Shown here piece by piece: positions 1 to 64,000 of a stretch of DNA of 64,000 nt. How positions within the stretch are numbered: position 1 is the stretch's first letter; each line of letters opens with the position of its first letter. The DNA comes from Ascochyta rabiei (Eukaryota; Ascomycota; Dothideomycetes; Pleosporales; Didymellaceae). A program made the translations under genes and the position numbers. The notes under the pieces were generated by a model. It saw only the letters and a list, made by a program, of their open reading frames with translations. It made no database searches and was not told where the DNA came from. The stretch lies in contig NC_082413.1 of the NCBI RefSeq assembly GCF_004011695.2, positions 1,843,001-1,907,000 of the forward strand, given 5' to 3'.

Positions 1-1620
1 CAGCAGTCTTGCGATAGTGCTCCAGGTGACATGAACTTCAGCAGTCACTGTTTTGCAGAAGCTTAGAATTCTCCGTGAGCGGTTGGAATTTTTGGTTACA
101 GTGAAGCATGTCCTCTCTTCAGGGCTCCAAGGTACATCATCTATGGCTAGGCCGCATGCCATTTGGCCTTAGGAAGCGATAGACTATAGGCTAGCCATAC
201 GCAGCAGAAACACGTTTAAAACATATCTAGAACTCATGTGTTGATATTTTTAATGTGTTTTAAATAGTCATCCCGTACTCCACAAGCTAGCTAATTACCT
301 AAGCAAGCTGATTACTTTTACTAAGACCACATTAAACCTCACTCTACCTACAATGCCTTAACGCAATAACAAGAAAACGCTCCTAGATAAAGCAGATATA
401 CAGATTACACTCTAGGCTATCTAACAAGACATAACACTCTTCTTGTAACGCGCTGCAGTAATCTTTAACGTGCCTTAAAGTACTCTTAGACTTATATGTT
501 TATAAACATAGGCGTAGCAGAGGGGGTACTATAACAGGCTAGGCCCTAGAACTACTGCCTTAGCGCATGAACGGCCTTAGGCGCTCTAGCTAACTAATCT
601 CTAGTCCTGTAGGTCCTTAGCAGAACTCTAGTAATATCTGTCTCTACTACAGACTCTTTTAGGCCTCTAGACTAGAGCCTGCCCTACTGCTACAGAGGCT
701 ACTGTAACGCACCAGTCCTTCCAAAGGTTCCTGTCCAGACCCATATCCGACTCATCTCCGACTTAGTGTCTTTACATCCCGTTTCTATCCCACATCCTGG
801 TCAGCACTCCAATTCTTCCTGGTACTTATAGGTATAAAGGTACGAGGTACAACAGGTCTAGATAGTTAGTTTTTAAGTATCCTTTCGTACAAGACCTATA
901 GGAATAGAACAATTCTCTGTGTAACTATCCCAGTGCTCCCATACACCTCGTAGCGGATACCCACGCCTATCAGAGACTTCTATCATCCTGCGTCGTTACA
1001 GCTACTAGAAGACTGTCCTACTGTTATGGAGGTTATCAGAGGACTACTAACCCTATAAATAGAACTTAAAGGGTTCTACTATACACATATAAATATACAT
1101 GTTCCTACGTATATAGAGAGGTATTAAATTTATTGAAGTTTTAAACTTGCACACAGCCCTTAGCAGCAAGCTCCTAACAGTAGCTAAAAGAGAAAGGCTT
1201 GGTTAAATTACAAAGTACCTCTAGCTTGCTAGTGTATGTTAGGACACGGCTCTGCCTACTGTGCTTAGTATGCTAAGAGGGTATTAATGCTTACTTAGAA
1301 GGTGAGACTTTTGGCTAGAACAGTACTTATCGCCAACAATAGGCTAGAGGTAGACGTTGTGCCACGTGCCGCGCCTCTCGGACAGCCATGCCCAACAAAA
1401 TGCTGTTTATTAGCATATTTCGTCAATAACGAAAACAAACCCCTAATGCAACTAAGAGCTTGGTCGACTTGAGGCAGTAGAACAGAGCACCTTTCTTTTC
1501 AAGAGGAGCGTCTAGCGACATTGTGGCGTTGAGTTGTAAATTGGTGAAGTAGAGTGCAATATAGTGGGGGTGCGCGTCACGCGCCCATCTGTGACATTTC
1601 ACTCAAAATGAAAATATAGA
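1..1620. repeat. AT-rich degenerate repeat region
   Basis: No credible gene is visible here. From about 274 the sequence matches the left end and 5' part of the pogo-like elements at 34125 and 63368 (CGTACTCCACAAGC, then the same order of blocks to about 490). It is therefore a 5' fragment of that family. Positions 703-887 form a second dispersed repeat, with an inverted copy at about 22003-22175. The rest is TA-rich with many stops in every frame, as expected of RIP-decayed DNA. Bases 1-230 and 1360-1620 have more normal composition but no reading frame I can assign. Confidence 0.6.
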
Positions 1621-2548
1621 CTAGGACTTCATCTCCATATCAGCGCCAGCACCAAGCAAAAGTCTAATCGTATCTAAATCCTCGCGTTCAATAGCGATGT
1701 GTAGAGCTGTAAGGCCCAATGCGTTGGTCTCGTTAACATTGATACCATTCCTCAACGCGAACAACACTGATGCCGAATTTCCTGATTGCACGGCAAGATG
1801 TAGTAGATTGTTCCCATTCCTATCGACGACGTGGAGGTTTGCGCCGTTCTCGGTGAGAAGCTTTGCAATGCTGTTTTGACCTCGGAGGACAGCCTTCTGC
1901 AGAGCGTTGAGAGGTGGAGACTCAGACGACCTTGCTGGTCGGGTCGTAGAAGCATTCTGAGCGGGCAAAAGTTAACAAATGTTTTTGTCGATACACCGTG
2001 GTCGCTCACCCCGGAAAACGTGTCATTTTCAACATTTATCCAGTGTGCTAGACTGTTCATTTCATGGCTATTCCGAGTGAACATCGCACCCTCTTGCATG
2101 GAAGGCATAAGGGACAGCGCTTCGAAATCATCGGCGTTGATGGCTGACTCTGAGGAAAGGGGAGTTTCTATTGTATCGTCCCAGAAACTGCCCAGCGATG
2201 TCGGAGCTGGTGTAGCCGTCGTCGTGCTTCCGTTTGAGTTTGCGGACGAAGACCTACTTACGTATGAGTCTAAAGCGGCTGTCGGTGGCCTTAAGGGATG
2301 TCCTTGTGTTGATACTGGTGAGCGAGATGCAAATGACTCGTTGGTATGGTCCGACTCTCGCTGTTGGAGCTTGACATTACGTCCTGACATTGGGTCAAGT
2401 GGGAGAAAGGGCAACGAATGTTGGAAAACTTACGGTACTTCCGTTGAGCGATTCTGTTCTGCGCCCTCCTACGCTCGGCGGCATCGGTGATTTCTCTCCA
2501 GTCATTCTCGTTTCCGACTGATGTCCTGCTGTCAGATTCTCTCGGCAT
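1621..2548 (-). CDS. bANK transcription factor (bZIP basic region plus ankyrin repeats), TOXE-like
   Basis: Three exons (2548-2434, 2383-2010, 1956-1621) join in frame to 274 aa. Residues 24-40 form a Yap/Pap1-type basic region (AERRRAQNRIAQRKYRR), but no leucine-zipper heptads follow. Residues 60-160 are a Ser/Thr-rich linker. Residues 175-274 hold about three ankyrin repeats (GNNLLHLAVQSGN, GLTALHIAIERED). A zipperless basic region with C-terminal ankyrins defines the bANK family, to which TOXE of the HC-toxin cluster and the apicidin regulator belong; these are cluster-specific activators. The protein is shorter than TOXE and ends within or just after a repeat, so a lost C-terminus is possible. 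It lies about 8 kb from the MFS gene, separated by transposons. Control of the 10-33 kb cluster is inference. Confidence 0.85.
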
Positions 2549-3592
2549 GTGTCGGATAGATAGATATCGTGCTGTAGATTAGAGAACCTTTGCGTTGGCT
2601 ATGCGGCGTTGTGCAAATATTTGGGAACGGCAAACATTTTTAAGGGCTCTTCGCCGCACATGTTACAGGGGGAAGTACGAAGGTAACTGAGCTAACAAGG
2701 TAATCGTCGCCGATCCTGTGTACTATGTACTGTGCGTGGTCATTACGGCCTCGTCGATGCTGCGACACTAACAGAAAGGCCCGGATCACGAACGCTTTGG
2801 GTGCTGTTTGTGTGGGTCGGAGGAAGATGAATTTGCTCTTCGAACCGTGATTGCGTCTAAGATGATGTTTTGCCGACAATTTCACTAGCAGTCCATCATC
2901 TGTTTTTGTCAATTATTACACTGATCCTCGTCCACCAGCATCCAGTGCGTGACTACGTCTGACCAATCAATTTTGCTAGCAGAGACTCTACTATTGTCGA
3001 CAAGATTTTCCAAGTCGGTACTACTAGCCAGAGTAAGTCCGTCAGGCGATCTTTTTTCAATTGTTCTAGCATAAGATCTAGCAACCATGTCCTGCTTAGA
3101 TCACAAGAGAATCGAGTTATAGATAAATTCAACTATTGAAGCCTGTAACGAATGTAGTCTACGCTACTTACGCGAATGCCTCATAAACGATTGCTTACTT
3201 CGACTCTCTCGCGACGATCTTCCAACGGTGGAAATCTTGAGTAGCAAGACAAGAGTGAACTACTGTTTACCGAGAGAACGGTGCATAACACGCGTCTACG
3301 CGTATAGAAAGGTATAGATATAACAATATGACTACATATGTTCGTGAAATGCGATGGAAACTCTTCTTCTATCTTATAACACCCTTCAACAAAATGGTTA
3401 ACCAAGTGGTTCTTCGTCCAAGTTACCGAATAGAGCTGACACGGGCAGGTAAGACCGTGAGCCTCAGGACGCGTCATTTCAGGCATGTCTGCAATATGCC
3501 CAAGCAGATGTTCTACAAGGGGTGGACATGAATAGGCGAGAATACGAAAGGCACCTTAATCTCTTTTCAGAATAGAGGTTAACAATCTACTT
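2549..3592. other. Intergenic, no supported gene
   Basis: Upstream region of the bANK gene. Several ORFs of 60-100 codons exist (for example minus 2912-2640 and 3486-3181), but none has a recognisable domain or splice structure. I see no gene. Confidence 0.4.
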
Positions 3593-3821
3593 GGTATCCG
3601 GCGAAAGTAAAGTCCCATGGACAGTGCGGTGGGTCTTGTGCAGAAACGTCTATTAATGTTTATAACAAACGCGCACAGACGCTTTTGCAGACAACAAAAG
3701 GAAAAGATGTCCGCTAATTGGTGGAAAGCCAAGAAAACCTTGGGAGTCGGACTTGCCAAGCCTCTGCTTTTCCTCCACATTGCACTGGCCATGGGACTCT
3801 ACTTTTGCCGGATACCATAGT
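3593..3821. mobile_element. Miniature inverted-repeat element (MITE-like), about 230 bp
   Basis: The two ends are imperfect inverted repeats about 35 bp long. The left end reads TGGTATCCGGCGAAAGTAAA and continues through GTCCCATGGACAGTGC. The right end, reverse-complemented, reads TGGTATCCGGCAAAAGTAGA then GTCCCATGGCCAGTGC. The roughly 160 bp between them encode nothing recognisable. A non-autonomous DNA transposon is the simplest reading. The target duplication is not clear. Confidence 0.6.
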
Positions 3822-3845
3822 ACACAGCTTTATTGGTACATACAA

Positions 3846-3967
3846 GGGGCGTGCCTGAACAGAGCAGAAATACGAGCTGCTTGCACTGAGCATCTAGCGA
3901 TCTTTTACAAGAAGAAAACCCCGGCTGTAGCAAATTGCATTTCTGCTCCTTCAGGCACCCCCCTTGT
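3846..3967 (-). repeat. Fold-back unit 1 of 3 (inverted copy)
   Basis: This 122 bp unit starts CAAGGGGCGTGCCTGAACAG and ends with the inverse, TTCAGGCACCCCCCTTG. The core contains GATCTTTTACAAGAAGAAAA. Reverse-complemented, it aligns along its full length with unit 2 at 3998-4119, so it is the same element in the opposite orientation. Confidence 0.7.
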
Positions 3968-3997
3968 AGCAAAGCGGGAGTGGCCGGTCGTATTCCA

Positions 3998-4119
3998 AGG
4001 GGGGTGCCTGAACAGAGTAGAAACAGGATTTGTCGCAGCTGGGTTCTTCTTCTTGTAAAAGATCACTAGATGCTCGGTGCAAGCGGCACGTAATTCCACT
4101 CCGTTCAGGCACCCCCCTT
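3998..4119 (+). repeat. Fold-back unit 2 of 3
   Basis: Starts CAAGGGGGGTGCCTGAACAG and ends GTTCAGGCACCCCCCTTG. The core holds TTCTTCTTGTAAAAGATCAC and CTAGATGCTC, the complement of unit 1. It is separated from unit 1 by 30 bp. Confidence 0.7.
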
Positions 4120-4139
4120 GTCTCGTCCGTTGATACCCA

Positions 4140-4252
4140 GGCCTGAACGGATTGGAATTCGGTTTGCCCCATCCGGGGTTTTTCTCTTGTAGAAGATCAC
4201 CGAATACTCAGTGCTACCAGGTTCGTGTTCCAGTCCATTCAGGAACCCCTTT
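4140..4252 (+). repeat. Fold-back unit 3 of 3 (diverged)
   Basis: Starts GCCTGAACGGATTGGAATTC and ends TTCAGGAACCCCTTTG. The core GGGGTTTTTCTCTTGTAGAA followed by GATCACCGAATACTCAGTGC matches unit 2 with substitutions. Same orientation as unit 2. Confidence 0.6.
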
Positions 4253-4849
4253 GTACGACGATGCGGCCCATGGACCAGTGGACCGACAACCGCACTTCCG
4301 TGCTCCACGCCGGGCCGCGCACGTCCCGCACATCCTCTTCCCGTCACCTGCACGATGTCTCTCATAAACGATCGTTCCCAGCGGTGCCGTCTGTCCACTA
4401 ATGCCACCCGGCATGCAAGGAATTTCCTTTCTCTTCTTGATCTTGTTAAGACGTCTTCCGCATTGTCGTGAAACAAGTGTGAAGCTGATCTGACAAATCC
4501 CGCCATTCTCGATGCCACAGAAATGATCAATGTTCCGATCCGGCCAAGGACAAGGGCCTCACCGCTTGAGAGCGTCCGTAGTGTCGCCGATCGGCTAAGT
4601 CAAGTCGTCGAAGCTTCTTTGAAATAGGCATGCACATCCGTCTCGAAGCGTCTGGGCGGGCGATGGACGCTACTGTGGTTAGCAGGGGTGCTCGGCTGTA
4701 ATATTCGGGTATTTTGAGCTCAGCTTTGTCATCTTTTATATACAAATCTTAGTACTTTGTATAACTTAGCCCGCCTACGCGTTAACTACTGCCTGGCAAC
4801 AGTCATGCATAGTACCTATGATCTCCTAGAGAGTCTTAGGGGTTATTAA
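4253..4849. other. Intergenic, no supported gene
   Basis: GC-balanced stretch with overlapping short ORFs on both strands (for example minus 4530-4105), but no domain, splice pattern or start context I can support. The last 100 bp may belong to the transposon that follows. Confidence 0.35.
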
Positions 4850-5780
4850 TCCTTAAGCCTCCTTCACAATACCCCTAAGCTCATTATAGCTACGCTGCCT
4901 CCCTGCAGGTAGGTCAGGGTAGTAGTACTCTATATATTCCTTCATCCTGTTCCAGACCTCCTCAATTGGGTTAAGGTCTGGTGAGTATGGGGGCCAGTAG
5001 ATAGGTGTTATGCTTCTCTCTTAGAGCTCGTTAAGGGTGTAACCTGCTGCATAACATAGGGCAGAATCCTGCATGAATTGAAGGTCTAGGTTAAGAGTAA
5101 GCCACCCGTGAATAAGAGGGACAATCCTCTGACAGTACCTCTCCTTATTAACACTCTTTAATTCCTTCTCCTAGAACAGGGAGGGACCTTTTGTATACCT
5201 AAAGAAGCAAGCCTAGAACATCTACCTACGCTTCTTAGGTACCTTATCCAGTATACAGGTAGGATTAAGCTCCTCTCCAGCCTTCCTTGTAACCCATTTT
5301 CTGCGGTGCCTTCCCCCAGTTATACAGGTCTCGTCACTCCACAGGATCCTTCAATACTACCAAGGCTCCCATGATAGATGCTGGGTTGCCCATTTAAGGC
5401 GGAGATCCTTTACATCAGCAGTAAGAGATGGCTTAGCAATAGCAACTCTGCGTGCATACCCTCTTCTTTGTAAGGCCCAGCGGATAACGTGTTCTGTCAC
5501 ACCCTAGGCCTTAAAAGGACTATTAGCAAGGGTGAAGTACGTCATTTGACGCGTGCGTCGTGACGATAAGACAAAAGCCTCAAGCTTGTTAACTTAAGCC
5601 TCTGTGAGGGTACGCGGGCGACCTTCTCGGCGTCTTAGAGTGACCTGCTCGCTAGCAATTGCGTAGCCAACTTGTCTCTCTGTTATCTTGAGAAGGCTGA
5701 CCATAGACTGGTGGGTATGGCCAGTAAGGGCGAGAGTCTGCACCTAGAGACGCTCATCTCGCGATAGGTACCGGTGGCGG
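4850..5780 (-). pseudogene. Dead Tc1/mariner-family transposase
   Basis: Read on the minus strand, one frame gives an almost full-length transposase (about 300 codons) broken by several TAG/TAA stops. Landmarks, N- to C-terminal, are a helix-turn-helix region (LLKITERQVGYAI), WSDET (first catalytic Asp, near 5330), FMQDSALCYAA (second Asp; normally QDNAPCH, so N-to-S and H-to-Y changes of C-to-T type, near 5070), and PPYSPDLNPIEEVW (third Asp, near 4975). This is the DD34D signature of Tc1/mariner elements. Terminal repeats were not located. Confidence 0.85.
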
Positions 5781-6124
5781 GGGAGGTGGATGGCGGGGAT
5801 GCCGGCTGAGTTGATGTGGGATGAGTAGACATTCTGATGAACTGTAGGTGTGGGCAGAGACACGTCAGCACAGAAAATTAGGTAGGATTTGGTGTAATCC
5901 TGTCCGTAGAGCCATTCCGCGTAATCCGGTTTGCACCCCTGCTGTGCGGACCCACCCACACTACTTATGCCTGTAACTATAGTAGTGTGCATTGCTTGGT
6001 CCGCAGCAACGTGCATCATTCAGCCGGCGTTGACGTGAGCACCCTGTCGTCGCTCGAATCAACACACGCATGAAACGGAACTGGCGATGCTGCGCTCTCT
6101 GTGGCGAACGGAAACATGCAATTA
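5781..6124. other. Intergenic, left flank of the intact Fot1 element
   Basis: An open frame on minus 6019-5744 overlaps the end of the dead transposase, but I recognise no domain. It may be the 5' part of that transposon. The TA target dinucleotide of the Fot1-like insertion is at 6123-6124. Confidence 0.3.
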
Positions 6125-7902
6125 AGATCGGCCCCCTAGTGTTCGGCCACCCCTAGTGTTCGGCCACCCAACACAACGCGTTACTCTGTTTTTGACGCTC
6201 TATACTCTCAACGCCACGCCATCAAAATGGATCCCCGTGAAGTGGCTATACAATCTGCTATCGCTGATCTCAATTCTGGTGTTTTTACAAGCCAACGGCA
6301 GGCTGCCAAGGCCTATGGCGTCCCCCGATCAACGATCCAAGAGCGCCTCAGCAGTCGCCAACCCAACGCGATAGCTCATCATCAACAGCAGCGATTGACT
6401 CCAGAACAAGAGCAATTTCTAGTAAATTGGATACTTGAAGAGGACTCACGCGCACAGCCACCCTCCCATCCACGCGTACGAGAAATGGCTACCCTTATCC
6501 TCCACATGAACGGCGACTACGAGCCACTCGGGCATAAATGGGTAACCCATTTCATCACGCGTAACCCACGCGTCGCCTCTATAGTTGGCCGAAAGATTGA
6601 GAGCGCAAGGACTACAGCAGCCAACTATGAGACTATACGCGCGTTTCTAGAGTTGTTTGAGCGTACGCGGATTGAGCTGGGTATACAATATAAGGACATA
6701 TGGAACATGGATGAGACTGGGGTAGGCCTTGGGGTATGTAGCAACTCCCGTGTGGTTGCTAGCTCGTCAAAGAAGAAGGCTTACGTCAAATCCCCAGAGG
6801 ATCGTGAGTGGGTGTCTATTATTGAGTCCATCTCAGCCGTTGGCAAGAAGCTTCAATGCCTAGTCATCTTCAAAGGCAAGCATCTACAATCCACGTGGTT
6901 CCCAGCACAAGGGGTACCTGATTGGCTCTATACAACGTCAGAGAATGGATGGACGTTAAATGCTATTGGATCTGAGTGGCTGAAGCGGATTTTTCTGCCT
7001 CAAACTACACCTCAACCCGGTCGCTGGCGGTTACTTATACTGGATGGCCACGGCTCTCATATCCCGATAGACTTCATGTGGCTCTGTAAGCAGAGCAAGG
7101 TCTATCTCCTATACCTCCCGCCTCACGCGTCACACGTCCTCCAGCCGCTAGATCTGGCTCCATTCTCAGTACTCAAATCTCGTTACCGTAGCGGGATCCG
7201 AGCCCTCTCAGCACTTGATGACGCAGCACCTATCAAGAAGGAGCGCTTTGTCACATCATACAATAAGGCGAGAGATGAGGGACTATCTGAGAGAGTCATA
7301 CGAGCCGGGTGGAAGGCTGCTGGCCTCTGCCCATACAACCCAGACCTTGTACTGCTCTCATCTCAAGTATCAGGCCGGCCTATCACTCCTCCACCATCTA
7401 CTCAAGCCTCAGATGACGTGTTTGCCACGCCTCAGAGCTCACAGGCCTTGTACAAGGCTCAGCAGCTTATTCTATCAGAATCTCATTCACGGAGCACACG
7501 CCTGATGCTTGGCAAGGCAGGCAAGGCTATTGCCAGAGCCAACACCCGCGCAGCTCGGCTAGAATTTGAAAATCAACGCCTCAAGTATCAATTAGATAGT
7601 GCTACTATTACTCACTCAAGAAAGCGAGTTCAAGTTAATCCAAATGAGCGCTATAGCAACGTTGAGGCGATTAAGGCTGCTATAGATCGGGCAGCAGCAT
7701 TACAAGCTGAGCAGGCATCACGGCAAGGAGAAGACGAAGCTAAAAAGGCGGCAGCAGCAGCAGCAGCTCTTACGCTTCAGTCTATGTGTACAGAGTGGCA
7801 ATTGTAATCGTTGTTGTTGAAAAATCACGACTCAAAATAGTGAAGCTTACTTGGGTGAGGTGGCCGAACACTAGGGGTGGCCGAACACTAGGGGGCCGAT
7901 CT
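6125..7902 (+). mobile_element. Intact Fot1/pogo-type DNA transposon, 1778 bp
   Basis: The element has perfect 44 bp terminal inverted repeats (6125-6168 and 7859-7902). They begin AGATCGGCCCCCTAGTGTTC and are flanked by TA on both sides (6123-6124 and 7903-7904), the usual target duplication of this superfamily. Each repeat holds two direct copies of CCTAGTGTTCGGCCACC. The only gene is the transposase, uninterrupted. Neither repeats nor gene show the decay seen in every other transposon here, so the insertion is probably recent. Confidence 0.95.
6227..7807 (+). CDS. Fot1/pogo-family transposase, full length
   Basis: A 526 aa protein that should excise and reinsert the surrounding element in the nucleus. 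Residues 1-45 form a Psq/pogo-type helix-turn-helix (SQRQAAKAYGVPRSTIQERL). Residues 55-125 are a CENP-B/Tc5-type DNA-binding domain (GHKWVTHFITRNP). Residues 150-320 are the DDE endonuclease, with D162 in WNMDETG, D273 in LILDGHGSH and D309 in HVLQPLDL; D273 and D309 are 35 residues apart (DD35D). The C-terminus (residues 425-526) is a charged, alanine-rich likely coiled coil. It is a single exon starting at the first ATG about 100 bp inside the left repeat. All catalytic residues are present, so it may be active. Confidence 0.95.
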   Translation: MDPREVAIQSAIADLNSGVFTSQRQAAKAYGVPRSTIQERLSSRQPNAIAHHQQQRLTPEQEQFLVNWILEEDSRAQPPSHPRVREMATLILHMNGDYEPLGHKWVTHFITRNPRVASIVGRKIESARTTAANYETIRAFLELFERTRIELGIQYKDIWNMDETGVGLGVCSNSRVVASSSKKKAYVKSPEDREWVSIIESISAVGKKLQCLVIFKGKHLQSTWFPAQGVPDWLYTTSENGWTLNAIGSEWLKRIFLPQTTPQPGRWRLLILDGHGSHIPIDFMWLCKQSKVYLLYLPPHASHVLQPLDLAPFSVLKSRYRSGIRALSALDDAAPIKKERFVTSYNKARDEGLSERVIRAGWKAAGLCPYNPDLVLLSSQVSGRPITPPPSTQASDDVFATPQSSQALYKAQQLILSESHSRSTRLMLGKAGKAIARANTRAARLEFENQRLKYQLDSATITHSRKRVQVNPNERYSNVEAIKAAIDRAAALQAEQASRQGEDEAKKAAAAAAALTLQSMCTEWQL

Positions 7903-7904
7903 TA

Positions 7905-8864
7905 GCGGCGCCGAAATCTTGCTCGTGACATGGAAAGTACATCGGAGAAACTTTTGTTTGCATAGTTAGTGCTTCGATGCATGGACGGGAGATCTGAAGT
8001 CGTCAGAGCTGACGGCAGTGTGCCTAGGGCTCTGTCTGGTACTCAGGTATGTCACCTACCTTACTTGAATCACGCCATATGCCATTTAGAGACATTCAAA
8101 AGAACGTTTGGCTCTATACAGAATCAGTTGGAGCAGTAGCTGTTGTTAGTGCATTTAGGCAGAGTGTTGTCGTGATGTTCTCGATGGCAGGCGTTTCAAA
8201 CCCATGTCAGACCGGAAACAAACTGCCGACTACGAAGTCGATATTCCACGGAAGGGAACTCCAGGAAGACGTCGAGTGTGACTAGTATTACCATGTAAAT
8301 GAAGGCAGAGACAGAGATTGATGCCTGTGACCTCTCTGCTTCGTAACTGAAAGAATGCAGCAGCTTTTGAGAGAATGGGTACGAAAAGCGTGCAATCCCT
8401 TGCAAGGAGACCGAGTAAAGCCTTGATGAGTTTGTTAGGCACCTGCTACAATTGGCGTACCCCAACATGTAAGCGGTGTTATTGTCCTTAGATCGGACAA
8501 TTTGGTCGGTAAATTTAAAATTGCGCGTTCCTAGGTATCGAAACCTACGTACACGCTACGATCCGCAAAATACGTAAAAGGAAAGGACAAGGGGGGACAA
8601 TACTTACCGATGTGACTGTTGATTCATTGGTCACGGGGTGGTCGTAACGTTTTGCAAACAACCAATAACTGCGGGCACCATTAAAGTGCTCTCACATAGA
8701 CGCAGGCCTATAAGGTCAACTACGCAGCCCATCCATGACTCTTTTAAGGGCCGATGAGCCCAGATTTACAAGTGCTGTAAAACCAGATCCCGCGATCCCG
8801 TCTTCTGCTTCTTCCTGCCAGCCTGACCGACTTCTCGGCCTCGTGCATCTGTTGAGTCTTCAAA
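7905..8864. other. Intergenic, no supported gene
   Basis: Right flank of the Fot1-like element. Short ORFs on both strands (plus 8049-8285, minus 8468-8196) have no recognisable content. Confidence 0.35.
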
Positions 8865-9700
8865 ATGGAAACGAAGAGATGGGTAATGCTTGGCAGGAGA
8901 ATTAGACAGTTAGAGTGTATTAGTTTTTGGGCAGATACTAACCACAGATGTCAGAGAACAACCCCGACGTGATGAACCAGCTTGCAGCGACGTTAGGCCT
9001 GTCGGCTGAGCTCCAGTTCTACGACGTGTATTCTCTAGATGAGCCTGAACTACTCGCACATATCCCGCATCCTGCTTTGGCTCTACTGGTCATCATTCCT
9101 CTTACATCAGCCTGGGATCGGAGCCGCAAGGTCGAAGACGCCGAAAAAGGTCCCTATGTGGGCTCTGGCCCTGAATAGCCCGTCATATGGTTCAAGCAGA
9201 CTATCGGTCATGCCTGTGGGTCGATTGGTGTACTACACAGTCTAATCAACAGTCAAGCCGCCGAGTTCATCATGCCGAATTCCAGTCTCGCAGAGATACG
9301 AAGCCACGCCACACCTCTAGACGTGACCAAACGCGCCGAAATGTTATACAACAGCGAGCCGTTCGAGCGTGCTCACAAGTCAGTTGAGCAGTCTGGCGAC
9401 AGTGAAGCGGATGTGACAGGTGAGCGAGAGGGCGGGCATTTTGTGAGTTTTGTCAAAAGTGGCGGGAAGCTATGGGAGCTTGAAGGATCTAGAAATGGCC
9501 CGCTAGATAGAGGAGCACTTTCTGACGATGAAGACGTTCTCAGTCCCCAAGCACTAGAGATGGGTATCAAGCGAATCATCAAGTTGAACACGAACGGAGG
9601 GAGGAAATTTCTTGGATTTAGCTGCATTGCACTGGCTCGCAGGTGGGCTGAAGATTGTATCACGCTTTGTGGATGCACGATGCTACTTTCGGAAACCTAG
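8865..9700 (+). pseudogene. Ubiquitin C-terminal hydrolase (peptidase C12, UCH-L/YUH1 type), broken
   Basis: Exon 1 (8865-8882) encodes only METKRW. After an intron to 8947 the frame runs from MSENNPDVMNQLAATLGL onward. The match to cysteine-type deubiquitinases that trim ubiquitin C-termini is clear: FYDVYSLDEPELLAHIP, then WFKQTIGHACGSIGVLHSL with the oxyanion Gln and catalytic Cys, then GGHFVSFV with the catalytic His. Two defects are visible. An in-frame TAG at 9175-9177 falls just before the catalytic Cys segment. The usual Asp in the ELDG motif is Glu (WELEGS). The stop could be C-to-T decay of a Gln codon. Unless it is read through, the product lacks its active site. The 3' end is uncertain and an extra intron near 9640 is possible. 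Confidence 0.8.
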
Positions 9701-10578
9701 TTGAAATAAAAAGTACTGTTTCCTCCCCGAAAAGAGATATGTGGAAGCATGACGGCTACTTCGATCTTCCTACACGAGAATAAGGGGGGGACATGCTGTA
9801 TATGGGACTCTAGTCGCGCCCATGCTGTTTAATTACACCTTAAGATTAAGAGATACCTACTGACCAAGCTGCCGTCACAGAAGTCAGTAAGCAAATCATG
9901 TATGCCGTCAGGAACAGATCTTACCCGATAAAGCTTACCCGACACCCAGTGAAGTGATTAGTGTAGCCTGGTTGTCGGCGAAAGCACTGTGCGCGAAGAG
10001 TTGATATTGTTTGTTTCAAGAAACTCATACTCTTTCAGGTTCTCACCGATATATTACTGGGAACTCGCCTTTCTCACGGCCCATGAAGCTCAAAGTGAGA
10101 TCTCGGAACTGCCCATTCGGTTTTAAACACCCGGCTGCCAATAACTGCTTTTGACGACTTTCAAGTACAGGATCATCTGAATAACACCCCTACGTATGCT
10201 ACGTGGCTCCTTGCGATCCCATCGTAGAAGAGAGCTTTGAAATCATCAGGTTCAAGATTTTTTGTCCAGAAGCGTGTGCGGATCAGGTTATGCGTTCCCT
10301 ATAACCATGGGATCGTTTTGTCACGATCATATCCTGACGCGTACTCGGCATGCTTGCCTTTACATTCCCCTGTCTTGACATTAATAAGATCCGATTATCC
10401 ATCTCAGATCTTCCTTACGACACTTTGTGTGTGGCATTTTCTCGCGATTCCGGGAGTCACGCTGTGGCCTGATTTTATGATGTCATCTTTTAGGGAGCGG
10501 GAAAGATTTGGAACACAGACAGAAGCAAACCAATGCATACAGCTTGAGTCAGAAGGAAACAGTTCCTATGAAATCCAA
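9701..10578. other. Intergenic, no supported gene
   Basis: Between the hydrolase relic and the 3' end of the transporter. An AAGCTTACCC at 9931 partly resembles the cluster motif (GGTAAGCTT on the minus strand) but is not next to a start. The ORF at 10237-10617 overlaps the transporter end and looks accidental. Confidence 0.4.
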
Positions 10579-12252
10579 CTACGCTTTTTTCAAATTGAGT
10601 CTGCCGATGCCCCTTAAGCCCCAGGCGAAAAGTAAAATTGTAGCGCAAGACAAAGAAAAAAAGTACCAAAAAGCGGCTCTGTACCCTTCCATCAGAGCTA
10701 ACGGCGATGTCTTCAAACTGTACTGACTGCGAGACGTTACACTGCCTGCTATTGCCCCACTTGTTGCTAGGGATACTGTCTTTGCGAGTTGGGTGATTGT
10801 GTTAAGCACGCCTCCTGCAAGTCCCTGCGTCTGTCGAGGAAACACAGATGTGACAACCAAATTAGATATAGTGTAGAGCCCATCTCCGCCAATAGGACTT
10901 AAAATAACCGCTAGAAATGCACATGTCCAATACGACCATTGAGGTTGTATAATGGCCATAAGAAGAATACCTACAGCTGTAAGCAACATACCACATGAAA
11001 CAGCCCATCCAACGTGAACTCTGTGAGCAAGAAATCCTACAACTAAAGTGCTGATCGTCGCAGACACTACGCCGGGCAGAAATCGGAGAGACGTCTGCAA
11101 CGGAGAGTTACTCTGGACTTCCTGGAAAAATAGACTTTGGTAGGAGTCTGAGCTTGTCACGGCACCCCAGGTCAAGAATAACCCGAGACAAATAGTTGTG
11201 AAGATTCGGTTGCGCCACAGTGAATTTGGGATCACTGCAGCCTTTCCAAGTCGTTCTTGACGGCCAACCCAAAACACGAATGCTGGGGCTAATACGACAG
11301 ATAAGATTAGCGTGACCAGTGTTCCAGGCTTCGTAATGTTGGATGGATGATCCGTTATCGTTCTGCTCCGTTAGCGGGCGGTCCGACATAAGATGCAACG
11401 TACTTACGTGAATGCATAAGAAAGTAACCCAACAGAAGCGCTTCCAATGATAATGCCGACCCAATCTACTTTGTGCTTCAAGTGCGTCCATAGGTCGGAC
11501 CTCTTCTGGTTCCTGAGGGGGAGCGCCCAGAATGCCAAAACAAAGACGATGCCGCTGATGATTGCAGCTATGTGAAAGCCCCATCTCCAATCTGGAAGAA
11601 GACCACCAAGCAATAGGCCCACGGAGAACCCAACTGGCTGCGATCCACCTAGCAAGGCAAACGCCATGTTTCTCTGCTTGCCATCTGGGAAGGTTTCAGA
11701 AACGATGCTAACGGCTGTGGGAAGGAGGAATGAAGATGCGATTCCGCCAAAAGCGCGAAAAGTAATAATCTGCGCACTTGTTTGTGCAAGACCACAAGCA
11801 AGTGTAAAGGCAGTCTGTAACACACAGCCAGCAAGGTACATTGGCCTACTCCCAACAGCATCAGCAATAGAGCCTAGGAGGAGGAGTGTACACCCGCAGG
11901 TCAAAGAATAGACAGACGTCGGCCTTATCGCGTAAGCTCAAATACGATAAATCCCGGAACTTACATACCATAATTGTAACTTTGGACTAAGATGTAAATC
12001 ACTCGCAATCGTTGGAAAGGTAATAATGACCAGACTAGCTAGCAAAGCGTTCAACCCAGTGGCGCAAACCGTAATTACAACTACTGTAACTGGTTTGCTT
12101 TGTACGGAACTCTCATTTCCTTCATCCGTTCCGACGGCTAGCGGGCTGATTGGTCTTGCACTAAGCAGTGTAGAAACAGACGGCTCGTCTCTCAGCGGTC
12201 CAGGAAGTTTTGATAGTGATTGATCTGTCTCAGCATACGTGGTGGAACCCAT
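10579..12252 (-). CDS. MFS drug:H+ antiporter, 14-TM (DHA2) family
   Basis: Three exons (12252-11969, 11923-11408, 11362-10579) join in frame to 527 aa. The N-terminal 55 residues are polar and cytosolic; hydrophobic helices follow. Family landmarks are LWPTSVYSLTCG across the first junction, GSIADAVGSRPMYLAG (loop 2-3 motif A), GGSQPVGFSVGLLLGG (antiporter motif C in TM5) and PAFVFWVGRQERLG. The predicted location is the plasma or vacuolar membrane. Members in biosynthetic clusters usually export the product and protect the producer. It is transcribed away from the PLP-enzyme gene across a 611 bp shared upstream region. No damage is seen. Substrate cannot be predicted. Confidence 0.93.
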
Positions 12253-12863
12253 TGTTGTGATAGCTCTCGAGGCACGGCGATGAATAGAAAGGGACTAGAA
12301 GGCTGGTACGTGAGTGCTGGGGTTTCAGAATTGAAAGTGGGGACGCGCGAAAACTCGCGCCGGATGCAGAGCTTAGGGTAGGTACGCACAGAGAGTGGTG
12401 TTAGTATGTCGTAAGAGGGGGGTCTTGAAGATGGAACAGCCGAAGACTCTCTTTTAAAGAAATTGTGAATCTCTGCGATTTCAAATGCATGCTATGCAAG
12501 AATAACCTGCTTTTCGGAGGATGTTTCATGAGTGTGCCGAGGTAAAGATGCGCAACCACCCGTCCCGCGGGTAAGCTTACACTGACGATCGTAAGATCAG
12601 CTTACAAGATCAGCTTATATCGCTTGGTCTCCAGGTGAGAGGTCGAGTTCCACAACAATCAGCAGTCAATCTCTTCGCGTATCTCGCATGATGAGGAGAT
12701 GTATTACAGACCGGCGATCTGGACTTCGCTACTGGATACAGCACGCTCTTCAAGTAGAATATCTGCGCCTTTAAAGAGCTACCACTTCTGAAATATTAGT
12801 CTCTTGTATACTCAATCTGCTGTCACATTCATCCCTCACCATATCAAACAGATCTTTGCGACC
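12253..12863. promoter_or_regulatory. Divergent promoter between MFS and PLP-enzyme genes, with cluster motifs
   Basis: The 611 bp region separates two divergent start codons. It contains the palindrome GTAAGCTTAC at 12571-12580, ATCAGCTTAC at 12596-12605 (GTAAGCTGAT on the minus strand) and ATCAGCTTAT at 12609-12618. The same sequences lie upstream of the other cluster genes. Confidence 0.65.
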
Positions 12864-14257
12864 ATGACGGCTACCACTATCCCATACGACGTCGAGAGCG
12901 TTCGAAAACATTTCCCAGCATTGAACGGCGAAAGAATCCCTCTCAACAACGCCACGGGTAGTTTAGTATTCGATGGGGCTGTCCAAGCGTGAGTATTCAA
13001 AATAAGCGAGAACTACCTTTCTGTATGCCTGATTGGCATTTGGAGACATAGTTCGGAGTTCATAGCTGACGGTTCGCTAAGTATCGCCAACGCGATGTCC
13101 ACCTATCAACTGGACTTTATTGGTGGCGATGCAGCCAGCCAGCTAGAAATTGATGAGCGAAAGGCAAAGTACGTGGAGCTGGCTGGTTTCATGAACGCTG
13201 AGCCTGACGAAATTGGTATGTCGTCACCTGCATCGACAAGATAGCAATGCGTCCAAATCTCACCATCTGACAAACACGGACAGCTTTCGGACCCTCGACC
13301 AGTGGTCTCATTCGCAATCTGACCGCTTCCTTACGCCCTTTACTCAATTCCGACTCGGAAATGATCGTTTCAACATTGTGCCATGAATCCGGCGTTACAT
13401 CTTGGGTGGCTCTCGCGCGCTCCTTGGGCATAGAAATAAAGTGGTGGAGCCCGCCCGGAGGGAAAAGAAATAACTCTGCCAAACTCAGCGTCGAGACTCT
13501 GAAGCCGCTGCTTTCCCCTAAAACTAGGCTCGTCGCTTGCGGTCATGTATCAAACATCTTCGGCACTATACATGACATTCGCTCGGTCGCAGACGTTGTC
13601 CACACGATTCCCGGCGCCCTTCTCTCAGTTGATGGAGTAGCTTGGGCGCCTCACCGGCCCATTGACGTCAAGGCGATGGATGTCGACTTTTACTTCTTCA
13701 GCTGGTATAAACTATTTGGGCCACACTTCGCACAGATGTACGCTCGAAGCTCCGTGCAGCAACGACACATGACGAGCTTGAACCATTATCACATAGACCC
13801 TACCCCTCTTGACGTCAAAGTCCGCCTGGGCACAAGCTGCTACGAGTTCGAGGATGCTGTTCTTGAGATAGTGCGGTACCTGCAGCGCATCGGTTGGAAT
13901 CACATCATTGCACATGAAGTAGTCGTCGTCAAACCGTTGCTGGACTACCTCAACTCTCACCCAGAATGGTTCACACTTTACGGTGAAAAGTCTTCAGATC
14001 CGGAACTTCGAGTTTCCCTCGTTTCTTTTACGGTTAATGGAGTGTCCTCCAAGAAGGTCGTCAAGATTATCCACGAAACATCTCAATGCCGTATCTTGGC
14101 GGGAAGTGCTTATTCGCTCAGGCCGGTTCATGACGTCCTAGGACTGGATGATGAGGGTGTGATCCGTGTGAGCCTAGTTCATTACAATAACCTTCAAGAC
14201 ATCCAAACCTTCGTCAAAGTTTTAGACCGCGTAGTACGGGTCCTTTTTAGAGAATGA
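12864..14257 (+). CDS. Class V aminotransferase-fold PLP enzyme, cysteine-desulfurase-like (VC1184 type)
   Basis: Exons 12864-12988, 13082-13215 and 13284-14257 join in frame to 410 aa. The PLP lysine is K229 in SWYKLFGPH, the hallmark of the VC1184-like subfamily. D203 (SVDGVAWAPH, pairs with the pyridine nitrogen) and H211 are also present. GPSTSGLIRNL (residues 89-99) should bind the phosphate. Fold type I enzymes of this class act on the alpha or beta carbon of amino acids (desulfuration, transamination, epimerisation). The subfamily is mostly uncharacterised, so the reaction here is unknown. It lies between the pump and the NRPS-like gene and shares motifs with both, so I infer it makes or modifies the amino-acid-derived part of the product. 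The ATG at 12864 is the first in frame. Confidence 0.9.
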
Positions 14258-15035
14258 GCAGTGTTGGATGAGTCAATGCACCAATGGTATATCTGAACGA
14301 CAAGTTATCAAGCATCACTCATTTCTGGCGTTCTATGTATGTGTTGTTCAATGTTTCTCAGCATCAGTTCACGATAGAGTACACCTAATTTCAAACCCGT
14401 TTTCGAACGCACATATTCTATGCCATTGCTGCACGTTTATTGAGGCATCTGTAACCTGGACCATAGTACGAGTGTAGCATCTAGGCCTGTGCGGCCTCAA
14501 CTCAACCTGTACCAACGCTAGTAGCGACCCCAACTCAACTCCAACCCAGACCGTGGTACCCCCACCTATTTTGCTAGCCTAGAAATGAGGAGGTGCGCAG
14601 AAACCCTATGTGCGCGGACGGTATATAGACTAGCTCACCACTAATAACTGTCAACATGACCATGCGCGTCACACCAAATGTCACCTGTCACAATGGTTTC
14701 CGGACCTATGCGTCCGTCTATGCAGCGAAAATAGCATGAGCAGTGGCCTCACAAGCGCTTGTACCTAGTAGCGGGCCTTGCAGGAGTGGGCGTAATCGAA
14801 GTGCGGGAGCGGGTGTAAGCGAAGTGCAGGAGCGGGTGTAAGCTGACCGCAGGCAGGTGTAAGCTGATTTTGTTGTGAGCACTACTACGTTCCTTACCGT
14901 GGAGACGCTCATAGTCCTCCTACTAGCGCAGGGTCGCGTTTCTTTCCTGTTTTCTATTAACAACAGGTAACCCCTCTTCAAAATCTCTTCCACAACCATT
15001 TTGCTGTCTTGAAGTCCTTGAAAATCAACTCAATT
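14258..15035. promoter_or_regulatory. Upstream region of the NRPS-like gene, with repeated cluster motif
   Basis: Contains GTAAGCGAAG at 14815, GTAAGCTGAC at 14838-14847 and GTAAGCTGAT at 14859-14868, about 170-220 bp before the ATG at 15036. The first two sit in an imperfect tandem repeat (GAAGTGC then GGGAGCGGGTGTAAGC or AGGAGCGGGTGTAAGC). No gene is seen in the rest. Confidence 0.65.
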
Positions 15036-18000
15036 ATGTCCTCCTCTATTGTCATTTCAATTCCCTTACAGAGCAAATTGCATGCATTTTGTTCTACGAA
15101 CAATGTTTCGCCGGTATCGATTGCAAAGCTGGCGTTCGCCACAGTTCTTCATCAGTACTTTGATGCCTCCACGTTTACCTGCTTTGAAGGTCGTTCAAAC
15201 GACTGTGACGAACACACACTCTATCCAATAGCCAAGGGCCAACAGGTTAAATATAACTCAGGGCTTGCATCTACTGCTACGATTCGGGCAGCCTTACATT
15301 TCGGAGAAACCCACCAGCCATCTGATGATAACATAACACCGCTTCTCATCCAGGATGCGGCCACAGCAACCTTGAGCGACACTTTTGTTACGAAGAATCT
15401 CAATGCAGGCCTCGTGTTCGCCAAAGGAGCTACTAGTGCGCTAGAAGCATCTTCTTCAAGTTCAGCTGCAGCTCTAGTAAGTGATCTTCGAAAGTTCAGT
15501 TACTCCTGCGCCTTCCTAACATGAGTACTATAGAATGGACTAGGTCTTCTCCTGCGGTTAGACACAGAATCACTTTTGGCACAGATATCTTACAAAGCTG
15601 ACCAAGTATCGAAATTTACAGCTGAAGGCTTCGCCGACGCCTTTGCTGCAGCTATTCAGTGCATCGTTACGACCTCTATCGACACGGTTGTCGCAAATTT
15701 GGACATCTGCGGAGCGCAAAGCCGGGAAACTATATCTCAATGGAATCAACACTCCACAAGCGTACCCAACAAATTGCTTCACGATTTAGTAGGACAGGGC
15801 TTTCGCCACAAACCCGATGCGGTAGCCATCCTATCCTGGGATGGGGAACTGTCGTACTCAGACCTTGATAAGCGGTCTTCGAACCTTGCAGCTTATCTTA
15901 TGGAGACGTACGATCTTGGGCCAGGTCAGAAGGTGGCTTTGTGTTTCGAGAAGTGCACCTGGGCCATCGTGTCTATGCTTGCAACACTAAAAACCGGAGC
16001 GGCGTATAGCTGTCTCGATCCGAGCCACCCAAGTGCCCGTCACGACTCTCTCATCAACGCTCTGAACGCATCGGTCGTCCTCACTTCCACTTTATACGAA
16101 AGCCGTTTTAAAGATCATTCTGTTCTGGTACCTACCGAGGAGCTTGTCCGCCAACATCGCCAATACCGGCCCACAGACGTCCAGCCCAGCGATACCTGCA
16201 TGGTGGCTTTCACTTCCGGTAGTACCGGAAACCCTAAAGGCATCGTACATACGCATAACTCTTTGGTCACGGGTATAGTGTCGAATGCCCGCCCACAATA
16301 TCTCGATCGGGAAGGCGTCTCAACCTACCAGTGGTCGAGTTTCACATTCGATGTCAGCATGATAGAGATTTATGCGCCTCTAATCTACGGTGGGCGAATA
16401 TGCATTCCCTCAGATGAAGAGCGCATCAACAGCGTGGAGGAGAGCATGAACAGGATGGCAGTCAATTGGGCCTACTTCACCCCCTCTTTCGCGCGCCTCT
16501 TCGCACAGTACAACATTCCCTCCCTGCAGACCTTGCTCATGGGAGGCGAAGTTGTTACTGCCGATGATATAAATGCGTGGAACAATCGCGTGAAAGTGAT
16601 TCATTGTAAGTAGTCATTGGCAGGATACGCTCCTTTCCTAGTTTTTACTCGACGCTCAAGAAAATACCCTGGAAGATCTCGATATCCCAGAACAGCTGCT
16701 ACGACTGTACAGCAGTACCTTACTTCGCTGACCGCTTATCCCTAGCGTACGGACCTGCCGAGTCGGCCACATTTTTCTTGGCCGAATTCAATGGTCCTTG
16801 TCCCAAGATCGTACCGATTGGACCCGCACCAAATACGTATGCTTGGATCGTAAACCCCAACAATCACGAGCTCCTGTCGCCATTAGGTGCGATTGGAGAG
16901 ATGGTTTATGAGGGCCCTGGCCTTCTGAAAGAGTACCTTGGAGATCCCATGAAGACGGAACAAGTTCTAGTCGATGCCCCGTTGTGGAGGAAGACTATTG
17001 ACGCCCCCGCACCATCTTCTAAGCTTTACAAAAGCGGTGATCTCGTTCGCTATTTACCAAACGGTACAATGATGTACGTTGGGCGGAAAGACACGATGGT
17101 CAAAGTGAGAGGTCAGAAACTGGAGGTCGAAGAAGTAGAATCCGTCATACGAAAAAGTTTAGGTGGATTGGGTCAAGTGGCAGTCGATTTGGTGGAGTTT
17201 CACCATAGTGGGCCGAGGCTGGTAGTATTTCTGCAATTCTCAGAAGGGCGAGAGTTGAATAAAGACTCCAGCGGTGGATCCTCCGGCGCGCTCCACTTAA
17301 GCTCTATCTCGGACCAGAAGATGAGCACCTTAACCGGTCAGATTCGCTCCCTCCTCGTCGACACTCTGCCTGAATACATGGTTCCTCGAATTTTTTTACC
17401 ACTCGCCAAGCTGCCCACCAACTCAAACGGAAAGCTTGACCGTGCAAAACTCAAAGAGCATGCTCGCAACCTCTCGACAAACGAGCTATTGAAATACGCC
17501 GACTCTGGCTCAAGCAAAGACATCTTGACCGACATATCCACGGATGATAATGTTGCGCTCGAGATCAGTGACATACTAATCAAGATCCTCAGCGGCTCAG
17601 AGTCGGTGGAAGAACATCCTCTCAAGGGGAAGAATGCTACGTTAGAAAATCTAGGTCTCGACTCGTTGAGAACAGTCTCATTTGCGAGGTCAGTAAACGA
17701 GTCTTTCGGCCTCAAGATCCCAATCAAGACGTTCCGAAGGGTCAACTTGAGCGTTCAGGATATCGCCGAAATCGTCCGTCGCCAAGACCAGGGCATCACG
17801 CAATCCGAAGAACATTCCAGAGCAGCCATCATTTTGCAAGACATTGAGAAACTTGACAAGGAATTGGCAAGCGTGCAGCTTGAGAAAGAGATGCCACCAA
17901 AGACAAATATTCAAACAAGCAAGAGCTCGGTGTTCTTGACTGGAGCTACTGGCTTCCTCGGTAGCCAGATCCTTCGTCAACTGTTAGCTCTCGCCAGGGT

Positions 18001-19156
18001 ATCAAAAGTCATTGTGCTGGTTCGGGCGAAGGATATCAGTGTCGGCTTTGAAAGGATCGTAGCAGCCGCCACCACAGCCAAATGGTGGGAACCTGCGTTG
18101 GCGAGCCGTGTTGAAGTATGGCTAGGAGATCTCGCAAAGCCGCGATTGGGTTTATCACTGAGTCAGTGGGTACGCCTGGAGGGTACATGCGTCAATGAAT
18201 CAGAGGCAGTGACCAACATCATACACAACGGAGCTGCCGTGAATTGGTCGTCAACCTACGAGCGCCTACGTGCCACCAACGTCCTCAGCACGGTGCAAAT
18301 TCTGAAGATTGTTCTGGCGGGAAACGGACACCTGCAGACCTGTACCTACGTGTCGGGTGGTGATATGCACCTTTCAGAAAAGGCCGTAGCGGACGACAAT
18401 CTACGTCTTTCATCTGCAGACGGCTACTCGCAGTCAAAATTCGCATCTGATATCCTTGTACAGCGGTGCTCTGCTCGAGCTGCTGCCGGCCAGCGTATCA
18501 ATATGGTCAAGCCCGGTATCATCATTGGTACAGCAACCGAAGGCATCTCCAACATTGACGACTTCATCTGGCGGCTCGCAGCAGGTGTATGTGAAGCCGG
18601 CGCCTTTGTTGATGGCGAACAAAATGCGGTGGTTTGTCTTGCAGGTGCAGATCAAGTCGCGCAACGTATCATCCATTCCTGTCTTGGTAGGCAGTGCGAC
18701 GGAGATAGCCCACCCGAGGTTGTAAGGATGACTGAAGGCATCACCGCGGGTGATTTTTGGAAAGTCGTTTCTGATAGAACGGGTGTGATACTGCGTGCAA
18801 TTGATACTGACGAGTGGTTCCGGATTATGAATGCAAATGTGTCCCGTAAGGGCTCATTGCATCTTCTGTGGCCTGTCATGGAGTGGGTCGAACAACGAAA
18901 AGGAAGAATTGGTGATCCTCAGCTGCGCAGGTGTAGAGCCAGTAGTTGCAGTGGCCACTGTCTTGACCCTAGTGTTGGGCAAGGTGGCGATATCACCGGT
19001 TTACAATGCCAGCGAGACGAAAGCACTAGAAGGAAGACTCTGCAAGCATTACGCAAGAGCGTGGAATATCTTTCCAGTCTAGGCTTCTTGCTACCCAACT
19101 CTGGTCCAAATAATGCCGGGCAAAACGTGTTTTCTAGGTCTGGAGTAAACAAATAG
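15036..19156 (+). CDS. NRPS-like A-T-R enzyme (adenylation, carrier, thioester reductase) with C-domain remnant
   Basis: Exons 15036-15476, 15534-16605 and 16746-19156 join to 1307 aa. Residues 1-200 resemble the C-terminal lobe of a condensation domain (LLLRLDTESLLAQISYKADQ) but lack HHxxxDG, so they are probably structural. The adenylation domain (about 225-740) has AFTSGSTGNPKG, SYGPAES, YKSGDLVRY and the catalytic Lys K734 (NGKLDRAK). The carrier domain bears the phosphopantetheine Ser S811 in LGLDSL. The reductase (about 895-1250) has TGATGFLGS for NADPH and Y1064/K1068 (YSQSK). Such enzymes activate an acid, hold it as a thioester and release it as aldehyde or alcohol. The substrate is not predictable by eye. 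An optional 42 nt in-frame intron near 18940 cannot be excluded. The PLP enzyme upstream may supply or use the intermediate. Confidence 0.92.
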
Positions 19157-20116
19157 AAGACGTCCATAGCTATATATGTCGATTTCACCTGATTTCTCTA
19201 CTGACATTGTGACATGTACTGAACCCCACCACCCTTGTATGGCTCACTACAATCAAAAGAAACGAGGGTAACATGTTGAAATTGCAATTCTTTGGAAATT
19301 AGCATCAAGAGTAACCCAGTTAAAAAAGGATCTGCGCATGTGCTAAGCACTTTGATGTCGACTCCCAACGTTTTCCCCAGACAACATAGATGACTACAAC
19401 GAGCAGAAGATATGACGTGAGTGGAAAATACAGGAGGGGAGCACAATTGGACGATAATTACGGGGTACCCAACCGAGGTTTCTGGAGATTTCTAAATGAT
19501 CAGTACCCACATTGGGTGGGTCTTTTTGGTCATGCTAGGATCGACATCAACCTTCGTAGTCTTGTCCGTTCGTGATCCCGCCTTGTGGCTTCATGGAAGC
19601 GACCGCTACCAGGAGGCTCGATCAGCAGACAAGTGTAACTAGAAGTACTAGACTCGGCGGATTACAAAAAGTGGAGACGTATTCGGATCCATGGCCGAAG
19701 TAAGCTGACCCTGCAGCAAGAAAAGTAAGCTGATTTTGTAAAAAAAGTGTAAGCTGATCTGCTCGCGACAGATCATCATATTAGCTGCGTATGTGGCAAG
19801 TAGGTGTCAATACCTAATTATTCGGGAAGTTGACAATACGATAGCTTACTAGACGACATCTCTCCTATGACTATGAAAAGCCGAAGTTCATTATAGGGAA
19901 AGCAGTAGGCTGTAAGCTTACTTTTAAAGGGGGGGAAGCAGTGTACGCTCGACGACATGTGAACTCAGTGCCACAACACAGTCCCTATGGTTATTATATA
20001 GGTCACGATTTCTCCATGGTTCAAATATCTCATAAACGGACGATTCCAAACACTCTACGATTCACATCATCTTGCTACGCTATCCATTTTGTCTGCTCCT
20101 TACAGAACATTAAAAA
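19157..20116. promoter_or_regulatory. Upstream region of the 2OG oxygenase, four cluster motifs
   Basis: Holds GTAAGCTGAC at 19700-19709, GTAAGCTGAT at 19725-19734, GTAAGCTGAT at 19749-19758 and the palindrome GTAAGCTTAC at 19912-19921. All lie 196-417 bp before the ATG at 20117. The first three are spaced about 25 bp, near two and a half helical turns. No gene is seen between 19157 and 19690. Confidence 0.7.
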
Positions 20117-21280
20117 ATGGCTTCTCTTCCCCTGATTGACTTCTCTGTCTTCTACAATGGTACAGAAGTACAGCGCGCCAAATTGGCTGCTACAATTGCT
20201 GAAGAGCTGAAAACGCATGGTGCGATGCGTCTCATTAACACATCCATTACTGCCGAGACGATTGAGGAAGGATTTAAATGGGTAAGCCAAATATCGTCAT
20301 TTCCTTATGAGTGCGAGAGAATCAATACTAACGTTGTACGATCCACAATTACAGAGCAAAAAGTTCTTCTCGCTTCCAAACGAGGAGAAAGCGGCTATCC
20401 CCAACGAACGCAATGCAGACCCCCAGCGAGGCTGGAGCTATGTCGGATCGGAGAATACGTCCAAACTTGATATGATCAATAACGAGGGATTAGAGGATGA
20501 AAAGGTAACGACGAAGCGTTCCAACTGCTTTTAGCAACTGCTAGCCAACCTAGGGGAGGGGGGAACATCACTGACATGGATGTATAGGAACACTTCGATC
20601 ATAGCTCGGGAGCCGATACCGAGTTCCCCAGCAAATGGCCCGCTGAGTCCAGCATTCCAGGATACCGCGATTTCATGGAAGACCTGCTAGTGAAGTGCCA
20701 CATGGTCGGGCGCGAGGTGTTACAGAACCTCGAGCAAGGCCTCGGTCTACGCAGCGGCGAACTGCTAGAGCGCTGCTGCGAGACCCCCATCATTGATGAG
20801 CTGCGCATGAACTACTACGCGCCCATCTCGACGGCGAAGCTCAACACAGGCAAGTATCGTCGCGCGTGGCCGCACACCGATTTCGGTATGATCACTCTAC
20901 TGTTTCAGGACGACGCCGGTGGTCTCGAGGTGCAAGACCGCTCTAGCGATAAGAAGGATAGTTTCATCCCAATTCAGCATGAGCATCCGACTGAGGTTAA
21001 TGTTTATGTCAGCAACAGCCTTGAGTATATGACAAACAATTACCTCAAGGCTGGGTTGCATCAGGTTGCTACGCCGATCGGTATGCAAGATGTGGCCGAA
21101 GGCATCTTGCCCGAGCGTCAGTCAATTGCTTGCTTCATCAAACCTCGTCGCGAGGTCAATGTTGGGCCCATGAAGCAGTTCATCACGGCGGATAGGCCAA
21201 GGGCTTATGAGGATTTGACCGGATTGGAACTTCACAGGGTTAGAGTTGGCAAGCTTTATGGCGTAGCTGCCGCGGTCTGA
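20117..21280 (+). CDS. 2-oxoglutarate/Fe(II)-dependent dioxygenase (isopenicillin N synthase-like)
   Basis: Exons 20117-20281, 20355-20504 and 20588-21280 give 335 aa, near the usual family size. The N-terminal DIOX_N-type region begins LPLIDFS. The double-stranded beta helix carries the iron ligands H201 and D203 (WPHTDFG) and H263 (GLHQV), with R282 and S284 (RQS) to bind 2-oxoglutarate. Family members hydroxylate, desaturate or cyclise small molecules using O2 in the cytosol. It lies between the NRPS-like and PKS genes and has the densest set of cluster motifs upstream, so it is very probably a tailoring enzyme of this pathway. All key residues are present; the exact reaction is unknown. 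Confidence 0.93.
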
Positions 21281-21739
21281 TGATGTGGCTAATAGACAAC
21301 TGAGTATGCGTATTGAGTAGGGTTTTGCAGGAAGATCTGGACAAGGATGAAAGTCAAGATAATGTAACTCAAGGGCCTTCAAGAGATACAATCCAACCTT
21401 TCAAGCTATGCGAAACGGCGTAGTCTTGCCCTTAGAAGATCTTGGACCGAAAATCCATGTTGGTGTCTTGACAGACTCGAAAACCATTCAGATACATCCA
21501 AGCACCTCCAATCAGGTGTAGTGATCACTCAGTCAAGCACCTTCCATCTGCGTCTCGAGGGCTCTTAGTCGGCATTTTTGAGGTCTTCACACCACAAGTT
21601 CGATGTGACCAAAGTTGACTTTCTGACTTTCTTCTTGCAGCCCTGCTTCTCGGTCTCAAGGACGGCAGGATTTTCAACTTGTAAGAGGTCTCTGTGGCGT
21701 CATGAAGGGTCTACGTTTGACCAAGTCAAGTTAACTCCA
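21281..21739. other. Intergenic, no supported gene
   Basis: 3' flank of the oxygenase. I see nothing I can assign. Confidence 0.4.
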
Positions 21740-22003
21740 GCGTCTAGTAAGAAGGCAAGGAAGTAAGTACGTGTTAAAGGAGGTAAGGTAACCTAAAGAT
21801 GCTGTAAAAAGTGCTATAACGTAGGGCATAACTTGCGCTTGTGTAAAAAGCCTAAAGAAGGTGTTACTAAATAATATTATATACTGTACTACTATAAACA
21901 ATGCCAATGTGGGCCAATGCAAGCCATAATAGGGTAGAATGTTGGTGTGGTCTTGGCAGAGTGGCCGACTCCCCCGTGTGGCCGACTTACCCGTGGAATA
22001 CGT
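21740..22003 (+). mobile_element. 3' fragment of a pogo-like element with right terminal repeat
   Basis: The sequence parallels the last 260 bp of the complete copy at 42483-44345: AAGAAGGCAA, then a decayed CxxC zinc-knuckle coding segment, TAAATAATATTAT and the terminal repeat. The end reads GTGGCCGACT twice, then CCCGTGGAATACGT at 22003. Its 5' part is missing. It sits inside the metabolite cluster, between oxygenase and PKS. Confidence 0.7.
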
Positions 22004-22175
22004 CAAAGGATATTTAAAAACTAAATATCTAAGCCTGATTCTCCTTATGCCTTTATACCTTTAAGTACCAGAAAGATTTAGAGTACTGCCCAGGATGCGG
22101 GATGTAAAAGCACCAAGTCAGAGATGAGTCAGGTATGATTCAGGACAGGGACCTTTGGAAGGACCGGTGCTTTAC
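22003..22175 (-). repeat. Dispersed repeat, inverted copy of 703-887
   Basis: Reverse-complemented, this region aligns with 703-887. Shared blocks include CCAGTCCTTCCAAAGG (CCGGTCCTTCCAAAGG here), GACTCATCTC, TTTTACATCCCG and CTGGTACTTA. It directly abuts the pogo-like terminal repeat. Confidence 0.6.
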
Positions 22176-22774
22176 ATGATTCATTGCATACACTGCAACA
22201 ATAGCACATGCCGACGCTGGTAGTCGCGGCTGGGCGAAGCACTTGTCCAAGCATTCATCCTCTAGACAGCAGATAGGTGCCAATTTGGAAATTATGGAAT
22301 CTATTTTGACTCTTAAAACTTACCCACCAGTGTACTTGTGCCGGCGGCGTAAACTTTAATTCACCATGTCGTCGATTTGTGATATTTAGGAAAGGTCCTT
22401 CAGGACTGAGGTAATTTGACCTTTGTATATAATCAAAACACTGACACGTTACTAGTGCAGTCACTTCAAGCCACTCTCTTTAGTTGCATATTCGCGGCTT
22501 CCTGAAACAGTGATGGTGAAGTTTGGAAGCGACATGTGCTACGGTACCTAACGGTTAGGTTGCACAATAATGACTCACACCCATCCGTTGCGTGGCGGAA
22601 CAAGCGCACATGATTTTTTTCTCTCCATATTTATTTTATAACTCAGTTGGCATTGAGGCGCTAACTTGTAGACATGAGAGCACTAGCGAGGTATTCTCGG
22701 ATGCCCTGGAAACTGGGGCATGAAGTTTTTCTTAATCGCGACTTCGAAATTCTTCATCATCTACATCTGTACCA
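22176..22774. other. Intergenic, 3' side of the PKS
   Basis: No gene seen. A short ORF at 22674-22922 overlaps the end of the PKS and is accidental. Confidence 0.4.
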
Positions 22775-25700
22775 CTACGCAAGAGCCCCATCAACAATCT
22801 TGTTCGCCAAAATCTTCATACTCGTAGCAGTATCCAACATTTCCAGCATACTGACATCCGCTCCAAATGCGACGTTGAACCAGTTGCGCAACTCCGCTGC
22901 AATCAGACTGTCGACACCGTAATCCGCCACTGTGCGCGAAGCATCGACACCCGAAGCATCAACAAACAGCATCTGAGCCACCGTCTTCACAATCGCGTCT
23001 GTCACCAACGCCACGGTCTTGGATCGCTCGGCTGGGCCCGCCTTGACGGTCTCTTCAAATTCACTGCGCAAGCTCGCAACACCGGCGTTGTTGCCTCTTT
23101 CGTTGCCGCCGTCACCGCCGTCAGCCGACGCCTGGTAGCGCTCGGCATCGTCAAACGCTCGCATGATGAGCGAGACACGGGCATCAGTGTACCAGCGTGG
23201 ACTGTTGCCCGTGTTGCCGTTGTTTTCCGCCGCTTCTTCACGCTTGCGGGTCGCCATAGTGGCAGGGTCGAAGCAAGTGACCACGTTCGTCACAGAGAGC
23301 GGGTCGTCCACGGCACCAGTATATGGTTCTGTGCTGGCGGCAGGATCAAGCGCCGACTCATTGTTCAAGAAAGCTGGTTCAAGAAGCCGGAGGAAATTGT
23401 ACTCAGAAATGTCCATGACCTTGTTACGGGCCATCAAAGCGAGTGTAGTGCTGTTGGTACTGAGATGGCCAACATCACGGATAAGGCCGAACGAGACCGT
23501 CGAAGCTGGTAGACCCTGTTGGCGTCGCCATCGTGCAAAGTAGTCCTGGAAGTTGTTTGCAGCAGTATAGGCCGACTGCGTGGCGAGTGCGACAAAAGAC
23601 TCGATCGTCGTGGTCATGAGGAAGAAGTCTAGTGCATGAATCTTGGTGGCTTCGTGCAGATTCTTAGTACCCTGGACCTTGGCCGCCAGCGCAGATGTCC
23701 ATTGCTCAATCGTGAGTTTGTCGAATGATAAATCCTAGGATGCTTGTTAGACTTAAATCGCGGCGGAAGGTGGAAGTAACCGTCTTACCTGGTAAGAGAC
23801 TGCAGCGTGGACGATACCTTTGATGGGTCGGACAACAGCAGCGTCTTGAACAGCCCGGACAACGTCTTTACTGTCACTAACATCGCAACTGACGCACTCC
23901 ACTACAGTCCCAGAAGCGGCGAGCTTGTCAATGAGCATTTGACCCTCCGAATTGATCTTTCGACTGCGCGACAGGACGGTGAAGTGTCTCGCTCCACGTT
24001 CGGCCATGAAGTTGACGATGCTCCTGCCTAGGCCGCCCAACCCACCTGTGATAAGGTAATTGGCATTCCTGGCGAACTGAGCATGCGGCGCTGCGGGCAC
24101 CATCTTGACCAAAGCGTCCGGATTCTGGAACGTGACGACCAGCTTGCCGACGTGTGTACCCTTAGAGAAGGCCATTAGGGCTTGATCTAGCTGTGACACG
24201 TCATACGTCGTGATGGAGCTCAGCGGCCCCATTTGTCCAGCTCTGACACGTTTGTTGACAGTTTTCATAAGAGCAGGACCGAGAGCCCGGTCTGCGTCAT
24301 CCGCCACAGCCAAGTCAAAGGACGTGAAAGTCGCATTGCGCTTGAACAGCTCAAGGGCTAACGATGTGGAGTTCTGCACGTCAATACGGCCGACGTCGAT
24401 TATTCGACCCATGGGAGCCAGCATCTTGATGGAGTCATAGAGCAACTCTCCACTCGACGTGCTCAGGATGACATTGAAACCTTTGCCGTCAGTGGCTTCC
24501 ATGAGCTTGGCAAAGTCGGCTGGGTCGCGAGACGAAAAGACGTGCGAGGCGGGGATGCCTGCAACGTCGATGAGATAACGACGCTTCTCTTGCGTTCCCG
24601 CTGTGGCAAAAATCTCTGCTCCCTTGGCCTTTGCCAGTTGAATGGCAGAAAGACCAAGCCCACCAGTGGCTGACTGAATGAGGAGCCTCTCCTGTTCCTT
24701 CAGTTGGGTAACACATTCGAATGAGTAGATGGCTGTCATCCCAACAAGGGGAATCGTGGCCATCTTGACAAAATCTTCCCCAGGCAGCATACGGTAAGCG
24801 AAGTTGGCTGGCGCACGTACGTAATTGCCAAAGTGACCTCTACCGTATCCGTATACACGGTCGCCGACTGCAACGTTTGTCACATTTGAACCAACCTGGG
24901 CTACGACGCCAGAGTACTCCGAGGAGAAGGTGTTCATATCAAAGCGGCCGGCGGAAGTGAGAAGATCCTTCCAGTTGAGGCCGACTGCAGCCACCTTCAC
25001 TTGGATCCAGTCATCAGGCAAAAATTTCCATGTCTCTTCGTACGGCTTGAAGTACAAGGATGTCAAGAGACCAGGCGTCTCAAAGGCGGCTCGGACGCTT
25101 CCTTGGGAATCCAGAGGCAGCATCTCAGCGCGGCTGGGTCGACCCTCGGATAGCTCGAGTTTATCTTGTAGTGCGACATCGGGAACCAATCTGCTGACCC
25201 AGAGACACTCCTCTTGCCATACAAACTCGTAGTCTCGACTCTCGCCGGCGATGCGATCGGACAGGGCAAGCTCCTGGTCGAGAATGGTACGGGTCAGCCG
25301 TATCTCTTGGAAGTCGCTGTCGGGACTAACGTCAATTGATAGGAATTGCGAAGTAGGGTTTTCGGTCCCAAGCGTGCGTAGGAGACCCGTAGTGATCGAA
25401 GCGTCGGGATCATGGCCGTGGACGATGCCACCAAAAGTTACCCAAACCAAGTTTGCGGACTTGCGGATTAACGCTTTGAAAGACTTGAGATGAGTCTCGC
25501 TTGCATTGACGAGCAGACTTTTGCTGTCGGCAAAGGCAACGGTGCGTGAGTTGTCGGGCAGATGAGTCTCAACGTCCCCTATGGAGATGACCTTAAACTC
25601 AGTCCCACGCTCGGTGAGCTCATGTTCGATTCGACTTAGTAATTCGGGTTTGTTGTCACCATGAACAAGATGTACTGTTCCGTTCGGAACCTGGCCAACC

Positions 25701-28700
25701 TTCGCAGGCTCCTCGACTGCGCTAGATACAATTGTGCGAGCAGTGGTGTATGGAGAAGGGTAATCATCCAAGACGAGCTCAGCGCCGGCGAAGCCAGTCT
25801 GGTTAAGCGAAGCATTCCAGCCCTCTAGGTGCAGAAAGGGACTTTCGACACGACCATCCGGAATTCCATCCCAGTAGCCCGACAAGTGTCCAAGAACCAA
25901 TCCGTGGCCGATGACCGCCCGTGTGTTTTCCACAACGACAAGTCTGCCGCCCGGCTTGACCAGCTTCCGGCAGTTGGTCAAAGTCTTTACGATACTCGGG
26001 GTGGCATGCAAGCACTCGCAAGCCACGACCACATCGTAAACTGCTTCGTAACCGTGCTCAAGCGGGTTCTCTTGGATATCCAGCACGGAATACTTCATGT
26101 CCTGGAAATCGGCAAACGCCTCGCGAGCTTGCGCCAGGAAACCACTCGAGATGTCAGTGAACGTGTAGTCCTGGTATCTTTTGATGCCGTGGGGCTCAAT
26201 TAACGTTTTGAGGATCTTTCGTGTAGCACCACCGGTTCCGGCACCGATTTCGAGGATGCGCATATTGGGATTCGCGTATCCAAACAGGTCGAAGAAGCGG
26301 ACGAGCTGAGGGTACGCTCCTGTCATGATGAGGCCGTCTTCGTACATGCCGTGTAGAAGGTTGTCCTGGATCACGACTTCGAGACCCGTCTTGCGCTCGC
26401 TCAAGATGTCTTCCATGCTGTTGAATACTTTGTTGGCGATCTTGACGTCCGAAATGTGCCCGACCTCCGCGAACAGTTCCTTGATGAGTATACCGCGTTG
26501 AGAACTTGTTAAACTGTTAGCCTCGGCAACCCATTTGTTGTCGTCCGTCATACGCCTTCGAACCCAGGACAGGAACTTGTCAATATGCGCTGGCGCTGAA
26601 GAAAATTGGCCCTGGCCCGCATAACGCTCATGTATCTCAGCAACATAGAGCGTCCCAAGCCGTTCCAGTTTGTCAAACAGGTACGCTTTCTCGACATTCT
26701 CCGTAGGAGGGGGAAATCGTCGCTGAACTTGCTCATTGTCCATGGCACGAATATCGGGTTTCCACGACAAACGTAGGAAGGGGCTGGAGAACGCCTCTTT
26801 GTCAACGCCCGTAGAAGGCAAGACTTCTGTGTAGGTGACGCAGCGAAGGTTGCCCACGTCTAACGCTACCTGTTCCGATTTGTCCAGCACTTGCAGTTTC
26901 GCATGAGCACTACGCAGGCCCTTCATCGATCCAAGAGCGATTGCTACGGCCGAGTCCTGTGAAACTCCATTGCGGACATATAGCTGGTCTATATGAACCG
27001 GCACAAAGGCATTGCGAACTCGGTCGATCTGGCCACCATGACTGGCAACAAGTGACAGTTGGAACACAGCATCCAGAGATGCAGGGTGAAGCGGGTAATT
27101 CGACTCTCCTCCCTCGACGGTATCACGTGTAGTGTGTAGGGCCAACTGAGCAACAGCCAAGCCCTTGGACGGATCAGCTCGAATGTTGGACAAGGGCTGA
27201 AAGGTAGGGCCGTAGCCCAGCCCAATCTCGGCAAATTTCTTGTACCAGGCTTTCGTGTCCAGGGTTCGAGCGTCCATCTCTGTAGACATCTTCTCATTGG
27301 CAACGGATGTTCCGGCAATCACCCTGACCCGACCAGAACAATGTTCTGTCCATGTGCCGGCCTCACGTGCGACGGAGCTAATGGAAAACATGGCCCATGT
27401 GGGTGCTTTGGGATTTACAGCGTCGGCAAGCTCTAGGCTCGTGATAATCTCGAGACCAAAGTCATCATCAGGAAGCCTCATGGCCGAAGAAAAGGTGACA
27501 TTGCGGAGCTTGTATCCAGTAATGTCAAGTGGCTCACTCTGTTCATTGTATATGCGCGAAGCTGCCTCGATTACTGTCGCGATGTAACCCGCAGCGGGGA
27601 ACACAGGATATGGGAGGAGCTTGTGGTCGTTGAGCCAAGGGAGATCTTTTAATCGAAGGATATTTCGCCACTGTGGCCGCAACTTGGCATTTCCTGGAAG
27701 CTTTGATCCCAGCAGGTCGTGCCGAACAATATCTCGCCCACGGAACTCCTTGCTGAAGCGGCTTTCGTGGTATATGACCGGTCCATATGCGTACTGATAA
27801 GGCGGGAGGTTGGTTGCAGTAGTGCCATGGACAAGCTTCAACTGGTTGGCGCTAATCACATCAACGGCGTTCACGGCAGTGAGGTCCACTTCGGCATTCA
27901 GACTGAATAGACTACCGGCGAGTTGAAGCAAGCTGATCCCTCCATTTGTACCGCGGTTCAAGGTCGAGAAATACGGCAGTGACTTGTCGACGCTTCTCGA
28001 GATCTGGCCAACGGGACCTTTGAGAGCAGGGTGTGGCCCGATCTCGACGAGCACGTCAAGCGGATCTGGAAGATTCAACATATTGGCCAAGGCCTCCGAG
28101 AAGCGTACTGGGGATTCCAGGTTGGCGCGCCAGTAACTTGGAGAGACGGGAAGATTCTCGGTACTTTTGCTTGGATAGACAGATGACATCCATGGCCGTG
28201 TGGCATACAATTGTGACGGTTCAGCCTGGCCCAGAGACTTGACGTAGTCGAGGCCTTCGGAGAGGGTGCTGTTATAGAATTCACCCAGAGCAAGCATATG
28301 GTGGGAATGATATGCGTTACCCCCAGTCTTGAGCTCTCGGCTGAACACTTTGTCCTCATTGAGCTTAGCGGCAACGTCCTTGATGGTAGACTCATCACCA
28401 GAGAGCGTTACGCTGTCGGGCGAGTTGACAGCAGCGATTCTGACGCTGGACTCCAAGCCAGAGATGTATGCCTCAGCTTTGTCTAGGCCCAGTCCGACCG
28501 CCAACATAAGACCTTTGCTCTTGTTCTTGGATACGGCTTGGCCTCGAAAGTAGGCAGCAGCAATCGCCTGTGCAGCAGTGATCCGGCCAGCTGCGTACGT
28601 TGCCGCTATCTCTCCTGACGAATGTCCAGCTACTGCAGAAGGCCTGACGTTCCATGTATAGAGCAGGTCGACAAGGCCGATTTGGACAGCGGTACACACG

Positions 28701-30829
28701 GTCTGGGAGACCTCCGGCTTGTGAATATCATTGGGATCGCAATTCCCTGCCAGAACGTCTTCGATCTTCCAAGGCGACGGTGTTGGCAGGCTGGCGAGAA
28801 TAGAGTCGAGATACTCGATGGAGGTTCGGAAGACGGCGTATTCGAACAGGTCTGCGCCCATCGCGTGCCACTGGGCTCCCTGTCCAGTGAAAACAAAACC
28901 AAGCCTTGCAGTTTGGGTGCCGCTGGCGAGTACCTTCTCCTTGACTGCAAAGTCATTAGCGGGGCTTTCACTGTCGACGATGCGGAAAGTTCTCTGCATG
29001 AATCTCGAGCGTTTTGCCGCCAGGGTGTAGGCAACATCCGCCAGATTCTCCCTCTCGATAGCCTCGGATATCGCGGTAATGTTGAGGTCGAGGGAGGCTT
29101 CATTGTGTGCGGAGAACGGGATAAGCACACGTCGTCGAGGTTTGGCATTGATGTCCTTGACCAGGGTGGGTTTATATGAGAAGGGATAGTGGACCTTGTC
29201 CGCTTTTTCAACCAAATGCGATGCAGAATTTCCATTCATTCCGTTTTGATGATGTCCGTTGTGACCATTGGACGCATGGGTGCCATTGGTGTGGCCGTTG
29301 GTGTGGCCGTTGTTGTGACCAATGGACGTATTTGCTGTTCTTTTCTTGTAATCAGGCAACACATTCCTGACATCGTCAATGATACAATGTCCGTTCGCAC
29401 CGCCATAACCGAAAGAGTTGACGCTGGCTCGGCGGACTCTGCCGTCGGGCCAAGGGGTGTTTTCCGTCAAGATGTTGATACGGCCACCCTTCAAGTCAAG
29501 ATTTGGATTAAGCTTCTTGATGCCGATACTAGGGGGAATGAACCCATTCTCAAGCGCCAGCACCACCTTCATGATGCCTGCAATTGCGCTAGCAGGCTCC
29601 GTGTGCCCGATGTTGGTCTTGATGGAGCCCACAAGAAGCGGCTTCTCTGGCGTGGTCGCCGAACCGAAGACATTGCCGATGGCTGAGATTTCAATCGGGT
29701 CACCGACGGGCGTGCCTGTGCCATGGCACTCAAAGAACGTGGTATCCTTCATTGGAAGATTGCCGGCGTTTTCGTAAGCCTTGCGGATGACAGCTTCCTG
29801 GCCCTCCCTGCCGGGATGGGTAATGCCACCGGTGCGACCGTTGGCATTGAGCGCAGAACCCCTGACAAGAGCACGTATGGGGTAGTCGCCGTCAACAGCG
29901 GTTGACGTCCTCTTCAGGTACAGCGCAGAGAAGCCCTCGCCGCGCGCGTAACCGTCCGCCGAGGAATCAAAAGTGTGACTCGTCGAAGTGGGCGAAAGAA
30001 CACCGAGTTTCGTCATCATAAGTTGTGTACTGGGATCGATGATCGTATTGGAGGCAGCCACAATTGCGGAGTCGCAATCGCCATTCCTAATCGCACTAAT
30101 GGCCAAGTGTAATGCGTACATTGAGGAAGAGCAAGCTGTGTCGATGGTGACACTGTGTTTAATCAGCACTGAACCGCCTTGTTGAGAAGCAGTTGCTCAG
30201 AGCTGTGGTTGAACTTAGTGAAAGTAATGAATACTCACCTGGGTCCTCGCAGATTGAATATGTAATTGATGCGGTTGCTGAGAATGCTTGTGCCGGTACC
30301 AACACTCGCGTACGGCCTGGGATGATCCGTATCTCTGCCTTGAATTATGAGATGATCAGAGCTGAAGTTGCCGACAAAAACGCCAGTGGTCGATCCCGAG
30401 AAAGAATCCCATGGCTCTCCCGAGTTTTCGAAAGCTTCGTAGACCACTTCAAGCAGCTTTCTCTGCGACGGGTCCATCGTCTCCACCTCGAGCGAACCAA
30501 TACCAAAGAAGGCATGGTCGAAGAGCCGGGGATCTTCAGCAAGCAAGAAGCCTCCTTTGGTGGCAACAGTGCCTGGGTGCTCAGAATTGGGATGGTGGAA
30601 TCCCTTGCGAGAGAAGCGGTGGTCACCGAATTCTCTGTATCCCGAACGCTTGTTCTTTAGAAGCTCCCACAGACCGGACGCGTCTCGAACGCCCCCAGGC
30701 CATCTACAGCCTGCAAAAAATGGTTAGCATGTGAAGTTGTTGTATAGCATAGTTGGGCCTACCCATGCCAACAATGGCGATTGGCTCTGGGTCTGCAGAA
30801 GTGCCATTGGTTCCGTATTGGGAACTCAT
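22775..30829 (-). CDS. Highly reducing type I polyketide synthase (KS-AT-DH-MT-ER-KR-ACP)
   Basis: Four exons (30829-30763, 30710-30239, 30152-23789, 23734-22775) join in frame to 2620 aa, the normal size. KS: C187 (DTACSSS), H323, H363. AT: S692 in GHSSGE. DH: H1023 and D1207. C-methyltransferase: intact SAM motif LEIGAGTGG at about 1480. ER: about 1865-2187 with SATGGLGLSAIQLA. KR: about 2211-2400 with TGGLGGLG, Y2357 and N2361. ACP: S2577 in GVDSL. It should make a reduced, alpha-methylated chain from malonyl-CoA and SAM in the cytosol. There is no thioesterase or reductase, so release must come from elsewhere. An Asn-Gly-His repeat linker follows the KS. All active sites look intact. The start MSSQYGTNG is followed by the expected IAIVGMGCRWPGG. 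Confidence 0.96.
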
Positions 30830-32133
30830 CGTCAAAGTAATATCTGGCGATGAAGCGTCAGATCAGGAGAGTGTTGATCAGTTCTTGACTTCCTCGCCTA
30901 TGTGAATAGCAAAGTCTAACGAGAAAACGAGAGCGTGTAACGAGCTTTAATGTTTCACTCTTCAGGTGTCTTATAGGCAAATTACACCCTCGCATCGGAC
31001 GGCACCCTAGGTTATGGATTTGCTCCACAGTATCCAACCTCGTTTTGATACTGCTGAGATATCCCGCATCATGCAGATACCGGTAAGCTCAACCATGCAG
31101 TGCAGAATCTTGGGCCGACAATTAAATGCCCGTATACCAAGAATCGAACACTGGCATAAACTACTCTGACACTGATAAGCAGCAACACGACGTTACTGGC
31201 TATGTTTTGGATGGCGCATGTATTCTTTGAGGATGGGCGACCAAGAGGATACACTCAAACCGATGGCTGAGGGTCAATCTACGGCGTCAGCTCGTCTAGG
31301 TCCTAAATGCGGCTTTACCAGTACGGGTTTAAGGCTTCGGGTCTTTTGGGTCTTCGCTTTATTCTTGATAGACGTTCGTCTAGTAGCCTTGTAAGTGATA
31401 TAGCATGTCACGTGATATCTTGTCGCAGGCGTCCACGGTCTCTTCTCCAACCTGGTTTGTAGGTGGACTGCGCCACACGAAGCCTTTTGAGCTTACGTTT
31501 AAGAGCCGTCAAGTCATCATGCATTGAAAAGAAAGATGCTCCAATGAAATGACAGCATGTCATGTGAACATCGAGGCTTCAGGAGCTCACCGCCTGTCAG
31601 TCAGACCCACCACCCCGCCAGATCCTTCTGTGAACGTCCACAGATTAGACCGTTCCGCCCACGCCCCGACGGGCATATGGGTAAGGCAGACGGTTCGCTT
31701 GAAGATCGATGATTCGGGTCGAGATAGGTATTGGGCCTATCAAAAGGTAGTAAAGTAGCCACACTTATGCAGTGAGAATTGCTGACAGTGCGCCGAGGAC
31801 CGAAAAACATCGGCCTAAAAAGGCGTGGGCTCTCGGTCGAAGAATTACACGAGCTGTCGGCCGTTTCCCAAGACACATGGTATCATGCACCGGCCGTTTC
31901 GTCGCTTTTGCGGTCTTCGTTTGGACGAAAGAGCGTGCATCGGAGGTACGAGATGTCTTACAGCATTAGTTACCTGGGTTGCATAATGCTTTGATCGAAA
32001 TCGACGTCTAGCTGAGACGGAGGTTGAGAGGGTTCAAGACATAAGCACCTTTTCTTCGTGAATTCGAAACCATAAACCTTCTCCCTTTGCGATCAAAACG
32101 TGCCGCAACCAGAGATTCATCCTACCCCCCACC
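30830..32133. promoter_or_regulatory. Divergent region between PKS and O-methyltransferase
   Basis: About 1.3 kb separates the two divergent starts. It contains GTAAGCTCAA at 31083-31092 and the identical decamer on the minus strand (TTGAGCTTAC) at 31487-31496, a C-variant of the motif seen at the other cluster genes. No gene is visible; short ORFs at 31549-31994 have no recognisable content. Confidence 0.55.
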
Positions 32134-33623
32134 ATGGCGCTAAAATCCACAAACGGTACACATGCTGGTCCCACCGCCTCTGCGACCAGCTTGGCCTCTT
32201 TGGCAGCCAATATCTCCGAAAAGGCGGCAAGCCTCAGCACATATCTGGAGTCCCAGGGCCATGCACAGCCCAGCTTCCTCCCGGGATGCGCGGACCCTCC
32301 TGAGACTGAAGGGTACCTCACTCTTCACACGAGCCTCACCTCTTCTCTAGAGGATCTTCAGCGCCTCGTTGATGGCCCAAGGCGCAGCCTGCGCCCATTC
32401 ATCATGATTGGTAACGACTTGGCGGCGCTGCAAGTAGCCTTCGATTTTGGCTTTTTCCAGCTGGTTCCGCCTGAAGGGTCCATGGATGTCGAAACACTTG
32501 CACACAAAGTAGGAATTGACGCCGATCGAACGGCGCGTGTGCTGCGTATGTTGGCAACGCATCGTATCTTCGTGGAGCCCAAACCTGGATTTTTTGCACA
32601 TACGGCGGCTTCGGCGGTGTTCCATGATGACGAGGAGCTCAGATGTGCCGGACACTACATGTATGTTTGTGTCACATGCATGCAACGCTGCATTGATACT
32701 GGATGTCCTAACCACATTCTAGGCTCGATGAATGCTTCAAGGCTGCCACGGCTTGTTCAGATTGCATCAAAGCATCGCCCGACGACTCCGATAGCACACA
32801 CTCTCCCTTCAACACCTACTTCGGTGTGCCAATGTTCTCGTACTATGAGCAAAACCCCCAATTTGCGGCGCGTTTCGCAAAGGCAATGGCCGGGGTTACT
32901 CGAGGTATGTAGAATCCGTGAACCCACACTAGTAGGCCAATCCCTAAGCTGTTGACAGTGGATCGTCAAATCGCCGAACTGAGAGACTGTTTTCCTTGGG
33001 GCGACATCAACGGCACCGTAGTTGACGTTGGAGGCGGCAGTGGCCACATCTCCATGGCTTTGGCTCGCGTAAGCTTTTCCTTCCTCGCATCTGCAATGAT
33101 GCTTGATCACTTCATTTCTTGACTGACATCTCAATTCCGCACCCAGAATTTCCCTAAACTTGACTTCATCGTCCAAGATGACTCCGAAAAGATGCTCGCG
33201 CAGGGTCGGGCGCGCAACTTGAGCGACATCGAGGGCCGCATCTCCTTCATGAAGCACAGCTTCTTCCACCCACAGCCTATTGGCGGCGCCGGCGCGTTCT
33301 TCATCCGCCAGTGCACGCACAACTGGTGCGACCGCGACGTGGTCAAGATTCTCAAGTCTCTCGTGCCGGGGCTAGAGAATTCTGCACCTGGGACGCCACT
33401 GCTTATCAACGACACTGTGCTCCCGGTGCCGGGGTCAAAGCCCTTGCATGAGGAGCGCGCTCTCAGGCAGATGGACATGCTCATGTTTGTAGTTCTGGGT
33501 GCTAAGCAGCGAACAGCAAAGGAGTTCGAGGCGTTGTTGAAGGAAGCCGATGCGAGGTATGAGATTCGTCGTGTTCATGCTGATGGCAGCATGGGTCTAG
33601 TCGAGGTTCATCTGAAGATTTGA
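32134..33623 (+). CDS. SAM-dependent O-methyltransferase (COMT-like, Methyltransf_2)
   Basis: Exons 32134-32660, 32723-32904, 32959-33068 and 33147-33623 join in frame to 431 aa. The N-terminal region (about 60-170) is the dimerisation/winged-helix part typical of these enzymes (DADRTARVLRMLATHRIF). The SAM-binding motif is VVDVGGGSGH at 257-266. The catalytic base is H331 in QCTHNWCD. Fungal members methylate phenolic, enolic or carboxylic hydroxyls of secondary metabolites in the cytosol. It is divergent from the PKS and shares an upstream region with it, so it is likely the O-methylation step. The start lies in an ACCATGG context. Confidence 0.94.
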
Positions 33624-34124
33624 TGACGTCACTGTGACGTGCTCAGGCCGGCGAAATGGGCTGCAAACCTGACAGTCCCGATGAACATGAAATGGAACCT
33701 TTATGACTCCTGACCTCCAATTATGTGCCTAAGTGCCTGTCTACTTCACACAATTTATCCGATTTCTGTAGAGTGTGGTAGGTGCGTTTTAGTCAATTTT
33801 AGCGTAGTGAGCACCTACTGGTGCCTGCTAGGGTGACGCAGCAGGAGTTGTAAGGGCACGTTAATAATCAGGTAGGAGTGTCTACTTTAATTAAGCCTGT
33901 AATTTACATAGTACTGTGTAGTATTTTAAGACTATCTGTAAGGAGTTAGTGCTCTACCCTACCCTTTAAATCTCTACAATCCCTACTAATTAACTTAAAA
34001 CATTAATAGTTAATCCTTAGCTAACTCTTACTAGTTGGAAATTTAAGCAAGCTATCCTATATATCTTGCCTTAACTAAGTCTTATTAAGAGCGTTAAATT
34101 ATAGCTAAGACAGATATTTAGCTA
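33624..34124. other. Intergenic, edge of the AT-rich block
   Basis: Composition drops sharply to TA-rich from about 33780. No gene is seen; probably decayed repeat. Confidence 0.4.
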
Positions 34125-35986
34125 ACGTACTCCACAAGCAAGCCGCTTACCTAAGCAAACCGCTCACTTTTGCTAAGACCACACCAAACTTCATACTACC
34201 TACAATGCTGCAACGCAACAACGTAAAAAAGCCCTTAAATGAAGCAGATATACAGCTTGCCCTACAGGCTATTTAATAAGACACAACACTTTCTTAGCAA
34301 CACGCTGCAGTAATCTACAACATGCCTTAAAGAACACTTAGTAATTAACTTGCTAGAGCCTCTTTATAACGCAATTGCAAGCCTAAATTAATAAAGCTAA
34401 CAAGCACTAAAGAGGAGGTAATTGTCCAGTATGTATTAAAGCTAGACAAGTAAGGATACTTGCCCTAGCTTACTAATGTAGAGGATATGGCCAATTCTCT
34501 GCTTACAGAGCGCCACTAGACCTGTGTTAGTAAGAACTAGGCTGCTAACTTTGTTAAACGTTAGCTAGAGCTTAAAATTAAGTTTAATTGTAAGTATAAC
34601 TACAAGAGAGCCCTGTGTAAGGATCCTAAGGTGATTAGAGACTGGTTCTAGTTAGTAGAGAATACTAAAGCTGAGTATAGTATCCTAGATAAAGACACCT
34701 ACAACTTTAACAAGTCTGGCTTTATAATAGGTGTTATATCTACAGGAGCTGTTGTTATAGGCTCTAAGCGTTAAGGGAGACCAAAGGCAGTGCAGCAGGG
34801 CAACTGAGAGTGGACCAGCATTATCTAAGGCATCTGCGCGAAGGGCTGGTCTATCCCACCCTTTATTATCCTCTCTAGCAAGCACTACCTCTTAGCCTGG
34901 TACAAGGAGCCCAGTATACCTAACAACTAGGTTATTAGTGTCTCTAACAACAGCTAGACTAACAACAAGCTTAGAGTTAAGTGGTTAAAGCACTTTAATA
35001 AGCACACAAAGGCGCGCACTATTAGCAGCTATTAGCTGCTTATTCTGGACAGCTATAAGAGCCACAACTTAGTTAAATTCTACTAGTACTATAAGGAGTA
35101 TAAGATTGTTACTCTGTGTATGCCTCTACACTCGTTACACCTACTGCAGCCACTTAACGTAGGCTGTTTTGCCCCAATAAAGAAAGCCTATGGCCGCTAA
35201 GCCAAGTAGCTAATACGCAGCAAGATCACGCGTATTACTAAACTTAAGTTCTTACTATGCTTTAAAGCGGCTTTTGACGCCTTAATTACTGAGAGCAACA
35301 TCTAGGGAGGATTTAGAGGTGCTGGCCTAGTCCTACTTAACCTAGAAGCTGTAATCTTAAAGCTTGAAGTGCAGTTGTGTACCCTACCACTACCCCTTAT
35401 AGATAAGAGTACCTGGGAGTCTAAAACACTAAGCAACACCCTAGAGTTTAGGTCTTAATCAAAGCTGATTTAAGAGAGGATTGAGAGACACGCGAATAGC
35501 TCACCAACTTTAATAGTTAACGCTCTTAATTAGCTCACTAAAGGCGCAGAGCTGATGGCGTATTTACTAGTTTTAGTGCGCAACTAGGTTACTAACCTTT
35601 AGATAGCTAACAAGGCTGCTACACAACGTAAATTACACAAAAGAAAGCAATTATAGTAAGAAGGGACTTTAACCTTTGTAGAGGGAGTGCGGCTGACTAC
35701 TTTTAAGGAGTTTAAGGCCTGTAGTAATAGGAAGAAGGCAAAGAAGAGGTTGCGTGTTAATAGGAGCACTTAGTCTTTAAGGCGCTGTAGTACATGTAGC
35801 AAGACAGGACATAACGCGCGAACATGTAGTAAAGATGCGCAGAGTACTGTAGATTAGTGCAATATACTATGTAGTATAATATATTGTTATTATATACTAT
35901 AATGTTGTAAAGTAGTTGTAGTGTTGGTGTGGTCTTGGCAAAAGTGAGCGGTTTGCTTAGGTGAGCGGCTCGCTTGTGGAGTACGT
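34125..35986 (+). mobile_element. Decayed pogo/Fot1-like transposon, copy A (1862 bp)
   Basis: Terminal inverted repeats of about 45 bp (ACGTACTCCACAAGCAAGCC at left; the right end complements it) are flanked by TA. The plus-strand transposase is littered with stops but recognisable: LLILDSYKSHN (second Asp kept, DGH decayed) and MPLHSLHLLQPLNVGCF (third Asp now Asn), near 35040-35170. A 3' Cys-His knuckle-like stretch lies near 35785-35830. The mutations are of C-to-T type, consistent with RIP. A second copy of the family starts at 63368. Confidence 0.85.
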
Positions 35987-36165
35987 TACTTCTAGTTATG
36001 CAAGAACAATTAGACAACTTAATTAATATTAGGTACCTCCCTAACATAATCTTAGCTTTATAGACTAAGACTATAATTATCTTATTATCTATACCTTATA
36101 TAGTTAATAATATAGGTTAGTAACACTATTTATTAGTATCTGCAGCTAGAATACCACCGTACTAG

Positions 36166-36327
36166 TGTTAGATAATATGCTTAATGTACAAAGATGATAA
36201 TAAAGGTGATTAATTAATAATTATCTGTCTTAATGGCTCATTTTATGTGTGTGTGCTGCTAGCCCCTAAGTTAACCAAGGTTAACCCTAAAACCCCAACT
36301 TGGCTTAGTAAGGTTAGTTATCTAACA
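36166..36327 (+). repeat. Left 162 bp LTR-like repeat
   Basis: Begins TGTTAGATAATATGC and ends GGTTAGTTATCTAACA, with TG...CA ends. An equally long copy in the same orientation lies at 45590-45751. ACTAG precedes this copy (36161-36165) and follows the other (45752-45756), as expected for a 5 bp target duplication around one retroelement. The two differ mainly by C/T and G/A changes. Confidence 0.7.
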
Positions 36328-36949
36328 CACCCCCTTAGCTTTAAGGCCCTTTTAAAGCTAGACACAATTAGCTCTTATTATACTTTTAGGTTAGCAAGCT
36401 TTTAGTTAAGTAATTCTATCTAGGTGTTAGCTAGCTTTCTTTGTTTAGTATGTTTCTTTAGTTCTAGCTACCTTAGTGTTAGGCGCTAGGCCTAGGGTTA
36501 CCTCTGCTAGTCTTAGCGAGCTACTATAGGGCTAGCCAGTCCAGACTATATAAAGGTGTTAGAGGTTATTGCTAATACTCTAGTAATTAGTCTTGTTACT
36601 ACATACTACGTACCTTAATACACCTACTATCCTCTTTAAACCTATCCTCCCTTATAATTACTTTGTATATTCTTTATATTCTAATTACTCTTATATTATA
36701 ATTAAAGATAGACCTAAGCTACTATAAGTCTTAAACTAAATTATCTAGGCTTACTGTCTTTAGAGAGGGACTAAGACAACCTACCTGTAGGAGAGCTAGT
36801 AGAGCGTAAGGTAACACCTCCCTCTACAGATAAGGAGATACCTTAATAGACACTAAGTGTCTATAGTGCCTTAAGAGGATCTGTAGGTCCTCTAGGCAGT
36901 ACACCTTACCCTAGAATTTGCATCTGTAGGGCAGCTTCAGCTAGAGAAG

Positions 36950-39900
36950 GCCAGAATAGCCTAGAAGTAGGTAATTAATAACAGGAGTTAGAAAACTTAC
37001 GCAAATAGTTGTAAGAGACAGAAGACTATAAGGAACTTTCCTCTCTTTATAAACTTAGACGTAAATACAACAAAGGAGATCTAGTAATAATCCTATCCTT
37101 CTAAAAAGTACTAGAAGGGGTAGAGAAACTACAATCTTCCTTATCTATAAACCTTCTACAACCTAAACCCCTATAGAAGTATATAAAGCACAACTGCGCT
37201 AAATACAACTATTAGAAGAGAGATAGGGATACTTCTTCTAATTCCTAGTTAATTTCCTTATAGAGGAATAAAAGATTAACTTTAGCGTAAGGTACCTCTT
37301 AGAGAACCTAAAGACGTTATAGCAGGCCTACTGCATAACTAACTACTATAATCAGCTAACCTAGGAACTAACGTAGTAAGAGCTAAAAAGAAATATATTA
37401 GATACTCTAGGAACACTAGCTAAACACAAGTAAGCAGCGTATAAATCCTTAAAGTAATATAAGCAGTAGAAATCTTAGTCCCCTATAGATCTATTAGATT
37501 TTATACATCTACTATAGAAGGAACTAGGCAACTTACATACGCTAGAGCTTTAAGTCCTAGAATATATTACTGCACTGCTCCCTAGCATATAAAAGGACTT
37601 GTTCCTTATCCCCTACAATTAAAGGGACATAATCCTAAAGGTAGAGGAACAAGCTAACATTATTAACTAGAGACTAGGTTAGCATAGCTAACAGCTACCT
37701 AAGAAGACTCTAGCTAAGGGCAAGACAACTAACAAAGGACTACAGAAGCGCTAGTTTAGTAACTCTAGGTTAGAAAGGAACATAAAAACCCTAAGTAAGT
37801 TGTTTAAGTCTAAGAAGTTCTGTAAGGAGCTAGTAAAGGGTAAAAAGGGCTAAGATAGGCTATATAAGGCCTAAAACGCGTGCCTTAAGTATAGAGAAAC
37901 TAGTTACTACTGCCCTAACTACCTGGAGCTAAAGTTAAACTAGAAAGACCCTACTCTAGATAAGTTAGGAAAAGATAAGGGACCTAAGAGCTAATCTCCT
38001 CTCTTATAGCCTATATTAAATTGTCTAAGAAGAAGAAGGAAAATATCTCTCTTTATAAGGCAGTGTACCTAGAATATATACGCCTGCTTACAGTTAAAAC
38101 ATCTATAGGCAACGCAGAGAATATAGAAGCCTTAATAGATAGAGGGTTACAACTAAACTTAATTTTAGTTCTTCTAGCAAAGGAGCAGGATCTAGAGGTC
38201 ACACTATTAAATAAAATAGTGGCTAAAGGTGTAGGCAGAGCAGAATTGCCTATCTACAGAGTAACTACAGCAGAAGTATCTATTGTTAACTCCTGTGGAA
38301 GATAGGAGGTCTAACAGATACCTTTTGTAGTTACAGACCTACAAAGGTACAAGATATACCTTAGATTACCCTAGATTAACTAGATAAACCCTAAGCTAAG
38401 CTATTTAAGCTAGCGTATGCTCTTCTAAGGGAAGAAGTATAGAAACTCTCATAAACTAGAGAAAATAGCGTTAGAAGATGCTAAAGAGTTTAAACGCACT
38501 ATAAGAAGTCCTTTAGCAGACGTTTATATATATATAGTAAACTTAGTAGGTATATATAACCTAATATCTGCTAAAAAGGGCCTAATTCTAGAAGTGTATT
38601 GCAAATATGCGCACTTAGGATTAGAGGATGATGCTTAGGTCCTACTAGAGCATAGAGAGCACAACCTAGCAATTAATATTGTAGAAGGAGCTACTTCCCC
38701 CTACTAACTGTTATACAGACTATCTGTAATAGAATTAGAGATACTTAGAAAGTATCTAGCAGAATATCTATAACATGGCTAGATATAACACTTAAGGTCG
38801 CTAGCAGGGGCGCCTATTCTCTTTTTAAAGAAGAAAGACAGTAACCTATAACTGTGTGTAGACTATAGAGGTCTAAACAAGATAACAGTTAAAAACTACT
38901 ATCTATTGCCACTAATTATAGAGTTACTAGAACAACTAGCGCAAGCTAAGTTCTATATTAAACTAGATGTACGTAAGGCATATTACTATATCTAAATTAA
39001 GGAAGGGGATAAGTAGAAGACTGCGTTTTAAACTAGGTATAGACATTTTAAGTACATAGTAATACTATTTAGACTTATAAATGCTCCTACCTAATTTTAG
39101 GCCTATATAAACAAGGCACTAATAGGATTAGTTAATATAACTTATATTGTGTATCTAGACAACATATTAGTATACTCTAAGATAGAGGAAGACCACATTA
39201 GACACGTTAAGGAGGTCTTAGAGAGGCTTTACAAAGCAAACCTCTATATACGCTTAGATAAGTGTAAATAGTACTGTTAACGTATAGAGTACCTTAGGTA
39301 TATAGTCTTGCCTAAAGAGGTAAGCATTAACCTAGACAGGGTTAAACCAATCTAAGAATAGCTAATTCCGCGCATAGTTTGCAATATCTAAGTATTTATA
39401 GGCTTTATAAACTACTATTAGAGATTTATTATAGGGTTTTCTGAATTAGCCTTGCTATTAACCTAATTAACCTAGAAAGGGCTAAATTTGGCCAAATCTA
39501 GTTAAGTAATAAGGAAGAAGGAGAGTTAGCCTCTTAAGCTAAGTAAAGAATCCCTATAAGCTTTCTAGAATATAAAGGATTTATTTATTAATGTACCTAT
39601 CTTAGTTTATTTTGTACCTAGGAGACAGACTAGGATTAAAGTAGATGCCTCTAGAGGCGCTATCTCAGGATTCCTTAGTTAACTAGTCCCTAGAGAGGGG
39701 AAGCCAGCCTAATAGAGGCCTGTAGACTTCTATTTGAAGAAGTTAATCTAAGTAGAGTACAACTATAATACTTATAACTAGAAACTTCTTATAATTATCT
39801 AGAGCTTACAGTATTAGCAAAGATACTTAGACAGTACCTTCTTTAAGATCTTAACAGATTAATAAAACCTAAAGTAGTTTATAGAGACAAAGGTTCTTAG

Positions 39901-41673
39901 CTATTAGCAAGTAAGGGCATACTTAGTGTTATCTAAGTTTAACTTTGTAATTACTTATTACCTAGGGTCTATAAACCCTGCAGATAGACCCTTACAGCAT
40001 CCTAATTATATAAGAGAGGCTTAAGACCCCTTATAAAAGTACAATAGGGCTTTTATACAACTGCTTTAGGAGATCCTAACTAGAAGGAACCCTAATACTC
40101 TCCTAGTAGCAGCTATAACCCTTTGTTTGTCTGTAAAAGGAAGAAAGGATATAAGGGATCTTAAAAGAGAAGAATTAAGAGAGAACAGTTAGATAGAGCT
40201 AACAACGGACTTAGACAACACAGACAAACTCTCTAGTACTAAAAAAGAGTTAAGTAACGTTAAAATAGGACAAAATAACCTAGAAAAAGACAATATAGCT
40301 AAGGAGAGGCGTATCTTACTTATAAGGCTAAAAGATAAAGTGTAAGTTATTAAAGAGTATTATAATAACCTAATATTAGGACACTTTAGAGCATAAAGGA
40401 CCTTAGAGACGATTTAGCGCAGATACACCTAGAGGGGCATTAATAAGGATATATCTAACTACTGCCACAACTGCTTAGTATGTAGGAGATTAACTACTGC
40501 CTAACACAAACTATACAGGTTATTATAACCTTTACTAGTGCTAAGCTAACTATAGGAGGACGTAATAATAGATTTTATTACAGAACTACCCCCTAGCAAG
40601 GTAGCTAGGTTAGTGTACAACTTAATACTAGTAGTAGTATGTAAATTAACTAAAATATCACATTATATACCAGCCAGGGCTAATTAGGATAGAAAAGACC
40701 TAGCACACACCTAGATTAGAGAAATTATCTGCTTACACAGCGCGCCAGCACAAATTATCTTAGATTAGGGGTTGCTAATAAACTTAAAGACGTAGGAAAC
40801 CTTTAACCACTATTTAAACTTAAGACAAGTCTTAACGTTGGCCTATTATCCCTAGACAGATAGCTAAACAGAAAGGCAAAATCAGACTCTTAAACAGTAC
40901 TTACGTTGCTATTATACTCTAGAATAAGACAATTAGGCCCTATAGATTTTAATTGCAGAATTTATGTATAATAATAGCATTTACGCATCTATAAACATAA
41001 CACCTTTCTAAGCCTGTTACAGTATAGATCTAAGAAGTATAGATTAGCCTACTTTAGTATTAAAAGGCCGAGAATCTCCCCTTACAAAGGAATTAGCTAC
41101 TAGAGTTATTGCCTTATAGGCTACTTGCAAAGTAAATATAGAAAAGTTAAATAAGTATTAAAAGAAACACTTAGATAAGAAACAACTACTAGCACCCTTT
41201 AAAGTAGGCAACAAAGTACTAGTTTCTAGTAAGAACATTAGGACAGTACGCCTAAAAAAGAAGCTAGACTAGAAATACCTAGGACCTAGGACTATTACAG
41301 CCTAGATTGGCCCTAGTGCATATAGAGTAGACCTGCTAGGAATAAAAGGGATCTATCTAGTATTCTATGCGTTACTGCTAGACCTATACATACTAAGAAG
41401 TTAACTCCTAATTATATAGAAATAAATACAAGAACCTATAGTTAAAGGGGAAGAGAAGGTATAGGATGTAGAAAAAGTCCTTAACAGAAGGTAACTAGAC
41501 AATAGACAGTAGGAATACCTTATTAAGTAGGACAGATTCCCTAAATTAGAAAACTCCTAGGAAATTAGCACAAATCTTTCTAAAGAAGTGCTAAAATAAT
41601 ACTAGAAAACTATAAAGTAACTGCTTAGACCGCGTAATAAGACGTTAAGGTTAAAGTTTAAAAAAGGGGGGGA
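36950..41673 (+). mobile_element. Decayed Ty3/gypsy retrotransposon internal region
   Basis: The plus strand shows gag-pol order with many stops. A Gag-like region lies at about 37000-37950. A protease-like segment sits near 38100-38290 (EALIDRGLQLNLILVLLAKE; the DSG is now DRG). Reverse transcriptase is at about 38790-39290, with [15 protein letters not shown] and YLDNILVYSK, a decayed YLDDILVYSK. An RNase H-like region is near 39590-39830 (RIKVDASRGAISGFLS). Integrase with a CHNCLVC zinc-binding remnant is at about 40380-41050. A polypurine tract (A6G7A) stands at 41660-41673. No intact ORF over about 95 codons remains. The internal limits are approximate. Confidence 0.8.
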
Positions 41674-42480
41674 CTAAAAAGGCTAAATACCTTTACTTAA
41701 TTATAATTTTTCCCTATAGGGGTTTTTTAACTAATAAGTGTTTAATAGTTTACGCTAAGGGAAAACATAACCCTACCTTACCCTAAGAAATACAGACTAG
41801 CTAAAGCAGGCATCTTTTAGCCTATTATAGCTATTTCTAATATAAGGAGATAAAGAAAGTTATACGCTACGTTATATAGTTACAATTGTAAGCAAATATA
41901 GGAGAATTGGTGTAGAAGAACACCTTCCTAGTATTATTTAGACTATCTAAGAGTGCAATGCACCTAATTGCCATATTGGCCTGAAACCATCTACTGACTA
42001 CAAACTTAGGTATTATTAATCTAAACCTTCCATTATAGGGAACATCTATTAACCACAACCTCTACTACAGGCATGAGTGGCAGCCTTGCGACCACTACGA
42101 GGCTTCTTAGCAGCATCAGCGGCAGCCTGCTCGGCGGCCTCTTGCTCCTCCCGCTCCTCTTAGAGTTGACTAAGTGTCTTTCTAGTGCCTGTAATCTGGT
42201 ACTTTAACTATAAAAGAAGTTAGATATTGTTAAAACAGGTTAAAACATGCTATAATACCTTCTTGCGGGGGGTGATGGGCGCATCTGGATCAGACTTGCC
42301 ACCGCTCTCCTCTAACATCTTCTTTCGCTTTATCTCAGCCTTAACAGCGCTAGCCTTAGATTAATCTTACTTCTTAACGTAGATGCTGGACAAGGTTAAC
42401 TTACGTGCGCAAGTGTTGCTATTATAGAGTGTAAGCAGCTCTTTCTGCAGCAAATAGTTCCTATAAAGGTTAGATTATGC
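41674..42480. other. Region after the polypurine tract, with a GC-richer island
   Basis: Mostly TA-rich. At about 42080-42330 there is a GC-richer island. On the minus strand it reads a charged, alanine-rich stretch (REEQEAAEQAAADAAKKPRS) and an upstream EESGGKSDPDAPITPRKK segment, with a possible intron between. It resembles the tail of a coiled-coil or transposase C-terminus, but I cannot name it. Confidence 0.35.
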
Positions 42481-42482
42481 TA

Positions 42483-44345
42483 ACGTACTCTACGGGTGAG
42501 CGGATCAAACGGGTGAGCGGATCACTCTGCTAAGACCACACCAAACCTCCACCTTACCACGCAATGCCTCAACAACAACATTAATCTACGCCCTTAAGAG
42601 AAGCTGCGATACAGCTTGCGCTCCAGGTAATTAAATAAGACGCAATACTTACCCTATAACGCGCTGCAGCTATATATAACGCGCCTTACAGCACACTACA
42701 CGCTTAATACACAGGACAACCTACACAAGCTAATTGTACGCTAGTTTAACAGATTATAGACCAGACTAAGGAGGACGTAATTGCTAAGTATATCCTTAAG
42801 CTAGATGTACAAGGATTTGCCCCTTAGCTAGCTGCTATAGCTAATATAGCTAATTCTTTGCGTACTAAGCGCAATATAGGCCATGTTAGCATAAACTAGC
42901 CTAACACGTTTGTTAAGCGCCGCCCTAACCTTAAAGTAAGGTTTAATCGCAAGTACAACTACAAGAGAGCCCTCTGTAAGGATCTAGAGATTATTAGGGG
43001 CTAGTTTAGGCTTATAGCGAATGTCAAAGCTAAGTATAGCATCTAGGACAATAACACGTACAACTTTAATAAGACAGGCTTTATAATAGGCTAGATATTA
43101 ACAGGAGCAGTTGTTATAGGCTTAGAGCGTTAAGGACAGCTAAAGGCAGTGCAGTAGGGCAATTAAGAGTAGACAACGGTTATATAGGGCATTAATGGCA
43201 TAGGGTAGGCTATTCTACCCTTTATTATCTTTAAAGGCCGCAACCACCTCTCTGCCTAGTACAAAGAGGACAATCTGCCCTATAACTGGGTTATTAGAGT
43301 CTCTGAGAACAGATGGACTACTAACAAGCTTGGTCTAGACTGGTTAAAGCACTTTAATGCCTATACAAAGACACGCACCTAAGAAGTACACTAGCTGCTC
43401 CTTATTAACAGCCACAAGAGCTATAACTCCCTTAACTTTTAATAATACTATAAGGAAGCAAAGATTGTTATACTATGTATGCCTCTATACTTATCTTACC
43501 TCTTATAACTACTAGATATAGGTTGTTTTACCCCTCTAAAGAAGGCATATAGGCGCTAAGCTAAGAATCTTATACACAACTATATTACTTATATTACTAA
43601 AACTAAGTTCCTACTATGCTTTATAGACGCCTATAAGGAGACATTTACTTCTAGCAATATCTAAGGAGGCTTCTAAGGCGCTAGAATAGTCCCCCTTAAC
43701 CCAGAACGGGTCATAATAGGTCTTAATGTCCGCCTACGTACCCTACCGCTACCTACTGTAGAAGATAAGCCCTGGCAGTCCTAAACCCCAAGCACTACCC
43801 TGCAATTAGGGTCGCAATTAACACTGGTTTAAGAGAGGATTCAAAGGCATGCAAGCAGCTCACCAACTTTAATAGTTAAGGCCTTTAAAAAGCTTGCTAA
43901 AGGCGCAGCTATAGTAGCGCATAAGCTAGTGTTAGCTTAAAGGGAGATTACTAGGCTTTAAGCAGCAAATAAGGCTGCTATGCGACGTAAATCGCATAAA
44001 AGAAAGCAATTACAGCAGGAGGAAGTTCTAACAGCTAAGGAAGGCCTTTAATTAACTACTCTAACTAAGTTTAGGGCGCGTAGTAATAGTAAGAAGGCAA
44101 AGAAGCAAGTGCGCGCTAAAGGAGGGGAAGTAACCTAAAGACGCTGTACAAAGTGCTACAATATTAGACATAACTTACGTACATGTAAGAAGGCTGTAGA
44201 AGATATTTCTAAATAATATTATGTACTGCACTACTGTATACAAGGCCAAAGTGGGCTAATGCGAGCTATAATAGGGTAGAAATTTAGTGTAGTCTTAGCA
44301 GAGTGATCCGCTTACCTGTTTGATCCGCTTACCTGTGGAGTACGT
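42483..44345 (+). mobile_element. Decayed pogo/Fot1-like transposon, copy B (1863 bp), different subfamily
   Basis: Inverted terminal repeats begin ACGTACTCTACGGGTGAGCG at the left, with the complement at the right. TA flanks both sides (42481-42482, 44346-44347). The internal layout follows copy A block by block but with different sub-terminal motifs (GGGTGAGCGGATCA repeated twice). The transposase frame is full of stops. It is nested between the 162 bp LTR-like repeats. Confidence 0.8.
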
Positions 44346-45589
44346 TAATAGCTAGTGTCTTAGTACAAGCTTGTATTGTAGATCTAACCTAATCTTAAAG
44401 GTTAGCATTTTATTCTATCCTAAATTGTACTATCTTAGCAATTCTATTACGTAGGGTAAACTATTCTAGTGCTTTATCTTTATAGACGTAGTAGCAATCT
44501 TCTAGTCTATAGCGTTGTCTATAAGTAGGGCATTTTGCTCCTCTAGCTGCTACTGTATCCCCTCTTAGGGACTGCTTAGATATAGTTATTTAACTAAAGT
44601 TCTGTTTTTAACAAGGTCTTCCCTAACTCCCCTATGTAGTAGGAGTAGATAATGCATCTTTAATAACATAAGAGGCGTCCCTGTTAGTGTCTAGGGTAGA
44701 TTTACTACGAGTAGTAAGAGTTAAGTTATTCCCTGCAGTAAAGGCGCCCCTTTACTATCTCCCCTTAGGGTAGTACTTACTTATATGCTCTTAGAAGCGT
44801 TTTATTATTTCTTTATAAGTTATATTTTATTCTTATCTATTATAGTTCTAGAATATTATTGCCTAGGTTAGTACTATCTTTATTACTAAATCTAAGAAGT
44901 CTTAGACAGTGTCTTATATATTGTATATTTCAGTAATACCCTCTATTTTAGTGTTAGTTGCAGCATAATTATACTTAAGGAGCTAGGTATCCTAGCTCCT
45001 AGGTTATCTTATTAGTTTAAGGGCTGCTAGGTATTAGTAGCGTGTGCGTAATTATTCTTCTTTAGTATTAATACTAACTATATATTTAAGGCTAATAAGC
45101 TATGTTTAAATTAATTTACCTAGTTAGCAGTAGTTCTTTATAAGGTAGGGTAATACAAAGCTTTACATAAACATTACTACCTTGTCTAGGTTAGCTTGTT
45201 CCTTATAGTAGTCTCTATCCGCTATCTTGTAGGATTTAAAGCAGCTCTTCTAATAGTTATTATCTTCCTTCTATGCCTTTAGGCTGTTAGCTGATAGTTT
45301 AGATAGGATTTTAGGAAGCTAAGGGTTTCCTTGTTTATTATTACTAAGGGCTAGCCTCCTCTTATAGTTGGTAATATCTAGGGCGTTAGGTACTTGTGGC
45401 TTAGTCCTTAGAGGGATAGTCTAATTTAGGTCTATCTTCTCCTATACGTCTAGAGAGGCGCAGTAGGTCTACGGTTAATATAACTAAGGTGTGTAGGTTA
45501 TATAATCTATAAGAATTATTATTAAATTATGTATAGTTAATAGCGACATATTAAAAGGGTATTTTAGTAGTGTTAGTAAGACTCTTAAT
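44346..45589 (-). repeat. Decayed retroelement sequence, gag-like on the minus strand
   Basis: TA-rich with no ORF. Minus-strand translation gives broken segments such as KSYKIADRDYYKEQANLDK that look like a decayed retroelement Gag. I cannot assign it to a known family. Confidence 0.35.
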
Positions 45590-45751
45590 TGTTAGATAAT
45601 ATGCTTAATGTGCAAAGATAATAATAAAGGTAATTAATTAATAATTATCTGTCTTAATGGCTTATTTTATGTGTGTGTGCCGCTAGCCCCTAAGTTAACT
45701 AAGGTTAACCCTAAAACCCTAACTTGGCTCGGCAAGGTCGGTTATCTAACA
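45590..45751 (+). repeat. Right 162 bp LTR-like repeat
   Basis: Direct copy of 36166-36327, again starting TGTTAGATAATATGC and ending GGTTATCTAACA, followed by ACTAG at 45752-45756. Together the pair bounds a 9.6 kb element that includes nested insertions. Confidence 0.7.
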
Positions 45752-45771
45752 ACTAGTAACTAGATAATGTA

Positions 45772-46343
45772 ACGTACCCCACAGGCGAAAGAATCAACGG
45801 GCGAGAGAATCAATTTTGCTAAGAATTAGCCTTTTCCTTAATTACTTAGCGAAACTATAAGCAACTAGGCTAGAATTTAAGAAATAGATATATAGATACT
45901 ATATGCTAAGTGTATTAAAGTTGCACTTATCTTACTTCTAGATTACGTAAGTTATTAAGCCTTAAAGTAGGTCTATTCTAGCTCTACTAATACCCCTGTA
46001 ACTACTATCTAGGCTTACTAATAAACTTAGATAAACTTATATAATACTATTAAATATATTTTCTATTATACCTAAAGAGCCTAAGGCTATAACTCTAGTA
46101 GTTCTAGAGATATAGAGTTATAGTAGCTTTTTAAAGTAGGGTTATTAGACAGCTATGTCTAATATAGCTAATAGAATTCTATAGATCTAGTTAATTACTC
46201 TTTTTATATATAAAAATACTCTCTAGCAATTTTAAAGAATTTTATCTACTAGATCTAGAGTTATTAAGTGTTAGATTCTTGGTTTTCGCTAGTAAAACGG
46301 AGTGATTCTCTCGCCCGTTGATTCTTTCGCCTGTGGGGTACGT
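45772..46343. mobile_element. Short non-autonomous pogo-like element, 572 bp
   Basis: Perfect 41 bp inverted terminal repeats (ACGTACCCCACAGGCGAAAG at left) are flanked by TA (45770-45771 and 46344-46345). The sub-terminal motif GCGAAAGAATCA / GCGAGAGAATCA appears twice within each repeat. The TA-rich core has no transposase. The outer ACGTAC(T/C)CCAC is shared with copies A and B, so it may be mobilised by a related transposase. Confidence 0.85.
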
Positions 46344-46345
46344 TA

Positions 46346-46710
46346 AGTAGACAGTAGACACCCCTATCGAATTTTACAAGACACCCCTCACATCGTCCAA
46401 TTGATCTGATTATTAGATCCAAGAATTGGATATTTCGTGTGAAGTAGACAGACCCTAAATTCAAGAAAACCAAAAATCTGTTAGTATGCAGCTCTGTTGT
46501 ATAAGCATTAGCGAAATCGCTCCGTACTGCATTGCACCCTTCACATCCAACAGCACAGCAATGAAAAACCTGTTCTAGATGGCAGAAATCCGTATAGAAA
46601 AAAGGGAATTGTCATGCTCAATTACCTATCAGTCTAACACAATACTCAAGCACGGGAGCAGGGAAGCCGGAGGCGACCAACGAGCAGGCATACCATCTGT
46701 TGTCTAAAAG
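46346..46710. other. Intergenic, 3' side of the SDR gene
   Basis: Normal composition returns at about 46350. No gene seen. Confidence 0.4.
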
Positions 46711-47788
46711 CTACAAGCCGCTCTCAATGTCCACGCTCGGAACCTTCTCCTTGAACAAGGCGATAGTCTCGTCCCAAATCCTCTGTTGCGACGTCTTGCC
46801 CTCGGTCGAAAGCACGAAAGGAGATGGCCTGCATCGTATTAGTATGACCTCTCCACACCGCTACTACAATGTCGGGGGCTTACTTGGCCAAATGCTGCTC
46901 GGTCAGGTACGCACCAGGCTCATCGACATGCTGAGTCGCGGCGTACGTCAGATTGTGCCCACCCTGGGCGGGTGTCCAAGCAAAGATCTTGTTGAGATAG
47001 GCCAAGCCTGGAGTCGGGTCAGAACGGTGCAAGGCACTGGCGCAAAGGCCTGGGTTGACCGCATTAATGACAACGTTGCCGGTAACCCTGCTGCTAAGCT
47101 CGCGCATCCAGAGGATGTTCAATAGCTTGCTCGTATTGTAGCGTTCCATGCCCTTGAATGAGTCCTTCTCATCCAAGCGAGCGAGAATGGAGGGAGCCTT
47201 TCGCTCGTCGAACGGGGTCCAGAAGTGGACCTCTGATGCGACAACAGTGAGGCGTGAAGGCGAGCCCGTCTTCGCAGCCGTGTCTTTGAGCGGCTTGAGC
47301 AGCAACAGAGAGAGAAGAGAGGTCCCCAGGTGATTAACCTACAGGGGATCAGTCAGTATGACGTGGTCAGACGTATACAGAGCACCAACCTGAACGTTCT
47401 GCTCGTGGCCAGTCTTGGAGAGGGAGAAGACAAGCTTCTTGACACCAGCGCACAAGATGACAATGTCGAGGCGATCGAGGGACTGGGCGCGCTCTCCAAA
47501 CGCCACCATGCTCTCGAAAGACTCGTGATCAACAGGCCAGACTTGCACATCGCAATCCGGAGACTGTTTGAGAATCTCTTGCTTTGCAGCCTCGCCTTTC
47601 GAGACCGTACGCACCCCAAGAATGACTCTGGCCAAACCATGGCTGGCCATTTCCTTGGAAGCTTCTAGACCAAGGCCGACATTGGCGCCGGTGACGATGG
47701 CAGTCTTGCCATCAAGGCGAACATCTTGGGGGAGCGGCTTCGGCGTGAAGGTGAGCTGGCGAAGGAAGAAACCAAGCATACCACCCAT
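46711..47788 (-). CDS. Short-chain dehydrogenase/reductase (retinol-dehydrogenase-like)
   Basis: Three exons (47788-47390, 47338-46884, 46828-46711) join to 323 aa, typical for classical or extended-tail SDRs. The cofactor motif TGANVGLG is at 33-40. CAG replaces the usual NAG (ILCAGV). The catalytic S168 and Y200-x-x-x-K204 (YNTSK) are present. VNHLGTSLLSLLLL and INAVNPGLC are family-typical. The N-terminus is hydrophobic (MLGFFLRQLTF) and may attach it to a membrane. It should oxidise or reduce an alcohol/ketone with NAD(P). It lies at the edge of a four-gene block with a regulator, an FAD oxidase and a P450, suggesting a metabolite-tailoring role, which is inference. Confidence 0.92.
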
Positions 47789-48271
47789 GTTGGCGATGAG
47801 GGGCAGGGCAATAGGACTAGTATAATGCAGAAGATGGGCACATGTGCTTCACCTAGCTGTTTGTGGTAGATTTGGGAGGAGGACAGGAACAATCCAGCAA
47901 CAGTAGGGCCGAACGAGCGGGAAGCTGCGAGAAGATAAGTGAAGGATAAATTGGCGCGCCCAGCTGACGTTGACAGGTCGCGAGGTGGAGGGGCATCGCA
48001 AGGTCTGGGAAATTCTAAAGGGAATAGGTAACAAAGCCAGCCGAGCCGAGTCGGCTGCCTAGCCGGGCTTTGCGGCCTTAACGGACACAGGCGTGAAGGT
48101 GAAGACAGGACCGTCTACTCGGTACCCAATCATGAGCTTGCCACGCCCTGTCACGCTTCTTCCCGTGCATCTGCACCGCGACGCTACGGCCGTGTCTGCT
48201 CACGTTCATAATCCCTTAGTAGTTCACCGTTCTATGCAGACTTCTCTCTACTCCATCGCCTAAATAAAGTA
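47789..48271. other. Intergenic between SDR and regulator
   Basis: Upstream region of the SDR gene and 3' side of the Zn2Cys6 gene. No gene or cluster motif seen. Confidence 0.4.
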
Positions 48272-50618
48272 TCACAAGCCCATATTCGGTTGTAATTCGC
48301 TCATTTCATGAAGCTGTTCCAAGCCTAAGAAGCTTGGATCGAGAGGTAACGCATCAGTGGACAGATCCCACAGCATCAAGCCTTCAAACACATTGCTGTC
48401 AGTTCGGAACGCATTCGCCGTGGGCCCTTCCTGCCGCTGGAAGGTAAACGGCAGCTCTGATGAGACCCCGTGAGCGTGGCCATTCCCATAGGATGTTGAA
48501 GAGCTTGAGTTATAGGTTAGAGTTTCAGTCGATGGCATGGATCGTGTCTGTGTGCCTGATCTAGCCAGTGTTGCCTGGACATGATCTACTAGTATACCCA
48601 ATTGATGCGCTCCCGTCTCTGCCATGACGCTACCTAGAGACATCATCTCGAGTTGGCGCCGGGCCTCCTTGATAGCTCGCAGGCACTGGCTTTGGGAGAT
48701 ATCGATCATGTTTGGAGACAGCGGGCTATGCAGGCTGAAGAAATTGATGTGTTCCAGATCTTGCATGCCATTCGAATCACAGGCTTGTAGTATGCACAGG
48801 CTCAAGACTACCGCCGTCTCAAAATGATAGAAAATAACCAACGATAGCTTGGTCTGGTTGAAGCTCATCATTGCATGCAGTGATGTGACGCTTTGGAATA
48901 AGCCCATCGCAGCGGTGGCCAGTGTGTGCCGGTGCTGGGTGACGAGGGCCATCCTGGAATTTGGCAGGCTGCGTAGGTGATGCTGGTCTAAACGGAGCAG
49001 TTGCCTGAAGTTGTGCATGACTGACTCGAAGAGAGCGACATGGAACAATACTCTTTGGCGAGGAAGTTCGGGTATGTGCTTGTCCCAATCGGTGTTCGGT
49101 TCCAAGGCAAACGGGGCAGGGAGTTCTGGAAGGAACTCATTACAAAACCTCTGATAACGTTCTTCAGCAATAACGGGATCGTACGGCCGAGCCCCAGGGG
49201 CGCTATTGCCGGCTTCGAGCTTCTTCCAGAACCGTACCAGTTGTGCTTGAAGTACTCTCTCGGTGAACAGGTCCGGTGCTTGGAGGTTGGCGATGGTGGG
49301 GTGCAGATGCATCTGCGGCAGACTTACGGTGCAGTACGCATCTACAAGAAACGGAACGCGGTCAAGGGCTTTTGCAAGGCGACTAACGACATCGTTAGCA
49401 TATGAAGGGAGAATTCGGATTCCCGTAAACTAACTAGTCCCAAACGTACAGGTTGCAGAACATCCTGCGCCGCAATTCTCTTTCTAGATCGTCCATGCCA
49501 TCGTCGCCCCGCTTCGGAGGCTCCCTATGGAGTCCTACCTCCTGAGCTTCTCTGATGGCGCAACACAGAGTAGCCCAGGACAACTTGATGCGGCTGTCGC
49601 ATTCATAACACATGGCCGTAAAAGCCATGTACTGAACCCGCACGAGCGACCCACGTAGCACTGCGGCGTTGCAGATGCCTTCAAGTCGTCCAGCGAGCCG
49701 GTCACAGTTACTCCGAATATCAGACAGTGGTCTACCCTTGATCGTATCTACAGTATACTTTTGCGACGGTAGGAAGTGGGAAGCGTATGCGCAGATTCGC
49801 AGCATCAAGACAGCGAACTCCAGGTCTGCGACCCGGCTTATTGTATCCATTTTCCACCAGTCCTCGTATTGTGCAAGCAGGCGAGGCGGATGGACGATCT
49901 GGTTGATCCAATTGATGTCTTCGAAGAAGTACTGTATCAGGAAGTCCACGATGCCTCGAGCTGGCAGATCCTTTAGTTCTTGTTGGACGTCGTTGATGAG
50001 GGTGGACGGCATCATCGTGTTGTACTCATGTGGTTTGCTCCTGTCGTGCAATCCGCACTTGACACATATATCAGCAGGGATACATAGGCAGGTGGACACA
50101 CAACGGGGGGTGGCACAGCTGCGAGAATTTCAAGGCAGGAGAAACGAAGACCAGCACCCCGGGTTTACTCACTTGGCGTAGGAGGGCCCATGTATTGGAT
50201 TCGCTTTCTTCAAAGTACCCGTAAACGTTGACCAGTGTTGGCAGGGCTTGGTTGTTTCTGCTTTCGGATCTCTCTTCCCCACTCTCCATCTCTTCCCAGG
50301 GTGGGCTTGCACGTCGTTCTGCCATACCCGCGGTAGGATCGTCAAATTGCAACATTTTATTGCGATAAGAATCTGATTCGTGCGTAGGACTGTCTGTGGT
50401 TCTAGAAACCCGTGGTTGAGGTTTCGATACATAGGTACATAGTTCGGGACGACGTCTTCGTGTGCAATGGTCGCAAGGATATTGTCGGTTACACTAGCAG
50501 AAGATTTTGGTGTCAGTTTCGGGGTTGGGGCGTGCGACGCCTTGCGTACCTTTTGTTTCTTCGAGTAGCAAGGTATGCAGGAGAGTACGGCACGTTTTCG
50601 TAGTGCCTTTTCTGACAT
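48272..50618 (-). CDS. Zn(II)2Cys6 fungal transcription factor
   Basis: Four exons (50618-50550, 50493-50173, 50057-49435, 49382-48272) join in frame to 707 aa. The binuclear zinc cluster spans the first junction: C14, C17, C24, C30, C33, C42 with spacing C-x2-C-x6-C-x5-C-x2-C-x8-C. Basic residues KKQK and TRRRRP lie in the loops. The central fungal-specific regulatory domain (about 160-480) includes VDFLIQYFFEDINWI and a basic ELRRRMFCNLYVWD segment. The C-terminal tail is Ser/Asn-rich and probably activating. Proteins of this type usually bind CGG repeats and control a neighbouring gene set. Its likely targets are the SDR, FAD oxidase and P450 beside it. The junction near 49435 has a weaker splice site than the others. 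Confidence 0.9.
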
Positions 50619-51111
50619 TGTCCGGTCGGACTTATGAAAAGCAATGGCGAATGGAATCTTCTGAGCGACGCTGGCTCTACGCCGTGAGTAACAAATGGGC
50701 GATGTGTGTAACTTTACTCTGCCGGGTATGAGAGTCCAAGCTACCTAGGCAGTAACGAACTGCTGATCTATGTCCCTCTTTGATCCGCTCCGCTTACTCT
50801 TCACACTGTGTTATTCAGCATTATTCATAAGTAAGAATCTGCATCGACGCCCTGTCACTAGGCACTGCATGTAGTTGATAGGGTGAACGCAGTGAGATTT
50901 TGGCGTCTTTGGAAGCGGCTGCGGAACGGGACGACCCCCAGCAAAGATTCCAGAAGTCTCATATTCTTCGATTACAATCTGTAGAAGCTTGAAAAGAAGC
51001 GCACTGTACGTTCTATGTGTATGTAAAGTAAAAAGAAAGCGCAAATGTGCCGCTACTATAGGTACTCATCCAATGACCGTTCTAACCCTTCCTTGAATCC
51101 GATAGCCTAGA
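50619..51111. other. Intergenic between regulator and FAD oxidase
   Basis: Upstream of the Zn2Cys6 gene and 3' of the oxidase. No gene seen. Confidence 0.4.
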
Positions 51112-52861
51112 CTAGACTAGTTTGAAGCCGCCGGGAACCAATTCCTGAAACACGCGGGTCGGGTCGTACTTCCTACTGGCCGCCTGCAGCTTACTGTAAG
51201 TCACAGCCCCATAACTTTGCAGCGGCATCTGCGTGCTGAAGGCATCGTTAAGGAAGTAAAAAGGTAGGTGCAAGGCCTGAGACTTGGTGTACTCTTCAAC
51301 CTCAGCTAGGGCGTCCAGCATGATACTCTCCGCTTCAGCGTCATCTTGGGCCAAGTTCCATCCTGAGCTAACCACGAACCCTATAAGAACTCTTGTTAGT
51401 CGGCAATACCAAGAGGAGTGCTTCCTACGTACACAGCTGCGGCTGGTCCGCAACGCCCATCGGATCCGATCCGCGTGCACGGGCCTCCTCCACCATAGAT
51501 ACTGAGATTGGCTGTGGCATAAGCATGATATCTCCACCTTCGAGCTTTCGCATTCGCGGGATGTATTTGTGGCATATTTGTTCAATCTCCAAATAGGCCT
51601 CCTTGTCGTACAACAAGTCTGTGGTGGCATAGGTAAACCTGGTCATGTTGTAGGGAATCGGTGCTGTCACCATGGCCGCAAACGTGTCCCAAACCTGCGT
51701 TAAGTCTTGGATAACTGGAATATCGTAAAAAGCTTCGAACGCTTCGGGCCTCTCCACAGGTTCCAGATAGGAAAACTGCGCGACAACTGCGTCCGCGATA
51801 AGCCCGACATAAGGCAAGATGGCAGACTTCTTGTCCAGCTGACCCTTCGCTTGGTAGTCCGCCAAGGCAGCCATGAACTGCGCTGAGGCATTTCCTGGGA
51901 AGATCATGGAACCTCCCCATATCTTACCGAGTGGGTACGTCCTCTGTACGATATGCGTAACAATGCCTGTTGATTGTAAGCAACATGCTGTAGATGCGGA
52001 CGAGGACACCAACCAAAATTGTTCGCGCCAGCTTTGACGGCAAAGTACAGATCAGAATTTTCCTCCTCACTGGCGATGACGATGGAGCCATCAGCCAGAA
52101 CCATTTCATACGAGAGCACATTTTGTGCAGCCCAACCATAAGCATTAGATAAGTGCGAAAGCCCACCTGCAGCAATTCAGTATGTTCGTCATATCCGAAG
52201 GTTGCACAACAGCTTACCTCCAAGGGTGAGAGCCAACCCAACGCTGCCGGTGCGGCCGCCAACGACGGTCCGTCCCTGTGCGTTCACGTGTCGATAGACA
52301 TCTTGCCAGAGGTTACCAAATCCGGAGCGCTGGGTTTGAGCGTCTGCATTATACTCCAACGTCTTGATGCCAGCCAATGAAATGAGGACGCCCCCGTCAA
52401 TGTTGGCGAAGTACTCCATTGGCGAATGCCCTCCGCTTCGGATGGCAAATTTCGCCTGTACGAAAGTGGCGACCTTGACGCCTAGAGAAACACCTTTAAC
52501 ATCATTCGGTGTATAGATGCACGCTGGGTTCTTTGGTGCCGTTGCTGAACTGGAAGTTGATGTCAGTCCAGAACGGATGCCGGATGTGGACATTCACTCA
52601 CGCGTGTGCCTTATCGATCTGCGTATACAGTTCCCCATCACTAGGAAACACGACTGCAGTCTGATTGGATGCTTCCAGAATTGCGCAAGCGAGATGTACT
52701 CCTCCAGTGTGTCTGGTTTCTCCGTTTATTGCTGCAGGGTTTATTGCATTCGATTTCAAGAACTTGTTTAAGTTCTGAGCTTCTTGGCGATGCGGTCCAG
52801 AATGTCCGACGACGGTTGGGGTAATCCCAAGGCTCAACAAATTCAAGATAATGAAACGCAT
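51112..52861 (-). CDS. Secreted FAD-linked oxidoreductase, BBE-like (FAD_binding_4)
   Basis: Five exons (52861-52602, 52549-52218, 52166-52014, 51966-51433, 51380-51112) join to 515 aa. The first 19 residues are a signal peptide (MRFIILNLLSLGITPTVVG), so the protein enters the secretory pathway. The VAO/PCMH flavin fold begins with NPACIYTPNDV and RSGGHSP, where H128 is the usual covalent flavin site. LTLGGGLSHLSNAYGWAAQNV and NNFGIVTHIVQRTYPLGKIWGG follow. The C-terminal BBE segment has YDPTRVFQELVPGGFKL. These enzymes oxidise small molecules with O2, often driving cyclisation or desaturation in fungal pathways. It is divergent from the P450 at 53455. No lesion seen. Confidence 0.93.
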
Positions 52862-53454
52862 CTTGTCAGATTGGCGTGATGTCAGTCAATGCTGAGAAAT
52901 GAAAGAGAACTAAATGAATTGTTAGACAAACTGTTTGGATGAGCTCTCGTGTGTTCTTTTATCCAACTCCAAGCACGTCAACATATATACTAATCCTCTT
53001 TCCCTCCATCTTGGCTCGGCCTTGAACTAAAACGCCACGACTACCAGCAAACAAGCCTAAGGGTCCATCAGCGGGCGTAACCACAGTGGAGACAGCTACG
53101 TCTGCGTAAAACCCTCCACGATGCTCACCAAGTACCATGGGAGGATCTGATATCCAAGAGACATGACGCAGCTGAAGAAAGTCGCCCCAGGGCGCCTTAC
53201 GGATTTAACCGATCGGCCGATTTTTCTCGGCTCTACCACCAACAGGCGTGGCGCCACATTTTAACGAATGTTCGGCTGACTCAGATTACAGATTCGGCTC
53301 GAAGACTAGCGTTCTACCACTGGGCATCCGGTAGATGTTCCTTGGTGTGCTCTGAAGGTTGGGTACGACGAGGACTTTGCACCGAAGCTCTGAAGTTACC
53401 ATGTCAAAGCTCAATGGCACTTACGAGCTTTCACTGTCGCTCTGAATTCAGATT
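52862..53454. promoter_or_regulatory. Divergent promoter between FAD oxidase and P450
   Basis: A 593 bp region between divergent starts. I do not see the GTAAGCT(G/C)A motif of the left cluster here. The arrangement suggests joint control of the two oxidases. Confidence 0.45.
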
Positions 53455-55239
53455 ATGTTTGTCCCTGGCAATATGGGCTGGCTCGTGCTGAGTTGCGGCC
53501 TTTTTGTTGCCTACTGGGTTCTACTGGCCATCTACCGCCTTCACTTCCACCCGTTATCACGATATCGGGGACCAAGGGTAGCCGCAGTGTCGAACTCATG
53601 GTACGAGTGGTATTGGAATTATCATCTCAACGGACAAATGATATTTGAGATTCAGAGGTTACACAAGCAATACGGTAAGCTAGAAGCCTGCTTGGAGACC
53701 GCACATTGCTAACGACTAGCTCAGGACCGGTGGTACGGATAGGCGTGAACGATCTCAGCATAGACGACCCTGAAGTCTATCAGGCGATGACCAAAGTGAG
53801 CTCGGGCTTCACGAAAGATCCTCATTTCTATCGATGCATCTCGTTTCCAGGAACGTCGATTGGAGAGACCGATCCCGCAAAGAGCCGAATTCGTCGCAAA
53901 GTGCTAACACCCGCTCTGTCTGGCACCCGAGTCCAAGAGCTCGCCCCCGCGATCCTCGGTAAGGTAGAACGGCTACTAAGAAGGGTGGACCTCTGTGCAC
54001 AGTCTGCAAAGACCATCTGCATCACCAGCGCTTGCAAAGCACTTACCATGGATATCATCTCCAAGATTGTTCTCGGGCGTGAGATTGGATGCATCGAAGA
54101 GCCCGACTTCAGAAACAGTTTCATCGAGAACTTGAATGCAGCTTTCGAAACGGGATGGATCGCAACTGCCTTCCCCAGGTTAGCTACGCTCGCACTCTGG
54201 ATGGCTTCGATGAGCGACTTCTCGGTCATTCCTAATCCTCTTATCGATTTCAAACGGGTGAGGCGGGTGCGGCTACTCACTCATAGACCACATTGCTAAC
54301 AACATGTGCAGAAATGTCGAGCCATCACCAAGAGCTACCTGGAAGTTTTCGATACACATTCAGACGTCTACGTAGCCCGCAAAGACGTCAACGTGCCATC
54401 AGCCATTGCAACCCATGCCGACAGATCAGCTGTGATAGACATGCTCATGGATCCCCTCACCGTCAAAGGCCACACCGTACCAAGCCTAGAACAGCTAAAC
54501 GACGAGGCTGTGATACTTCTCACCGCAGGTAACGACACCACTTCGAACTCGATGATCTTCGGTCTCTATCAAATCTGCAACAACATGTGTGTATACAAAA
54601 CCCTATTCCAGGAACTGCAGGGACGCTTTCCCTCAGTCGACCAGCAGATCACCTACGAAGATGCAAAGCAGCTCCCGTATCTAGTGTGTAACCCACCCAT
54701 CACCTCCGCTCTTCGAGTCAAGCTCACCACGTCGTGTGTACAGACAGCTACCATCAAAGAGATCTTACGACTAGGTACCCCTCTACCTGGTCGTCTCCCA
54801 CGCTTGATCCCATCTTCCGGTTTTCAACTCTACGGTCAGGACCTGCCTCCGAAAGTAAGATGATTCCTCAACCCGCCTTGCATCCCACACCGCTGACGCA
54901 CCAACAGACGAGCATCCATACATCGCCCTACCTACTCAATCGCCATCCCAGCATCTGGGATAACCCAAACGACTTCAACCCTGACAGATGGCTCAGGAAG
55001 AATTCCCGAGACCTGGACAAGTATCTTGCAACCTTCAACAGGGGTGCGAGACAATGTCTCGGCAAGGAGTGGGTACACTCCTATCAAATCGCAGGCTTGT
55101 GGCAAGATTACTAATTGACGGGATGACTAGTCTTGCGTGGTGCGAACTCTGGGTCTTCTTCGCGAACTTATTTCGCCGGTATCATATCAAGACGCTACCA
55201 GCGAATATGCAATGGCGGGATTTAATCTTAGTAAAGTAA
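53455..55239 (+). CDS. Cytochrome P450 monooxygenase (trichodiene-oxygenase/isotrichodermin-hydroxylase-like)
   Basis: Six exons (53455-53674, 53725-54257, 54312-54683, 54744-54854, 54908-55068, 55131-55239) join in frame to 501 aa. An N-terminal membrane anchor (about 7-26, LVLSCGLFVAYWVLL) is followed by the RLHFHPLSRYRGPRVAA hinge typical of this fungal group. The I-helix is AGNDTTS (323-329). ExxR is E381/R384 (IKEILRLG). The haem loop is FNRGARQCLG with Cys C462. It should be bound to the ER and hydroxylate or otherwise oxidise a lipophilic metabolite, using NADPH via P450 reductase. It is divergent from the FAD oxidase, which suggests a shared pathway. The final intron uses a GTGGGT donor; other junctions are standard. 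Confidence 0.93.
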
Positions 55240-55639
55240 GTATCTAAGTTACAATGTGCGTTCGCTGTACGGGTACTAAGAGAGGCTTAGGTTCAAGGAT
55301 AACCTGTGCGCAGAGGTTGAGAAAAGGGCAGATTAGAAGGCAATTGGAAGGTTTACATGTCTGGAATCTTTGTCTAGCTACACAAACGCGATCTCCCAAA
55401 TCTTCTTGATAGGCTAGTTCTGAACATTGGTGAAAGCGGCGAGGATTAGGACTTAGGGATCAATAACGTGGGAGCACACTGACCAGATGGGCGTCGTACA
55501 TTGCGTTCTCCTCCTCGTTATCTTAGGCTAGCTCGTATTCGGACTATTATTACAATACTTCACTTAGTCCGTGTATCTACTATATCGCGCGCTAACACCA
55601 CTTAGGCGTATATATAATTCTTTGCATTTAATTGTCTTA
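55240..55639. other. Intergenic, no supported gene
   Basis: 3' flank of the P450. Nothing recognisable. Confidence 0.4.
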
Positions 55640-56422
55640 TCAGATTCATGCTGCTGTTCTGGATGGTAGCTACAGGCCGGCATCTACCCAGGACAATTAC
55701 AGAAACAGCCTTCATAGATCTCCGTCCTACCTCCAAGCTCCCACCGCTGACTTAGATGCATGTAGCTCAGTAGTTCCGGTGCCCTCCTCAAGCTGCACAC
55801 TTTCAAAGATGAAATCTTTTCACTCCTCACGCCAGTCATTAAGACTTCTTTCAGTAATGTACAAGCCGTCTACAAGCGGCATACTCTCAAGGAAACCTTT
55901 ATAGAGGACTGTCAATGGGTCGTCTCCAGCTATGCTCCTCAGCATGTCTGGAAGCCACTCCGGCAGGTGGCACGGCAAGGGAAACGTGCGCAATAAATCG
56001 ACCAGTTCCGTTATGCTTGGTGGGAGACAGATGTTTCGTTGTTGATAACCCTCAATCAATTTGGTCTGCATGCGCACTGCAGCGGATAATTAAGTCCAGA
56101 CACATTGATCACTATCATCCTCAAAGTGGAGGGAGATAAGACTTAGTGGCCAGGCCTTTTGCACCAAGACGGCGCGCTTCGTCTAGCAATGGGATCAATG
56201 CTCTGAATAGACTTTCAGCCTGGGCTCTGCGTTCCAGAAATTGACTAAAGCCTCCTCCTTAGCCCATCCGGCCTCCATGCGAAAGGGAGGCAGCACCGTA
56301 CCCTTTCGCCCATCTTTCGATCTGTAATTTTGGGTCTGGTTTGTCAGAGGAACAAGACCTTGGGCGTGGCATTTGGGTGCATGTACAACGGCAGAATCTT
56401 CGCGTATCACATTTGATCCCAC
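55640..56422 (-). pseudogene. Unrecognised gene remnant with frameshift
   Basis: The minus strand carries two protein-like pieces of normal codon use. The first, 56422-56195, begins MGSNVIREDS and runs to RLKVYSEH. It needs a +1 shift near 56195 to continue as LLDEARRLGAKGLATKSYLPPL. The second, about 56077-55820, holds ITELVDLLRTFPLPCHLPEW and DPLTVLYKGFLESMPLVD. Composition differs from the TA-rich repeats around it, so this looks like a decayed cellular gene. I do not recognise the family. An intron instead of a frameshift is possible. Confidence 0.4.
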
Positions 56423-58232
56423 GTTGTTTAACGTGCTGAGGTGGATCGATTAATTGATTGATTGATTAGTTTAACGTCCTGTGTGAGTCTAAGACTATAT
56501 AAGACGAGAGCAGTTAAGCTACTCTAGTAATATAAGGAGTGTGTTTGTATAAAGGGATAGTAAATATATGTTTACAGTCCTATATTAAGAGCCTATGCTC
56601 TTAGTAATAAACAAAGGATTTTAGGTGTCTATTGTTTGTTGTAGGTACTACTCACGTGTACCTACTTTAGTCTCTAAAATAAAAGCTAAGGTAGCTGTAG
56701 TTCCTTAGTTTGTGTGTAGTAGTAGGGCTATTGTTAGCCTTTGTCCTTATAGGCTGTCTTGCATTATTTTTCTTACTTCTCTATATTCTTTATAGCTAAG
56801 TAGAAGGTGTTATAATATTTATATGTAGGTGTAGATACATCTATTATTATCAACCTTCTATATATTGTGTAGGTATGCCTTATTATAGCTATATCCTAAC
56901 TTTAGTTAGTAATAGGCGCTTACTACCTCTCTCTTAGTGCTTTTTAGTAGTTTTATGTTATTTGTTAGTTCTAGCTAGTATTTTGCTACATAGGTGCTAA
57001 TTTTTCTTAGAACTACATTAGATGTGTAGGTGTCTAGTTTGTGTTACTACTCTTTTATTATAATAGCTTTAATTTGTATTCTAGTTATAGAAGTGCTTGT
57101 TGTTTTAGAGGTAGGCCTCTTTTTAGTTGCTTCTTTCACTAGAGAGTCTGCTTTCTTATTTCCTACAATGTCTAAGTGTCCTAGGGCCTATTTAAGGCTA
57201 ATCATAGCGCTATTGTTTTTAATAGTTTTAGCTGCTTTTGTGCAGCGTATTCGCTAAGCCTGTCCAGGCTTGTTTAAAGGAGGTTTTAGTCTTAGGACTA
57301 CTGCCTAGTTATCTGCAGATACTTAGATGTCCTATATTACTGTAGCTTTAGTTGTTAGGCTCTCGGCCTTACTCTCAACCTTAGGCATGTGGATGTGTCC
57401 ACCTCTAACCTGGGTAATGGCAAATAAGTACTGTTCTGGCCGCGGTCTCACTATTAAAGTGAGCATTGTTACCTTTTTAAGGCATGCTTGGCACGGTGGG
57501 CAGAGCCGTGGCCTTGACATTAGTAGCTGCAATTTAAAAGCCTTTTATTATACCTTCTAGTTCTCTATTATATATAATTTAGCCTTTACTAATGTTATAG
57601 CTTATAGAATAGAATTCTTTAGCCTCTTACTTATAGTTTAGGACTGTAACTCCTACTTCTATTCCTGTGCCTTTCTTTATAGAGGAAGCATCTATATAGA
57701 TAGCTAGTACGTTGTTTCTTACTTTTTATAGCATCTGCGTTTTGTGTATTTTTACCTCTTCTTCTTTTAGTAGCCTTAGAATTTCAGCCTGGTATGCCAA
57801 AGCCTTGTTCCAGAGGTAGAAGTAGTAGTCTTTTAGTTTTTCTTCTCTTATACTAGGCGTAGCCTTTTCTTTAGACTATGTAATTTACATAAGCTGTATA
57901 GAAGGTTCTTTTTTTAGCCTAGTAAGAGTAACCTCTTCTTACTCTATACTAGAGTCTAGGCCTATATCTTATAGCGTAGACTTTAGCCTTATTGTAGTAA
58001 TATAGATAGGGTAGTTCTTTAGTAGCTTTCTAGCTCTAAAGGCGTACTTTCTTATAGAGGTGTTTAGCCTTATAGTAGGAGAGGCTAGTACTGCTTCTAC
58101 CTCTTAAAGTATTATAGGTAAGGTTTGAAAGGTGCCTAAGATTTTCCTAAGTATTAGGTTCTGTAGTCCTTGTAGTTGTTTTGCTATTCCTACTTATTAC
58201 TTCTAAAAGACCAAGCAGCTATAGTCTACTAT

Positions 58233-58377
58233 TGTGCCGGTGCACAGAGTAACTACCTCGGTAATGCTGGTGAACAGGGGGGATAACCTTGGCAATCCCT
58301 CAGATGCCAGGTATAAGAGGGGCATCCATCCATCTAATAGACGGACACCTTACCACCTACCTCACTATTAATCTATT

Positions 58378-58443
<66 letters not shown>

Positions 58444-58487
58444 GATGTGCCTGCTAAACGAGATGCTTCGATACTTATACTAGAACA
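58233..58487. mobile_element. Putative solo LTR (255 bp) inserted in the LINE
   Basis: Starts TGTGCCGGTGCACAG and ends ACTAGAACA, with TG...CA ends. CTAT is duplicated at both sides (58229-58232 and 58488-58491). Removing it rejoins the LINE sequence. It is less TA-rich than its surroundings and carries a (CT)n tract, so it entered after most of the decay. Confidence 0.6.
58379..58441. repeat. (CT)n microsatellite
   Basis: About 60 bp of nearly pure CT dinucleotide within the solo LTR. It produces an artificial Leu-Ser repeat frame on the plus strand. Confidence 0.95.
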
Positions 58488-59110
58488 CTATGCTAGTAAT
58501 ACAGGCTAGGTATAGTTGTCTAAGGGCAGAAGGTGTAAGGCCTTTACTACTGTTTACTAGTTTACACATTCTATAGAAGGCGTTCCTTACCTAGCTAATC
58601 CTTATAGCAGCGTGCTCTTTAAACAAGAGTCTGTTGTTAATGTAGATTCCTAGCTATTTAATAGTCTTTTTCAGTGCTATTGTAAACTTGTCTAGCAGAG
58701 TAAGGATAGAAATTTCTGCTTAATAGCTTGCAGTAAAGTAGATAAGTTTAATCTTTACTGCATTTAACTGTATTACACAGCTAGATTGTTTTGCAAATAG
58801 GCTAGCTATATCCCTTTCTAGTAGGTAGATGTTCTTCTTTAGACTTGTAGACAATTTTGTAATAGCTAGGTTGTTTAGGTTAGATAGCGAGTAGTTAGTA
58901 ATCAACTTAAATAGGGGTCTGATATATATTAGAAACAGAATAAGTACGACAGGGCTTCTTTATAGAATTGCAGAGTATATATTACTAAAATTTTCTATTT
59001 CTCTATTAAAGAACAGTTAAAGTTAGCGCCTAGATAGGAATATTTAGATCTAGGCTATTAGACTGTAAGGTAGCTGTTAGATAGAATAAGCTCTAGCAAG
59101 GTCGGATCTG

Positions 59111-60604
59111 TACAATCGAGCAGCGACCAATAGGCTTAGCACACTAGCGAAAAAGCTAAATCTCACTAAACACAGGGGAACAGCAACACACAACAATAAT
59201 TAATATTATTAAGTTACCTTATTACACATTCATTATACTATCTAACAATTAAGAGTCTTACTACTACAACTAACGTAAAATAGCACAATTAACCTACTAT
59301 AACTCTATAAAAACGCTAAGGGACTATACAGACTACACAGGCTAGTTAATATAACTACAGGCTAGATACATAGTCTATAACATCTAGAACACAATAAATT
59401 TAAAATTAAGTGTCTAAGAAACACTAAAACTACTATCTATACGTGTGCCTATTGTTACAGGCTATACGCTAGCTTCTAGCATTAAAGTCCTAAAAAGACT
59501 AACCAAACTATTAACTAGAGGTTAGAAGGCTTTTAGGGAAGACCTTAAATATTACAAGATACTTCTTAAATAGTAGAAGAGTAATTAATATAAGTATAAG
59601 AAAGAACAGAGCAGTATATAATAATTTGTTGCGTTTATCTATTTAACTGTGTAACTACACTTACTACGCACATGTTGTCTTCTAGACAAATTACTCTTAC
59701 AGTAGATTACTAACCTGCAATTAACAGTTAGAATTAATAAACAAATTAAACAAGAACAAGCCTACAACAGATACTTCTTAGCTCTTAAGCTAATAAGAAG
59801 GACGTTATAATAGGACATATAGCTAGCTAAGTACAATAAGGCAGCTATAGAGGCAGAGACATATTAAGTTACTAAAATATTGTAATTAACGTACTCCACG
59901 GGCGAGTCGCCCACACAGGTGAGTTGCCTACTTTTGCTAAGCCCCTACTAAACCTCACCCTATTATAGCCTAAAACACCACAAACTAGCTGTTAGGACTT
60001 CTGCTAAGGTAAGATGGTAACCTACTAGTATGTGTCACAACCTACTAGCAGATTCCATCAAACCTAGTAGAACCTTCCTTCACTTGCCTTCACTTTCACT
60101 TGCAGAGAGCACAGGCCTTACTACTATAAGTAGGCCTCTCTCTCCGCCCCCTTGTAGCTCGCTGTCTGCTATTTTGTTCACTCCTCTTTTGAATCTATTA
60201 GTTCACCAGATCGCTACTTTTATGCTTGTGAAGTCTGCCTTACACTAGCGCTGCACAAGGCAAAACAAGCTGTAATACTACTAAGAGACTACTTTATAAA
60301 TTAATTAATTAAGATAGTATAATGAGATAGTGGTCTGTGCTTCGCAAATACAATTTCTTTTTGCAAAAGAACATGTTGAATAACCAGGCAGCGTGCAGCA
60401 ACCAGACACCTAGACGCTCTAGGAAGCTTAGGAGAGTATATCCTCGCTGAGTTAAGGTAGATTCCGATGATTTTTCGGTGTGCAGGGTCTTATGTCTGTA
60501 TTTTGCTTTGTCGTGTGAGCAGTGCTTTGATGAACACATAAGAGGTTGAGCAGTAAATAGATTAAGTAGTTACATTCTAAATCCACTTTCCATCTTCCAC
60601 TGCA
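59111..60604. repeat. AT-rich decayed repeats with a pogo-like left end
   Basis: TA-rich without credible ORFs to about 59880. At 59889 a terminal repeat of the pogo-like type begins (ACGTACTCCACGGGCGAGTC, preceded by TA), then TTTTGCTAAGCCCC as in copies A and B. No matching right end is seen, so this is a truncated 5' fragment. 60300-60604 is ordinary sequence without a gene. Confidence 0.5.
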
Positions 60605-62641
60605 TCAACCGCTGTACTGCTTAAACACATTTTGAGCTTCCGCACACTCTTGATCGATTATCTCTCGGTGCTTTTCAGAACGCACATGAATGTCTAGTGC
60701 GAAAGGTTTTGGAGCTACAAGAAACCCGTCTGTCCACGCAGTTGCCATAGAGTCATCAAAATCTTCAAGAAGCTGAGACTGTCCCGACGGATTCTTCTTA
60801 GGTGTTATCTCAAAGGCCCAGACAATTTTGCTCATGTTAATGACCTGCAAGAAGTTAGCTGTTAAACCTTTGTCGTTATCGCGAGTTCTTGCTATGCCAA
60901 TCAAGAGTACAAACCTAGCTACAAAAAAGAACTTACGAGCGAGTTTTCTGCTAAATGTTGCCCCGGGCAGATGCGTCGGCCGGCACCGAAAGCGTACGTC
61001 TTGCGTAAACCGTTGGCATCAATGTCTGGTTTGTATCCCAGGTCATGATTTTCGTAACGCTCTGGTCTAAACTCTTCTGGATCATCGTATAGGTCCGGGT
61101 CGTGGTGGATAGCCCTACAAAATCATTATATTGGTGTAATAATGGGTGGTGATGCAGGACATGAACATACCATGTGTTTGCTAAGAAGATGGTACCTTTG
61201 GGAAAGAAATAGTCGCCGTATGAATCGTCTGCACCATGTCAGCTCTGAAGTCCGATGATGGACTGTAGAATTAAAAGAGTCTAACCTTGAATTAAGAGAT
61301 GGGGAATACCTCCGGCAGCTACCGGCCGCCAGCGTAGTACCTATGATACCAAGATTCAGTGTTGATTTTAAATATGCAAGGACATTAAGTGCGAACCTCT
61401 GTCATGCAATGCTTGATGTACGGCATCTTTGCCAGGTCTTCGAAACTTGGAGATCTCTGCACTCCACACACTCGATCAACCTCCTCTTGTGCCTTGCGCA
61501 GTACTCTCGGATACTTAACAAGGGCAAGTAGGAACGATAACAGAGTTGATGAAGTTGTGTCCGAGCCACCCTCCATAAGTACACCTCCGATGTAAGCGAT
61601 GTGTTCATCGTCAAGGCCATTTTTAATGGGTTTCGACTCTTGCAGCAATTTATCCATGAAACAGTTACGTTTGGCACCCGCTGCAACACGCTCTTTCGCC
61701 CCTCGAAGAAGCTCAAAATAGAGACTTCGCTGTTCTTGCCGGATTGCTAAAGCCCAATTTCGCCACGGAGCCAGGAACGAAGGAAGTTTCTTCAGCCAGG
61801 GGAATATGTCCACCGGTGGTGTTGCTCCTGTCTCAAGGATGGCAGTGAATTGATCTTGTACTTTATACAAGTGTTGAATGTTGGGATGGCTGAACTCAGG
61901 TCCACGAATCCCGAATACAGAAGATAAAATCACTGCAGTTGAATATCGTCGAATGATGTCGTAGTAGTTTTGAGGAGCATGCGCTAACTGCTGCATTGTG
62001 AGGATTGCCTCGGCCGACTGCAACGCTTGCAGTGATCCTACGGCATTGATGTTGAGAATAGACTGGTAAATCTTCCTCTGATTCCTCCAATTGGGACCAT
62101 AGGGCATCAAAAGTAAATGAGTGTCGTCGCGAGTAATGAGCTCGGAGCCGATGTGATTAGCAGGTCGACTGGAGTATATTGCGCCTCGTTTGTCAAACAG
62201 ACTGCAAATTCCATACTTAGTACGAATGGTGACGGCTGGTAAAAACTTCGAAGCCACTTACTCGCGAACGGTAGCCGCTGAATTCAGGACTACTAGATTT
62301 TGAGGACCAAGCTTTACAGAAATGATTGGTCCATACTTCTGGGACCAAGCAAAAAATCTAGACACAACATTAACGACCGTACTTGCATCGAAACATGGCC
62401 ACGAACATACTTGAGGAAAGCTTTCTTGGCTGGGATCTGATGCAGGTTTCCTGGGAGAAGGTTATTGACTACTACGATAATGGCGACGCTGGGAAAGGTG
62501 ACCTAGCAGTGGGAGAGCTGATGGACCTGGGGGGCATGATTGAACACGCCTGGTAGCAAGAGAGAGGCGCAGAAGAGCTGTTACTACTACGACAAATAAG
62601 AAGATGGTGATGCTGAAGGCTAAAGTGAACATGGTGGGCAT
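60605..62641 (-). CDS. Cytochrome P450 monooxygenase (CYP2-like O-methylsterigmatocystin-oxidoreductase type)
   Basis: Eight exons (62641-62503, 62450-62411, 62357-62262, 62201-61397, 61340-61286, 61228-61171, 61114-60937, 60844-60605) join in frame to 536 aa. There is an N-terminal anchor (about 5-25), a proline hinge [18 protein letters not shown] across junction 1, and [18 protein letters not shown]. The I-helix is GGSDTTSS. ExxR is E360/R363 across a junction. The haem loop is [10 protein letters not shown] with C447. The layout fits the CYP group that includes OrdA-like and other fungal monooxygenases. It should sit in the ER and oxidise a small lipophilic substrate. Exon 2 is only 40 nt. 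An earlier ATG at 62710 is in frame, but its extra 23 residues are polar and I prefer 62641. It stands alone between transposons; a link to either cluster is uncertain. Confidence 0.9.
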
Positions 62642-63367
62642 ATATCTCGAGGGCGATATAGGAAGATTGATAGATGTTCTGCATCGGTGACTTAAGCTAG
62701 ACCACTCCATTATAACAGGGACGATGCGGGTGTTCCGCGTTACATTCGAAAAAAGTCGATGTTCAACTCGCTAGCGGCAATACGCAATGCGGGTGACAAG
62801 TAACCACTAGCCGCAACCCCGCGCGGGGAGCTGAGGTTGCCCCTCTTTTGAGGAAAGATTTTGACATTGGGGTCGCTCATGAGATCCATGCAGGCAGACC
62901 CAAAATCGATAAGGTGAGCAAGAAGTGCAAGATCTTCCGACAAGACAAGGCCGAAGCCTGCTGTGAGTTCTGACTGGGTCATTATTCTAGCGCATTGATC
63001 AGCAGACTCATTGTCAATGTGATTAACGTACCTTATGAGCGAGACATTCTACATAGTAGTCGAGTAGATAACGTATTCCACTAGTAAGCGGCCCACACTA
63101 GTAAGAGGCCCACCCTACTGAACTTGACGCGACCCTTCACACCACAACAAGATTCTCAACAGACTTCTCGTGAAGGCAGAGTCCTTCTAGCATTTTGGTC
63201 GCTTTGAGAAAAACGCGTTGTAAGCTAGTGCCAGGCTGTCTCATCATACAAATGTTGGAGCTAAGATAACTAGGTAAGATGATTTAAATGTAAGAGAGTT
63301 AATTAAGTCCCTTATCTAATTAAGTATTTATATATTACTATCTACACACTAGTCTTAAAATGTTATA
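62642..63367. other. Intergenic with an unassigned ORF and a transposon end
   Basis: Minus 62982-62740 is an 80-codon ORF (MTQSELTAGFGLVLSEDLAL...) with gene-like composition but no family I recognise; it could be a relic. At 63071 another pogo-type left end begins (ACGTATTCCACTAGTAAGCG, with AGTAAG-GGCCCAC twice) and is cut short by about 63130. Confidence 0.35.
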
Positions 63368-64000
63368 ACGTACTCCACAAGCAAGCCGCTTACCTAAGCA
63401 AACCGCTCACTTTTGCCAAGACCACACCAAACTTCATACTACCTACAATGCTGCAACGCAACAATGTAAAAAAGCCCTTAAATAAAGCAGATATACAGCT
63501 TGCCCTACAGGCTATTTAATAAGACGCAAAACTCTCTTAGTAACGCGCTGCAGCAATCTACAACGTGCCTTAAAGAACACTTAGTAATTAACTTACTAGA
63601 GCCTCTTTATAACGCGATTGTAAGCCTAAATTAATAAAGCTAACAAGCACTAAAGAGGAGGTAATTGTCTAGCATGTATTAAAGCTAGACAAGTAAGGAT
63701 ACTTACTATAGCTTGCTAATGTAGAGGATATAGCCAATTCTCTGCTTACAGAGCGCTACTAGACCTATGTTAGCAAGAACTAGGCTGCCAACTTTGTTAA
63801 ACGTTGGCTAGAGCTTAAAATTAAGTTTAATTGTAAGTATAACTATAAGAGAGCCCTGTGTAAGGATCCTAAGGTAATTAGAGACTGGTTCTAGTTAGTA
63901 GAGAATACTAAAGCTGAGTATAGTATCCTAGATGAAGACACCTACAACTTTAACAAGTCTAGCTTTATAATAGGTGTTATATCTACAGGAGCTGTTGTTA
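63368..64000 (+). mobile_element. Decayed pogo/Fot1-like transposon, second copy of family A, truncated by window end
   Basis: Begins ACGTACTCCACAAGCAAGCC after TA at 63366-63367 and is nearly identical to 34125 onward through the end of the window. Differences are mostly A/G and C/T. The right terminal repeat lies outside the window. Confidence 0.85.

Follow-up and report, generated by a model that had tools for sequence, protein, structure and literature searches.

A tandemly arrayed promoter word as a candidate cis-element of a small NRPS-like gene cluster in Ascochyta rabiei and the putative target of its bANK regulator

Gene set and promoter boxes

The window analyzed in this study is a 64-kb stretch of A. 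rabiei DNA. It contains a small metabolite cluster that consists of an MFS transporter gene (10579..12252, minus strand, limits approximate), a class-V aminotransferase gene (12864..14257, plus strand), the gene of an NRPS-like A-T-R enzyme (EKO05_0006126; 15036..19156, plus strand) and a 2OG-Fe(II) oxygenase gene (20117..21280, plus strand), all of whose start codons were assigned by reading. A bANK regulator gene is found at 1621..2548 on the minus strand. Its three predicted exons (2548-2434, 2383-2010, and 1956-1621) encode 274 aa with 100% identity to EKO05_0006121, and by this predicted exon model the gene is intact. Between the bANK gene and the cluster lie ~8 kb with a transposase ORF inside, and bANK is ~10-17 kb from the boxes described below.

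The divergent promoter of the MFS and aminotransferase genes contains box 1, which is part of TGTAAGCTGATC (12597..12605, minus strand; 353 bp to the MFS start and 259 bp to the aminotransferase start). Box 2, the variant ATAAGCTGA (12610..12618, minus strand), is in tandem with box 1 as a 13-bp duplication. A palindrome, GTAAGCTTAC, at 12571..12580 in the same promoter is a weaker PWM match. In the NRPS-like promoter, boxes 3 (14838..14846) and 4 (14859..14867), both on the plus strand, are 198 and 177 bp, respectively, upstream of the predicted ATG at 15036. They are included in a degenerate 23-bp tandem repeat (14779..14867, plus strand), which also has two further box-like words upstream, GTAATCGA at 14792 and GTAAGCGAA at 14815. 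The 2OG-oxygenase promoter possesses boxes 5 (19700..19708), 6 (19725..19733), and 7 (19749..19757) on the plus strand, of which box 5 is 417 bp upstream of the predicted ATG at 20117. Moreover, this promoter contains a GTAAGCT core (19843-19849, minus strand) and a second copy of GTAAGCTTAC (19912..19921). All sites listed in an earlier sequence-only reading of this DNA exist at the positions given there.

The spacers among boxes 5-7 are dissimilar, and no repeat was detected there by TRF. At the other two arrays, TRF identified repeats of 13 bp x 1.9 (MFS|aminotransferase) and 23 bp x 2.8 (NRPS-like). Local tandem duplication thus contributed to two of the three arrays, and the number of independent box occurrences is therefore ~5, not 7.

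Frequency of the word in the window and in the genome

The window contains seven copies of TAAGCTGA, all of them within the MFS|aminotransferase, NRPS-like and 2OG-oxygenase promoters, and none was found in eight further intergenic regions checked in the window. In the 2351 bp of the three promoters, 0.04 copies are expected (P 4e-14), and P is ~1e-9 after the duplicated arrays are collapsed to five occurrences. The earlier claim that the motif is commoner in the window than by chance also holds: GTAAGCTSA occurs 9 times vs 0.76 expected per 64 kb (Poisson P ~1e-7), and RTAAGCTSA occurs 10 times vs 3.09 ± 1.68 in 100 dinucleotide shuffles, none of which contained at least 10 copies. For bare GTAAGCT, the count was 23 vs 13 expected.

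Unbiased k-mer discovery in the three promoters ranked GTAAGCT, TAAGCTGA, GTAAGCTGA, and GTAAGCTGAT first at k = 7, 8, 9, and 10, respectively. The top 9-mer, GTAAGCTGA, was found 6 times vs 0.02 expected (P 1.8e-13, 2262 k-mers), and the smallest best P in Markov-3 simulations (n = 400) was 4e-8. Of 300 triplets drawn at random from elsewhere in the window, 12 gave a P as small as that of the three promoters; the five of these 12 that were listed were all CT microsatellite, confined to one sequence per triplet. When the word was required in all three sequences, at most 4 copies were found across 2000 random triplets vs 6 for GTAAGCTGA, and none of the 2000 was comparable.

Genome-wide, TAAGCTGA occurs 724 times (control, 831). 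The extended form WGTAAGCTGAY has 74 genome sites, of which 6 are inside 7.2 kb at this locus, and the closest pair elsewhere is 2760 bp apart. Similarly, all three tandem GTAAGCTGA pairs of the genome (spacer ≤30 bp) are here, with 0 in the controls, as are four of the five TAAGCTGA tandem pairs (control, 3). The motif thus survives a genome-wide comparison of its frequency. A second tandem locus, at C2:177415, is a CTAAGCTGAC doublet beside simple-repeat DNA; since the control had 3 such pairs, it was treated as chance and rejected. The 10-kb left flank was without arrays, with one TAAGCTCA and scattered GTAAGCTT. Several long ORFs are present in this flank.

What holds together as a set are the TAAGCTGA copies of three promoters, which is narrower than the whole 10-33 kb block to which the sequence-only reading had extended the motif; its GTAAGCTCAA sites and its intron site probably do not belong to the set. 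The array arrangement is unique to this locus in the genome, and therefore the word is probably the docking site of the cluster's own regulator.

bANK as the candidate regulator

The bANK candidate named earlier proved to be real. The C-terminal part of the protein contains ankyrin repeats (Pfam Ank_2, 3.5e-15, plus others; residues 182-273), and its N-terminal part contains, by reading, a bZIP-type basic region, AERRRAQNRIAQRKYRR. This region had no Pfam bZIP match at E 0.001, and comparison with solved structures gave two weak alignments, both with TGA bZIP factors (E 0.98 and 1.5). Heptad leucines were looked for in the sequence after the basic region and none was found by reading, so bANK appears to have no leucine zipper. 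The basic region is near-identical in three relatives, similar in a fourth and missing from a fifth aligned relative. In Plenodomus tracheiphilus, relatives of bANK and of the NRPS-like enzyme are both on contigs of 35,579 bp (P0003, P0045); one JGI record likewise has both on contigs of 38,023 bp (P0006, P0048). These equal contig sizes suggest that the linkage of the two genes is conserved across relatives. A scan of viral contigs gave 11 pattern matches and no relatives.

Thus, (W)GTAAGCTGA(Y) is a candidate cis-element of the MFS/aminotransferase/NRPS-like/2OG cluster and the putative target of its own bANK, a reading of the sequence to which we assign a probability of roughly two in three. 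That the word is a putative binding site of a cluster-specific regulator, as the sequence-only reading had proposed, remains the best reading, given that its copies in the window are limited to the promoters of a single group of neighbouring genes. bANK (1621-2548) would be recruited to two or three boxes per promoter, located 177-417 bp upstream of the start codon, where its basic region would read the bases and its ankyrin repeats would make contacts. Presumably, more boxes would give higher occupancy. Binding would then turn on the MFS, aminotransferase, NRPS-like and 2OG genes together, with the MFS|aminotransferase array serving both divergent genes. Both the binding of the boxes by bANK and activation through it are predicted from sequence.

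There is precedent for bANK regulators that have a box specific to their cluster (PMC4109984). For instance, the Api-box (TGACGTGA) and Apf2 of Fusarium fujikuroi also combine a cluster bANK with a short promoter word from which the regulator's own promoter is excluded: the Api-box is in all apicidin F cluster promoters except that of APF2, a single element can act for two divergent genes, and mutation of the box almost abolished apicidin F production (PMC4109984). Similarly, no TAAGCTGA-type box is present in the promoter of bANK. Different from the Api-box, however, the word of this study has another sequence, is arranged in tandem arrays and is known from the sequence of one species; TGACGTGA itself occurs in the window only at 6031 and 19413, hence in just one of the three promoters (2OG, 19413). 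The Tox-box (ATCTCNCGNA) and ToxE of the HC-toxin cluster of Cochliobolus carbonum are also a bANK and a short site in co-regulated promoters (PMC4109984, PMC3729494), but the word found here is unrelated and ATCTCNCGNA has no match in the 64-kb window. Given these differences, the specificity of the Tox-box and Api-box regulators is not transferable. FGM4 of the fg3_54 cluster of Fusarium graminearum is likewise a bANK-like protein that activates an NRPS cluster as its pathway-specific regulator, and for which, different from here, the consulted part of the report describes no box (PMC6389888). In the consulted part of the KK-1 paper, kk1F is named a bZIP and the term "binding motif" is absent (PMC10512319), and in that of a paxilline paper GTAAGCT appears twice, both times within primers (PMC3760044). 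Among the literature matches listed for GTAAGCTGA, none was, by title, on a fungal cluster regulator.

GTAA is a Yap-type half-site. Tentatively, the word might represent a third bANK target, in which a zipperless basic-region/ankyrin protein reads an asymmetric 9-11-mer built on GTAA and tandem arrays replace dimeric palindromes, although we regard this as doubtful. If true, bANK regulators would recognize wholly different boxes with similar basic regions, because the ankyrin part or co-operativity of the array sets specificity. A third candidate box for a regulator class with two described boxes (PMC4109984, PMC3729494) helps to ask what decides bANK specificity, and, for an uncharacterised NRPS-like cluster of the chickpea-blight pathogen, it supplies a regulator and a site whose pairing can be tested.

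It is unlikely, though less so than the other alternatives, that the word is a real cluster element bound by a factor other than bANK, such as a second pathway regulator or a global one. bANK is 8 kb outside the cluster, and the bANK boxes described so far have sequences other than that of the word. Moreover, 68 single WGTAAGCTGAY sites are outside the cluster (control, 49), and the best-matching form, TGTAAGCTGAT, with 19 genome copies including 3 here, is mildly favoured outside the cluster, because its other 16 copies compare with 6 in the control (P ~5e-4); a wider-acting factor would give such numbers. However, the remaining genome sites are single and never form close arrays, bANK is the only regulator-like gene seen beside the set, and the other TF identified in the window is a degenerate zinc cluster protein of the probable solanapyrone set described below.

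The arrays could also be neutral repeats in intergenic DNA that is under no constraint, built by chance and by local tandem duplication, as the TRF repeats at two of them would suggest. This is improbable, since the same 9-mer would have been needed as a seed in three promoters independently, the 2OG spacers are dissimilar, and neither the collapsed count nor the random triplets fit such an origin.

The adjoining probable solanapyrone cluster and sites set aside

By Pfam types, genes for an HR-PKS, an OMT, a dehydrogenase (SDR), a TF, an FAD oxidase and a P450 are together in the window at 22.8-33.6 and 46.9-55.3 kb, of which the SDR, the degenerate Zn2Cys6-type TF, the FAD oxidase and the P450 occupy ~46.9-55.3 kb. 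The gene list of the solanapyrone cluster matches these types (PMC11686517), and A. rabiei ArME14 carries that cluster (PMC7341154). Among 120 listed relatives of the PKS, two were at 98%, and "Prosolanapyrone synthase" was at only 48-49%. The PKS and OMT are probably sol1 and sol2, as members of an adjacent solanapyrone cluster. That the 10-33 kb block is a single PKS/NRPS cluster, as proposed before, is thus not supported: a probable copy of the solanapyrone cluster with Sol4, known from A. rabiei and Alternaria solani, directly adjoins, and its PKS and OMT had been mixed into the finding. Different from the bANK candidate here, the solanapyrone regulator Sol4 is of a Zn2Cys6-family type without DNA-binding domain (PMC6891577). 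The checked promoters of the solanapyrone-type gene set contained no TAAGCTGA. The analysis separates the NRPS-like cluster from its solanapyrone-type neighbour by DNA alone.

That bANK also drives the probable sol1/sol2 pair is very improbable. The PKS|OMT intergenic region contains GTAAGCTCA at 31083..31091 (plus strand) and again at 31488..31496 (minus strand), and these two GTAAGCTCAA sites, 404 bp apart, are the only pair so close among 63 in the genome (control, 45). However, the pair was picked after the fact with ~0.04 such pairs expected by chance, it is outside the 30 best matches of the motif matrix, and the upstream regions of the SDR, TF, and FAD|P450 genes are without the GTAAGCT core. 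GTAAGCTCAA does not fit the extended motif, and two of its three window sites fall in this other cluster. The sites at 31083/31487 are statistically weak, probably outside the system and probably not to be counted. Nor should the third be counted, GTAAGCTCA at 11932..11940 (plus strand) in a probable MFS intron, which is probably unrelated; it reads TGAGCTTAC on the coding strand and is possibly a branch site.

A splicing or RNA-level element in 5' leader introns (GTAAGC donor, CTGAC branch-like) is hardly credible: the boxes are oriented as a downstream gene, GTAAGC is similar to the fungal 5' splice site and bare GTAAGCT is by reading also a donor, e.g., at 33069 (OMT) and 53675 (P450), but conservation extends through CTGA past the donor, there are two or three tandem copies, and GTAAGCTSA, with 483 copies in the 40.9-Mb genome vs 443 for the reversed-pattern control, is therefore not a general splice word.

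Like the intron site, the palindromes are unremarkable on their own. GTAAGCTTAC is found 43 times across the genome (control, 23), and its occurrence twice within 7.4 kb is not unusual, as 0.32 such pairs are expected. GTAAGCTTAC was also considered as a mark of bANK genes elsewhere, for which three of the six non-window loci were read as 3.2-kb loci. It is 233 bp from an ankyrin match on C15 and ~3 kb from another on C21, but the ankyrin repeats in these loci are without a basic region and the idea was dropped as coincidence. No ankyrin repeats were seen in the locus of the match at C2:1718555, which is a bZIP-like basic region.

Boxes in three promoters

Gene content was assigned by Pfam on ORFs, with start codons set by reading. 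The genes of interest encode an MFS transporter (12252-10579, minus strand), a class-V aminotransferase (12864-14257, plus), an NRPS-like A-T-R protein (15036-19156, plus; 100% match to A. rabiei EKO05_0006126) and a 2OG-Fe oxygenase (20117-21280, plus). The sequence-only reading had proposed that GTAAGCT(G/C)A marks the upstream regions of a single PKS/NRPS-like cluster at 10-33 kb, and a rescan of the window found all of its site coordinates correct. GTAAGCTSA occurred 9 times in the window, where 0.76 copies were expected. Its count across the genome (40.9 Mb, 23 contigs) was 483 against 443 for the reversed pattern used as control; thus, it is an ordinary word genome-wide. RTAAGCTSA occurred 10 times in the window versus 3.09 in shuffles, and none of 100 shuffles contained 10.

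Unbiased k-mer discovery on the shared MFS/aminotransferase promoter and the NRPS-like and 2OG promoters (2351 bp) also ranked words of the GTAAGCT family first: GTAAGCT, TAAGCTGA, GTAAGCTGA and GTAAGCTGAT at k = 7, 8, 9 and 10, respectively. The best P was 1.9e-13, versus a smallest value of 4e-8 in 400 Markov simulations. Of 300 triplets drawn at random from other parts of the window, 12 reached the same P; in the five of these that were listed, the word was a CT microsatellite confined to a single sequence. When the word was required in all three sequences, 2000 random triplets gave at most 4 copies, versus 6 observed. Moreover, all seven window copies of TAAGCTGA were within the three promoters, and their alignment gave the extended word (T/A)(G/A)TAAGCTGA(T/C)(C/T).

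Some of these boxes are parts of tandem repeats. TRF reported a perfect 13-bp x 1.9 repeat for the MFS/aminotransferase pair and a 23-bp x 2.8 repeat (82-88%; 14779-14867) for the NRPS-like pair; it reported no repeat in the 2OG array. The upstream units of the 23-bp repeat read GTAATCGA and GTAAGCGAA, and its boxes are two copies of GTAAGCTGA. The graded words in 14779-14867 may be traces of binding sites being gained or lost through duplication. With duplicated arrays collapsed, five occurrences were left, and the P for TAAGCTGA in three promoters was about 1e-9.

Arrays and single copies across the genome

As a single word, TAAGCTGA occurred 724 times versus 831 for the control. WGTAAGCTGAY had 74 sites versus 49, of which 6 were within these 7.2 kb; outside them, no two sites were closer than 2760 bp. 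That nearest outside pair (C20:158408-161178) is on one strand, and its locus, L029, contains a 225-aa ORF. All three genome pairs of GTAAGCTGA with a spacer of up to 30 bp were located here (control, 0), as were four of the five TAAGCTGA pairs, for which the reversed control itself gave three. The fifth TAAGCTGA pair, on contig C2, is a doublet beside simple-repeat DNA and was set aside as chance. The arrays are specific to these promoters genome-wide.

The best form, TGTAAGCTGAT, had 19 genome copies versus 6 for the control. Sixteen of the 19 were outside the cluster (P about 5e-4), one each at loci L012-L017 and L021-L030, so single copies are mildly favored elsewhere. They are perhaps other targets, or the excess perhaps reflects word composition missed by the reversed control. 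Because of this excess, the assignment of the boxes to the regulator bANK is held slightly less firmly.

bANK as candidate activator

bANK, which combines a bZIP-type basic region with ankyrin repeats, is encoded near the window's left end (2548-1621, minus). The gene is intact by its predicted three-exon model, is 10-17 kb from the boxes, and its translation is 100% identical to A. rabiei EKO05_0006121. Between it and the presumed cluster is an open transposase ORF of 555 aa (6140-7807, plus; DDE_1, HTH_Tnp_Tc5). At 3840-4240, an GGGGGTGCCTGAACAGAGTAGAAA-like unit seen by eye in direct and inverted copies resembles a small repeat element, and a partial Peptidase_C12 match was found near 9.2-9.7 kb.

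The bANK regulators are reported to act through cluster-specific boxes, such as the Tox-box ATCTCNCGNA of ToxE and the Api-box TGACGTGA, which promoter mutation showed to be required for production and for which Apf2 is the putative binder (PMC4109984). Similar to those systems, the boxes here precede enzyme and transporter genes, and the window scan found none before the gene of the regulator itself; the likeness is one of box layout. Given the nearby bANK gene, the known bANK boxes and the same layout, bANK is proposed as binder and activator. It would bind (W)GTAAGCTGA(Y) and switch on the MFS, aminotransferase, NRPS-like and 2OG genes, to which we assign a probability of about two in three; repeated boxes could exert a dosage effect.

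The basic region was near-identical in relatives from Plenodomus, Curvularia and Exserohilum and similar in one from Alternaria; a fifth relative was a shorter record without it. Relatives of bANK and of the NRPS-like protein were both on sequences of 35,579 bp in P. tracheiphilus and of 38,023 bp in one JGI record, and these equal sizes suggest that the two genes travel together. Three of the 11 bANK matches in the genome were the gene itself and eight were in six other loci; the three of these loci that were read contained no second gene combining basic region and ankyrin repeats.

Sites outside the box set and solanapyrone-type genes

Not every site grouped by the sequence-only reading belongs with the boxes. 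By themselves the palindromes are too frequent to stand out (43 genome copies versus 23 for the control); two of the three promoters carry one, and these may be box variants. The site at 11932, also dropped, is within a probable MFS intron and reads TGAGCTTAC on the coding strand. Also removed are the sites of GTAAGCTCAA (63 copies in the genome versus 45 for the control) at 31083 and 31487, between the genes for a highly reducing PKS (about 30829-22775, minus) and an O-methyltransferase (OMT; about 32134-33623, plus). They form the sole genome pair within 404 bp (0.04 expected), a spacing picked after sighting.

The reported solanapyrone genes comprise a PKS, OMT, dehydrogenase, TF, oxidase and P450 (PMC11686517), a list matched in gene type here by the PKS, OMT, SDR, Fungal_trans TF, FAD-binding oxidase and P450 (last four at about 46.9-55.3 kb). 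Within 22775-55300, PKS and OMT are parted from the other four by about 12 kb of AT-rich, RIP-like DNA (34-46 kb; GC 0.34-0.42). The TF (48272-50744) has a Fungal_trans domain and a broken or degenerate zinc-cluster stretch (CIPCYSKKQK), which fits Sol4, a positive regulator of the solanapyrone cluster described as lacking a DNA-binding domain (PMC6891577). Among the 120 PKS relatives listed, two at 98% were unnamed, and 'Prosolanapyrone synthase' appeared only at 48-49%.
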